A stretch of 64,000 bases of DNA from Portulaca oleracea (Eukaryota > Streptophyta > Magnoliopsida > Caryophyllales > Portulacaceae), in the NCBI GenBank assembly GCA_029582165.1, contig CM055884.1:10792537-10856536 (forward strand), given 5' to 3'. The notes under the pieces are model-generated. The model had not been told where the DNA came from. It ran no database searches and saw only the letters and a program-made list of their open reading frames with translations. Position numbers and translations under genes: made by a program. This document shows positions 1-64,000 of the stretch, in pieces. Within the stretch, counting starts at the first letter, position 1. Every line of letters starts with the position of its first letter.

Positions 1-29
1 GCAAAATACCGCAGAAAAGAACAGGGCCT
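1..29. mobile_element. Terminus of a hAT-like MITE cut by the window edge
   Basis: The first 29 bases nearly repeat the right end of the complete MITE at 53747-53969, including the shared string aaaagaacagggcct. This is therefore the end of a second copy whose body lies outside the window. Confidence 0.6.
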
Positions 30-1154
30 TATTTGGCTTCATTGATACACTCTTCCCATTTTCATGTTGTAGGGGGAGTGTATTTGTGCTCTTTGGTACT
101 TTTTGGTTAATAAATTTGACCTAATTAAAAACCGCTAATTATCAAAAAAAATTTATTAATATATTTAAATTTATCTATTTTGCTTTAGCAGCCACGTGAT
201 GATTCAACTTAGTGGTAGTATCATAAACATTACCTCTAAAAAAAATGATATATTTCAATCTCATCGAAGGACCCACTATGTCTGCAGCATTACAGTATGA
301 TTTGAGACACTAGTCGAGTTGGCATTAAAATTGTTAGAAATACTATCCAACAAAATTACACATGTTTAAAATGAATGACTTGAAAGTAAAAAATATCTTT
401 GGCTAATCATTAATTACCAAAGGGTAGCACAATTGACAAAACAAAAAGGAAAAGTTCAAATTGATTACCCTATACATCCTCGATTTTTTCCAGAAATCTA
501 ACAAAGCAAGGAAAATCATACCAAACTACTTTTTGTTGTCAATCACACATGGGTTGTATGGTGATTGAGAATTCAGAACGAATCTTGTTAGGATTGAGAT
601 TCGGATATGAAATTATTTGTTAGGGACTAAATCCAGATCGAACGGATTTAATAATATAGTGGAAGCAAACAAAATAACTAATTTAATCAGGAATGTTGGT
701 ATTTGAGAAAATTAACAAGAACAATATAAGGGTGATGAAGATATAAGATTTTTTTACGTGAAAACCCAATGCGTAAAAAAAGGAACCACGGAAATCAAGA
801 TAAAATCCACTATAATGGAGAGATTACAAAGGCTAGAATATCCCAAACGGTTGTATAACACAACAAGATCAAAAGGCAAAGATCTCAAACAGTTACAGCA
901 CAACGGAAGTAGACATATTCCAAAGGAAGAGTAATGAGATATAACTCATATAAGGAAGATTATAATCTCATAATAAAAACTCTGAAAAGTGGAATAGAAA
1001 GAAAAAAAAAAAAGAAAACGAGATCTCATAAAGGTGTCTTAGAGACACATAACTTGGTCAACACCAAACTAGGTTGAATAACCTAGTGGTTATAACATAC
1101 CCAAGTAAACCTAGAATAGTCTTCTAGCCGCAATCAATTGCTTGTAGACCTAGC
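30..1154. other. No gene; degenerate repeat DNA
   Basis: I see no coding region. A Copia-type polypurine string (gtagggggagtg, about 69-80) and a stretch near 740-830 that resembles retrotransposon LTR or leader DNA suggest old LTR-element debris. Frames are heavily broken and no boundaries can be set. Confidence 0.4.
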
Positions 1155-1285
1155 TGAAATAACCCTAGAGGGGTGGTGAATAGGGTTGTATAAAATAATT
1201 TGCACTTTATAAACACAAGGATGTTAATAACACTAATAACACTGAATAAAGGAGATTAAGAAAATCAGTAGGTTCAGGATAGTGA
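1155..1285 (-). mobile_element. Truncated Sirevirus-like Copia LTR
   Basis: From TGAAATAACCCTAGAGGGG onward this stretch matches the starts of the two LTRs at 8607 and 21390, including the shared ..acacaagga.gttaata.cac.. segment. The match ends where the CACTA-type terminus begins at 1286. It is a third, truncated member of the Copia family that dominates 8.6-22.2 kb. Confidence 0.7.
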
Positions 1286-1733
1286 CACTACAACATAAAC
1301 GGTTTGCGGCAACCGTTCATATCGGTCGTTGCGGGCCTCTAGCGGTCGCTGGAGAGGGCGGGCGACCGATATCAGCGACCAATAGCTATCAGTCGCTGCA
1401 TATTAGTCGTTTGTCAACTGAGGCGACCGATATGTATCGGTCGCTACCTTTGCAACTGATATTCGAATCAGCGACCGATAGCTATGGGTCGCTAATCAGC
1501 GACCGATACGCTATCGGTCACTACGTTATCGGTCGCAAAGTTAGCGACCGATAGCGTATCGGTCGCCAAGTATCAGTCGGTAGTGGAGACATTACTTAGC
1601 TACTGATACTATATTGGTCGCTGATTTTAATTTTTTTTTTTTTTGAAAAGTTCAAGATTGGAGTAGTATAGTTTATAATCACGCTGTATTGGTCGCTATG
1701 TTTATGAATTATCGGTGGCTGCTATTATTATAT

Positions 1734-1738
<5 letters not shown>
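1286..1738 (+). mobile_element. CACTA (En/Spm-type) transposon terminus
   Basis: Begins with CACTACAACATAAACGG, the diagnostic CACTA end, and is followed by many direct and inverted copies of GCGACCGATA/TATCGGTCGC between about 1310 and 1690. Short dense subterminal repeats of this kind bind the transposase in CACTA elements. I found no opposite end (...TGTAGTG) in the window, so the element is truncated or its other half has been displaced. A small open frame across the repeats is only a by-product of their regular spacing. Confidence 0.75.

Positions 1739-1828
<90 letters not shown>
1739..1828. repeat. (TA)n microsatellite
   Basis: About 90 bases of uninterrupted TA dinucleotide repeat. 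It makes a spurious Ile-Tyr open frame. Confidence 0.97.
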
Positions 1829-1831
<3 letters not shown>

Positions 1832-2358
1832 CAATGCTTCTAAGACCTGGTGGCTGGAGATAGTATTCGTCATGAAAGTGTCTCTCGACTTGAACTTTTA
1901 CTTAGTGTACATAATTATAATTAGTCTGAATGCAAAAGTAGACAAGTCTTTAAACTTTTCATCCTTATTTGACTAATTGGATACATAACACACATACAAC
2001 TCAAATCTTGCTTAAAATCTGACATTATTTATAACCGGACATGTGTCCATTACCCTCTGCAAAGACAATCAAGCCCATCGCTAGGCTATCCGAAGCGGCC
2101 CACTTCACGTCTTTGCATAGGTAGATTTTTACGCTCTCGTAATAGAGCTTCCCATATTATAGATTTCAAAGTCTGTTAATGAGTGTCATAGACTCAAACC
2201 TCCTTATCATTACGGTTCTTGAGCATCACTTGTCCTTTGGGATGAATCACTTGAATTTGATGCTCCAACTGTCCTGCAACGTCATCGACCATTGAACTCA
2301 AGACTTGACCATATATGTCAAGTGTGAGTTGGAGCTCCGTTGTTGACAATTTATGAGT
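1829..2358. other. No gene; LTR-retrotransposon-like non-coding DNA
   Basis: Stop codons in all frames. The GC-richer part at about 2040-2340 looks like retroelement LTR or leader DNA, but no terminal motif or target duplication could be matched. Confidence 0.35.
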
Positions 2359-2732
2359 GGGCTTGTAAGATTCGGGAGTTTTTTTAAGGGTAATTACCCC
2401 GATTAAGGGTCTAATATGGGTTAGTTGCTTATTTACAGGATTATAAATAATTAATTTTCTATTTTATGTGATTACATTTATATTTATCTATTTATTCGAA
2501 TTAGAATTTTATTGGAGGAGTCGACTTGCTAATTAGTGGACTTGTTATATTATTGGTAATTAGGTTTTAGATTGAGGAAGGGAATAAGAGAAAGGGGTTA
2601 TTATTATTTGGATTGAGATACAATTAATAAGTAAAAGGGAGTAACTCCCTCTCTCTCTCATTTGGGTTTCACGAAAAGAAAAAAAGAGGGGACAAGCCCC
2701 TTGCTTCCCTTGGCAAAATGCATGCACAGAGA

Positions 2733-2734
<2 letters not shown>

Positions 2735-2774
<40 letters not shown>
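2735..2774. repeat. (GA)n microsatellite
   Basis: About 40 bases of GA repeat inside the long LTR, followed by a GC-rich block to about 3010. The frames over it (Arg-Glu and Ser-Leu repeats) are low-complexity artefacts. Confidence 0.95.
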
Positions 2775-2777
<3 letters not shown>

Positions 2778-5348
2778 GCGGTGGCGGCGACGCTGGCAGT
2801 GCCGCCTGGTCGCCCACCATCAACAGCAAGAAAGAGGGGGAGAAGAAGCGGTAGTGACACCGCGCGCAGAGAGAGAGAAGGCAGCAGCGGCGGTCGATGG
2901 GACACTGCGCAAGAGAGAGAGAGAGCAGCGACGATGCAGGCGGTCGACGGTTATCGCACGGTGGTGGTAGGGTGGCGGCGACAGACCGGGAGAAAGGGGA
3001 CGAGGTGTTAGCCTGGTTTTCTACTTCTCTTTCCTTATATCGACGGACGGAGAGAGGTCCAGGAGGGGTTTAGGGGTGGCTTTTGGGCGGTTTCTGGTTA
3101 TAGCGCTGGCGACATAGGGGCCTAGTGGACCAAAGTGTGTCGTGGTGGTCAACGCTTGATGTCAGGGACTAGTTGGCGTGCGGCAATAGACACGGGCGTG
3201 GGGATTCCTCCGGTTACTCGATCCAAGTTCGAATCTGAAATCTAAGGCTTTTATTGATTGGAATCATGTTGGTAATCTTTGTCCCTCTTATTAACTATTA
3301 AGTTTCAGGTTAAATTAATAGATTTTGAATACTGAAATATATGTCGGAAACTGTTAATTAGGATGGTTGGATTGAATTATGTAACCCAGTTGGAAGTTGG
3401 TCGGTAGTTGGGTTGAACATTGAGCGTTGAGGTCAGTTTGGGATGGTGTATGTGAGGAGGGAGCCCGGGTTGAATTGTGAAATTGGAATACTTTGGGTTA
3501 AATGATGAAAAGAATGGATTATTGATTGATTATGTTAAGTATTATCCTTTTATGTTATTTGGGTGGGAGTTGAGCTAGTTATGACTTAAATGAGTTTTAT
3601 GCAAGCGAATATGTGGTTAGTACACTCAAAAGTTTGATTTAAGTTTAGAATGATATTTGTTTGGTTGATTCTAAGTATAATATGCATAAATGAGTGTCCC
3701 TTGGATTACATGCGTTTATTTGGTTATTTATGAGCAAAGTATGCATTTATGAATCGTGGATGAGCTATATGTTTTAAGAATGAGATTCTATGTTTAAAGT
3801 TGGGTCGTTTGGTATTTAGTATGTTGTAGTTACGCCTAGTCTGGTATGAATGGAAATTAAATTGTTGTTATATATATGAATTTAAGTACTCGTGTGCATG
3901 TGTTTCCCAATTATTTGAACTTATACAAGCCTTATGAGCTTCATTACGCGTATTTACTTGTGTACTTGAGTTTTGAATGACTCTTTGAAGTGTTATTCTA
4001 AGAAATGGTTTGGATTTTGATACTTATGTATGCTTTAACCCGATTATGTAATTTCTATGTGTTAAATGGTATTTTGAGGTTTTATGAAGTCCTTTATGAA
4101 TATTTGGATTTCTTAATTGGAAAAGGTCGGAAGTTGATCAATTGAATTGATTTATTGAATTGATTTTGATTTGAATGAAAGGTATATTCCTACTTTATAT
4201 ATACATTTATATACGATTTGGAAAGCTATTTGGATGAGAAGTGTATGGTATGGAATTGTTATGCGGTTTACGAGTACTGAAATGGTTTTCAGGCTAGGTG
4301 TATTGCACTAGGTACTGTGGGCTAATTGGAAAGTCGGGTTACCACCTGTAAAAGGGAACCGAATAGGCTAGGTATATAAAGTCCATTGACGTTAGAATTT
4401 CTCGGAAAGTTAAACTAACTGTCTTAAGGGGGAACCGGCCCCAACTAGAAAGTGCTGAAAGTATCCTACGCCCATGGTATTGATATTTTCGTACAATGGA
4501 AAGAAGGAAGGATTATATGAATCCGTTCGTTTATTGAAACGGCATATATTATGGTTATAAAAAGAGGGAAAAGGAAATTTGAATAACTTTTAATACCTGT
4601 TTCAAAGTGCGTGAGTTATTCTTTATATGTTGAAAGTGTTATGTTCTTATTTAGAATGGCTTTGAAAGGTTTTGAAGTATAAATGGTATACTACTTGAGA
4701 ATTGCTAATTTTATGAATTGTATTTGAATCTGTCCAAACTAAATTTCGAAAAGAGCCTCGTGATTTAAATAAAGAGTCTATTTTGTTATTGATGATTTAT
4801 ATATGTGATATTGGAGCTATTGTGTGTGTCTTTTAATTAGACCGGGGCATTACACGTGAACCTGGCCTTGGTTGCTTACCTTGGAGGCTAAATAGAATGT
4901 ATGAGCAATTTGAGGGATAACTAAGTTAAGATGTTGATGTATATTGAGTCGGTTGCGGCCTACTAGAGCGCTAGAGTACTTGAAATGCCCCTCTAATGGC
5001 TTCTTGACTATTTTCATGACTAAAATGGTTACCCCACTTTCTTGTAGTTGATTTGGAAGATATGGGATCATTTAATTACCTCACACGAGACATGTAGATG
5101 CTTGAATGGAAACCTTATACTTGATTCCCTACTTGATGAATTATAAAATGACTAAGAGATGCGTTTATCTTTTTTATTGTACTTGGGTGAATACTGAATT
5201 AAGTTGACTCCTATATAAGGTGGCTTGAATCTTAATGGTTGTTCCAAGGTATAGGTTACCCACTTAGCTATGGTTTGCTCATACCCCTCTCTTCCTCCCC
5301 CTTACAGGTCAAAATGAAGATTAGGAGATGACCAGTTATTTAGAGATT

Positions 5349-5600
5349 GAAGTATTTCTAGTTGTTTATGTATATAGGCAGTGGTTGTTTTGTAATTTAA
5401 ATTCTATTGTAAACATTTTTGAAATGCTTGGATTGTTTGAAGCATTTAGATTGTACTCCGAGCGTGTGGTCGTTGAAGTATTTCTAGTTGTTTATGTATA
5501 TAGGAAGTGGTTGTTTTGTAATTTAAATTCTATTGTAAACATTTTTGGAATGCTTGGATTGTTTGATGCATTTAGATTGTACTCCGAGCGTGTGGCTCGA
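5349..5600. repeat. 126-bp tandem duplication
   Basis: Units 5349-5474 and 5475-5600 are nearly identical; each starts gaagtatttctag and runs through the string tactccgagcgtgtgg. It lies near the 3' end of the probable solo LTR. A third partial echo (gaatactccggcgtgcggccg) follows directly. Confidence 0.9.
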
Positions 5601-5869
5601 GAATACTCCGGCGTGCGGCCGTTGAGTTTGTTTTGGTTTATTTTGTTTTATTTACAGGGATGTAAGGCTTAAAGTCTGGGAAAAGTCCACATTACAAAGG
5701 GAACTCTGTCGGACTTTCCTTAGAAAATTTTGAAAATTAGTTTCTAAGTTCTCCTTTTTACCTTTCTCAACCTTAATTAGGTTGAGATTGACCTTAACAG
5801 CCCTATTAGGGAGCGGGCTGTTACAGGGCTTTACTCCCATCCCCTTATCAAGGATCACTAGAAAATCTT

Positions 5870-6323
5870 GGCAATGGGCAGGGTCTGGGGCGGGTCCAGC
5901 AGGACCCGGACCCGGACCCATCAATTTTTTTTTGGATCCAAACCCGCCCCGAGACCCGGTGGGTCCCAAAAATTTGGACCTGGGCCCGAACTCGTTGGGT
6001 CCGCGGGTCCTTATTGGGTCCAACACTCTTATATATTTTCTTACTAGATTTATCAATTTATCGGGTTAATTTTATACGTGCGTAATTGTATAATAATGAC
6101 TATTCTATTTAAATACACAAATTTTCAACACAATAAAAACATTTAGCTCATTGTACGAGGCTATGAGCAAAATTCAATATAAAAACATTAAAAAAAATCA
6201 TCCACACATCAACTCTAAGAGTGCAACTATACAACTTAAAATAAAATTTTAAAAAAAAACACAAAGTTCATGATTATCGCATTATACAACTCTAAGAATA
6301 CAAATATACTAGGGTTTTCATTT

Positions 6324-6364
<41 letters not shown>

Positions 6365-6541
6365 CGGGTCCATGGGTAGGGTCCACGGGTCCGTGCCTAG
6401 ACCCGGACCCGGACCCGTCCAATTTTTAATGGACCCAGAGCCGCCTTGAACTCGATGGGTCCAAAATTTTTGGACCCAGACCCGCCTAAATGGGGCGGGT
6501 CCGAGCGAGTCTAGGGCGGGTCCAAGACCCATTGCCATCCC
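5870..6541. mobile_element. Fold-back element with GGGTCC-rich arms
   Basis: The left arm (about 5870-6030) and the right arm (about 6360-6541) are reverse complements rich in gggcgggtcc/ggacccg. They share the outer string ggcaatggg and enclose an AT-rich loop with a (TA)n tract at about 6331-6361. This is a long-TIR, non-autonomous DNA element. I could not fix the target duplication. The arms create spurious proline/glycine-rich frames on both strands. Confidence 0.75.
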
Positions 6542-8606
6542 TAAACTTGTGACCTTGTAAGAATTTGATCATGATACTTTTGAGTGCCCTCTATTACCTA
6601 AGATCAGTAGATATATCAATATCTTTCCATGACCTTACCTATCATGATCATATCTTAAATTTAACATTTCTTCCCTTAATCATAGTTGTGATTACACCAC
6701 CACACTATAGGGTTAGGCAAGAAATATTTTACCCCATGTCATAATACGACTAAACCATCGAATTATAGGCTTTTTGGTAAAATTTAAATATTGTCTTTAT
6801 ATGAGTTCATATTTGTACTTACAAACCAAATGCTTTTGTAGGCGGCAAGCTTTGAACTATGTATTCTTTTGTAATGCTTGCAAAAGCTCATAAACTCATA
6901 GCCTTGATTATAACCTTATCCAAATAGCATGGAAAATTCTCATAATCCTTGCAAAGACATCTTACTAACATAACTATAACCTTGTCCAAGTACTTTGGAC
7001 TACTTGCATAGTTACCTTGAAAGAAATGCTTACAAAATCAAAATTTCTTTTGATTTTCCGCATTCTTTTCCTTATCACTATGTCTTTATCCAAGCACCTT
7101 GGATCGCATAGTTATAACTTATACCTTAGAACAACCTTATAAATCAAATTAACATTTGATTTTCCATGTTCTTTGCATAACTATATCCAAATAACTTTTA
7201 GAGTTCATAGTCATAACCTATCACCTTAGAACCTTGTAAATCAAACTAACATTTGATTTTTTGGTTTTTTGTGCAACTATATCCAAACAATTTTGGATTT
7301 CATAGTTATAATCTTTGTACGAATCAAAAGGATATTTGATTTTCCATGGAGGAAAAAAAACATCTTCCAACTTAGAAGAATCACTTAAGTCTCATAGAAG
7401 TTAGAATTTCATCTTGTGTGTAACTTAAACCATTACACTTTTAACTATTTGCTACAAACTTGAGCACCATATGTAATGACTAATGAAACCATTACATATC
7501 TTAATATTGGCTAGGTGAGGATGAACCTCCATGATCTTGAATGATCATCTTATAGTTATATGATATTTTCTTATATGATAAACATCATTCTAACTGGGGT
7601 CATATCTCCTAATATGATTAGATTCACTTCTTAAACATTAAATCATAGAACTCATAACCATTCATCTTGTATGCCAATCTTATTAATAAATCACTTAAAA
7701 GTGGATGTATATAAGAGCTATATACATTTTCCTTTGTAGCAATTTTGAATAAATCATGCATATTAAACATGCAAAACTTAATTCATAGACTATTAGCAAA
7801 TGAAGCCATAATCATCTAATTTTATAACACATGAACTTAGGTAAAAATCAAGCATTCAAAATATATGATCATACACATAGTCCAACATGCATACATTGTG
7901 TTGTGCAACTTATTTTATAGTAGATACATACTACTTAGATTCATACATAATGAACACTTATAATCTCATAAAATGGCGGTAAAATCAAGTACATGTATTC
8001 AACTTAAATACATGAATACATTGCGTCATGATTATCCTTACATCTTACATAATCATTTACTTAACTAGCTTTAACCATATGCCTCAATATGTAAGCCACA
8101 TATATTAGCATACAAACCATACAAAGTATGAACCTTCTCATAAATATTTACTTATCTCACGAAGAAACATCATATATGATAAAGTAAACACTTAATAACA
8201 AAATCATCTTGGTCATACCAAGAGCATGAAACATGAGAAGCTTGCACTTATGAATAAATTTGTGTCTATGTTACTTATGACACAACGTAGTCATTATGTT
8301 TATAATAATCACATAAACCGTCATTATTTCTTATTAGGCTATGCTAAACTTATTGAAGCATTCTTATGCGTGAAAATTTAATTACTACTATGACAAACAA
8401 GAAATATACATTTCTACTTGTACTCATATGAACAAAATACCTTATTCATATCTTAAAAATAAGAAAACATATCATGGACAAATTATTCATGCAATACAAT
8501 CATATGAATTAACTTGAGCACATACTTTATGCAAAGTTAACACAAGCACTTAATTAACATCATATGATTAATCTTTAACTTGTCATGCCTCAAACATAAA
8601 TAAATG
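6542..8606. other. AT-rich host repeat, first segment; no gene
   Basis: AT-rich DNA with degenerate tandem phrases between about 6950 and 7350 (variants of catagttataacc and aaatcaa.ttaacatttgatttt). No coding potential is seen. The same compositional block resumes at 22183-22641 and 30051-30183 after two insertions that each duplicated their target, so this was one continuous sequence before those insertions. It could be a long non-coding LTR or leader of an older retroelement. Confidence 0.5.
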
Positions 8607-9396
8607 TGAAATAACCCTAGAGGGGGAGTGAATAGGGTTGCATAGAAAATTCTGCAACTTAATCAACACAAGGACGTTAATAGCACTTTTATAACTGAAT
8701 AATACTTCTTTATTGATGAATTCAAAGCGCTATGAAAGAGAGGAGGTTATAAACTCGACAATGTCAAGGATTGTGAGGTCCTCAACAAATGCTTACAAAG
8801 GTAGAGAATTCAAAGTGAATTTCTACGACAGTGTCCTCATAGCAGAGGCAAGAAGATAGTCTTCATCTCACTAAAATGAGGTCACTCACTCACTTTAGCT
8901 ACACGACCCAGAGGTCCTCACCAGTTAACACTCAACTGGTTACACAACTCACCACTAATTCCCTAGTGGTTGCAACTCAAAAAACTTTCTCACAAAGTTT
9001 CTTATAACTTAGAATTCTCAAAGAACTTCCTACACACGATTTGCTTGCTTGGAAATCGTTACTTGAATAGGAGAGTGTCATTGCATTTTATACTCGCCGA
9101 TCTTCAGTAGCAATGGTTTTACGTGGATTGTTTCCTTGAGCAGATTAATGCTTTCCATTCTGAATTCTGATCCTCAATCTTCAATTGTTTGGAAACTTGA
9201 ATCCGTTAGCCTTGATTTCGAAATATGCATGATATTGTTTTATATTAGTACTGGATATTTCAAGGAATATGCTAATAGATATGATTAGATATTTTCGGAA
9301 ACTTCCCTGAATCTTTTCTGCAATTTTTCTTTCTTTCAATCAAAATAATATTCTACGTTTGGATGTCCTTGGAGGAAAGCTGTAGTTGCTTCTTCA
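8607..9396 (-). repeat. 3' LTR of the 13.6-kb Copia element
   Basis: TG...CA-bounded, 790 bp, closely similar to 21390-22177. The adjacent atctcccccttttt is the reverse complement of a Copia polypurine tract, which fixes this copy as the 3' LTR of a minus-strand element. Confidence 0.9.
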
Positions 9397-9660
9397 ATCT
9401 CCCCCTTTTTGTTTGAAAGACAAAAATTGCATATGTGGCAGATATAGCATATATAGATATAGCATAGACATAGCAGTTATGGATAGCCATATTCAGCATA
9501 GTCATAGAGAGGAGTAGCATAAAGGAGTAGCAAAATTACAAGCCATCAGGTCAATTTCTCCCCTTTTTGTCTTTAGGACAAAAGGAAACAGAAGAGCACA
9601 GAGTTTCAAGAAAAAATATTTGGCCAAAGTAGTTTGTGAAAAGCAAATAAAAAGTTTAGA

Positions 9661-10875
9661 CTAGGGAAGGGGGATCAGAGGAGGCATCCTTGGGAGCAGG
9701 TTCAATGACAGGAGCGAATGGAGGAGAACGAGGTTTGATGAGGGCCTCAGCTTGATAGACGAGGTCTTTGAGAGCAGAGCAGACGCTTGTGTTGACCAAG
9801 AGATTGGCTTTGAGAGAGGAATGAAGGTCCTGCATGTTCTTGAGTTCCGCCTGGAGAGATTGAACTGCATGGCAGCATGGGTAAGCTGGTCTATTTGAAT
9901 CTGCAACGGCTGGGTGGCATCCTTGGATGGTTGAGCTGATGAAGAGTGCATCAATTGGCCAGAGGCCTGAGGTTTATAAACCAGGGTTTCCAACATTGTC
10001 AGGTTAATTGTGGGCACAGTGATGGGAATTCTGTCATCGAAGGGCAAAGGGATGTGAAAAACTTTGAACAGATGATGGAGGACGTTGCAGTAAGGGAGGG
10101 GGCCAGAGGTTCTAGAGTCTGCTCAAACCATGTGCTGGAGAATGACCTCACCAAGGTCTGGATGACAGTCATTTAGAATGTTTACAAGAAAAGCGGCACA
10201 AGGTTCATTGACGGTTTCTTTGGATGTTCCTCTAGGCAGAATGGTTCGGACAATGATGTAGTAGAGGCAACGTACTTTGTATTGCAGATTTGTGTACTAG
10301 GGGTACTTGGTGGTAGAAGGATTTCCAAAATTTTTCAGAAGTTCTTGTTTGGCTTCGGAAGTATTGGTAAGGGCAGGTTTGGAAGGGTCAGGGGTGAGGT
10401 TGAAGACTCGCTCAATGGTGAAAGGGGTGAGATGAATGTCTTGGCCAAGAACAAAGGATTTGTAAGATGGTCTGGCAGGGTTGACTATGGTATCCTCAAG
10501 ATGAGCATAGAACTGGTACACTAGTTCAGGGTAACAGAATTCATCGCCTTAAAAGAAAAGATGGCAACTCATATCAGAGAGGTTGGTTAGAAAGGAAAAG
10601 TGTGTACCTCGAAGGTCGTCTAAGTCGAATTTTTCATAGTGTAAGAGAGGACGGGCTTTGAATGTTTCAAGACGTTTTTTTAGCATCTCCGGAGAGGAGG
10701 CAAAGACGGTGGTGGGCTGAGGAATGATGGGAAGGTCTTCGGTGGAGGAGTTGGTGGAGGCGGTGTCTGGTGTGGAAGGTGGTTTGCTGGAGTGGAGGCG
10801 TTTGGTCACGCTCGAGGTGGTGGTAGGGCGAGAAGCGCGTTTGATCATGGTGGAGAGAGGACTGGAGTGAGACAA
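9661..10875 (-). pseudogene. Extra ORF downstream of Copia pol (Transposase_32-like / env-like position), broken
   Basis: A minus-strand reading frame starting at 10875 (or the Met at 10848) continues past an in-frame TAA at 10549 and an in-frame TAG at 10297; the segments on both sides of those stops stay in one phase. Recognisable blocks are ELVYQFYAHL, TIERVFNLTPDP and KVRCLYYIIVRTILPRGTS. They resemble the 'putative plant transposon protein' domain often found as an additional ORF in plant retroelements, and the position matches the env-like gene of Sireviruses. The C-terminal part (about 9661-9850) is helical and coiled-coil-like. I see no clear transmembrane segment, so an envelope function is not supported. 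The domain assignment is from memory of the family pattern. Confidence 0.5.
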
Positions 10876-11498
10876 AGGAAAAAAGACAGAGAAGAATCAG
10901 AGAGAAAGCGATGTGTGGTGAAAAGTGGTGGGGGTTGAGAGTGAATTAAATAGCGAAGTCTGTGGGTAAATGTGATGATGATTTAGACGGAGGGTTTGTG
11001 ACGGTAACTGGGGACGGTTGATGGGATGAGAGAAAAAGGAGACGGAGGTGGGAATAAATTTAGACGATGATAGATTGATGGGGCAGTTAATTAAGGAACG
11101 TGAGTAAGTATGGAAGGTGGGGGAGTGACCTTGGGAAGGTAAAAAAATTTGAAAAGAGATTTTGAAATCAGATTTGAAACGTGAAAAAGAAAGGAAGGAA
11201 AAATAAAAAGGAAACTGAATTTGGGAGGAGATATCAGTTTTGAACATAATATTTATATAAAAAAAAGGTAATGACTAAGGTACATATGGAAAATGTAGTC
11301 AGTTCATTGACACGCCCATTTTCATTTTGAGGAGAAAGAGTTGAGCGATCTGATGAGGACATCAGTCGACCATAATACAGACAAGAGACATGCCTAACAA
11401 TTTGAGGTCCTTAGAAGTTAGCTCCCCCTTAGATGATGCCGGGGAGTTTAAGGAGGTTCTCAGGAGGAACAGCTCCCCCTCAACAAGTGCCATGGGGA
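10876..11498 (-). other. Copia spacer between pol and the extra ORF, with repeated polypurine strings
   Basis: No conserved coding region, although a broken frame spans about 10897-11247. On the minus strand, aagggggagct and gagggggagct occur at about 11408-11480, in addition to the functional PPT near 9400. Repeated PPT-like strings downstream of pol are characteristic of Sireviruses. Confidence 0.55.
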
Positions 11499-12515
11499 TT
11501 ATGGATCTAGGTGAAGCATTCCAAGCTCACGACGAATCAATGTAAACTGATCCTCTGGCAGTGGTTTGGTGAAGATATTAGCTAATTGATGATGAGTCAG
11601 GACAAATTCCAAACTGATAGGTCCTTTTTCCACATGGTCACGGATGAAGTGATGACGTATTTCAATATGTTTTGTCCGTGAGTGTTGCACAGGGTTTTTG
11701 GTGATTTGAATAGCACTCATGTTATCACACTTGATAGGCACATTTGTAAAGTAAAGACCGAGGTCCTCCATCTGGTGTGTGATCCATAAAATTTAGGCAC
11801 AACATGATCCTGCTGCAACATATTCTGCCTCAGCAGTCGAAAGTGCTACTGAGGTCTGCTTCTTAGATGGCCAGGAAACAAGTGAGGCTCCAAGCATTTG
11901 GCAACTTCCTATGGTGCTTTTTCTATCGACTTTGTAGCCAGAAAAGTCAGCATCGGTGTAACCACAGAGATGGAGATCTGGCTGTCGGGGGTACCAAAGG
12001 CCTAAACTTTTGGTTCTTGCAAGATATCGCAAAATTCTCTTGACAGAAGAGAGGTAAGATTCTTTTGGTGCACTTTGGAAGCGCGCACATAAGCAAACAC
12101 TAAACGTAATATCAGGACTACTTGCAGTAAGATAGAGAAGAGAGCTTATCATACCTCTATATAACTTTTCAGAGATAGGCTTACCTGTGAGGTCTGAATC
12201 AAGCTTAAGAGTGGAGGACGTCGGAGTTGAGGAGTGCTTGAGGTTTTCGCGCTGGTACTTTTTGAGGAGCTCCGAGATATACTTACTTTGATTCAGGAAG
12301 ATGCCTTCATGAGTCTGCTTGATTTGTAGGCCTATGAAGAATGTTAATTCTCCTACTAGGCTCATCTCGAATTCCACACTCATGAGGTGAGAGAATTCAT
12401 CAACGAGGAATGAATGCGAGGCGCCAAATATGATGTCATCAACATAGATTTGGATGATGATGAATTCCCCATTCTTTTCTTTAATGAAGAGTGTTTTGTC
12501 AATCTTGCCTCTTGT
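11499..12515 (-). pseudogene. Copia pol, C-terminal half: RT palm and RNase H
   Basis: Minus-strand frame with the Copia RT catalytic motif YVDDIIF, the GLQIKQ and ILRYL.RT blocks, then the RNase H signatures GYTDADFSG, KKQTSVALSTAEAEYVA and KTKHIEIRHHFIRDH-type strings (here SRTKHIEIRHHF). It ends in the usual LHLDP tail at 11499. A stop near 11771-11793 separates two halves that are otherwise collinear. Upstream, the frame breaks exactly at the insertion point 12515/12516; the interrupted protein resumes at 17560. The frame is nearly intact, so loss of function is due to scattered stops and the insertion. Confidence 0.88.
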
Positions 12516-12843
12516 TGATGTATGCAAGGTCGCTAAGATCAGAGTATTGACCTCACAATACACCACATTAACACACAACACACACAATTCTGGCCTCACA
12601 ACAGAGAATCAAGCACAAACACACCAAAACAGACCTCACAACAGAAAATCAATTACAACCTCCTCCAAAACAGAGCACAAACACCAATGAACAAATGGAT
12701 GAAATGGATGATGATGAAATGATGATCGGATGAACAAACTTACAATCAAACAGAAAATAGAGGATAGGCTTGAGCTCGAACTGATACAGGCACACCCCAG
12801 CTAGAACATCAAAGGCAATGGACTCAATCACCTCAATGGATAC

Positions 12844-13593
12844 TGAAGAATCTCAACTAGGTATGAGGACCTCAGCGTAATCGTCAATGAGGACCTCAAA
12901 TGTCAGCACAAGATTATTTTGTTTGAAAGACCAACCGAGCTATCTTAGGGAAGTACAAATCATATCCTAATCTTATCCCTTCCTCTAATTCTGAGATATG
13001 ATTGTAATAGTCTGCGTTTCCTTTTCAGATATCAAACGAAAAAGGAAGGAAGAATATGGCAAAGAAAGGAATCTCGTGGAAGATAGAGGATCATCTCAGA
13101 AAAGGAAACAATCCTGGACAATCGTTGCTCTCAAGGCTATAAATACCATCAAGCTTCATTCATACAAGTATCGATTTCCAAGAAAGAAAGTTCTGAGTGT
13201 AGGAGTATTTGAGTGAATATTCCGAGTGTAGCCATTCTTGTGTAGTGGTGAGTTTTGTGTAACCAGTGGTCATACTGGTGAGGATCTCTAGGGTCGTGAG
13301 TTCCAAGCTAAACAAGTGCCTCTTTGCTGTGTGAGGTCACTAGTTGTAATCGCCTCCACTGTGAGGCCTCATATTCAGAAGACCTCTGTTGTGTCTTCTA
13401 ATCCGGTAGGCTAATTGAGGACCTCACAAGTTCTCTTTTGTGCTGAGTTGTAACCTCCTCCTCTTTAGCACTTTTGATCATTCAATAAAGAAGTTATTTT
13501 TCATATAAAAGTGCTACTAACTTGGTTGTGTTGATGGAAGTGCAGAATTATTTTTATAACCCTAATCACCCCCCCCCCCCTCGGGTTATTTCA
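12844..13593 (+). repeat. 5' LTR of the nested Copia element
   Basis: TGAAGAATCTC...GGGTTATTTCA. A run of about 13 C residues sits just before the 3' end. Near-copies of the palindrome GAGGACCTC lie at 12865-12873 and 12889-12897. The 3' LTR at 16008-16786 is nearly identical, with a short insertion near 16355 that accounts for most of the length difference. Confidence 0.92.
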
Positions 13594-13637
13594 ATTGGTA
13601 TCAGAGCGGGTCCACAAATTCAAGAGTTTAACCACTC

Positions 13638-15661
13638 GTGGAAAAGATCATGGCCGCTATCAACACAAATGAAGCTCCTCAAGGACGCTCATGGACAATA
13701 GCTCCACTACTTTCTGGAGAAAACTACAGGTCGTGGAAAAGACAAATGGAGGTCTTCCTCAAGGACCAAGATGAGGACCTTTGGACTATGGTTACCGAGG
13801 GAGATTATCCCACTCCCACGAAGAAGAACAGTGCTGGTCAAGATGTCCCAAAGAAAAGATCTGAAATGACCAAGAAAGAGTTAGAGCAATTGAGAAAAAA
13901 TACTCATGCCCTAAACTTGATTTATTGCAGTTTAAATTTGAATGATTTTGAACGTATATCTAATTGTGAAACTGCGAAACAGGTTTGGGATTACTTGATA
14001 ACCTCATATGAAGGCACAAGTCAAGTCAAGGACACCAAAGTGGATATCCTTGTCCAAAAGTATGAGGACTTCAAAATGAATGAAAATGAGACTATTGAAG
14101 AGATGTTCAAAAGATTCATCAGCATTACCAACTACCTCATATCTCTAGGAAAAACCTACCCAAAAGAGGAACAGGTTAGAAAGGTCCTCCGATGCCTGCC
14201 TAGAAGAAAATGGGGTCCAAAAGTCACAACCATTGAAGAAGCTCAAGATCTCAAGGCCCTCAAACTGGAGGAACTCATTGGAAAACTATTGGCCTATGAG
14301 ATCCAATTGAGTGACCTCACAGAGTCTAAAGGAGTTGCCCTCAAAGCAACCAAGGATTCTGATGAGGAATCAGATGAGGATGAAGAAAAAAACAATGGCT
14401 ATGCTGGCAAGAGGCTTCAGAAAACTATACAAGAAAAATCCAAACTTTCGAGGCTACCTCAAGGATAGACAACATAGAAAACCAAAAGGTAAGACCTCCA
14501 TGAAAGATGAAACTGACTCCTTCACTTGTTATAGTTGTGGCAGCACAGAGCACTTGATTAGAGATTGTCCTCATGCGAGAAAAAATAGAGATAAAAGAAA
14601 CATGAGGCCCAGACCACAACAACGTAGAGCCATGCTTGCAACTTGGAGTGACAGTGACTCAAGTGAGGATAACAGTGACGTTGATGAAGTCGCAAATGTC
14701 TGCCTGATGACTCAAATGAATGAGGAACCAGAAACATCCTCACACCAAGAAGAGGTAAACATTGATGACCTCCTCAATCTCTCACCCTTACATCTCGCTC
14801 ATAAATGCTTGCATCTGTTTAAATATTCCAAATCTTTGATTGAAAGGGTCAAGTATCTTACCAAGCATGTTCAAAGTCTCAGTGAGGCCAATGATAACCT
14901 AACTTCTCAAAATGACCTCCTCTTCACAGAAAGCAATAGACTGTCTCTTGAGGTCAAAGACTGCTATAAAACCATCACTCAATTATCCAATGAGGCAGTC
15001 AATAATTCCCATCCTTACCAAAGCAAACCAGTCTCCACAAACCCCCTCTTCTCAACCTCAGACCGAAATTCCTACAAATCACCCTCCCAGAGGACCTCTC
15101 CTTCCCACACCCAATACCTCACCTCTCAAAAACTATCGGTCCAAAAGTCCTCCTTTCCATGCCAACAAAGGACCTCTCCTTCCTATCCCAAACATTCCAC
15201 CTCTCAAAGAAAATCATCATAGAGGACCTCCTATAGAAAATAAAATAAGGACCTCATCAAATTCCCTGTCTAAAGGGACTAGACCTCCGTGCATTACTAA
15301 AATCTGGGTCCCAAAGACCTCATTGCAACGATCTCATCCTTGGTTAAAGACCAAGAAAGGTATAGTGTCTTCTTTTACAGGTATGCCTCAAACACGGAGA
15401 TCCAACCAAGCTCTTCAAACTGAAAATCAACAAGAATGCAAGAGTGACCTTTGGAGACAAACTTCAAGACAAGATCCTAGACATTGGGAAGGTCGTGAAA
15501 CAACACCACCCGCACCTTTTGAGGGGGAGTCGTCTACTATAAGGACCTCAACCTATGCACAAGCTGTCAAATTGAGGGGGAGTCATATCATCCATCCTCC
15601 CTACATGTGGTCTCTCTCCTCCTCCCAGGTTCGTCAACTCACTGCATGCCTGGACCTCTGA
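13638..15661 (+). pseudogene. Copia gag (UBN2/DUF4219 type) with CCHC knuckle, running into a protease remnant
   Basis: The frame opens at the Met at 13638 (second Met at 13650) with the typical Sirevirus gag N-terminus (PLLSGENYRSWKRQMEVFLK) and runs to 14468. It then shifts to a second frame carrying the zinc knuckle CYSCGSTEHLIRDC (about 14528-14571) and an acidic and coiled-coil region (RVKYLTKHVQSLSEANDNL). The frame shifts again into remnants of the protease region, after which pol is deleted. Gag packages RNA into cytoplasmic particles. The parts present are long enough for a mobilisable gag-only derivative, but the frameshifts mean this copy cannot make a full gag. Confidence 0.85.
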
Positions 15662-16007
15662 TGCCCTCATCAGCATGGCCTCTCGAGCACCTCAAAATTT
15701 AATCAGGGTCTGGTCAAGGTGTCCTCATCATCTCCTTTCCTCCTATCCATCCTTCTTCTTCTCTATCTTCCTCTGCTTTTTGGCTACACAATTTAGTACT
15801 TATACTCTCCTGTTTCCCTTCATGCGAAAGACAAAAAGGTAGATATCCTTGATGCAGAATCAAACAATATGGTGAATCGTTGCTTGCTACTATATGATAC
15901 TCTATTACAAGAATGTTCTGTTGCATCTATTGTCCATATCATTGTACATTGAGAATGCATGTGTAGAAGCGAGATCCAGAAGTTTTGTCTTTCAAACAAA
16001 AGGGAGA

Positions 16008-16786
16008 TTGAAGAATCTCAATCGGGTATGAGGACCTCAGTATGTCGTCAATGAGGACCTCAAATGTCAGCACAAGATTATTTTGTTTGAAAGACCAACC
16101 GAGCTATCTTAGGGAAGTACAAATCATATCCTAATCTTATTCCTTCCTCTAATTCTGAGATATGATTGTAATAGTCTGCGTTTCCTTTTCAGATATCAAA
16201 CGAAAAAGGAAGGAAGAATATGGCAAAGAAAGGAATCACGTGGAAGATAGAGGATCATCTCAGAAAAGGAAACAATCCTGGACAACCGTTGCTCTCAAGG
16301 CTATAACTACCATCAAGCTTCATTCATACAAGTCTCGATTTCCAAGGAAGAAAATCGTTGTAAGAACTTTGTGAAAGAAAGTTCTGAGTGTAGGAGTATT
16401 TGAGTGAATATTCCGAGTGTAGCCATTCTTGTGTAGTGGTGAGTTTTGTGTAACCAGTGGTCATACTGGTGAGGATCTCTAGGGTCGTGAGTTCCAAGCT
16501 AAACAAGTGCCTCTTTGCTGTGTGAGGTCACTAGTTGTAATCGCCTCCACTGTGAGGCCTCATATTCAGAAGACCTCTGTTGTGTCTTGTCCAGAGGCCA
16601 ATTGAGGACCTCACAAGTTCTCTTTTGTGCTGAGTTGTAACCTCCTCCTCTTTAGCACTTTTGATCATTCAATAAAGAAGTTATTTTCATATAAAAGTGC
16701 TACTAACTTGGTTGTGTTGATTGAAGTGCAGAATTATTTTTATAACCCTAACCACTCCTCCCCCCCCCCCCTCTAGGGTTATTTCA
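16008..16786 (+). repeat. 3' LTR of the nested Copia element
   Basis: Follows polypurine caaacaaaagggagat. It ends in a run of C, then CTCTAGGGTTATTTCA, followed directly by the GATAC duplication. Confidence 0.92.
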
Positions 16787-17559
16787 GATACAAGCACACC
16801 ACCATTGAAATCACCAAGCTCTATACACACCACAAGGATTGCCAAATCCTTGATACTGAAGTAGAATTAACCAAGGATGAGAGTTTACGTCACTCACAAA
16901 CAAGAGGCTCAATCAAGGCACTCAAAATGCTATTGAATATCACTGAAATTAATGACCTCAAGCTGCCGATTACAATGTATATAAACCTAGGGTTGAGCTA
17001 GCTGATTAAGGGTTTCCCCTTGCTCAAGAAATTCCCTAATTAAGCATTAAGCTACTTAACTAATTTAGTAAGCTAATTAAGGCTCCTTACAAACTGGATT
17101 ACATCAAAATAAAAGGAAATAAAGATAACAAACGCATTTTCATTATTACATAGCTGTTAGTTCACCTCACAAGCTGGAAAAGTCCTCAACAGCTTAGAAA
17201 TGAAGTCTTCATGGAGGACCTCAATGCAGGATCACCTCACAAAACTGGAATATCCTCAACAGTTCAGAAGTGATGTCATCATAGAGGACCTCAGAACTGG
17301 CAAATATCTTTAATGAGCTGGAAAGTCCTCAACAGCTCTAAAATGAAGTCTTCAAAAGGCGGGTGAGGTCCTCAATCCAGAGATATGGAGTTAAGAAACG
17401 ACCTCACTGGCTGGCTGGTGTAGTTGGATGACCTCATGACTTGCTGGACCAGGGTTTGATGTTGCTGGTGATGTCCTTGATGCTGGTGTAGATGAGGTCA
17501 TGGTTGCTCTTGCTGGTTCTAGCTCTGGACTCTGATCTTCTGATGGAGGACCTCCATCA

Positions 17560-18402
17560 CTTTTGAAGTCGTTCTAAAGGAGAAACTTGTTGAGGCACTT
17601 ATACCAGGCTCTTGGAGCTTGTTTCAGCTCATAGAGAGCCTTATGCAGGCGGAAGACATGATCTGTATATGTGGTGTCCTCAAAGTCGGGCGGTTGTTCA
17701 ACATAAACTTCCTCAGCTAGATCCCCATTAAGAAATGCACTTTTGACATCCATTTGGTGTAGCTTTATGTTCTTGGCGGATGCAAAGGCAAGGAGGATCC
17801 TGATGGCCTCCAGGCGAGCAACAGGAGCAAAAGTCTCATCATAGTCGATTCCTTCTTCTTGATTGTAGCCTTTGGCGACCAGCCTGGCTTTGTTTCTGGT
17901 GATGGAGCCATTTTCATTCAGTTTGTTTCGATAGACCCATTTGACACCAATGATGATGATAAGGTCTGGGTTCTAGAGACCAGACTTTTCTTCTTTCAAA
18001 TTGGTTTAACTCCTCTTGCATGGCATTGATCCAACTTGGATCTAGCAAGGCCTCATTGTGGTGATTTGGCTCAATCTGCGAGACAAAGGCATTAAAGGCA
18101 CAAAAATTTCTTAAGGAGGACCTTGTGCGTATACTTGAGTTAATATCTGTGAGGAGATTATCAGCTGGATGAGCAGCTTTAAACTTGTATGTGACCTCTG
18201 GTTCTGGAGGAGCCTGAGGTGAGGACTGCGATGGGGAGGCCTGAGGAGATAGTGAGGCCTGAGGTGAGAATGCAGCCTCAGGTGTGAGAACAGGAGATGG
18301 TGAGGCTTGTGGATTTTTTTGAGTATGAGGGACATGAGAGAGCTTAAGAGGAGGCTCATCTTCACTGTCACTAACAGGAGTGCAGATGTTGGTTTGTCCC
18401 AC
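17560..18402 (-). pseudogene. Copia pol: N-terminal reverse transcriptase
   Basis: Minus-strand RVT_2 blocks in order: MQEELNQFERRKVWSL, then (after a frameshift near 17965) [47 protein letters not shown] and [13 protein letters not shown]. The frame meets a TAG near 17574 and is then cut by the solo LTR; the rest of RT is at 11499-12515. A Pro/Ser/Gln-rich linker (about 18170-18330) precedes RT, as is usual between integrase and RT in Copia. Confidence 0.88.
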
Positions 18403-19735
18403 AGATGCAGCCTCATCAAAGACAATATGGATACTTTCTTCTACAGACTTTGTGGATTTGAAGTAAACTCTGTAAGCTTTGCTTGTAGCTGAGTATCCAA
18501 CAAAAATTCCTTCTTCACTTCGAGCATCAAACTTGTTGGTTGGCCTTTTTCCATTGATGTGAACAAAGTATTTGCATCCGAGGACCTTGAGGTGACTGAT
18601 GTTTGGTGCCTTTCCTTTGAATAACTCATAGGGAGTCTTTTTCAGTATGGATCTGATAGTGCCCTGATTCAGGATTTAGTTTGATGCGTTGATGATTTCA
18701 GCCCATAGGAACTTTTGGAGGTTGTTTGAGCAGATAATTATTCTTGTCATGTCCTCCAGGGTTCGGTTCTTTCTTTCTACAACTCCAATTTATTGAAGGG
18801 TTCTTGGTGCGGAGAAATTATGAGTTATTCACGTTTCTGCACAAAATGCTCTAAACATATCCTTGTTGTCGAACTCCCTTCCATGATCTGTCCTTATAGC
18901 TTTGACAGAGCTTCCTGTGAGGATCTTGAGTTGTTTGTAGAGCTTTGAAAAATGTTCAAAGGCATCTATCTTGCTTTTCAAAAAAGAACACCCAGGTAAA
19001 TCTTAAAAAATCATCTATTATGACAAGGATATAGGAACTACCTCCAAGACTTTTATAAGGGATTGGACCACAGAGGTCCATGTGTAGGAGGTCAAGACAA
19101 TTTGAGGTGGTCACAAACTTGAGAGGTTTGAAAGAGGATCCGGTCTGTTTCCCTTTAGCACATGCATTACGAACCCGATCTTTTTCAGAGTTATGAGGAG
19201 GGAGACCTCGGACTAGGTCTGACTTATGCAACTTTTGTAATGTTTTCATGCTAACATGACCTAGGCGGCGGTGCCATATCCATGTTTCCTCAGTCCCAGC
19301 CTTAAGGCGAGAGAGGCAGTAAACTCGCTTAAATCTTTAACATAAACATTATTCATGCGATGACCTTGAAAAATATTTTGATGAGACTCTGATGTCACTA
19401 TACATGCATTTTTATCGAAACTGACTCTGTTACCTTTATCACAAAATTGAAAAATACTAAGAAAATTATACTCTAGACCTTCTACAAGATATACATCATT
19501 TAGAGAGTTGTTGAGGTCCTTACCGACCTTCCCAATGCCGAGGATCTTGCCTTGGCTTTTGTCTCCAAATGTAACCTTCCCTGTTTTGCTGGTTTTCAAC
19601 TCGCAAAATTTGGTTGGATCTTCGGTCAAATGGCGAGAGCAACCACTGTCCAAATACCACAGATCGTTGTGAGTTTTGAAGTATACCTGCATCAGAAGAC
19701 ATTATACCTTCCTTGGTTTTTGGCAGACAAGTTGT
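18403..19735 (-). pseudogene. Copia protease, GAG-pre-integrase and integrase, frameshifted
   Basis: The minus strand shows the aspartic protease motif YLDSGCSRHLT (about 19650), then the integrase core with its three acidic positions: LLHMDLCGP (about 19090), KAIRTDHGREFDN (about 18880) and GVVERKNRTLEDM (about 18770). The downstream C-terminal domain includes FDARSEEGIFVGYS. Several frameshifts and a stop just before the catalytic Glu block make it inactive. Confidence 0.87.
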
Positions 19736-19787
19736 GAGGTTAGGCTTGGGGATCCATATTTTGCCTACTTGAAAGAGCCTTGACGAT

Positions 19788-21345
19788 TTAAAGGATTTGG
19801 GTGAGGTGTTGTGAGAGGTCTTTTGAGTATGGGCTTCTGGACATTTTCTGTGATGTTGCTTTCGGAGGAGTCAGATGTGGAGTGGGAAGTAGAGGTCCTC
19901 TGGGAGAGTGATTTGCAGGAGCTTTGGACCGGGGGTGAGACAAGAAAGGAGGATTTGAGAGAATTGGTTTACTCTGATAAGGATGGGAATTGGTGACTGC
20001 CTCATTGTATAGTTGAGTGATGGTTTTGTAGCGATCTTTGACCTCAACGGATAATCTGTCATTCTCGGCAATTAAGAGGTCATTTCTAGAGTTCAAGCTT
20101 TCTATGGTCTCACTCAGACTTTTAACATGCTTTGTAAGATGCTTGACTCTTTCTATTAAAGATTTAGAGTATTTGAAGAGATGAAATAATTTATGAGCAA
20201 GATGTACAGAAGAAAGAGTGAGGAGGTCATCCATATTTACCTCATCTTGAGATGAGGTCGCGTCTACATCTTCATTGCTTTGAGCCATTAGACAGGCATT
20301 TTCCACCTCTTCAACATCACTGTTTCCTTCACTTGAGTCATTGTCACTCCAGGTGGCTAGCATTGCCCTACGATGTTGTTGTTTGGGCCTCATATTCCTT
20401 CTGTCCTTATTTTTTTTGGTGTGAGGGCAGTCTTTAACCAAGTGCTCTGAGCTGCCACAACCATAACAAGTAAATGGGTCATATTCCTCTTTCATTAGGG
20501 CTTTACCTTTAACTTTTCTGTTTTGCTCATCTTTGATGTAGCCTCAAAAGGTTGGATTTTTCTTGTATAATCTTCTGAACCCTCTTGCTAGCATTGTCAT
20601 TGTATCTTCCTCATCTTCATCTGATTCACTATCAGACTCACGTATTACCTTGAGGGCAATTCGTTTGGGTTTTGAGAGGTCACTCAGTTGGATCTCATGA
20701 GCCAGTAGTTTCCCAATGAATTATTCCAGTTTGAGGACCTTGAGATCTTGGGCTTCTTCAATGGCTGTAACTTTTTGGCCCCATTTTCTTCTCGACAAAC
20801 ATCTGAGGATCTTCCTAACTTGTTCCTCGTTGGAGTAGTTCTTTCCTAGTGACTTGAGGTGGTTAGCGATGCTGCTAAATCTCTTGTACATCTCTTCAAT
20901 AGATTCATTTTCTTCTATTTTAAAGGCCTCAGAATGTCCACTTTGATGTCCTTAACTTGGTTTGTGCCTTCGTATGAGGTCGTCAAGTAGTCCCAAACCT
21001 ATTTGGAATTTTCACAGTTAGAAACACATTCAAAATCATTGGAATTTAAACTGCAATAGATTAGGTTTAGAGCCCAAGTATTTTTTTTCTCAATGGTTCA
21101 AGCTCTGTAGCCGACATCTCAGATCTTTTCTTTGGGACATCCTTGTTATCACTGTCTTTCTTTGTGGGAGTAGGAAAGTCTCCCTCAGTGACTACAATCC
21201 ATAAGTCTTCATCTTGATCTTTGAGGAATATTTCCATCTGTTTCTTCCACATCCTATAATTTTCACCAGTAAGCAGTGGAGCTCTTGTCCATGAACGTCC
21301 TTGAGGAGCTTCATTTGTGTTGATAGCGGTCATGATCTTTTCCAC
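19788..21345 (-). pseudogene. Copia gag of the 13.6-kb element, frameshifted
   Basis: Starts at 21345 with the same N-terminus as the nested copy (AINTNEAPQGRSW, then ENYRMWKKQMEIFLK). It breaks near 21067, continues in other frames, and shows the zinc knuckle CYGCGSSEHLVKDC at about 20430-20470 followed by an acidic and coiled-coil segment (LIERVKHLTKHVKSLSE). Near identity with 13638-15222 shows that the two opposed elements belong to one family. Confidence 0.87.
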
Positions 21346-21375
21346 GAGTGGTTAAACTCTTGAATTTGTGGACCC

Positions 21376-21387
21376 GCTCTGATACCA
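21376..21387 (-). promoter_or_regulatory. Copia primer-binding site (tRNA-Met type)
   Basis: The plus-strand string GCTCTGATACCA is the reverse complement of TGGTATCAGAGC. It sits two bases from the LTR end at 21390, as expected for a minus-strand element. Confidence 0.92.
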
Positions 21388-21389
21388 AT

Positions 21390-22177
21390 TGAAATAACCC
21401 TAGAGGGGGTGAATAGGGTTGTATAGAAAATTCTGCAACTTAATCAACACAAGGACGTTAATAGGACTTTTATAACTGAATAATACTTCTTTATTGATGA
21501 ATTCAAAGTGCTAGGAAAGAGAGGATGTTACAAACTCGACAATGTCAAGGATAGTGAGGTCCTCAACAAATGCTTACAAAGGCAGAGAATTCAAAGCGAA
21601 TCTTTGCGGCAGTGGCCTCACAGCAGAGGCAAGAAGATAATCTCGAACTCACTAAAATGAGGTCACTCACTCACTTTAGCTATACGACCCAGAGTTCCTC
21701 ACTAGTTAACACTCAACTGGTTACACAACTCACCATTAATTCCCTAGTGGTTACAACTCAGAAAACTTTCTCACAAAGTTTCTTACAACTTAGAATTCTC
21801 AAAGAACTTCCTACACACGATTTGCTTGCTTAGAAATCATTACTTGAATAGGAGAGTGTCATTGCATTTTATACTCGCCGATCTTCAATAGCAACGGTTT
21901 TAGGTGGATTGTTTTCTTGAGCAGGTTGATGCTTTCCATTCTGAATTCTGATCCTCAATCTTCAATTGTTTGGAAGATTGAATCCGTTAGCCTTGATTTC
22001 GAAATTTACATGATATTGATTTATATTAATACAGGATATTTCAAGGAATATGCTAATAGATATGATGAGATATTTTTGGAAACTTCCCTGAATCTTTTTT
22101 GCAATTTTTCCTTCTTTCAATCAAAATAATATTGTGCGTTTGGAGGTCTTTGGAGGAAAGCTGCAGTTGCTTCTTCA
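21390..22177 (-). repeat. 5' LTR of the 13.6-kb Copia element
   Basis: 788 bp, TG...CA, flanked outside by AAATG. Compared by eye with 8607-9396 it is nearly identical, with scattered substitutions. Confidence 0.9.
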
Positions 22178-22182
22178 AAATG

Positions 22183-22641
22183 TCTATAACATGATCGATT
22201 GACAATTTGACATGCATACTAGCATACTTGAAACTTAGATCAATCAAGATATTTTATCAAGGCAAACTTGCATAAGTGTTAATCAAAATATACAACGACA
22301 TACATATTTAAACAACGTATAATCATGTAATACTTGTCAAACACTTATAAATATATGATTGTCAAAACTTTAGGCATCATAAACATAAACTCACATTAGA
22401 CAATCAACTTGAACTTGAAAGAAACATGCAAAGACTTGAAACATATGAGCATTCATATAAACCTTCTTAACATAATCAACTAATTAGAAATTAATCATAT
22501 GAATTCACTTTGAAATAAATTATCATGAATTCATTTTCTTACAACTTAAAAATTTCTATATCAAACTCATACATGTCATGAACACTTGCACCTTATTCAT
22601 ATTATGTATGCTTAACAAGACATAAAATAAACAAGACAACA
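22183..22641. other. AT-rich host repeat, second segment; no gene
   Basis: Continuation of 6542-8606 after the Copia insertion, of like composition (runs such as catatgaat, aaacatgcaaaga). No coding potential seen. Confidence 0.5.
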
Positions 22642-22906
22642 CAAGTATATAGGATAAATTACTAAAAGGTACCCTCTGTTTTGCTATATCTATTATTAGG
22701 GGACCATATTATTGAAATCTATTTTTAGGTACCCTGTGTTTTGTAGTATCTAATTTCTAGGTGACAATTGAACTTTTCATATTTGCATTTTAGACCCTGC
22801 TTGACTTTCAGTTTTATTTTTGGTCCTTAGTGGTTAAAAATCCTATTTTAGTACGTTTAATAATTCCGTTTATATTTTCCTGCTTTATTTTTGGTCCTTT
22901 TTCATT

Positions 22907-22920
22907 TGGTATCAGAGCCA
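22907..22920 (+). promoter_or_regulatory. Caulimovirid minus-strand primer site (tRNA-Met)
   Basis: TGGTATCAGAGCCA, complementary to the 3' end of plant initiator tRNA-Met, the usual zero-point of caulimovirid genomes. It lies 59 bases before the first viral ORF with no LTR in front of it, consistent with a pararetrovirus leader. Confidence 0.8.
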
Positions 22921-22978
22921 TGTGCCAAACTTCACTAATTATAATTAGTGAATTTAAAAACATATTATTTAGTATTTA

Positions 22979-23395
22979 ATGACCTCAACCAATTGTCCTT
23001 ATCTTGATTATGCTCATATCCTCCATAATCCAGATCAGACAAGCGGGGTAGGAGCTCAGTTAAATTCTATCTTTGATTTAATTTTAGACCTTAAAAAAGA
23101 TTTAGAAGCACTTAGAAGTGAAGTAAGAGCTTTAAATAAGTTTGCTCATACTTCCCATATAAGTTTGTTAAACGATTCAAGACATCGAGTGCTTGAGTAT
23201 AAAAGTTTAAGTAATATCAGTACTACTTATAAAAATAAATATCCTTTCCAAAATCAACAAAACAAAGTTCCTTTTCCTTTGCATTCTCTTAAGAAAAACG
23301 CACCAGAACTGGTAAAGGCTGCTAAAAGAGAAGAAGAAGAAGAAGAATCTCCTAATAATCAAGAAAGAGATGACGAAGGAACTTCAAACTCTTAG
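22979..23395 (+). CDS. Endogenous pararetrovirus ORF1, small coiled-coil protein
   Basis: 138 codons, intact, first ORF after the primer site. The middle (LILDLKKDLEALRSEVRALN) is a heptad-like amphipathic helix; the C-terminus is a charged tail with a run of Glu. Its size, position and coiled coil resemble the small first ORFs of several caulimovirid genera (virion-associated or unknown function). I do not recognise a specific family. Its end overlaps the next ORF by 26 bases in another frame, a compact viral arrangement. Confidence 0.6.
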   Translation: MTSTNCPYLDYAHILHNPDQTSGVGAQLNSIFDLILDLKKDLEALRSEVRALNKFAHTSHISLLNDSRHRVLEYKSLSNISTTYKNKYPFQNQQNKVPFPLHSLKKNAPELVKAAKREEEEEESPNNQERDDEGTSNS

Positions 23396-25922
23396 TTTGA
23401 AGGAACTCCATGGGTTATTCGAAATAGAGCAAGAAGGAGTAGCTCTTAATAATATTATGAGTATTATTACCGAAAAATAGATATTGGTAGAAGAGGAGGT
23501 TAATAATGAGATTAAAGAGGTCAATTATGTGCTAATTGAAGAAGAAATCTACCAACAAATGAACCTAATCAAATTAGAAGATATGGAGTTTATACCTCTA
23601 CACGAGATTAGAGAGAGATTAAGCAAAATATCCGAGAAAAATGAAGTTGGAGAAGAACTTGAAACAAACCAAGTCCATGTAATACCATTACCTCAAAATT
23701 TTGGTGAATCTAACCGTAGTAATAATAGATATTTCCAACCAAGAAATAATACGGCTGGACGAACTAAGCCATTTTATTTTAAAACCTTATATCAACCTCT
23801 TCATGAAAAAGTAAGTCTTACTCCCATAAGTCAAACTGGGTACATGTTAAATCTAGATGGAGTCCGTAACAGGGAAGAAATATTTGAACATTGGAAGAGG
23901 GGTATGAGTAGTGTTCTCAATCTAAATGCCAACTGGACATCTGAAAACTTTCTAAATTATTTAGAACACAGTTTTTCAGGAACAGTGGCAGATTGGTATG
24001 ATTCTAGTTCTGAAGAGGCTAAAGCTATATTGAGAGTAGTAGAAAATCCTACTGAAATGTTTAAAGCCCTGTGCAAAGAAATTTCTATGGAGTTTATTGG
24101 TGTTAATCTAGAAATGGAAGAAAAGATAAGAGAATATCAACGAAAACTTGTTAGTATAGAAATTCTAGATATGAGATATCTAGAACATTATATTAATGAG
24201 TTTAGTTACTTTTATTATAAAATTGGCCATAATCCTACGAATTTGGCTATGTTTTATGATAAACTACCTAATCCTATAAATTCTATTATTCAAGAGAAAT
24301 TTGAAGAATGGTTGAAAAAGAATCCTGAACATACCGATACTCTTGGTATGAGATGTGCCTTTATTAGAAGATGGGTTACCGATCAACGTTTAAATATCAA
24401 AAAACATCAGACCATGAAGAAACAATTCCTATTCTGTTGGGATACTCCACATAAATGGGGAGCCTCTAAACAAAAAAGATGTTATAAGAAAAAGGCTTTT
24501 AATAAACAAAGAGGTGAAAAACTCAGGAGAAAGCAATATACCAACAAACGAGCCCCAAAGAAAAGAAGATTTTTCAGAAAGAGTACTTATTGCCCCACGG
24601 GCAAAAGCAATTGTAAATGTTGGGCTTGTGGTGAAGTTGGTCACGATGCAAATGAGTGTAAAAACAAGAAAAATCATAAGTTGATAGAAACTTTAGGAAG
24701 TCTTGAGTATGACGAAATAACGGAAGAAGAAGCCTTTGAACTTGTCTTTAGCAATAACAAAGGTATTGTTGAAATCGTCATAGATGATGAATCTGATTCC
24801 GATTATGAAGATACTAGTCATATGATGGAAGGTAATTCAGTAAGTCTAGGAGACTTACAAGGAGAGGAATTCATAGTAGATGATGAAAATCATGGTGAAG
24901 AAGTTAAAGGTGATTGGGTAATTCCAATTATCCAAAAGGATATGATCTACAAAAAATCCATCTTTCAGTTAAAATCAAAATATGTTTGTGAGATGATGGA
25001 GGGAGACTTAGAGATTAAAGATTGCGAGTACGATGTTGGAGAAGTAAATCTAATCAATTGGGATAATATTCTGAGGCACAACAAGGATAGAAAATATAGA
25101 TATATCCATATAGGAAGTGTGCAAATCCAAATAACTCCATTACAACATTACGGCAAGGATATAGATCTTTATGCATTGTTGTGTGATATTAGGCACAATA
25201 AATTTCACAATCAGATTATCACTGGCATAAAGACTAATTTACGTAATGGATCAGTTGGATTCAATTGCAGACCAGGATATTATGTTAGCCTTAAAGACGA
25301 CTTTGCCAAAAACTTTTTGTCTCTAAAGATAAAAACAGTGGGTATGGATATGAAACAAGGTGGTTATCCACTTAGGATATTCTGGAAAATTATCTACAAG
25401 TTAGATAATACCATAGATCCAAAGACAAAAGTTACTATGATAGAAGCTGAAAAGTTTGAAAGTCCTGAGCCTAAACAGAAAATTCAGAGGATAAAATCAA
25501 ATCCTCAAGATATCAAGATAGAACGCTCTTGGATTGATAGTTTCTCTAATCCAACCAAAATTGGCAAGAAAAATGTTATTAAGATTAATGAAGATGGTAA
25601 AATCACCATCAGACCTCAATTGTTAAAGACTAGATCTGATTGGGGAGAAAGCTCATCAGTTAGAGATAAACTAGTATCAAAAGATGATGATGCTATAAGT
25701 ATGACTTCAAAAATGAGTAGAATGAGTTTCGATTCTGCAAGATCTTGTGTAGATAGAACAGCCAGCCTAGATAGAAAGATCATTGGCTACAAAACTAGGA
25801 CTATCAATGAACCTATATATGAGGATGAACTAGCTAAAGAAGCGCCAGAACTGAACATGCATATAGAAAAAATCATTATGAGGTCACCAAAACCAACCCC
25901 AATAGCATCTATATTCCTATAA
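23370..25922 (+). pseudogene. Endogenous pararetrovirus coat protein-movement protein ORF with an in-frame TAG
   Basis: The frame opens at an ATG at 23370, meets TAG at 23478-23480 and stays open in phase to 25922. Domains in order: a capsid-like region (about residues 100-320 counted after the TAG), a Lys/Arg-rich stretch, the RNA-binding knuckle C-X2-C-X4-H-X4-C (24618 onward), an acidic linker, then a 30K-superfamily movement-protein-like region (about 24990-25590). Coat upstream of movement in one ORF is the order known from Solendovirus and Cavemovirus; badna-, tungro- and florendo-like viruses place movement first. The TAG is either an inactivating mutation or a readthrough point; 812 codons are otherwise intact. 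It overlaps the next ORF in a different frame. Confidence 0.7.
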
Positions 25923-26756
25923 AAGTATGCATTGAAGGAATTGACAAATATGAACTATGTGCATACATAGATAGTGGATGTTCTGTATGCTTTGGCAAGA
26001 AGACACTATTTCCTGAATATTTATGGAAAACAGCAAAAAATCCTTTGCAAGTGAGAATTGCGGATAATAGTGTTATGACCCATAGTGAAGCTATTGAAGG
26101 TTTAACTATAGAAATGGGAGGAGTCAAGTGTGTAATTCCAATACTTTGGGCAACAAACCAACCATCACATGATATGATCATTGCAACTATGTGCATACAT
26201 AGATAGTGGATGTTCTGTATGCTTTGGCAAGATGACACTATTTCCTGAATATTTATGGAAAACAGCAAAAAATCCTTTGCAAGTGAGAATTGCGGATAAT
26301 AGTGTTATGACCCATAGTGAAGCTATTGAAGGTTTAACTATAGAAATGGGAGGAGTCAAGTGTGTAATTCCAATACTTTGGGCAACAAACCAACCATCAC
26401 ATGATATGATCATTGGAAATAACTTCCAAAGATTATATTATCCTTGTACCCAAACCATTCAGCAAATTATCTTAACAATAGATGGTCATTCCGTACCTAT
26501 TAAAAAACTACAACAGGCATATACTCACCAAACAATAGATTTTTCGCGCAACCAGCGTGGTGAGAGGGTAGTGCCAACTCAAAAAAAAGTAGCATTTACT
26601 ATTTCACTTCTAGAGTTATCTGTTAAAGAACAAATTGAAAAACAACAAGAAGAGCTATGTAAAGAACTCTATTCTGACAACCCTTTAAAATTTTGGGATA
26701 AAGATAAAACCTACGCCATCACACTTAATGCATCCCAATACCATTATCAGGGTTAA
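25923..26756 (+). pseudogene. Endogenous pararetrovirus aspartic protease region with a 232-bp tandem duplication
   Basis: Contains the retropepsin motif YIDSGCS and the downstream MIIGNNF string. Bases 25953-26184 are repeated almost exactly at 26185-26416. The period of 232 is not a multiple of three, so the copies lie in different frames and the protease is disrupted. In the family this domain opens the separate reverse-transcriptase ORF. The duplication is absent from a normal genome and arose during or after integration. Confidence 0.75.
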
Positions 26757-27432
26757 ACAGATGGTGTATACACACCAAGATATCCAAGAATTTAAGGAAC
26801 AGATAAAAGAGCTTTTAGATAAAAAGCTTATCAGGGATAGCAAGAGTAGACATACAAGTCATGCGTTCATGGTCAGAAATCATGCTGAATAGAAAAGAGG
26901 AAAAGCTAGAATGGTCATCAACTACAAAAAGCTTAATGATAGCACAATCTTCGATGGATACTATATTCCAAACAAAACAGTTCTCTTCAATAGAATCCAA
27001 GGAGCCTTATGGTTCTCTAAAATGGATTGTAAGAGTGGTTATTGGCAGATAAAAATGGATGAAGAAAGCATTCCTTTAACAGCCTTTAGTGCTCCTCAAG
27101 GACATTATGAATGGTTAGTCATGTCATTTGGTCTTAAGAATGCACCTCAAATATTTCAGAGGAGAATGGATAAGATCTTTAAAGATCTCAGTCATTGTTG
27201 TTTGGTGTATATTGATGATATCCTTATTTTCTCTAAAACTATTGAACAACACAAGGATGATCTCTTAGCGGTAACTCAAAAGTGCATCAATCATGGAATT
27301 GTCCTTGGAAAAAACAAGTGTGTCTATGCTGAGAAAGAAATAGAATTTCTTGGATTACAAATTAAAGCTGGACAAGTCATTCTACAAAAACACATCCTAG
27401 AAAAAATAGAAAAGTTTCCTGAAAAAAATTGA
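26757..27432 (+). pseudogene. Endogenous pararetrovirus reverse transcriptase
   Basis: The frame has shifted before 26757 and there is a TAG at about 26888. Clear RT blocks follow: MVINYKKLND, FSKMDCKSGYWQI, YEWLVMSFGLKNAPQIFQ and the catalytic YIDDILIFS (about 27208), then EFLGLQI. The frame closes at 27432 just before the connection domain. The layout (YIDD, SFGLKNAP) is of the Caulimoviridae/Metaviridae type; the surrounding gene order favours Caulimoviridae. Confidence 0.85.
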
Positions 27433-28056
27433 GAATAGAAAACAGCTAGAAAGATTTTTAGGGTGTCTCACCTATGCATCAGATTTTATCAAGGATCTAG
27501 CAAAGTTGAGAAAGGCTTTGCAAAGAAAACTTAAAAAAGATGTTGAGTGGAATTGGACTCTGGATGATTCATTGCTTGTAAGGAATCTTAAAAATTTATG
27601 TCAAAACCTTCCTGTCCTTAATTTTTCTAACGAAGAAGATGATTTGATTCTTGAGATGCTAGCAATGAGCACTGGAGTGCAGTACTCAAAATCAAAGAAG
27701 GAGAACATCTCTGCAAATATTGCAATGGAAGTTTTAATAAGGCTGAGTGTAATTACACAACCATGGAAAAAGAAATTCTTGCTATCATAAGAGGAATTGA
27801 AAAGTTTTTAATCTTTTTAGCTCCAAAAGAATTTCTAATCCGAACTAATTGCAAAGGCATACTTGGCTTTGTCAAAAAGAATTTATCAAATATGCAAGCG
27901 CAAGGGAGGCTCCTGCGTTGGCAATTATGGCTTAACCAGTTCTCTTTCTCTATTGAACACATACAGGGTTCGAAAAATTCATTAGCAGACAGCCTGACAC
28001 GAGAATTAGCCAATGGAATTCAACATGGTGAATGTCTCGCGCCGACAAGCGGATGA
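27433..28056 (+). pseudogene. Endogenous pararetrovirus RNase H, frameshifted
   Basis: Connection and RNase H blocks continue in two frames: an N-terminal part to about 27760, then MEKEILAIIRGIEKF, FLIRTNCKGILGF and IEHIQGSKNSLADSLTRE to 28056. The Asp expected in the tether/RNase H pocket is partly replaced (TNCK where T-D is usual), another sign of decay. The end overlaps the next ORF by 44 bases. Confidence 0.8.
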
Positions 28057-29050
28057 AGCAGAACACCGGTTACCCGAATTACTAGGAAGGGTGTCACCTC
28101 CTGGTAGATTCGTTTTAAGTAATCTTAGAAAAAATAAAAAGAAAAGATGCAGGTTTATTTTTAGTTATGTTGAATATCTGATAGCTGAGAAGTTTAGTCT
28201 CGATGAACTTCGGATTAACTATCTCGAAAGTTGTTATGATATTCAGAGTGTTATTACAAGAAAAGCCCAGAAAAATTGGTTTCACGAGTGGTATGCATCG
28301 GTCATGGATCCCTTAAGATATTATAACCGTGAAGTCTGGAAAGCTTGGGGAAAAAGAATTAGTTTCTTAGGCTTTTCAGGAGTAGGAAAAGTACACTTCT
28401 GCCCGAATCCTACCCCTCCAAATGATCCAATCATGAAAGCTTGGGAATATGATATGGTAAGAGAATTCTGGACCAATGAAGGTCACGTTGTCCCTAATCC
28501 AAAAGGAACATTATTTCCAAGATTTACAAAATTCCAGAAATTTGTATTTAAAAGGGTGTGCAAAATCCATTCACCAGAAGTAAGAAAAGTTGCAGGATGG
28601 CCGATTACTTTCTATGAATGTGTTAATATTGAGTACAATGGAGATAAGATCAATCCTGCCCATTATCTGATTAGAGTCAAAGACACATCTGGAGGATATC
28701 TTACAAAAGAAGAATGGTTTCCAGAAAAAAGAGAAAAAATAATTCATCCTTCAAAGGCAAGAGCAACTGGATTTTACAAGTTAATGCATCATCTATGGAT
28801 GGATATTGATAGAGGATATAGGGTTATCCATTGTAGCAACACTACCTTCACCTATCCAAAGAAGTTTGACCAACTTGTTGATCTTAACGGAGCTAAATCT
28901 GAAGATGTATATGAATATTTGTTAAAAATCGGAGTTGGAGAATTCTTATCCGCAGAAGGAAAATCTTATCTTCAAGAGCTCTTTGATAAATACAATCCAT
29001 TGGAGCAAGATAAGGGAGAAGATTTCAATATGTACAATTTGAGAGCATAG
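28013..29050 (+). CDS. Endogenous pararetrovirus terminal ORF, possible transactivator/viroplasmin position
   Basis: 345 codons, intact, overlapping the RNase H end. Caulimoviruses, soymoviruses, cavemoviruses and solendoviruses carry a transactivator/inclusion-body protein gene at this genomic position, just before the main promoter. The protein is basic and aromatic-rich, has no membrane segment, and carries short recognisable phrases (PKGTLFPRFTKFQKFV, GWPITFYECVNIEYN). I cannot confirm the transactivator fold by eye, so the functional label is positional only. It is the best-preserved long ORF of the integrant after the coat-movement ORF. Confidence 0.5.
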   Translation: MEFNMVNVSRRQADEAEHRLPELLGRVSPPGRFVLSNLRKNKKKRCRFIFSYVEYLIAEKFSLDELRINYLESCYDIQSVITRKAQKNWFHEWYASVMDPLRYYNREVWKAWGKRISFLGFSGVGKVHFCPNPTPPNDPIMKAWEYDMVREFWTNEGHVVPNPKGTLFPRFTKFQKFVFKRVCKIHSPEVRKVAGWPITFYECVNIEYNGDKINPAHYLIRVKDTSGGYLTKEEWFPEKREKIIHPSKARATGFYKLMHHLWMDIDRGYRVIHCSNTTFTYPKKFDQLVDLNGAKSEDVYEYLLKIGVGEFLSAEGKSYLQELFDKYNPLEQDKGEDFNMYNLRA

Positions 29051-29089
29051 AGCATCTTTGGCGGCCCCACAAGCATTATGACCTGCAAG

Positions 29090-29420
29090 CTACTGTGGTA
29101 CCACTAATAAAAAAGAGTGGTTGTTATTTAAAGTTTGTACTATTGAGTCTGTAAGAGTCACGTGTTTGTACTGTAGACATCTATATCTGTAATAATGATA
29201 CTGAAGCCACTAGGGCATCCAAGTTGTGTGAAGCTCCTCTATAAAAGGGGAAGTAAGTGTGTGTTGAAGGCACGGTCATTTGGGTAATCTTGAGCAAAGA
29301 GAGAAATTAGGAGTCACCATTTCTCCATAAGCAAGCTTCTCTGATGATCTTAGAAGTCTAGTTCTCATTAAGCATTTCCATTGTAATATTTCCATTTTCA
29401 AGCTTTCAATAAAAGAAGTT
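29090..29420 (+). promoter_or_regulatory. Pararetroviral genomic promoter and poly(A)-signal region
   Basis: Downstream of the last ORF. A TATA box (ctcctctataaaagggg, core at 29240-29247) in a context like the CaMV 35S core promoter is followed about 165 bases later by caataaaag (about 29407), a poly(A)-type signal near the start of the putative leader. A promoter followed closely by a poly(A) signal is what a terminally redundant pararetroviral RNA requires. Upstream cis elements were not resolved. Confidence 0.6.
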
Positions 29421-29889
29421 TCCCAGTAGGGAACGTTATCCAATTGAACCTTATGCTTTAAATATTGTAATTTCTTGATTAAAGTTCCACTATCCTTTAA
29501 AAACTAAATAGACTGAATTAGTGACTACGGTCTGAGGTAGGAAACGAAACAGATCTGTGCTGTGCTTGATCTAAGGTTGGCGGGGTTGAGATTAGCCATC
29601 TCTGTAAACTGGAAGCTGAAGAACGCCGGAGATCCAACGCAACTAAGTTCAGGTAACGGTCAAAACTCACTAATTAAGTTTAATTAATTTTGCTAAGCAT
29701 GGTGGGCCTATAACCATAGAAAATATAATATCTAAGGTATAAGTAGTAGATTGTGATAATTAGTACCATTAAAGTCATTATAAAAGAGTTAATAATGCTT
29801 ATTTGAGCTTGTTTGCATAAAAACCTTAAAAAAATCATATTATTGCAAAGAGGTCCCTATCTAAGGTCCTTCTTTATAAATTTGGAAAG
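29421..29889 (+). other. Putative viral leader fragment; no gene
   Basis: Non-coding DNA between the putative RNA start and the right inverted arm. Together with about 22780-22906 it would form the leader of the circular genome, so both ends of the linear copy fall in non-coding leader. Confidence 0.45.
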
Positions 29890-30050
29890 AAAAAAATCAC
29901 CTAAAAATAGTTTCTAAAGAAAGTTTGTCCCCCAAAAATAGTTTTCAAAAAACAGAAGGTACTTGACAATCATTTCTGAAAATATTGTCCCCAAAAAATT
30001 AGTTTCCATAAAATAGGAGGTACCTAAAAGTTAAAAATTGCAAGTATATA

Positions 30051-30183
30051 TATATCTCAAAATCATATATACTAATGAAACAAGAACTTTCATGAATCTT
30101 TAGCGGAGAATAATACTAGTCATGTACATAAACTTAAACATATGAATCATATAGACTGACATACATTCTTACACATGTACACG
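30051..30183. other. AT-rich host repeat, third segment
   Basis: Resumes the AT-rich sequence interrupted at 22651; it ends at the start of the next Copia fragment. Confidence 0.45.
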
Positions 30184-31740
30184 TTGAAAGAACCCTAGAA
30201 GGGGGTGAATAGGGTTATCACAATTTCTGCCCACTTGAGATAAAGGACGGTTAAGGGATTAATTTCACAGATATAAAGGACAATACGAGACAACTGATAA
30301 ACTTCCTTTATTCAATCAGAACAGAGTACAGAAATACAGTAACCTGGTTACTCAAAAAGTAAGGTCCTTGTAGCAATTGCTAGAGGAGTGTCTTACTGAA
30401 GGGCACTTTCAGAAATTATTGAACAAACAGAAATTATTGAACAAAACAACGCACCAACACAGCAAGGTGCTTTCACTCACATAACCTAATTCCCTTAAGG
30501 TTCTGTTACCAATAACTCGCCAACATCCTTAGGTTACAGCACACACAAACTCGACTCTCAAAGACACACTCACAAATTCTCACGGATTTCCTACTCTTCG
30601 ATTTCTTCCTTGGAATCGATTAATTCTTCTGTGGTTCGTTGAAGATTATCTTCTTGAGATCTTCCTTCCTTCTTTTGGTCTTTCATTTTGCATGCGATCT
30701 TCTCTCCTTTCTTGGAGTTTCCTTTTTGTAGCAATCATTATCTTCTTCTTCTATGCAGATTATAATATGCAGCAAATCTGTCAAAGCAATCAGGAAAGTA
30801 TTACTTCTAAGATATCCATATCATATGCTAATAACATACGAATTTTGACTTTCATTCAAAACCGATTCAGTCGCTAAGGTCCTTGCGCCCGGGTCTGTCA
30901 AGGTCCTTGAGCCTAGGTTTGTTGAGGTCCTCGAGGAGTTCTAACGATCTCCCCCTTTTTGATGAAAGGCAAAATTCATTTGCAACGTTTCCCCCCCCCC
31001 CTACTTTTATCAAAAAGTCTATAGAGAGTTCCCCCTTAATATAGTAACCATCTCCAATAATCTGCAAGAACTCAATGAATTTGTTAGTCCTAAGAGAGGG
31101 TGCTCCCCCTCAATTCGTGCAAAAAAAAAAAATCAATAACACAGCCATGTGAATGGATCCAGTTGTCAAGGTCCTTGATCGTAGATCTGCCAAGGTCCTT
31201 GAGTCCGGTCTGCCAAGGTCCTCGATGGGTTCTTATTGCTGATGTAAGTAATGTCCTTGATTGCTCCAAGTTCCCTTAAGCATCCAAGCTCCTGGATGTT
31301 GAGTATACCTGCGAAAAATTCAAACACCCTTCCTCGAGCCATAATTGACATCAAATTTAGGTTCTTGACTATTAGTAACAACCATGTTAGGAGGTCTTGT
31401 TCCTTTTGGAACTCATACTTGTACAATTTTAGAACGATAATGGTTGGAGTAATGAGATTTACCAGCTCTTGCTTTTGGGATGTGATGAATGACCTTGTTA
31501 TCTTGTCCCAAGGTAGTTGTGTCGTTCTCGATGCCATGAGTAGAATCTGTGACCTCGATCCTTTCTATCGAGGTCACTATGACGTCCTTGATGCATGGTT
31601 CTGTCAGGTTGCCTTTGAGGGACATAATGTCCTTGACACCGATTTTTATTTTTAATTTTTCATAAAACTGAGCACTCAAAGTCGGACTTGGAATTTTCTT
31701 GGACCAAAAAGCTAAAGCCCAATTCACCGAGAATATCACA
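30184..31740 (-). mobile_element. Truncated Sirevirus-like Copia element: 3' LTR plus PPT-side spacer
   Basis: The LTR (about 30184-30946) starts TGAAAGAACCCTAGAAGGGGG, a diverged version of the 8607/21390 LTR ends. It is followed by a reverse-complement polypurine tract (tctccccctttttgatg) and two further such strings near 31030 and 31100. The spacer (to about 31740) has broken frames (31166-31537, 31413-31739) without a motif I can name. gag, pol and the 5' LTR are gone; truncation is at or near the MITE at 31747. Its LTR repeats the phrase aaggtccttg many times. Confidence 0.7.
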
Positions 31741-31746
31741 CACAGA

Positions 31747-31955
31747 GGGTGTTTGGCTACCTAACTTTTTGGGTAGCTTTTAGCTTTTTGGATAGCTTTT
31801 AGCTTTTTGACCAAGTTAAAAAATTACTTGAGGTATTTGGTAAGTAGCTTTTTATTTAGTCTTTTGGACCTAATAAGCTAGTTTCCAAAAAGCTACTTGG
31901 TGAATTTTTTGAGTTAGTTTTTCACAAAAAGTTAGTTTACCAAACAATTTTCCTA
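31747..31955. mobile_element. hAT-like MITE with AGCTTTTTGG-rich body
   Basis: Starts gggtgtttggctacc and ends gtttaccaaacaatttt. The two halves are inverted repeats rich in agctttttgg / ccaaaaagct. It is small, without coding, and sits about 240 bp upstream of the SAYSvFN start codon, so it may lie in that gene's promoter. Confidence 0.65.
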
Positions 31956-32198
31956 TAATCAATTAACCCAAACAACTAAAGTCAAATTATCACTATCATT
32001 TGCTCATTCTGGTAACGGTACAATTCTTAGTTGAGACTTGAGATATCATCTGGACTTTGTCCAGCCACCCGGGTTCGATTCCTGATCCGAGAATGAAATA
32101 CAAACAGGAAGAAGTAAACACTAAACACTCTTCTGTCTCTCTCTGAATCGAATCAAAATCAAAAAGGTGAAATCTTGAGCATATATCAGAGGAAAACA

Positions 32199-34940
32199 AT
32201 GGCGGAAATCGAAGATAATGGAAGCAGTGTTGAATCTTCAACCCAAGAAAATTCCGTCGAAATCGTCCTCAAAACTATCGGCCCTAGTCGTCCTTCTCGG
32301 ATCAAAGTTCCTCATCGCATCAAGGTATCCCCCTTTTGGTTTTGACCTAATTTGTTCGCAGATTCTTGCTGGGTACCATTTTAGGGTTGTAGAGTTCTCG
32401 ATTGATTTCTCGAAGCAATGGTGATCAATCGGGAAATTAGGGTTTTTTTCTGGCTGTTGGCTGATTCTTACTGCATATCATTTCAAGGTCGATTGATTTT
32501 TCGGAGCAATGGTGATCAATCATGAATTTAGGGTTTTTTCTGGGTGTTGGCTGATTCCTACTGGGTATAATTTCAATGTCGTAGATTTGTCGATTGATCT
32601 TTTGAATCAATGGTGGTCGATCATGAATTTAGGTTTTTTTCTGGGTGTCATAAAGCTGCGATCTTTGGAGTATCTGCTGAATAGAATTCAATGGAAGACT
32701 TTGATTTTGAGGTTTATTTTTCCTGGTGAATGTTATATTGTTATGCTCTGAATTATGACATGCATCCATTTTTTTATTTGGGGGTTTCAATTTATCAATT
32801 CTGTGAAAATAAATCCTTAGCAGGGTTTTTCAAGTTGTGAAAAAGAAAATAAACTAAAATTGCTGCAATTCAACTGCTGAATATATTTCCCTAAGCATTT
32901 TTTTTTTTGCATTTTCTTGAACATTTTTTGCACATTTGTGTATTTGTTTGTTTGATGCTAACATGCCAATATGAGTGTGATGATTTAAATTTACATACAA
33001 ATTTCTATTCCTTAACTTTGTGTGTTGATCAAGTTTGAAGCTAGTTCGCGGTATTTTTGAACTGGCTGCAGTTGATGAAATGATAGCATTCCGGACTTGG
33101 AAACAACAAATCTTTAGAATACTTCAGCTTGCTTTTCCCGTAGTTTTGTTAGTAATGCTTGTACCCTCTATATTTTTTGCAATAGGTCCGCGATTTGCGA
33201 AAACTAATTGCCGATGACAAACAATTGCCGTTTGAGAGCTTGAGGCTTATATCACGGGGAACCGCATTGCACGATACCAAAAATGGAGAAGATATATACA
33301 TCAAACTTGCCGATGGAGGTATTTTGTTCTTCTTGTAGGTTTTTTCGGTTTGATGTTTGCATTAGTTCCTGTTCTTGTACACACCAAACGCGCGTTATAT
33401 AGATGTACGACCACACCTTTGATAGAGTAACATCTAATGGTTTGTCCGTGCTAAAGAAAAATGAGGACTTAGAGGTGAAGAGGGCATATGACTTGCTGAA
33501 AAATATAAATTGGGCGTTTCTCATTGCTTAATACTATTCTCTTTCCGATGTTTATCGTCCCCGTTTATGTTTCAGATTCCCTCATTGTAGCAGTGAGACC
33601 TAAGGCCCCGCCGAAGCATATTCGAGCAGGATACGATGACAATGATGAGGAAGATGATTTGGTGAGAACAGTGAATCAGTATTTACTATTTACATCAACT
33701 CCTTTTGTTAGAGACAGATTTTCGATAATCACTTTCCCTCGATCTGCCTTAACACGATGCATCCTGATCGGTTTTTCAGAAGTTCCAGCCTCCGGAAACA
33801 GCAAGTGGGTGGAAGTGGAGACTCTTTTGCATTTTACATGATAAGTTGAAGCTTCCTGGTTAGTACCTAAATTAGGGTGTGTTCGGCAAAACTACCGCTG
33901 CGGGAAATTTCTCTGAGTTTGAGTGTGAAATAATGGGGCCCGCCTAAAATTTTACCTGCCCATTAAACACAACCAAACACAGAGAAATTTAGCAACCAAA
34001 CGCTCGGTAAATCATACACAACATAAGCCATATAGAGTTGTGCTGATCGATGCTTCTTTTTTCTTTTGATAGATATCGTTTTGATCGCAATTTTCTCTCT
34101 CAGTTTAAAGGCATGGGCCTTTGTCATCCTGTGGTTTATACTGGCTCCAATTGCTCATAAATGGGATTTGGGACCTATATATGTAAGCCCTCCTTACTAA
34201 CTTCCATGATCATACAACTTTTCTGGCTTCGTTACCTTTCACTCGTTATTTTTCTGTAAAGCGATATATGATATGAACCGATAAACAAGACCCAAGCTGC
34301 AAGCTGCGGAATTCCAATTAGCAGGAACTAAGTTTTTGTGTTTCCGTGTTGATTTTGTTGCCATTGTCAGATAATTGCAACCGGATTCGCGATTATCTTC
34401 TTAAATCTCGGACATCGACAAGAAGGCGAACTGAGGTATGAATCAAAATAGTCCCTGAAGTTATCGTAATTAGACCTGGTCAGTGGACCGGGGACCCACC
34501 GAACAGACCCGAACATTTTACCAAAAATAAATGTTCAGGTCATTTGGAGTTTGAACATTTATTTCGGAAATTGGGTTACAAATGAAAATTGACACAATTT
34601 TAAAAAGGATATATACATTGCCTGGCCGACCCGCTGACCCAACCCACAACTTGTAGGGTCATGGTCAGCCGGCATGACCCGTCTGTGGGTCGGGTTGGGG
34701 TCCCGTGATTGCTGACCGACCCACAATTTTATCGATTCTACCCTAAACTAAAGCTAACCTTATGGGTAATGTATGACCCTTTTGTTTTTGATCAAGCAAA
34801 CTCGAGCACGAATTTGATATTTTCTTTCTTTGCATGGAAACTGCAGTGCATACTCCATCTTCAATGAGGATTTCAGAGAGCTTCCGGGAACACTGAATGC
34901 AGAGCGCCTCGATAGAGACATTCGAACGGGTCAGCTTTGA
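32199..34940 (+). CDS. SAYSvFN-domain protein with ubiquitin-like N-terminal region (7 exons)
   Basis: Exons: 32199-32324, 33186-33318, 33576-33661, 33780-33858, 34073-34182, 34371-34435, 34847-34940. All junctions are GT-AG and phases join cleanly to give 230 residues. Residues about 18-118 are ubiquitin-like (VRDLRKLIADDKQLPFESLR, then GDSLIVAVRPK), followed by an acidic linker (DDNDEEDD). Two hydrophobic segments (about 143-166 and 176-192) flank the short loop HKWDLGP. The C-terminus has the signature SAYSIFNEDFRELPGTL (200-216). Animal relatives (SAYSD1) act at the ER in translocation-linked ubiquitin/UFM1 quality control; the plant role is not established. Exons show no disruption, so the gene looks functional. 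Introns 1, 4 and 6 have taken up repeats. Confidence 0.9.
32370..32650 (+). repeat. About 100-bp tandem triplication in intron 1
   Basis: Three diverged units with cgattgat.t.tcg.agcaatggtgatcaat and tagggtttttt.ctgg.tgttggctgatt phrases, at about 32360-32460, 32461-32570 and 32571-32650. They lie just after exon 1 of the SAYSvFN gene. Confidence 0.8.
33876..34000. mobile_element. Short MITE-like insertion in intron 4
   Basis: Starts gggtgtgttcggcaaaac and ends with inverted cattaaacacaaccaaacac and related strings. The terminal motif is shared with hAT-type MITEs elsewhere in the window (50838). Confidence 0.45.
34466..34745. repeat. GGGTCGGGT-type fold-back repeat in intron 6
   Basis: Inverted G/C-rich phrases (gaccggggacccaccgaac... 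and ...gggtcgggttggggtccc) around an AT-rich centre. It resembles the fold-back at 5870-6541 in composition and layout. Confidence 0.5.
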
Positions 34941-35010
34941 AGGGAGGATCGAATTTTAACTGTACAAACTCGGTCCAGATTTTGCTTTTGTATAAAACTA
35001 CTTCTGGATA

Positions 35011-35018
35011 GATGATGG

Positions 35019-35053
<35 letters not shown>

Positions 35054-35055
35054 TT
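35011..35055. repeat. (GAT)n microsatellite in the 3' region of the SAYSvFN gene
   Basis: gatgatggtg followed by about 11 GAT/ATG repeats, about 70 bases after the stop codon and probably within the 3' UTR. Confidence 0.95.
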
Positions 35056-35365
35056 GGCTAAAAGTCTTCTACATTTAGCAGTCAGTGTAATCTTTGAGAT
35101 AAACTTGCTTGTACATGAATGAATGAGTGAATGAATATATCATGTTACAACACCATATCCTAGTCACCTCTCTGTGTCGTATATATATTGCATACACCCA
35201 AAGCATATACTCTACAGCAAACAATCTTCACATTCTTTCTCCAGGAGTACTTAATAAATTGCAGTCCGTGTCCTTGGTTTGTTGGAGGTGTATCTAGATC
35301 CGTTCGCATGAGGTTTGAAAACCTAAAGATCTAAGACATAGGCAGCTACGGGTGGACAACAAGGT

Positions 35366-35526
35366 TGTTAGAATCAGGATCCTAGCTCGGAACCATGAAG
35401 TAGATTGGATCGGAATTAACCAACGCATGATTGTGGATCAAAATGTAGATAGTAGAATCGTATCGATGATTTTGGGTCATAAAATCGTAGAATCGTATAT
35501 CAGTATCGGGATTTTAGTAACTATGG
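35366..35526 (+). repeat. Dispersed repeat, copy 1 (inverted copy in PP2C intron 1)
   Basis: Starts gttagaatcaggatcctagc and ends atcgggattttagtaactat. The reverse complement of 57662-57820 matches over the whole length with scattered changes. No coding capacity or terminal inverted repeats; probably a SINE- or MITE-like family of unknown class. Confidence 0.8.
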
Positions 35527-36320
35527 TGAGCAATGGGTCGCGTTGGGTTAGTTTGGGTTGGGTTGGGCTAGTTTAGGTCCGAACTAGTTGGTTGGGTCAT
35601 GTCATGGTCGGTCCATTACAATAGTGAATGAACCAGATCGGGCTTTCTAAAAGGGAGAAAAGAAGAAGCAAAAAGGAGGGTTGGCCCATGGGCCATGTAT
35701 GACTTGTTTTGGCCCAATATTTAAAATAGATTGTATTTTGATTTTATAACAATGAAGGTTTTTTTGGGTCTCATCATAATCAAGTTCTTCATGCACTCTT
35801 GTGTATGGTGGAACTTTATTTTCATAACTTATACCAAAAAAGCTTAATTATGAATAATTATTATTTTATATGAAGTATTATATATTAATATAATTAACTA
35901 AATTTAACATTTAAACTAATACAAAAAAATATGCGTATTTTACATATTAATGGATTGACCTGGTTCGATCATCTAGGACCTATTAGTTTGCTTAAATAAG
36001 TCGATATATTATAGATGCAGCCCATTAACGACTCAACTCATTAATCATTTTATTTAGCTTGGCCTATTGCCAAGTTGAGTATATTTTTCTTAAAATTCAT
36101 AAACTTTAAATTACAAAAAAGATTGTCTTTATGTAAATCTCCTAAACTGCATTCGAATGTATTATTGAGGAGTTTGTTGTTAGTTGTAGAAGATTTTTCT
36201 TAAATGTGACACATTTTTCTTGAAGGATGAGAAGCAACATCACAAACTCGAATTTTGGCATGATTCATTGTCCACTTTAGTTGACATCTTACCTCTTATT
36301 TAAGTGAGGCTTAAAATATA
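35527..36320. other. No gene
   Basis: A G/T-rich tract (gttgggttagtttgggttgg, about 35540) followed by AT-rich DNA. I see no coding region or recognisable element. Confidence 0.5.
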
Positions 36321-36321
36321 C

Positions 36322-36575
36322 TTCGTCCGTTATTTTTTATCTGTCATTTACGGTTTTCATTATTAATTTTTAATTAATAATTTTTAATATAAATTTTTTA
36401 TAAAAAATATAATATTATACTTTTCTAATAGTATTTTCTATTTTGAATCTAATAACATCAATTTTGTATGATGGATCATTATACAAATTAAAATATTAAC
36501 GGTCAAAGTTTTTAACATAATTTTCAAGGTGAAAGATAAATAAAAACAAATAAATAAAAATGGAGGTAATATTAC
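36322..36575. mobile_element. Stowaway-like MITE
   Basis: About 250 bp with a left end close to tacttcgtccgttattttttatctgtc and a right end ...gaaagataaataaaaac..aaaaatggaggtaa. These are complementary Stowaway (Tc1/mariner) termini with an AT-rich body. Confidence 0.65.
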
Positions 36576-37017
36576 ATAGATTGATTAAGAACTTGTGAAC
36601 AATACTTTGGGGTCAAATCCTTTTTTTAAAAAAAAATAATAAAGCATGGATTGATTTGAAAAACTTCATCCAATGAACTATGTTGACATAAAAATTATTT
36701 ATTAGAATGACAAATATAAAATGAGAATAAATAAAGGTATAGTAATAAAGTAGTGGAAAACAGTTGGGAAGAGAAGGAACATCCAATGCCAATGGTTGTT
36801 GGTCGTTGGACAACCATTCCTCAACGGCACGCTACTTAATTTAATTACTAATTAATTAAAACTCTTCACTTAATTTGTCAACCCCTCCTAGTTTTTTCTT
36901 TTCTTTTCTTTTCAACTATTGAAATTTCAAAACAAGAGAGAAGACTAAATCCTAGTGACACTTTCAACGTTTTGTTTTTAGATAAAGGATTTGTTTTCCA
37001 TGTTAAGTACATAGTTG
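36576..37017. other. No gene
   Basis: AT-rich spacer between the Stowaway-like element and the TRIM-like element; nothing recognisable. Confidence 0.5.
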
Positions 37018-37022
37018 ATTGT

Positions 37023-37091
37023 TATTAGAATATAAAACCATTCATGGGGCTTCAACCATCAGCTTAAGCTTTTGGTTGAGATGGTTCCACA
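37023..37091 (+). repeat. 5' LTR (69 bp) of the TRIM-like element
   Basis: Begins TATTAGAATATAAAACC; the expected terminal TG has become TA. Shares the core cttcaaccatcagcttaag with the 3' copy. Confidence 0.88.
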
Positions 37092-37376
37092 TGGTATCAG
37101 AGCGGGTTTAATTCCCGTGATTCACTTCTTCTTCCTCCATTTCATCTTCCATCTTATTCTCCATCATCACCTGGTATCATCATCATCTTCCATCATTAAC
37201 TCCACCAACATCCTGATTATCCCTCTCTTTCTCTCTTTCTCTCTCTAAACACGAGAGGAGGTTTTCCAGAAAAACCAAATCACATCTCTCTGATGGGTGT
37301 CTAAATTCAATTCAAACCCAGTGAGAGGAGACCCCTGTCATCTCATCTCCGTTGTCATCTCTTCCGGAATCAAGAA

Positions 37377-37700
37377 ATGGGAACGTCGGACACGCCCAAC
37401 GTAGGACAACACTGCTCCGTCGACAATTGCAGGCAGATTGATTTCATCGCCTTCATCTGCGACCGCTGTCACCAGGAATTTTGCTTAGAGCATCGAAGCT
37501 ACGGACTGCACGATTGCCCTGAAGCCGATGAGCAAGGCGTGACCATTGTCATTTGCTCAATCTATACCAAAGGATTTCGCCTGAATTCTTGTGAAGATCC
37601 TGAATCACACAGAAGCCCACGTTCGACCGTATGTAATCCAATTGCAACCAACGAGGAAATGCCCGGTTCGATGCAAGAACCGAATCAATTTCCAGTTATT
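37377..37700 (+). pseudogene. Captured fragment of an AN1 zinc-finger stress-associated protein (SAP11/12/13 type)
   Basis: ATG at 37377 opens MGTSDTPNVGQHCSVDNCRQ, followed by DFIAFICDRCHQEFCLEHRS, the first AN1 finger with its Cys and His ligands (C-X4-C ... C-X2-C ... C-X4-H), and EDPES. Plant two-AN1 proteins start this way and continue with a T-W-E-x-H-V linker. Here that linker and the KKKCPV-like start of the second finger appear only in the next frame (about 37600-37690), so a frameshift has broken the copy. The second finger is not completed. The fragment sits about 275 bases behind the primer site of the surrounding retroelement. Confidence 0.75.
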
Positions 37701-37712
37701 TCTTCATCTTGA

Positions 37713-38120
37713 CATGCCCGGGGTTTCTTCATCTGTCAACTTCTTCAAGATCCCACCGGAGACTCGCCGGCTCCGTCGTTCTCTTCCTCATCGTTCAATG
37801 CGTCCTTTTCCTCTCCATTTTCATGGCCGCAATCCGTTCAGTTTCCGCCATTGACGACCCCTTCTCAACTTCCGTTTTCTCCTCACCATCACCAGCTTTA
37901 TCGTCCACTACCTCCACCATCGCCGCCGCGTCTATAACCGCAACTCTGCCTCCATTCAACTTCTTCCACGACGATGATCTGAAGCCGCCTCCGTTCTCTC
38001 CGTTCTTGACCGTCACTCGGATCCTCACTGAGCTCGGTTATCACCACCTCGCCATGGGAGCTCACTCAATTTCTTCCTCCGAGCTTCATATTTTTCTCCC
38101 CATTTATGCAAATCGTCGTT
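37713..38120 (+). pseudogene. Captured fragment of a secreted, fasciclin-like-type protein gene (tentative)
   Basis: The frame continues through a hydrophobic signal/anchor-like segment (SVVLFLIVQCVLFLSIFMAA), a Ser/Thr/Pro-rich stretch and then FSPFLTVTRILTELGYHHLAMG. These resemble the N-terminus and first helix of single-domain plant fasciclin-like arabinogalactan proteins. The following residues diverge and I could not find the fasciclin H1 and H2 motifs, so the family assignment is uncertain. The frame stays open to 38404 across the junction with the kinase-derived part, making a chimeric 231-codon frame. Confidence 0.4.
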
Positions 38121-38129
38121 TTCTTGGTG

Positions 38130-38600
38130 TTTGTCTGATGAAGAGCGGTAATTTCGAAGAACATCGCGAACAATCGGAAACCCTAATTCCGAGTCAGTTG
38201 GGTTCTGGGGTTCCAGACTGGAAGAACGACCAAATGGATGAATTTCAAGAATCATCAATGGATTTTATGGTTTGTGATTCGAATTCGAAGCTAATTCCGA
38301 GTGGGTCGATGGGGATGAGACATTCGAACAGTGAAGTTCGAACAGTGAAGCTCTTGGACTGGGGTGAGGATGGTACGGCCACCAGTGTAGACAATGTTGC
38401 GTAACGAGCATCGTTTCAGCAAGAAGTCACTATTTGGCAACAATCTAACCACCTTAATGTTACCAAATTTGTCGGTGCTTCCATGGGAACTTCAAATCTC
38501 AGAGTGCCGGTAACAAACGACTCCTCCAGTTCCCTTCCATCTTGAACATGCTGTGTTGTTGTCGAATTCATAACTGAGGGTAGAGATTTCCCTTTCAAAT
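38130..38600 (+). pseudogene. Captured fragments of a Raf-like protein kinase gene (group C MAPKKK / MRK1-like)
   Basis: VKLLDWGEDGTATS (about 38345-38390), then, after a stop at 38404, SFQQEVTIWQQSNHLNVTKF and VGASMGTSNLRVP, then (after another stop) TCCVVVEFITEG. These match the subdomain II-V stretch of plant Raf-like kinases, where the VLDWGEDG and VTKFVGASMGTSNL strings are characteristic. The invariant Lys context is degraded and no catalytic loop follows, so it is a dead fragment. The part from 38606 to 38866 has an open frame I do not recognise; it may be a further captured piece. Confidence 0.75.
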
Positions 38601-38892
38601 TCACCATGTCTGATAAAAAGATTATGATTGATCTGTGTGATCGTCTCTTCGTTCTCTCGTCCGATCAACCAGGAATGTCTCTCATGGCCAATGTATTCGC
38701 CAGAGACAATTTCAATACCTGGAAAAGTTCGGCAATCTATCTTTCTTTCTTTCGTCGTTTGACTCTACGAAGTTCTTCCGTATTTACGTCCATTTCACCC
38801 ACTATTAGGAGTTGTGGTGATGGCGAGGAAGCTATTGGAGTTAAAGTTCAAGATCTCCATTGTTGACAAATTGGAGTTTTGACACCCTCCAA

Positions 38893-39129
38893 TTTGAGGG
38901 GGGTTTTAGGAGTAGTAAATCTTATATTTCCAATTTGTTCACAATTTTATTTCTTTGTTTTCTTTTATCTTGTTTCTTGGTTTGTTAGGGAGGTTGGTTA
39001 TATATAACCTATCTCTCCCCCTTGTATCTTTGAGTTGAGATTCATCAATAATAACATTTCTCAAATCTCTCTCCCTCTTCTCTCTTTTAGTTTCACCAAA
39101 TTGGGTGAAATTTAACATGGTATCAGAGC
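38893..39129 (+). mobile_element. Foreign LTR captured with PPT and PBS inside the TRIM-like element
   Basis: A polypurine string (tttgagggggg) leads into a segment ending TTTAACA at 39117, followed at once by TGGTATCAGAGC (39118-39129). PPT-LTR-PBS in that order is the junction between two tandem retroelements or of a one-LTR circle, not a normal internal part. The 214-bp LTR (about 38904-39117) has Copia-like features and a starting TG degraded to TT. Confidence 0.65.
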
Positions 39130-39250
39130 TAGACCTAAGCAAGAGGTCTCAGGTTCGAATCTCAGCACCCCCCATATTCAATTGCGCTAGGTAAAGGGGG
39201 CCTTTGCAGCATCCACGCTTCAAGCCCAAGGGCAATCGCGTGAGGGGGCG

Positions 39251-39319
39251 TGTTAGAGTATAAAACCATTTCTGGGGCTTCAACCATCAGCTTAAGCTTT
39301 TGGTTGAGATGGTTCCACA
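39251..39319 (+). repeat. 3' LTR (69 bp) of the TRIM-like element
   Basis: TGTTAGAGTATAAAACC...GGTTCCACA, with intact TG and CA ends, preceded by polypurine gtgagggggcg and followed by the ATTGT duplication. Confidence 0.9.
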
Positions 39320-39324
39320 ATTGT

Positions 39325-41672
39325 TCCTTTTAGATAGAATTCTTTATTATACAAAGTTTAAAAGGGTTAAATTTATGATAAATTGCCAAAAACAGCAAAA
39401 GCAAACAACACAATAATATAGAAAAATAAAACAATGATGATCACGACACAAATATAAAAACAAGCAGGTAATCATGATTAATTCCACACTTTTTTTTCTT
39501 CCTTTCTTTCGGCCATTTATCTCTAAAAATCTTCGCCGTAATTTTTAGATCATCACGAATGACGCTCAGATCCAATCTTTGCTGTTCTTCGCGCGTCGTC
39601 GTGCAATCTATCTAGAGAAATATCCACGGGTTCCTCTAGACTCTCTCTACTGATCAAGTGTCCAAGAGGTTTTTGAAGATTTTGGGGAGAGCCCATCCTG
39701 GGAGCGGTTAGCATGATTGACAGTTGGCATGATAATCTTAGAAGATTGGGAGATGACTGTGAACCGGTTTAAGAAAAAGCAGGTGGAGAAAAGAAGACTG
39801 GAGCCAGGGCATGATTGGTTCGAGTGGCTTAGCAGGAGCATCATCTTTTACTGGAGTATATTACTTGTTGTCTGTTGATATGCATGAGACTTTTCTGTCT
39901 AGTATCGGTTAGGTGTAGGTTTTTCTATATTTTGCATACAAGTTGTTCTTGTCTAGCCTTTTACATATAGGTGTGTTCTTTTCTTGCTTGCTTCGAGGGG
40001 TTTTGTTGGAGTGGTATTTTTTTATAAAAAAATTATTGTTTTTATCGCGGGACCTTGCTTGAGAGTTTTGATGTATTACCGGATCAAGAAAGGTTCTTAA
40101 TTCCGATGATACATGAAACACGTGTAACCAAACAGGGAAGTGAGGGTGGTTCACGAGATTAGGGTGGAAAAGAGAGGAGTAGTTCTCGTGAAAGGGGTTC
40201 TTTGTGGAAGTTATTTTGTCGTGAGGGCTTTTGTGGTTTCAAAATTCAAGAAAGGTTGAATCTTGAACGGGAAAGAGGGAGAGATTGATGAATCTTGGAT
40301 GGTGGTTTGATGAGGGTTGACGTGAGGTAGGAGGAGAAAGGGAGAGTGATTGGCGTTGGAATGGGGAGAAAGGGAGAGGGTAGTAGTTTGTTAGAGGAGA
40401 GAGAGGGAGTTTGTTGGAAGGTTGTTATGGAGAGAGAAAAGAGAATGAGGTGGCGTTTGGGAGGAGGTGGATGACGTTGGGATGGAGAAATAAAGAAGGT
40501 AGGTTTTGTTGTGTCTTAACTATATTGATAGAAAGACAACAATGTAATTACCTTAACTATATTGATAGAAAGGTAAGAACGGATAGAACTAGGTTTCTAA
40601 CTTGAATCCACAAAATAGACAACCTAGGGCTAACTTGATCTAGACTGCAACCTAGGATCAAGCTCTTCCTAACCACTTGGGTGTCATGCCAAGATACAAT
40701 AGAAGAAAAGGGGTGAAAGTTTATCCAAACCTCGAGAGAAAACTAAAAGCTTAATTGATTTCATAATTCAAGTTGTGTGTTTGCCTTGAGAGGCTTACAA
40801 TCCTATTTATACTAGGAGAGTCCTTAAGGGACTAGAACTCCTACTTGGCGTGCAAGCCAAGCTATCTAACCTTAGGAGACTCTAACTTGGCGTGTAATCC
40901 AAGTAGAACTCCTTATTCTAGATGCCTAACACTCCTACTCTCCCTTGGATTAGGAATCCTTATCCCAGGGGAAGTTTGTTACAACTAACCTTATCCCAGT
41001 TGGTTTGGCTTTCCTAATCCAATATGGATTAGTTACAAAATAGCCCGTCTCTATCTAGGAATTAAAAGTGACGCCTAATCTATCAATACCACACGAGATA
41101 TTAATCCTAGGATGATCAAGTTTATAATTCACTTGTCATCTTACATTATTCTAAAAATAAAAACACACCAAAATTATTAAAATCTATAATTAATAAATTA
41201 CATCTAAAAATCAAGATTATAGAATTGAACTTGATGTTCTTGATTTGGACGTGTGATCTTGCTCTTCTTGGGCTTGACGTGTGATCTTGGCTCATCTAGG
41301 ATGTTTGAACATCCTTTTAAAATAAGAAACACACCATATGAATGGGCCTTTGTAATTCAGCTTTGTATCTTCCTTCTTTGGCCCACTGGGTGTAGATGAC
41401 CCAAATCTTTCTTATTAGTCCTGTGTAAGGTGAAGTCCTTTGATGTAGGACCCTATCTGTAGCTTGGTTCTTCACTTGGGCTTTCTGGATTGGGTCTAGG
41501 GGAATAAGCGTGGGCTGATTTCCATCAAGTTTGAATAATTTAAAGAAAAAATAATTGTTAATCTTTTACTCATGATTACAAATATGTTCATAAATAGACA
41601 AAATGTGGCGAATGCTAACCATCATTTATCCACGATTAAAATTAGCTATTAGCAAGATTCGACACTAGTTAG
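39325..41672 (-). other. No intact gene; probable LTR-retrotransposon remains
   Basis: From about 40600 to 41527, repeated phrases (acttggcgtgcaagccaag and variants) and an end ggctgatttccatca suggest a minus-strand LTR, but no matching partner or target duplication was found. A short frame near 39650-39880 (WFEWLSRSIIFYW) is not recognised. A small direct repeat ttaactatattgatagaaag occurs at about 40517 and 40554. Confidence 0.35.
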
Positions 41673-41933
41673 GTACTCCCTCTGTTCCATATCAATTGTC
41701 ATTTTGTTAACTATCACGGTCTCCAATGTCACTTTTTGATTGATAATTTCTTACATAATATTTTATTAACAATTGCAATATTATATTTTTATGATAGTAT
41801 TTTTCGTTACAAATCTAATAATAATAATTTTATATAACAAGTCATTGTATATATTGAAAAATTTATGGTCAAAATTCTGTAGATTTGACTGCACAATTTC
41901 CAAAGACGACAGTTAATATGGAACGGAGGGTGT
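41673..41933. mobile_element. Stowaway-like MITE
   Basis: The left end TACTCCCTCTGTTCCATAT and the right end ATATGGAACGGAGGGTGTA are near-perfect inverted repeats flanked by TA. The 260-bp AT-rich body is non-coding. This is classic Stowaway structure. Confidence 0.88.
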
Positions 41934-43663
41934 AATTGATTATTCATCTAATCAAGTAATTTGCTGTCGCTGTATGTATTGTATTATGACGTATTGTTAA
42001 TATGTTTCACCCCGAGTGACATAATTTAGGGCTAACCAATATTAATTTGTGTTAAATATAAATTATGAATATTTAATACAAATTGAAAAGAGCAAGCTCC
42101 AAACTATTGAATTTTGAATATGCATGGGATCAATTTGTGTACTTCATCAATTAATTGATCATTCTTGATACACATGAAACAATATCCAAATCATTAATGA
42201 TCAAACAATAAATACTATATAGTAATTTACTTCCAAACTGATAATTTGGAAAGGAGGGACCATTAGTATGTTGAAAATAGAAATGTTAGTTGAAATGTTA
42301 GTTGATAACATCTCTAATGAAAGTGATGTGGGAATTTCATAAACCTTTTATTAGCTTAGAATATTAATTTTCAATTGTTTTTGAACTTTTGAAGGGCGGG
42401 AATTCATTTGTGTAATCTAAAGTCTTCAATTCCAAGTAATCTTTAGTAGGGTTTATATATACTTTGTAGTATAAATTATATAGAATAATGCAAGCTTAAA
42501 TTTATCATCAATTAATTAGCATATGAATTAAGAAGATGAAAACAATTAACTAAGTATTTAAATGACTAACATGGTTACGTAGTGTTATTTATATTTATAT
42601 ATTTCATTAGCGACATTTAATTTCAACAATATGTAGTCGATTTATTAAGTTTGTAATTGTTTTATTTATCTAATTTAGACACTTTAAGGGCGTTTATTGA
42701 AATAATAATTGAGAAAAAAAATGAACAAATTTCATATGATTAATTTTTTATAAAAAAATTTATATGATTATTTTTTTTATTAAAAAATCGGTTCATCATC
42801 TACCTAAGATAGAATCTAGCTACTAAATAGAATATTAGATAGGTCTATCTACCAAAAACAAAAGTCTTTTTTTTTGTTTTTTTGTATTTTTTTGGTGTTA
42901 GAACTTGTGCAGAGGAAAACTCGAACATTGTTAGGTAGGGTTGACAATATAAGACAGAATTGCAAGGTTATTAAAACAACAAACTTTCATAAAGATTTGG
43001 AGATATGAGCTTACCTTTTTATTTTATTTTATTTTATCTTCTTGGTCAAGAGGAGATTAATGTTAAAAATTAATTAGGGTAGCCTAGGACAGTAGGTTGA
43101 ATGTAGTTAAACCATAATAATAGCACATAAATAATACTAGTACTAGTAGTAGTATTAGGGTTAATCGAATATTTGATCCATTCTTAAAAAAATCAAGGTA
43201 TATTATAGATCTTTTGTCTAATCTTCGCACTTATTAAGGACAAAAATCATTCGACTAAAACTTAAGGTCGCGTTATTTTCTTTAATTCCTATTACACAAA
43301 CCCAGTAATAACTGGGGTCAAATTTAGATCTATCTAATTAAATTGTTGATGAAAGAAAACATTCCAATTTTTAGAGATATTGGATGGAATTTATTAATGT
43401 TTTTCCTCAAACGTAAACAATATGATTTTTAGAGGGTGTTATACAATTTTTACAATTTTTTACTCGTGAAAAAACTTCTTAGGATGATAATTTGGATAGG
43501 TAAAATGGCTATTTGGCGAGTCAAATATTACCATAAGAATGTGATTTTGTAATTTGTGATAAAATATTATGTGAATTATTATCAGTCAAATATAATAGAG
43601 TAGTTAATAAGTGGCATATAAAATGAGGTGGAATGAATGTATCGAATTTTTACATCTAATACC
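41934..43663. other. No gene
   Basis: AT-rich DNA with frequent stops in all frames; no repeat structure recognised. Confidence 0.5.
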
Positions 43664-43673
43664 CAATTCAGTC

Positions 43674-44031
43674 CAAAAAATTACTTAGAGGTACCCTAAC
43701 TTTTGAAGAAACAATTTTTTGGTACCCTAACTTTCCAAAACTAATTTTGGGGTACCCTAACTTTTAGGATTAGAAATTACTAGGTGAATTTCCGGCGAAA
43801 CTCCGATTGATTCAAATCATTTTCGTCCACGAAAACAAAGGGCATTTTCATCCACAAAAACATTTAATCAATTTCTCGCCTAAAACTCACCGTTGAATTC
43901 AAATAATTGGCCGAAAATTCACCTAATTATTTCTAATTCTAAAAGTTAGGGTACCCCAAAATTAGTTTTTAAAAGTTGGGGTACCAGAAAAACATTTCAC
44001 CAAAAGTTAGGGTACCCCTAAGTAATTTAAT
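43674..44031. mobile_element. 358-bp fold-back MITE, GGTACC family
   Basis: The left arm (aaaaaattacttagaggtacc, then three ggtaccctaactt units) is mirrored by the right arm ending gttagggtacccctaagtaattt. The flanks repeat CAATTCAGTC exactly (43664-43673 and 44032-44041), a 10-bp duplication. The end motif (AAATTACT..AGGTACCC) and the arm construction match the large pararetrovirus-bearing element at 22652-30040. Confidence 0.85.
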
Positions 44032-44129
44032 CAATTCAGTCGTACACGTAATAGCCTAAAATCTAAGTATCATTGTGATTTGTATATATAGTTTCTATGA
44101 AAGAGATGCATATTAATGTAAGATTAGCG

Positions 44130-45020
44130 CACGGACAATGATGGGGCCACATAAGAGTTTCCGGTACATATGAAGCCCACTGCTCTTTACTTTGGTCATG
44201 GATGAATTGATCAAGGAGATACAGAATAAACTATCATAATGTATGTTTTTTGCATATGATAAAGTGTATTGATAAATCACCAAACATACCTAATGACAAG
44301 GTAGAGTTTGGAGGGATATCTTGGAGTTGAAAGATTTTAAATTGAGCATGTTGAACACATAATACATGATGTATAATTTTATGGTAGGAATGAGGCTCAC
44401 AGCTCGGAAGTAACTGTTGGAGGAGTAGTTATTCCACAGATGGAGAAGTTGAGACTTTTAGGTTTTGTGTTGCAAAGTGATGGAGATATCAATAAGGATG
44501 CTATACATCGAATAAAGGTGGGTTGGAAAAAGTGGAAGGTATCGTCAGGAGTATTGTTTGATAAGAAAATACCATTTAAACTCGAGGTAAGGTGTATTGC
44601 AAGGTAATTAGAAGAGTAGCGATGCTTTATGCCACAAAATATTGAGTGTCGCGGCCAAGTAGTTGCATGGTTGAATGTGATTGAGATAAGGATGCTATGG
44701 TGGATTTGCAGTTACTCGGGGTTGAACAAGATAAGGAATTTTGTGTGCCAAAATACTCTAACGGTAGCATTTATCGAGGAGAAGTTGGGAAAGATTAAAT
44801 AGAGAGGGTTCAAGAATCTCTCTAGGAGAAGTGTGGATGCATCCATTAGGAATTATGAGGAGATCAAATCATCCCTAGGACTGCTGGGACGTGGGAGGCC
44901 AAAAAGTCAAGAGGGAGTTAGTTAAAACATATCTGAAACACTTATGATTGATGGAGGACATTGCACTGATTAGGAGATTATGATGGGCTAGGATTAAGGT
45001 AGTACGCATGATGAGAATTG
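44130..45020 (+). pseudogene. LINE (L1-type) ORF2 relic, C-terminal part
   Basis: Many stops and frameshifts, but the C-terminal region of plant LINE ORF2 is readable: VIPQMEKLRLLGFVLQSDG, HRIKVGWKKWKVSSGVL, VIEIRMLWW, NKIRN and LLGRGRPKSQEGV. These follow the RT domain in many plant LINEs. A more degraded part of the RT palm precedes it (GDTE, FCI). Old and non-functional; no poly(A) tail seen. Confidence 0.75.
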
Positions 45021-47354
45021 CTAGTAGGGTAGTATGTCATACCTTATATAGTTTGTCCTCCTGTGACCTATGTTGTCTTATTGATTATGTGGTTCACGTA
45101 AATGTAGTCATCTCTCGCCTATATTGAGCACACATGTATGTATCCATTTTATGTTGTAAGCCACTTATTTTTATTTTTATTTTTTTGTTTTCTCTTGTTT
45201 TTCAAAGGTTTTCCATTTAGGTTTCTTCTAGTGTTTAAATTGGGTTTTTTTCAATGTATTTTTCAAAAATTTATCCTGGAATTCACAGTAATCAATTTTT
45301 TGTTCACCAAAGGAAGACTATATCTGGATATTCCAATCCACACCGCACTCAAACATACTTCTTCGAAATTTATTTTCTTTTTATAGGTCTTATGAAAATA
45401 ATTTAATTGAATTTATACATATAGTATATTTTGTCTTGGAAGAAAAAATAGATGGAGTTCACATCTTACAAGTAGGGAAATAGTGGGATAAGAACAGTGG
45501 AGGGTGGCAGATGTCGTGTAGTATGTTTGGGACTTTCGGTAGAAATTCACACAATCGACAAATACTTTGACTTTCCCAGTGAAAACTCAAACAAATTGCA
45601 AATCAAATAAATTAATAAATCGTAAATGAATCTCTCTCCTCTACGTTTTTTCTCTCCATCGACAATAAAGATAAAATTAATATTCCACCGTATTATATTA
45701 TAATAAATTTTGAAACCGTCATACTATAAATTTATCGTAAAATTTATAATTTTGTTATGACCTTTTATAAATACAGGCGTGACTATTAATTCATTTAAAA
45801 TAACTCTGATAAAAGTTATCTATCGATAAATTATTAGTCATATTGTATATGAACAATATAAGAGCTAGTATTGATGATAAGTAGGTAACTTATCCCTTTA
45901 ATTTTCATAAAAATGAGATCTACATTGAAAGTTATTTATTTAAAAGAAAAAAAAAAGTTGATATTTGAGTTTCATAAATCAAATGGATTTTTCTTTTTGA
46001 TTTTTGATGTGTCATCAAAGTGGAATTATTTTTTGACTAGGTGGAAAAAGTTCATTGTTCTTACTACCCAACCCAGCTTAAACCACCCCACCCAAAATTA
46101 TTCTTAAACTTTTTTTTTTTCTTTTTGCCATGTAGTTTGAGTTTGACTCAAGTCTCCTACTATTGTAAAACTTTTTCTATGAATACCCCCTTTTCTTTAT
46201 TGTATAGATATAGATGTACAAAGTTGATTGAGATGGTTTCAAATTCAAGTACTAAATAATTTTTAAACTTTCTTGTAAAATAAACTGGCAAAAACCCTTT
46301 ATAATGTGTTCTTTTATGTTCACATATCTCCTAATTTAGGTTACTAAAAATATATTTAAAATATACCTTTTCCTTTCAATCAGTGAAAATATTAATTTGA
46401 AGTTAGAATTTGAACTATGTATGGTATAAATTGTTTCATTTTAACAATGATAAAGACAAAATAAATCACTATATGGGATAATTTTATGATTTTTTTATAT
46501 TTAAAAAATATTATTTTGTAGATCATACAATGATCATTTAATGTGGTTTTTTATGGATATAAATGTTTTAATTTTGTGATCTTTTTAGAATATATATTTT
46601 CAAATATGATCTTTAATACTATTATTTTTTTCATTATTTCAAATGTATTTTACAATGAAAAATAACAAGTAACCAATAGAAAAATAGATTAACTTCAACT
46701 TTCTTTTTCCCATCAAACAATAACATCAAGGATTTCAGTCTAAAAGAGAGAATGGAGGCTTTTGGATGATTTTGAGGAAAAGCAATCCAAAAAAGATGGA
46801 CAATGATGTTTTTTCTTTTTCTTTTTCTTTTTTTCTTTTTCTCTGAAAGATAATGATGTCTCCAACAGTATAATTATACAAATACTGCTACTGCTTTAGG
46901 TCAACAAATACGAAATTAAACTTCTATTAAATTACATATTATCACAACTTTTAATTTTGAGCTTAAATAAATCCTCATACCATATATTAAATCTCAATAT
47001 ATAGTTTAAAATTTAAATGAGTAAACAAATGATGAAACCAATGGACAAGTACATATCTTCTATTTTTTATTTTTTTATATGAATATAATGTTAATATTTT
47101 TTGCATACACCTTGAACATGCTTTTAGGACATTTTCATGACTCCCTTTACGTATTAATTTCTGGTATTTTAGTTCATAATAATTTGGGAAGACGCTTTGA
47201 GAAGTGTTAATTAATGCTTTGTATCTCATTAAAAAAATGAAAAACCGTCTATGAAAAGTTTATTTTTCATTCTTGATTCTCCTGAAACAATATCTAAGGA
47301 ACTGTTTTTGCTAAAATTATTAAAATTCATTGTAGAGTTTATCATTTTCTTCTT
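45021..47354. other. No gene
   Basis: AT-rich intergenic DNA with poly(T)/poly(C)-like tracts and no open frame with recognisable content. Confidence 0.5.
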
Positions 47355-47680
47355 TACAACAATGCAAGGATACTTAATATTCACGTTTTAGGTCATTTAC
47401 TCCTTATACTTATACCATGCATGCATGCATCTTTGTTCACGTTTTTCTTCACTTGCGACAAAGTGCCAGCCAGAAAACATTCATCAATGAACTTTCAAAA
47501 TTATTAATGTTACGTATTATTTACATTTTTTTTGTGTTATAACGCATGAAAACTTAATATTTCCTTTTTGGTCATTCCCTCCTTGTACTCACCATGCTTC
47601 ATCTACTCACGCGGCTTTCACTTGTTATGAAGCGTCTATAACAAAAGCATTCATGTTTATCACGTTATTAAGTGAAACGT
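47355..47680. repeat. Diverged tandem duplication of about 180 bp
   Basis: Two units share acttaatatt..cgtttt/ctttttggtcatt..ctcctt..tact..accatgc, ..cttcacttg.. and ..acattcat phrases (about 47360-47520 and 47540-47680). Confidence 0.6.
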
Positions 47681-48479
47681 CTGGGAAGAAATCATACCTA
47701 ATCAAAAGATTCATTTATGTTTCTAGTACTCACTTAATTTCATTTGACTATATGTTTAAACGGACACAAATTTTTACAACAAGAAATCATCTTATTAATA
47801 AGTTAAATGTGTAAAAGTACAAAGCATAAAAGGGAGTTTTAAAATGTCAAAAAAGTAAGAAATTTGAACGAGTTATAGCTAGAAGTTTTTTTTTAAAAAA
47901 AAAAAAGTGAGTTATAGCTAGAAGTTTAGGGTGATTAACGAATACAAAAATATTGTATAATACTTGCAAAACTTTTGATTCTTTTCCTCTTGAAATACTT
48001 TTTAAAATTATTTACCTACAAAATATAAAATAAAATAGCTAGATATCCATCACACTATTAATACACAAGAAATCATTGAGGAAAATTAATTTCTTCTATC
48101 TATTTCTTAGAAAATAAATGGAATAAACAATACAACCTACCCAATAATATTATAAACATAAAAAAGAGAATAAACCTTTAGAGAATATACAATAATTAGA
48201 CGTAGCCAGGAAAATACCACTACATATATACTATACTATAGTATAAAGTTGTGAAAAGGAATAAAGAATAACGTAGAATATGGGTAAAGCCTTGTTTGGT
48301 GGACACAACAAACGAAGAGTGGGAAATTTGTGGGCTTTTGACTCCTTGGAAAGATTTCAGCAGAATTCTTAAAATACAAAACTAAAGGGGCAAAAAAAAA
48401 AAAGAAAACACGGGTCACAAAACACTAAAATTTGCATCATGCAAGTTACCAAATTTATTTGACACGAAAAATAAATTCA
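47681..48479. other. No gene
   Basis: AT-rich intergenic DNA; nothing recognised. Confidence 0.5.
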
Positions 48480-48484
48480 TGCAT

Positions 48485-48735
48485 GCTTCTTGGTTAAATT
48501 TAAAATTCAGACATCGGGTTATGGTAGTGTTGATAGAACTCAAAGTTTATGTTTGCTCAAATCTAGTTTGATGAAATGCGGTTATGATTATGTTCGCTCA
48601 AATCACAGTCATATTAAATATGAGATATTAGGTTCAAATTTTATCAGCCCCGGCCCGTGTTTATTTGCGCAAAATGGAGAGGCCTTTGTAGCAACCCAGA
48701 GAACATTTCACGTGAGAGGGCGTGTTCATCGGACT
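48485..48735 (+). mobile_element. Degenerate TRIM-family relic
   Basis: The stretch ggttcaaattttatcagcccc ... gcctttgtagcaaccc ... acgtgagagggcgtgtt follows, in order, the internal segment of the 69-bp-LTR element (39150-39255: ggttcgaatctcagcacccc ... gcctttgcagcatcc ... gcgtgagggggcgtgtt). LTRs are not clearly preserved. Confidence 0.6.
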
Positions 48736-49596
48736 TAGTTGCTTCCTTCCACTTGACTTCTTTCTAAAAATAATTATAAAAAAAAAATTGGAGGGAGAAG
48801 AGTTATATCATTCAAAAGCATAACGCAAAATTTACATTGTTTTTGTTAACAATGGTAAGGAATTGGGTATGGGTTAAATTTGGATCGGATATATTTGGTC
48901 GGCGCCAAAATTCATATGAGAAATTAATGTCTGAATTCGGGTTCGATCAATAGAAAAAAGAGAAATATTGTATCTGAATACCCATTGAATTATATCAATA
49001 TCAAAATCAAATTTAGGTCAAATTAAATTTTATTCAAATGCGAACAAATTCTAATATTCGGATCAAACAAATTATTGCATTGATACATAAAACTACCAAA
49101 TGCACGTAATATCAAAAGCAGGTGACAAAATCAGGACCCTTGCTGGTCTTGTTTGCAAATAAATAAATAAATAAATAAATCAGGACCGTTGGATAAATCC
49201 GGGCATATAAAGACGTGGGTACGATATTCTCATATTCGGGTTAGTTGCCTGAATCATGAGGCCGTTTTTTTTGGCCCTTTTTATTTAATTTTTTTTTTTG
49301 AAGAACTTTTTTAATTTTAAATTGAAAGAAAAAGGGGGGACTGAGAGATACCCGACCAGGATCCGTGAAAGGTCTATGATTTGGATGTTTTGCTCATTCA
49401 TTCATTTATGATTTTATTTTTATCTATCATTTTTTAATAATTATTTTTTATTATTATTGCTAAATGCTAATGTTAATTATTTTTACCTCATTTTTGGGGT
49501 ATGTCAGGTCAACCCCTTTGCCCCACTTGTCTTGCCAATTGCCATCAATTCTCCATCTTCCTCTCTTTCTTTGGTTGAAACTTGAGAATTGTTATT
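48736..49596. other. No gene
   Basis: AT-rich DNA with a short (AAAT)n tract near 49160-49180; nothing else recognised. Confidence 0.5.
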
Positions 49597-49597
49597 T

Positions 49598-50353
49598 AGT
49601 TAGGTCCTTTATTTTATGCGGTGCGGTTGGTTGCAGTGCAATGAATGTGAAGAGTTGTGGTAAAAATAATAGAAGTTGAGTTGATATATTTTAATTATTC
49701 TATCATAGTTGAATTTATTTTCAACTATGGTAGTTGAAAATGTTATATCATTCATATATAAAAAATAAATCATATTTGTTAAAAAGATTTTTATCCTCCT
49801 AGATATAGTTAATTATTGTATCAAATTACTTTGATCAACTTACATTAATTTTGATTTTTTATGGTAAAATTAATGGTATTTTCATTTTTTAACTAGTTGA
49901 AAAAAAAGTAAATTATGGCAGAATTTCCTTTAAAATATTTAATTTTGAAAAAAATTATAACTTAACATATAAATTTACTAATTGTAACAAGTCCTATGGT
50001 GAATACATATATTAATTTTAATTTTTAAGGGTAAAATTAAGGGTAATTATATATTTCAACTATCATAGTTGAAAATATTTTCAACTATGGTAGAATCTCC
50101 CTTTAGAAATTTTAAAAATAAGATAGATATCGGAAAGTTGTGGTGAAAATAATGAAAGTTGTGATGGTAATAATAGAAGTTCTACTAGTTAAATAATAAA
50201 TAAAGTGAAAGTTTTTTTATTTTATTTGAAAATTTTTCAATTTTAATAAAAAGGAAATTGGAAAATTATGGTAAATTATGATGGAACATGGAAAGTTACG
50301 GTGTAGTGCGGAACCACATACGAACCAACCGCATAAAAAAAATAGGACCTTAA
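49598..50353. mobile_element. hAT-like non-autonomous element with internal inverted repeats
   Basis: The left end taggtcctttattttatgcgg and the right end, whose reverse complement reads taaggtcctattttttttatgcgg, form TIRs. A ggttggtt motif follows on both sides. Internally, two palindromic modules of ttcaacta.catagttgaa type occur at about 49700-49735 and 50050-50095. No transposase. Confidence 0.7.
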
Positions 50354-50476
50354 TTTTTATATATTTATCCATATTCTAAATATATTTATTGAAAAACATG
50401 TCATTGTTGTTTAGTTCAACTAACAAAATTTTGGACTAGGTTAAATAGTTTGTCACATATCTTTTTTTTTAATATC

Positions 50477-50726
50477 TCCTCCGTTTTTTATCTGACATTA
50501 TAACTATTTTTTCTTATTTTATATTATCTGTCATACTACAATTTGAATAATATATTGATTGCTATTTTCTTATTTTACATATTACATTCATTAGATAAAA
50601 TTTCAAATATTAACTTAGTTATAATATATTTAAACATTTTTTTCATTACTCGATATATTTTTGATCTCTTGGTTTTAACAATCCCACCCCAAACATCAAT
50701 TAAAAAGATGGAAGGAGTATTGTTTT
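50477..50726. mobile_element. Stowaway-like MITE
   Basis: Left end ctcctccgttttttatctgac, right end aattaaaaagatggaaggagta. Complementary termini and a 250-bp AT-rich body. Confidence 0.7.
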
Positions 50727-50837
50727 AAGTTTAAATATTATTTTCATTACTCCATACATTTTAAGTTTTTGTGATGTCTAAACGAGAAAAACACCCAGTT
50801 CATCACAAAAGAATTGAGTTTAATCAATGTTAATTCA

Positions 50838-51218
50838 GGCCCTGTTCGGCAAAATTAGCGTTTTAGGTAGCGGATAGCGGTTTACGTAGCGGATAGCGGT
50901 TTAAGTAGCGGATAGTGGATGACTGTTCAAATGAAAATTGTATTCGGTAAATTTAGCGGTTGAATTAACAGATTAATGTGAATTGACATAAAAGGATATC
51001 AATAATTTTAAAAGATAAAATTTTTAAAGGGTATTTTTGACCGAAAATATGAAACGCTATATCCTAAACACTAAACGTTAACTTTATTAGCGTTTCACAA
51101 AACGCTAAACGCTCCTCAAAACGATAGCTTACCGAACACTAATATTTATGCAATTAGAGTTTTGACTTGGTCAAGACATTAAACGTTACTCCAAACGCTA
51201 TTGCCGAACACAGTCTCA
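50838..51218. mobile_element. hAT-like MITE, CTGTTCGGCAA family
   Basis: Starts caggccctgttcggcaaa followed by attagcg, and ends acgctattgccgaacacag. Near the left end a short unit, gtagcggatagcggttta, repeats about three times. A short MITE with similar terminal motif occurs in intron 4 of the SAYSvFN gene. Confidence 0.8.
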
Positions 51219-52144
51219 GTCTTGAGCTACTGACAAACATCACGCCCAAATGTTAGACTCTCATGAGTTAAATGTGAAATTTGGGATATTATGATAAATA
51301 ATCCCAATGTTGGCGATTTCAAAACCTAATAACCCAGTGGAGAAAACTATAACATTCTCCATCATTTCTTTTCAAGACAAAAGAGTATAGTTTGAAAGAA
51401 TATAATTGTGACACTTTAGTTCCTTTTGTCTAACAAAAGGGAGGAGTTGACATAAATCCAATTTGTAAGTGGGCAACCTTTGCTTCATGAGGATGCCAAA
51501 GAAAGCAAATAACCACACAATTTTGGTTCTCACAAGCCAACCCAACACTCAAAATGGTCAAATTTTTATCAGTTATATGCACTGAACTTTTTCTCTAATA
51601 ATGCTTCTTTTACCAATGAAGTTACTATTTGATATTTGTGAAACTCAAAGTCCCCCCCCCCAACCCCCCCTTTTCCCCTAAAAAAAAAAACCCATAATTT
51701 TACCTGTAAATATATTTATAAATACTCTAATGGTAGCACGTTTTTTGTTTTAAAGGTAGATATCAAATCTCATACAACTCATTGCCATCTTATATCATTT
51801 GAAAATTACACAACATTGAGTCATTGTTGTATACTATACCGATCTATTCCATGCATGCATCACCTAATATTACATTTTTTAATATAAAATTTTATTGTGA
51901 AATATAAAATGAAATAAACTTGGTACCACAATGTACATACTCTAATATATACAACATTACTTTATAAATATGTGTATACACCCAAAGAAATGTAAATTTA
52001 TTAGTTCTTCCCCTACTTTTTATTCTCTTGGATACTTAGTTTTAAAATAATAAAAAGTTTAAAAAAAGAGCCTTTAAATACTAGAATAGTAGAATCCCCC
52101 TCATCTTATTAATTAGGTTGATTCTTATTTATTTTTTTATGATT
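51219..52144. other. No gene
   Basis: AT-rich with a C-run at about 51651-51680 and A-rich tracts; no recognisable element. Confidence 0.5.
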
Positions 52145-52145
52145 T

Positions 52146-52696
52146 TTGGATGCTAATATACTGAATTTTTGAGGTATTGGACAATAATGCACTGAACTCT
52201 GACGTTGGACAATAATGTATTGAACTTTGAGGGGTATTGGACAATAATGCACCCGAAACAATGTCAATGGTGGCTGACTTAGCGGCGATCTTATGGGACA
52301 GGTCGAGAAGATAAATTGACTAAATAATATCTAAGTTTATAACATGTCAGCTAATCTACACATGCAAAAGTGGTTTTATACAACTACAACAACAATCTCT
52401 CAGTGAAAATACGTTTAAGCAAATGTGATTTTATGTTATTTTTACTCTTTTCAAAGTTGATTCCCTTTGCTTATGTGTGGATTAGCTGACATGCCATAAA
52501 TTTAAATATTTTTTGGTCAATTCATCTCCTCCACCTGTTAAGTAGGATTGTCACCGAGTTAGCCACTGTCGGAATCATTCTGAGTGCATTATTGTTCAAC
52601 ACCCCCCAAAGTACAGTGTATTATTGTCCAAGGTTAAAGTTCGGTGTATTATTGTCTAACACCCCAAAAGTTCAGTATATTAACATCCAAAAACCC
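52146..52696. mobile_element. 550-bp fold-back element with repeated GGACAATAATGCACTGAACT units
   Basis: The left arm holds three units of attggacaataatgcactga type (52165-52260). The right arm holds the reverse complements (tgcattattgttcaacaccc, 52580-52680), and the outer strings tttttggatgctaatatac / gtatattaacatccaaaaa are inverted. The inner arms also pair around the string tcagctaatc.acacat. Target duplication not resolved. Confidence 0.85.
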
Positions 52697-53746
52697 TTTT
52701 TAAAACTTTGATTTTCAGGAGGATGATTGTAAAATTAAAATATAATAGTAGTAATCTAAACTCAAATTTTCAAAATGTAGATGGAGTGCAATCAACCCAC
52801 AATCACAATAAGGTGGATTCCCCCCACCCCACCCCTCAAAAAATAAAATCTAAAATTTAGAAAATATAAAGAAATATAGTTTTTGTCCAAATTCACATTT
52901 CATAAATACTAATTAATTTATGAGGTGCAATCCTCACCCCATCTACTAATTAATACTCCATTATCCAAACTTGGTGGATTTCCTCTTTCCATCTTTAACC
53001 TTAAATAAATCAAGGATTAAATTTTAAAAAAAAAACCCCTTATTGATCATTAGTATAAGTTCACATTCTTACAATTTACGAGGTGTAAAAATGTAGTTGT
53101 CAACCCATTTCCTAATAAATTTCAATCATTCAAAGCCAAAGCACACCATTTTCCGGTTGTAAGATGTGGAATTTTTCAAAAGGTATTGAAAAATTTGGCT
53201 CAAAATGTTCTTTAATTTATGATTCTAAATTTATAGTAATAAAATATATGTTTTTGTTTTCCAACTTCTTACTATAACTCTTAATAAAACATTATCTTGC
53301 ATGATGACTACAATAATTTCTATTCAATATGCAAATTTTCAATCCTATCAACTTATATATGAATTTTTACATACACTATTCTTACAAAATCATGCCATCT
53401 ATATATGTTCCCTATCACTTGTCACTATGATTATATATATGCACAACTAAGGTTTTATCAAAGTACAATATCGTAGTTTTTGGTAAAATACTGCATTTAA
53501 AATTTATAATCAAAGTGGTGCATTCGAAAATCTAGAAAGGTGAAGTTAATAAATACTTTAGATCAGAAAATCGTTAGTAAAAATAAATTACTGGGATATT
53601 TTTTTGAAGTTCTCAAGAGAACAAACTTAAGCCTTCTCATATAAAAGAGTATTATAAGACAGTTTGACAGTTTTTTTTTTCCCACCAAAAAACCCCAAAA
53701 AGATGCATTTTGTGTGTTTTTTTAACTATTTTTTCTTGTTTCATAT
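52697..53746. other. No gene
   Basis: AT-rich intergenic DNA; short polyC/polyA tracts only. Confidence 0.5.
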
Positions 53747-53969
53747 AGGTGCTGTTGTTTTTTGCGGTTGGCAAACTGCGGTGCCACAGCCTATCGCAGT
53801 TTGCCACAACCCACCACATTTTACCGCAAATCATTACTTTTCTCTCTCACAATTACAATAACCTACCATAATTCCACCACACCTCACCACAATTCCACCG
53901 CACCTCACCACAATTCCACCGCACCTCACCACACCATTCCGCAAAATACCGCATAAAAGAACAGGGCCT
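53747..53969. mobile_element. hAT-like MITE with a 21-bp tandem repeat
   Basis: Left end aggtgctgttgttttttgcgg; right end, reverse-complemented, aggccctgttcttttatgcgg. The centre has three near-exact copies of ccaccgcacctcaccacaatt (21 bp, about 53870-53935). Another copy of its right end opens the window (1-29). Confidence 0.78.
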
Positions 53970-54797
53970 ATAATCTGTCAATTTACGGTCACAATGATAT
54001 GTCCATTACTACTTTTACTTTTGTTACCATTAACATTAATTGGTTATCAAAAAATCATTGACATTCATTGAATCAATCTCAAATTTTATTCTGATTAAAT
54101 ATATTTAATTAGTTTTCCACTAATTATCATATTTTCCCCACTTTTTTTGAAAAATAAAAAAAAGGATTATTGGAATTAAATTGGGATAATATGGATATGG
54201 CGAACTGACTTTTGAAATTTGGACTCGACTAACTATACTTAACATCCTGTTAGATTTACTGAACTTTCACCGACTTCAACTCGACTGAAAAGTGACCTGA
54301 CAAAAGTATATAAAAAAATACCTTGATCACCACCGCAAGCCACTCTTCCGACGAATTGAAGTCCATGAAAGTCCATCAAATCTAATAGAATGTTAACCAT
54401 AGTTCATCGAGTCCAAATTTCAAAGGTCAATAGATATATCCAAATCGCCCTAAATGTTAGATAATTTAATTCCAATAACGACAAAGAAGAAATGGAGTGA
54501 GTAAAGTCTATTGACTTGTCTGTCAATTCGGGTGAGTCGGGTCAGTATGTCTTGTATTCCGAATTTGTTATATTTGAAGTTTGAATAACCGGGACAGTTT
54601 TGAATCGGGTCAACTTTTACCTGAATTACTCTTGAGACACCTTTTTTTTTTTCCTTTTTTCATGTTAAAATCAAAATTGCTTTTTGTTATTTATTTTTGT
54701 TGCTATAATTTCAAAAAGTCCCCCCAATTTGGAACTCAGAAAATTCAATTTTGGGGAGAGGGAGAAAGAGTAGTAGGAGTAGCTGGTAGGAGACAGG
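53970..54797. other. No gene; upstream region of the PP2C gene
   Basis: AT-rich DNA without recognisable coding. The last part presumably contains the promoter of the phosphatase gene, but I could not place a TATA box with confidence. Confidence 0.4.
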
Positions 54798-55059
54798 TTT
54801 CACTTTCTCTCTCCTCTCCCTCTCTTCCTCTCTCTCCTCTGGAATTTTGAATCTCTTTGACTGTTTTTCTTCTTCTTCTTCTTCTTCCTCCTCCTCCATT
54901 ACTACAAACACACCCAGAAAAACTAAACAGAAACAAGCTCACTCTTCCATACACAGAGAATCAAAGCAAGAAACCCAGTAAATATAGAGAGAGAAGAAGA
55001 AGAAGAAGAAGTTGCCGGAGTTGGGTCGCCGGCGGGAGGTTTTCCGGCAGTCAAATGTG
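54798..55059 (+). promoter_or_regulatory. Pyrimidine-rich 5' UTR of the PP2C gene with a start-stop element
   Basis: CT-rich patches (54800-54840 and 54866-54897) and a (GAA)n tract (54990-55012) are typical of plant core promoters and leaders. ATG at 55055 is immediately followed by TGA (55055-55060), and the TGA shares its A with the main ATG at 55060. The upstream ATG has a weak context (C at -3) while the main one is strong (G at -3 and +4). Confidence 0.5.
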
Positions 55060-58000
55060 ATGGGCAGCGGCTTCTCTCACTTGATCCCCTGCTTCAAACC
55101 GCCCCCTCTCCCCGACAACCACCGCCAAAAGGACGCCGGCGCCGGAGGCGCCGGCGGCGGTGACATCATCTTCACGGCGGAGCAGCCGTTGGACGAAACC
55201 TTAGGGCACTCCTTCTGCTACGTCCGCTCCTCCAACCGCTTCGTTTCTCCGACCGCCTCCGACCGCTTCCTCTCCCCCACCCACTCCCTCCGCTTCGACG
55301 CCTCCGCCGGCGCCGGCGACAGATCCGCCCCGGAAACCACCGCTTTCCGGTCGATCTCCGGCGCCTCCGTCAGCGCGAACACCTCCACTCCCAGGACGCT
55401 CAACTACGACGGCGGCGAGTACGGCGGCGCCGGTGGATACTCCGGCATCGACAATGGCGGAGGATTCGACTGCTCCGCCTCGTTCGCCGCCATCCCTCTG
55501 CAGCCCGTCCCAAGAGGAGAGGAGAACAACAACGAATCCTCATCTTCTGGATTCTTCCTATCCGGACCGATCGAACGTGGGGCCCTCTCCGGCCCTCTAG
55601 AACCTTCTGGAACCTCCGACGTCCCCTTCTCCGCCCCACTCGGCGGCGCGTACTACAAGAAGCGCCGGAAGAAGAGCTTCCCGGGGTTCAACTTCAAGAA
55701 CAAACTCTCCAGAAGCTTCTCCGAGAAGAAACGGCCATGGGTTGTCCCAGTTGAACGCAAGGAATCAAACGAAGGTGCGAATTTGAGGGTGAAAAGAGAG
55801 AATGAGGAGGAAGAAAAAAGTAACAGCAATGTTCAATGGGCATTGGGAAAAGCAGGGGAAGATAGGGTTCATGTGGTTGTATCTGAAGAACATGGATGGT
55901 TGTTTGTTGGGATTTATGATGGGTTTAATGGCCCTGATGCTCCTGAATTTTTGATGGGTCATTTGTATAAAGCTGTGTTTCATGAGCTTAAGGGGTTGTT
56001 TTGGGACAATGAGGAGGAGGGTAATTGTTGTAGTAGTAGTAGTAATCCTGTGGTTGTTCGAGAGCAGGAAAACGAGCCGAAGATCGGTGCGAATGAAGGG
56101 AAGAGGGTGACATTCGATGAATCCGAGGTTCAGAAGAAGGAAATCAGGAGGAAGTTGTGGGAGTTTTTGGCTGAGGACGATGCTGAAGACGGGCTGGATC
56201 TATCCGGGTCCGATAGGTTTGCATTTTCGGTAGATGATGCAGTTAGTGTTGTTAGCAATGCGGGTTCAGCTGTGAGTAGGCGATCGTTGTTGTTGTCGAA
56301 GTTGAAGCAGGGGTTGAGTAGGGGGAGAGATGGGCATGGTAGGAGTTTTTTTAGTTGGAGATTTGGGGTTGTAGAGGAGAAGGAAGAGGGTGATAAGGTA
56401 GATGGAGAGAATCGAGGGGTTGAAGAGGGCGAGCGAGGGTGTAGTAGTAGTAGTAGGAGTAGTAGGAAGAGAAAAACCGGCCCAGTTGATCATGAGTTGG
56501 TTTTGAGGGCGATGTCGCAGGCGCTCGAGAGGACCGAGAATGCGTATTTGGAGCTTACCGATAAGGTGATTGATCGGTACCCTGAGCTCGCGCTCATGGG
56601 TTCATGCTTGTTGGTTGTTTTGATGAGGGACGAGGATGTGTATGTGATGAATGTGGGGGATAGTCGGGCCATTGTCGCGCAGTTTGAGCCTCAAGAGGGG
56701 TGTTCGAATGTAGGAGGATCCAAGGAGGGCGATAGTGGGTCGAGTACAGAAGAAGGCATTGTTGAGGAGTCTGGTGAGAAGTCTAGGAATGTTGTAGCCG
56801 GTGAATTTCATGTACAAGGGATGATGAAATTGAACGCGTTGCAGCTCTCGACGGATCATAGCACCAGCATCGAAGAAGTAAGGGTTTATTGCATTGTTTG
56901 TTGTGCTGCATATGTCTTGTTATTGGCTTTTGGTTTATGTTCTGAACTTGGATGATGGTGGAACTTAGTCAAGTTACATTCTTTTAGGGTTAGGGTTTAG
57001 ATTCACTATTGCACCTGGTTTGCACATTATTGTATAAATCAAAATCAAAATCAAAACCAAAACCAATTGACCCAAGATTTAGAAACCGTTCGCTACCTAT
57101 AACTCCATGGGAAAGAAGCCTAAGAATGAGGTTTAATGAGGGATTTTAGTTTGTCACAGTCTAAGTTGAAAAACATAATCTTTTTCAACCATCCAGATTA
57201 TAGACGTTTTGCACACTGTATGATTTGCTCAATGTCAATGTGACTAGCTAGGAGAGTGAATTCACTGAAGTGAATTAATTGTCAACCTTAAAATCAGGGA
57301 ATTGTACATGTTATAGGGCAACAATTTTCAACTTATAGATAGACCTCTAGGAAAACATATTGAATGCTGTCATGAAGTTATGGCAGAACTGCAGAATGCC
57401 AGGACTGATTGTTTGATTAATATGAATGGTTGGTGTACTTCTTTGTTGGGTACATGTGATCGATTATGTATCTATTTTTCTGTGTTTTTTCCTTTTTCCG
57501 GGGTCCATGTTGATGATGCTTTGGCATCCTGAACCCTGGCGCAACATCCTTTATAGGTATATTAGATTGCATATTTTGCCAAAGCAGGAAATGATTCTAC
57601 CACGAGATATGAATTAGAAAGTTGAATGCAAGATAGGTCTAGGTATTTTCGACTTGTTCGCATAGTTATTAAAATCCCGATCCTGATATATGATCCTACT
57701 ATTTTATGACCCAAAATCCTCGATGCCATTCTACTATCTATATTTTGATCCACGGTTCTACGTGGGTTAATTTCGATCTTAACTACCCCATGGAGCCGAG
57801 TTAGGATCCTGATTCTAACTACCCCATTGAGAGAGCTTTTGTTGCTTTTATCCAGCGAGAATGAGTGAGTGAATGCTGTAGCATGGTCTGCATTCGCATT
57901 TTCTTTTTTTGTTGCAATAGGAATCGTGATTGACTGGTTCATAATAAAGATATTACGGGTGCTAAAATTACAAAGGAAAGCAATGAAATGGCGATTGTAA

Positions 58001-61000
58001 AGATAGAGTTTAGTGTTTGTTCAATGGTGCAGAAGTGTGTTAATGTGCATAAGTTGCTTTTGATTATCACATTCTGATGTCCTTGCTCAATTGTTTCATT
58101 CAGCTATCTCTTAGACTATCTATTACATCTTTCTGCTGTCATGACTCATGGGGGCTCTTCTCACATTGTTTATCGCAGTTTTTTTACATTTTTTATGAAA
58201 CCCAATTGGAGTACTTGTTTGAGGTTGCCTAGTAGGAAAACGATGTGTCCTTGGACAAGTACCCCGATTGGGAAAGGCCAAAAGGTGGTCCTATAGAGAT
58301 ATGTGAAGTCACCATCTTTGGAAAATACGGTTGCCTCCCTAACTGAATTCTAGTTGAAATTTGACAAATATAGATATCAAAATTTAGACCATAGTTACCA
58401 GGAATGCTGCCCGAGTCGTTAGTCCCGGAACGCGGGTCGCTAATTTTAACACAAATTTAGCCTAGTTTTGACTTTGGAACGTGGGTCACAGGCATATGTA
58501 GCGTTCCCGGTAACTATGATTTAGACCCAATCATCTACCCTTCCATTTTTAGTTGAAAATAGACAAACTTAGAAAATGCTGTTAATGTGATGGTACCGTG
58601 GGTACCTTTTCATAATGAAATAGGGGAAAAAAAACCGTTCTCCGGGTGTATTATGCTGGCGTTTAAGTTAGTTTCTTGCTTTGCAAAGGAGGTGCCTTTT
58701 CTAGGCTCATAGGGAGTAAATGTGTTGGTCTCTGAATGTTTTAGGGATTTGCTTCTCAATGACAATGGCAATTCTTACACCATATTTATTCTGTCAATGT
58801 TGTCATGATTGCCAATCACTTCTTGATAGTGCACCTTACAAAGTGTTTTGTAACTTTATTAACTTTAGCAAAAAAAAGATAGTGTGTTAGGTATGTTTCA
58901 CATCTGAACCTTTCCAATTTAGTGAGCCCTTTTCTTGCCTAGGCATTTCCACCATCTTGGCCTATGTTACTCGGACACGGGCACAGATACGGGTGTCAAA
59001 TTCTCCTTTTTCTTTCTGGGCAGATTTAGGGTTTAGGGTTTAGGGAAATGAATCTCGGTGCCTCGGTAACTAATGAAGGATGCTCCTTTGAAATACCATG
59101 GCAGTACAGAATCACGGAAATCTAACTCATTTGTTCATTGAAATACAGTAGCTTCACTTTACTCGCGCACCCAAGATAATAATGATAAATAGTATGCAAA
59201 AAAAAAAAAAAAAAAAACAGCTTCATGCGACCGAATTATTAACTTGTAAGAAGAATTTGCTAGATTTGATTCTGAGGCTCTGCACAGTAAGATGCAGCAG
59301 TGCCCTACGGCTTACCGCAAAGTATAAAAGTCTTTAGATATAATACGGTTTTGCTTAGGTGTCGAGTGCTACTTCTGAGAATCCTTATGGTTCTGATTAA
59401 ACTTCTCCTACATTAAGGGTTTGTTCTTTAGAGGGGTAAGGTAGTGTTAGGTGAAGGTTGGATTTGTTTGGATAAATGTTCGAAAAGTTTAGGGTTGAAA
59501 ATATGGGTAAGATGGATAAATGTGGATTATGTTGGGTAAATGGGGTATTTACCCATCTAAGTTACAGAGCCTAAGTTGATTCTTCTCTTGTCTGGCAGGC
59601 TCGGTATTGCTTATCGTTTGCTGAAATTCTTTTTATATAACGAATCTGCAGGAGGTTCTAAGAATCAAGCGCGAACATCCAGAAGATAATCAATGTATTG
59701 TCAATGATAGAGTTAAAGGTCGTCTCAAGGTTACTAGAGCGTTTGGAGCTGGATTTCTCAAGCAGGTATGCTATTTACTCATATGAACCACATCATTTAC
59801 TATGGTAACTTGTGGGTCCCGCCTTCTTGCCGCATGAGAAGATCCAAATATAGGTAGTTTTACCATCAATGAACATTACTATTTGCAGAGATTCCAAGCG
59901 ACTCACCAAAAGATTATTTTGAGGGAACATTTTGAAGTTGAAAATCCTTTCATGAAACATGACTACCGAGTACCAAGTTAAATTATAAATATCAAGGAAC
60001 TGTCTCTTTCAACACGAGTTTTGCAGCTAATACACATAGAAATGTCATTTGGTTCACTTATAGGTCAATGTTTGATTCACACAAAATCACGTCTATCTTA
60101 CTTGGACCTTGGAGTACCGGGAAAAGATAGGTTTCCATGTGTTTGATTTGGGTTATATTACAAATTAGATGGGATTAGGGGCCAACTTCTTGCTTGGTAG
60201 GCTATCTTTAGTAGGAGATCTAAGAAGATTGTTGTGGTTGTACCACATGTGACTTTTTGGAGTATTTGGTGAGAAGGGAATCGAAAGGTTTTCAAGGAGT
60301 TGGAACTCCTCTTTAGCGCTTGAAAGGCAATTTGATCAAGTCGCTCTTCTTTTGAGTTAATGTGGTAGATTTTGTGGGTAGTCTATATTTTGGTTGTACA
60401 TAATTTTGTATGATGCTAGGTAAGCATTTAAGTTTTTGATCCTATTATTAGTATAACCAATAAAACCAAAACCAATACCCCAAAATCCCGCCCATGCGAG
60501 GTGTGAAGGGGTCGAATGTAGTAGTCTTACCCCTAAATTTTGCAATTTAGAGAGACTGGTTCCAATTGACCCAAGATTTAGAAATTGTTTCCTACCTACA
60601 ACTCTATGGAAAAGAAGCATAGGAGGTTTAATGAGGCATTTTACTTCAGTCCATGACAATATAATTTTATGAAGATTTTGAGCAATTTCCTGTTCGTCAA
60701 ACACTTCAAGAAGGGTGAGTGACTTGATCCTTGCATTTTTTCAGGCCAAGTTTAATGATGCACTACTCGAGATGTTCAGGAACGAGTTCATTGGTGATGC
60801 ACCGTACGTATCATGTATTCCTTCACTCAGACACCACAAACTCGGCTCGAGAGACCAGTTTTTGGTGCTTTCATCAGACGGGCTGTATCAGTATCTGACC
60901 AATGAAGAAGTGGTTTCCTTTGTTGAAAACTTCATGGAGAGGTTCCCTGATGGAGATCCTGCTCAACATCTCATAGAGGAGCTCCTGAATCGAGCTGCCA

Positions 61001-61912
61001 AAAAAGCAGGTAATTTAACCCGGACCCTAATTTTTGCTCTATTGTACATCAGAATGTTCTGACAAATATTTTTCTTTGTTCTATTGTCCATCGGAATTGT
61101 TCAACCCGAAAAAAAATGGGATAATGATACCACTGTATAATCCAAATTTTAACAATGAGTCAATGACCGATTTGGCCGACCCAAATTTAACCCAAACCCT
61201 AATTTTTGCTGGTGCTAGTTGATAATTAGGGTTGTTGAAAACTGTCTGACCCAGATATCCGGTTCAGTCCCACCTGGAAAATTCGGTTATGCCTATTGTC
61301 TGAGTTATGGCATTGGCCCTTCGAATTTTGACTCCAATTTAAGCTTTGTCTGAATCATTCAACCTGGAAATAACCCATAAAAGCTCTGTATCGGATATCA
61401 TTTCTTGTCCGATGTCCGAAATGGCCTGAACCCAGAATTTTGACAACCCTAATCTAACCTAACACAACCTTCTGAAATAATTTCGATACATTTTCTGGTG
61501 TGTGATGAAGTTTGATGCTATAGATATTTTGCCCAAATCTTGACACTAATCCTTCTGATTTTGACTTTCACGTAGGTTTGTCCGAACTGTTCAACCTATA
61601 GAAATAACCCTTAAAAACTCCGTATCTGACATCAATTTTTCTCCGGCCTCCAAAAATGACTCAAACCCAGAATTTTGACAGCCCTATAACCGATATGTCA
61701 TTTTCAGCGCTATAATGAAGTTTGATACCGTAATTCTAGGTCTGATGTTCTGACATTTTTCTGATTATTATTCTCTGCTAAATTCAGGAATGGGACTTCA
61801 TGATTTGCTGGATATCCCACAAGGAGACCGACGCAAGTACCATGACGACGTTACTGTCATGGTGATCTCTCTCGAGGGCAGAATTTGGAAGTCTTCTGGA
61901 AAATATCCCTAA
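55060..61912 (+). CDS. PLL1-like: POLTERGEIST/PLL1-type protein phosphatase 2C (4 exons)
   Basis: Exons: 55060-56877, 59652-59765, 60745-61009, 61788-61912; GT-AG junctions, 773 residues, close to Arabidopsis PLL1. The N-terminus [12 protein letters not shown] offers Gly2 for myristoylation and Cys11 for palmitoylation, in line with plasma-membrane POL/PLL1. The family string [13 protein letters not shown] is at 43-55. PP2C motifs: [10 protein letters not shown] (metal-binding Asp287), [12 protein letters not shown] (Asp534), [11 protein letters not shown] (596-606), [24 protein letters not shown] (Asp689) and [14 protein letters not shown] (Asp752/753). As usual in the family, a long acidic insert (about 320-500) splits the catalytic domain. 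In Arabidopsis these enzymes act downstream of CLAVATA/WUSCHEL-type signalling in stem-cell specification. All exons are intact and the 2.8-kb first intron holds repeats. Confidence 0.93.
57055..57140 (+). repeat. Direct repeat shared by PP2C introns 1 and 2 (copy 1)
   Basis: ccaattgacccaagatttag and the following 65 bases recur, slightly changed, at 60562-60640 in intron 2. A dispersed repeat, not an exon duplication. Confidence 0.8.
57662..57820 (-). repeat. Dispersed repeat, copy 2, in PP2C intron 1
   Basis: Reverse complement of 35366-35526. Begins with the complement of gattttagtaactat and ends with that of gttagaatcaggatcct. Confidence 0.8.
58383..58532. mobile_element. Small fold-back element in PP2C intron 1
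   Basis: The left string accatagttacc(a)ggaa and the right string ttcccggtaactatgattt are inverted around about 110 bases of GC-containing DNA (cgcgggtcgc, cgtgggtcac). Confidence 0.6.
60562..60640 (+). repeat. Direct repeat shared by PP2C introns 1 and 2 (copy 2)
   Basis: See 57055-57140. It lies about 105 bases upstream of the acceptor of exon 3. Confidence 0.8.
61310..61760 (+). repeat. About 225-bp tandem duplication in PP2C intron 3
   Basis: Two diverged units share ttgtc.gaa..ttcaacct.gaaataaccc, ..ctc.gtatc.ga.atca.tt and ..cagaattttgaca.ccct.ta, then tgatgaagtttgat. The second unit ends just before the acceptor at 61787. Confidence 0.75.
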
Positions 61913-62752
61913 TCATCTCATTTTGTTCATACATATCTGCACAACTTCTGAAGATCCAATTCTCATGGGTCTGAAAAAGTAAATCTTGGGTGTCAATATG
62001 GTTAAAATTTTGGGGTAAAAATTTGGAGAACACAAAGAAGAGAGACCCAGAATTGGTACTGGATGTATGGATGAACAAATTGGGTGAAAAATTTTCTGGG
62101 TTAGGATTTTGTTGTGAATTTTAGAGGGGGGCCCTTTTTTTCTCTATTTTTTGAGGGTGTTTTTTAATTTTTTTAAAAAAAGTTTTCTCACTTGAGGATT
62201 TTGGTTAGGTAGGGTAGGTTGAGGCTCTTCAATTCATTTTTTGTATTCCTTTTTTTTTTAATTTAGAGGCAGAGAAGGGGGTTAAAGAAAAGTGTAACAA
62301 ATGGTGGGGTAAAAGAGGGGTTACAGCATCTGTAATTTTTAGCTGTGGATTTTCACCTAATGCAGTTTACAGCTGAAAAGTTTATACATCATCTTGGCTT
62401 CAGTTTTGTTCATGCAAATTTTTTTCTTACCTTTGGTGGTAGTTTTTATTAATTATTTATTCCCTCTCATTTTTCCTAGGTTGGAGACTATTCAATTAAC
62501 TATGTTGAGGTACCCTAAGTTTATAAAGTGAAAACCTTAAACCATTAAACTAGTCGTTCGACAAAATTTTGTACGACTCGAATATCTTAATTGTCCGATC
62601 TAGAAAAGTCCGGTTTGGTTCAAATTTGATTTTGAAATTGTCTGAATTGACCACAGATTCAGACACAATATTTCGCTGTTTTCTATAGTTCAAATTCGAT
62701 TTTGACCCGAATTTAGCTTCATTGAAATTGTCCGACCCTAAAACTGATGCGT
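61913..62752. other. 3' region of PP2C and spacer; no gene
   Basis: Probable 3' UTR followed by T-rich spacer between the convergent phosphatase and SufD genes. Confidence 0.5.
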
Positions 62753-62875
62753 ACATCAACTCAACTGAATTTTGACATTAATTGAATTGCTGACATCAAC
62801 TCAACCGAATTTTGACATTAATTGAATTTGACCCCCGAATTTTGACATTAACTGAATTTGACCCCCGAATTACCC
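62753..62875. repeat. Degenerate short tandem repeats
   Basis: Four copies of c.gaattttgacattaa.tgaat, two with the extra gacatcaactcaac and two with ttgaccccc. Lies just beyond the SufD stop codon, in its probable 3' flank. Confidence 0.85.
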
Positions 62876-62983
62876 GGACCCAAAGTTATTTTGACAGCAA
62901 ACTATGAACAACAAATGCAAACAACCAACAATTATTTGCCAAACACGGGTTTAAATGAAACTGATGATTGGAATCGTCATCGA

Positions 62984-63305
62984 TCAAGGGGTGGACGTCG
63001 CGAATGCAGGGTTGAGCAGCTCAGCAATGCGGCGCTTAGCCTTGTCCCTAATTCCTGTAAAGGGGATGCGGTCGATGACCTCGGCTCCAAAGGAGAAGAT
63101 GAGGGATTTTCTAGCTGTCTCCAAGTCGATGCCCCGGGCTTGGAAGTAAAACAGCTGGTCTTCTTCTAAGTCGCTTATGGCGGCCCCGTGGGAGCACTTG
63201 ACATCATCCGCAATGATTTGGAGATTCGGTTTCACATTCACTGTTGCTTGTGGCACCAGAAGAAGGCTCCTTGTTAGCTGCCCTGCATCTGTCTGCTGAG
63301 CATAT
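62984..63305 (-). CDS. SUFD: SufD (ABCI7) Fe-S cluster assembly protein, 3'-terminal exon
   Basis: Minus-strand exon ending in TGA at 62984. The frame carries YAQQTDAGQLTRSLLLVPQA, VNVKPNLQIIADDVKCSHGA, LEEDQLFYFQARGIDLETAR and FSFGAEVIDRI, the highly conserved C-terminal part of SufD. SufD joins SufB and SufC in the plastid Fe-S scaffold complex; the ADDVKCSHGA stretch contributes to the SufB-SufD interface. An acceptor CAG abuts the exon at 63306-63308, and the phase fits a split Arg codon before Tyr-Ala-Gln. Upstream exons would lie beyond 64000. No disruptions are seen, so this is likely a functional gene end rather than a retrocopy. It converges on the PP2C gene. Confidence 0.88.
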
Positions 63306-63308
63306 CTG

Positions 63309-63954
63309 GATTGAGGACAAGGAACGTGGGTCCACGAATTAGACAAACATTGTGTGTTGTGTGTTTGGTGTGCAATGGAAAATCAGAGTGTGTTGAAACC
63401 TCCAGAATACCCCTAATATAACAAAAGCCCCGAATATGACAAATCCGAACAATTACAAATAGAGTAATGTATATTTCCCCAGGATTTCAAGATGTAAACC
63501 AAACACTGTAAACTACACTTCCCTTTGTTCGATTGTGTTTAATGGAAGGGAAAATCTTGACGTAAGGCCCATTGTTTCACATTCAAACTCACTTTTTTTT
63601 TTTTGGGTGTGTGTGTGTGTGTTTTTTTTTTTTTTTGGGGGGGGGGGGGATCGGGGAAAATTATTCCCGGATTCTACCAAACACACCCCTATAGATATTG
63701 AAGGAACAGACATAAGCTGCCACGGTCAAACCAACTGTTGCATTTGAACCGTAAGTCTGATTCAAAGATGCTCTATATTTCAATTAGTTGGTGACACTAT
63801 GCTGAGTTCCTTTAGACTGTTGGCCAGACCGGTGGACCCTTAAACAAGTAACAACACAAAAGGTAAGGCATTCTAGGTTTGGACTTTGGACAAAAACCAG
63901 CCTTTTTGAAAAGTCAGTATTCAAGCCGGGAATTGTTTTTCAAATGAATCTTAT
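63309..63954 (-). other. Probable SufD intron; low-complexity tract
   Basis: No exon recognised. Contains a T-run / (GT)n / T-run / G-run block at about 63591-63649. Confidence 0.5.
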
Positions 63955-64000
63955 GGTGCGTTTGGTAGTTTCATGGGAAAGTTTTTCCCGGGAAAGATTT
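63955..64000. mobile_element. Start of a MITE-like element cut by the window edge
   Basis: ggtgcgtttggtagtttcat and the following ggaaag/ttcccgggaaag string resemble the GGTGCGTTTGG ends of hAT/Harbinger-type MITEs. Confidence 0.4.

What the first reader, a model, noticed from the sequence alone, without database searches (positions are those of the whole stretch)
22652..30040. A nearly genome-length pararetrovirus enclosed in fold-back transposon ends
The 7.4-kb block has repeated inverted arms (about 120-150 bp) and an exact 10-bp flanking repeat CAAGTATATA, as Mutator-like/fold-back transposition leaves. Its interior runs from a tRNA-Met primer site through coat-movement, protease, RT, RNase H and a terminal ORF to a 35S-like promoter. 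Either a virus integrated into a fold-back element, or a transposon captured and perhaps moved a whole viral genome. The second possibility would be a new route for spreading endogenous viral copies.
Basis: partly seen in the sequence, partly recalled or inferred. Interest (0 to 1): 0.9.

Follow-up and report, generated by a model that had tools for sequence, protein, structure and literature searches.

The report
Plant virus inside transposon ends
A plant DNA virus sits in this genome many times over, with defined ends and small target duplications like those a jumping gene leaves, because its genome seems to carry a transposon's ends; this suggests a route by which such viruses could enter and spread in plant chromosomes.

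Summary
Window 22652-30040 is a decayed caulimovirid provirus between imperfect inverted arms, with an exact 10-bp repeat at both edges. It is not a single event: other loci hold the same arm-virus-arm unit with two arm types (A, as here; B). In 20 loci where both ends were seen, 12 have exact, locus-specific 9-10 bp duplications outside simple repeats. The arms look transposon-derived: two virus-free element types (C, D) share them, some with such duplications.
Substitutions shared between copies lie mostly (64%) at third codon positions of the coat, movement, protease, RT and terminal genes, private ones far less (39%), and nearly all indels are private. So insertions came from a coding-intact replicating source, and the arms were mostly inherited with it. 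The arms lie where caulimovirids have their leader stem-loop.
Best model: a caulimovirid whose leader is built from Mutator-like transposon ends and which a host transposase in trans inserts. Insertion as a unit is shown; transposase, circular form and promoter are inferred. Ten paper searches listed no such case; the closest known is Teratorn.

The parts
22642..22651 (.). target site duplication, left copy (CAAGTATATA)
   Evidence: other loci have other 9-10 bp duplications
22652..22768 (+). left arm: transposon-derived terminal inverted repeat (element position 1-117)
   Evidence: shared with virus-free C and D elements
22769..22906 (+). 3' part of putative viral leader (el 118-255), present in A and B virus copies, not matched by the C and D elements compared
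22907..22919 (+). putative tRNA-Met primer binding site TGGTATCAGAGCC
   Evidence: sequence; identity as PBS recalled
22979..23395 (+). ORF 1, 138 aa, no family
23484..25922 (+). coat protein domain followed by movement protein, one ORF
   Evidence: Pfam PF22909 and PF01107
25953..26416 (+). 232-bp tandem duplication not found in the fetched copies covering this part
26181..26756 (+). A3 (caulimovirus) protease region
   Evidence: Pfam PF02160
26911..27432 (+). reverse transcriptase part
   Evidence: Pfam PF00078; best solved-structure match 'Enzymatic polyprotein' 8r0s, E 1.6e-55
27763..28056 (+). RNase H part
   Evidence: Pfam PF17917
28013..29050 (+). terminal ORF, 345 aa; one relative of about 40% identity in metagenome data; function unknown
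29678..30040 (+). right arm: part homologous to C-type transposons (el 7027-7389); outer part from 29884 differs between A and B types
29873..29881 (+). TATA-like box inside right arm, pointing outwards (towards the primer site if the genome is a circle)
30041..30050 (.). target site duplication, right copy

Best explanation
A caulimovirid genome became enclosed in a C-type Mutator-like (fold-back) element, and the chimera then lived on as a virus. In its circular DNA the two arms face each other between promoter and primer site, so they form the stem of the pregenomic RNA leader and are also transposon ends. A host Mutator-like transposase, acting in trans, cuts at the outer tips and inserts the whole genome as a linear unit with a 9-10 bp target duplication; the insert then decays. 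Shown: fixed ends, target duplications, many copies, shared ancestry of arms with virus-free elements, coding selection before insertion, mostly private decay after. Inferred: transposase identity, circular intermediate, arms transcribed as leader, promoter position, order of events at the origin.
For: The left-arm search scored 40 of 811 candidates; in all 8 best besides the window the virus follows the arm, and the match begins at its first or fifth base. Thirty further viral loci: type-B left end in 26 of 30, B right end in 16 of 23 examined. Both ends seen in 20 loci (7 A, 13 B): exact 9-10 bp duplication in 12 outside simple repeats, one more in a (TA)n tract; for the 17 loci, re-paired flanks gave 0 exact in 2000 shuffles. 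Shared substitutions by codon position 56/43/177, private 226/207/278; the shared excess holds for transversions (11/6/36) and for transitions outside CG/CNG (24/16/84); sites with a stop 4 shared, 42 private. 103 indel types in ORF pieces, 7 shared. Arm variants fit the interior tree of 8 copies better than permuted labels: 2, 15 and 15 of 1000 as good in three segments, 93 in the outermost left arm. D elements have 234-bp terminal repeats; C left ends match them; virus units keep only about the outer 117, which suggests that the C/D structure is older than the virus join. Arms pair as RNA, z -5.0 to -8.1 in 7 of 7 copies tested. Host: 150 MULE-domain matches scored of 3121 candidates. Literature: leader stem-loop between RNA start and tRNA-Met site in several genera (PMC5902531, passages and section 18); MULE duplications 9-11 bp, repeats typically 100-500 bp with promoters inside (PMC3310237, passages).
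Against: No exact match to abutted B arms (0-10 bp spacer) in the genome, so no trace of the circle (A arms not searched). No autonomous element with these ends was identified; the search meant for that did not complete. ORF 1 shows no clear codon bias (11/7/13 shared). Private substitutions also have some third-position excess (39% overall; RT set 43/29/57). The outermost left arm is only weakly congruent with the interior (93 of 1000). Arm type needs 4 changes on the RT tree (bootstrap 3-5; well-supported branches force 1), so arms were exchanged or the tree is weak. Of 20 both-end loci, four have only partial duplications and three none. Promoter and leader rest on sequence alone. No empty site was shown.
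Confidence: 0.62

Rival explanations
1. A Mutator-like element captured one viral genome and multiplied it as passive cargo by DNA transposition.
For: Arms with target duplications at many loci; arms shared with virus-free elements; ORF 1 without clear codon bias.
Against: Shared substitutions are concentrated at third codon positions in coat, movement, protease, RT and terminal genes, private ones far less; only 7 of 103 indel types are shared, each by 5-7 copies, so I see no sign that dead copies were the parents of further copies.
Confidence: 0.12
2. The virus repeatedly entered pre-existing fold-back elements, for example by homologous recombination; the duplications belong to the older elements.
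For: Virus-free C and D elements with 9-10 bp duplications exist; A and B arms differ more than the interior; C elements differ among themselves by only 5.3% in the outer right arm and D by 3.5% in the left arm, so age alone does not separate them from virus-bearing arms everywhere.
Against: The same left junction recurs in the A and B units aligned and the right inner arm is shared. B arms differ among copies by 5.8-6.3% against 4.4% just after the primer site and 3.0% in RT, while C elements differ by 11-13.5% in inner right and left arm. Arm variants track the interior tree in three of four segments.
Confidence: 0.1
3. The arms are an ordinary viral leader hairpin; the genome is linearised at its tip and inserted by some other route with staggered breaks, not by a Mutator transposase. 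C and D are by-products.
For: Position and pairing of the arms match the leader stem-loop of the family.
Against: D elements share the ends but no viral interior and have longer terminal repeats than virus units; the 9-10 bp duplication fits the Mutator rule. Of the routes named in the review passages (break repair, LTR-retrotransposon machinery, a suggested hijacked transposon-derived integrase) the first two would not obviously give it.
Confidence: 0.12

Closest known systems
Teratorn (piggyBac-herpesvirus fusion of fish; PMC10175614, passages and section 10 read)
   Same: a whole viral genome between transposon ends, with target duplications
   Different: Teratorn encodes its transposase, belongs to piggyBac (TTAA) and a large herpesvirus; here no transposase domain was found in the ORF pieces scanned, the ends are Mutator-like and the virus is a reverse-transcribing caulimovirid whose leader would coincide with the ends
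Pack-MULEs and other non-autonomous Mutator-like elements (PMC3310237, passages)
   Same: long terminal inverted repeats, 9-11 bp duplications, foreign interior
   Different: the interior evolved under coding selection as a virus; one family of near-complete viral genomes instead of host gene pieces
Endogenous caulimovirids in general (PMC10377300, passages and section 3.2)
   Same: high-copy decayed proviruses with coat, movement, protease and RT genes; the review also mentions a suggestion that integration could hijack a transposon-derived integrase
   Different: fixed ends with 9-10 bp duplications and Mutator-like terminal repeats are not described in the passages read

Membership tests
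Caulimoviridae | RT-RNase H, A3 protease, coat and movement protein genes in one 7-9 kb genome | tested here: met
   Pfam hits above cut-off
Caulimoviridae | tRNA-Met primer site downstream of a leader stem-loop (so in several genera) | tested here: inconclusive
   motif at 22907-22919 read from the sequence; arms pair; transcript not known
Caulimoviridae | circular episomal DNA, virions | not testable with these tools
   genome assembly only; B junction pattern 0 hits
Caulimoviridae genus (Cavemovirus/Solendovirus considered) | coat and movement fused, separate pol ORF, TAV as last gene (recalled; TAV in these genera also) | tested here: inconclusive
   gene order fits, but the last ORF has no Pfam match and its fold prediction failed (pLDDT 36)
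Mutator-like elements (MULE) | 9-11 bp target site duplication | tested here: met
   12 of 20 both-end loci exact outside simple repeats
Mutator-like elements (MULE) | terminal inverted repeats, typically 100-500 bp | tested here: met
   B about 100 nt in register; A weaker and out of register; D 234 bp
Mutator-like elements (MULE) | mobilised by a mudrA-type transposase | tested here: inconclusive
   host holds many MULE domains; none tied to these ends
Teratorn-like fusion | transposase encoded within the viral unit | tested here: not met
   no transposase or integrase domain in the seven ORF pieces scanned

The most novel reading that the evidence does not exclude
A free-living plant pararetrovirus whose RNA leader hairpin is made of Mutator transposon ends, so that integration by a hijacked host transposase was a regular, site-defined step of its life, giving it a retrovirus-like integration it cannot encode itself.
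Probability: 0.5. Interest if true: 0.95.

Novelty: new variant of a known kind. Interest (0 to 1): 0.88.

Why it matters
How caulimovirids enter chromosomes and reach high copy number is an open question in the reviews read (PMC10377300, passages and section 3.2; PMC10175614 section 10). Here insertions have defined ends and target duplications, so a specific, testable mechanism replaces random repair for this family. It would also be a second kind of virus-transposon fusion besides Teratorn, one that needs only ends and no enzyme, and it would link the family's leader stem-loop, whose origin has been guessed to be an inverted repeat (PMC5902531 section 18), to a transposon in at least this lineage.

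Tried and rejected
Passive cargo and repeated entry into old elements were considered and disfavoured (rivals). Segmental duplication is excluded for the 12 exact-duplication loci because flanks and duplications differ. C elements as mere deletions of the virus unit: disfavoured, since their left 235 bp match the D terminal repeat and the virus units lack its inner half. Methylation hot spots as cause of the codon bias: disfavoured, since transversions and other transitions show it too. The four shared stops join pairs of copies that conflict with one another and with the interior tree, so I take them as parallel changes.

Led nowhere: AlphaFold of the terminal ORF (pLDDT 36); viral contigs with the RT piece (no relative); protein searches gave one relative each (40% identity; 75% over 66% of the query); abutted B-arm pattern (none). 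Numbers of virus-bearing against virus-free elements were not obtained: the DNA searches of the genome scored only the best 40 of their candidates. An intragenomic empty-site search with joined host flanks and a pattern search for more transposon ends near transposases did not complete. Ten paper searches listed no title or abstract start reporting a caulimovirid between Mutator-like ends; six papers were opened, and none was read whole: PMC10377300, PMC10741241, PMC13308828, PMC5902531, PMC3310237, PMC10175614 (passages; one section each of the first, fourth and sixth).
Full report
What is there. Window 22652-30040 lies in a 1.13-Gb genome (G000 C17), a plant by its content (inference). It is flanked by CAAGTATATA at both edges, the only two places in the window. 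Between imperfect inverted arms lie a primer-site motif, a 138-aa ORF, a coat-movement ORF, protease, RT, RNase H and a 345-aa ORF. The polymerase region after the coat-movement ORF is broken into several frames in this copy, and a 232-bp tandem duplication is absent from the fetched copies covering that part. I examined gene pieces apart and repaired nothing.

It is a family. With the left arm, 40 of 811 candidates were scored. The eight best besides the window were fetched: in 8 of 8 the virus follows the arm, and the match begins at the arm's first or fifth base. With the RT piece, 40 of 426 candidates were scored, all 95-100% identical. Ten of these, absent from the scored arm list, were read at their edges, and 20 of the 40 loci scored in the left-edge search (166 candidates) were read too. 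Of these 30, 26 begin with a different, type-B arm, one has a misfit end and three showed no end; of 23 right edges examined, 16 end with the B right arm. The edges of B units match the window's unit from about element position 41 (weakly at first) and up to about 7230. Total copy number was not measured.

Target duplications. Both ends were seen in 20 loci: 7 A and 13 B. Twelve have exact 9- or 10-bp duplications outside simple repeats: window, L010 (GGCTTAAGT), L012 (CTCATTTTTC), L016 (TAGAAATCC), and eight B copies (TTTATTAATT, GGTAGAAATT, CCATATCTA, TATTTTAAAT, TAAATTTAAT, TTTTATTAAC, CATATTATTG, ATAGTTTTAA). One lies in (TA)n (L009). Four are partial (7/9 or 8/9: L013, read by eye, L014, and two B copies, one of them in poly-A). 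Three show none: one of them has the misfit left end, one lies next to a TA repeat. For the 17 loci typed into, 11 were exact and re-paired flanks gave 0 in 2000 shuffles.

Transposon origin of the arms. Virus-free elements carry the same ends. Six lower-ranked left-arm hits were fetched: five have a second, inverted arm (D type, 838-944 bp in the four measured), with duplications exact in two (9 and 10 bp), 8 of 9 in two, and one in a simple repeat. Six C elements (about 640 bp without later inserts) pair a left arm with the sequence of el 7027-7389; exact 9-bp duplications are visible in two (L030, L032) and not evident in the other four. D terminal repeats are 234 bp and match C left ends at 84-90%; virus units keep only about the outer 117 and then run into a leader sequence that the C and D elements compared do not have. 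I infer that the C/D structure came first and the virus replaced its inner part; trees of the arms do not settle the direction by themselves. The outer tips point away from the virus, so the virus sits inside the element and not the element inside the virus.

Not passive cargo. In the window and up to nine other type-A rows per gene piece (inclusion as listed), shared substitutions in coat, movement, protease, RT and terminal ORF fall 56/43/177 on codon positions 1/2/3 (64% third), private ones 226/207/278 (39%). The excess of shared sites holds for CG/CNG transitions (21/21/57), other transitions (24/16/84) and transversions (11/6/36). Sites with a stop are 4 shared against 42 private; silent to replacing 175:97 shared, 235:434 private. 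Against this: ORF 1 has no clear bias (11/7/13 shared), RNase H few sites (2/1/5), and private sites have an excess in one class (p 0.0013). An RT set of 29 copies, A and B, gives 11/6/26 shared and 43/29/57 private: same direction, smaller contrast. Of 103 indel types in ORF pieces 7 are shared, each by 5-7 copies. I read this as insertion from a source whose genes were under selection, followed by decay in each copy alone. The RT tree is star-like (median end branch 0.012); at recalled plant rates of 0.7-1.5e-8 per site and year that is of the order of one or two million years, with the host unknown.

Arms travel with the virus. Mean arm distances are about twice the RT distances in both types (A 8.4% left and 8.8% right against 4.4%; B 6.3% and 5.8% against 3.0%). 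Among 8 A copies, arm variants fit the interior tree better than permuted labels in three of four segments (2, 15 and 15 of 1000 as good) and weakly in the outermost left arm (93 of 1000). On the RT tree the arm type changes 4 times (3-5 in bootstraps), yet well-supported branches force only one. A and B differ mainly downstream of the TATA-like box and upstream of the primer site, which would be the leader; exchange there by template switching is an inference.

Mechanism. In a circle the order would be TATA (29873), right arm tip, left arm tip, primer site (22907), ORFs. That is the order described for the leader stem-loop in several genera of the family (PMC5902531). The arms pair strongly as RNA in 7 of 7 copies tested. 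I infer that the arms are both leader stem and transposon ends, and that a host Mutator-like transposase inserts the circle's DNA; the host has abundant candidates (150 scored of 3121), and no transposase or integrase domain was found in the viral ORF pieces. Weak points: no exact B circle junction in the genome, no matching autonomous element found (search unanswered), no empty site (search unanswered), promoter by motif only.

Verdict. The finding is real and stronger than stated; the favoured mechanism should be changed from 'transposon spreads captured virus' to 'virus carries transposon ends and is inserted by them'. The ten paper searches named under Tried and rejected listed no such case; most subscription papers and preprints were not searched, and one review mentions the idea of a hijacked transposon-derived integrase (PMC10377300, passage). 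On re-checking my calls I lowered the best explanation from 0.64 to 0.62 and raised the repeated-entry rival from 0.08 to 0.10, because ORF 1 lacks the codon bias and C and D elements are not more diverged than virus-bearing arms in every segment.

Noticed in passing
window 12881-21409: Ty1/copia-like retrotransposon pieces in inverted orientation (gag and zinc-knuckle hits; an RVT_2 hit at 11793-12599) with near-identical direct repeats 12881-13580 / 16045-16766 that look like LTRs.
   Followed up: no
window 43678-44028, 52143-52693, 54206-54429: Three short hairpin-like inverted repeats (78-88% complementary arms, 36-109 nt apart), MITE-like.
   Followed up: no
window 32397-32648: Three diverged copies of a 60-nt repeat spaced 91 and 101 nt.
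   Followed up: no
L018 (C7:8687000-8688800): A D-type element with a 10-bp duplication sits next to a stretch like the virus unit's right part (el 6841-7163), that is, inserted in or beside a C- or virus-like element.
   Followed up: partly
L009/L024, L010/L023, L013: Virus copies on C16, C9 and C25 are split by kilobase-long stretches that do not match the unit.
   Followed up: no
window 25953-26416: 232-bp tandem duplication, 99% identical, seen in the window copy only among the fetched copies covering this part.
   Followed up: partly
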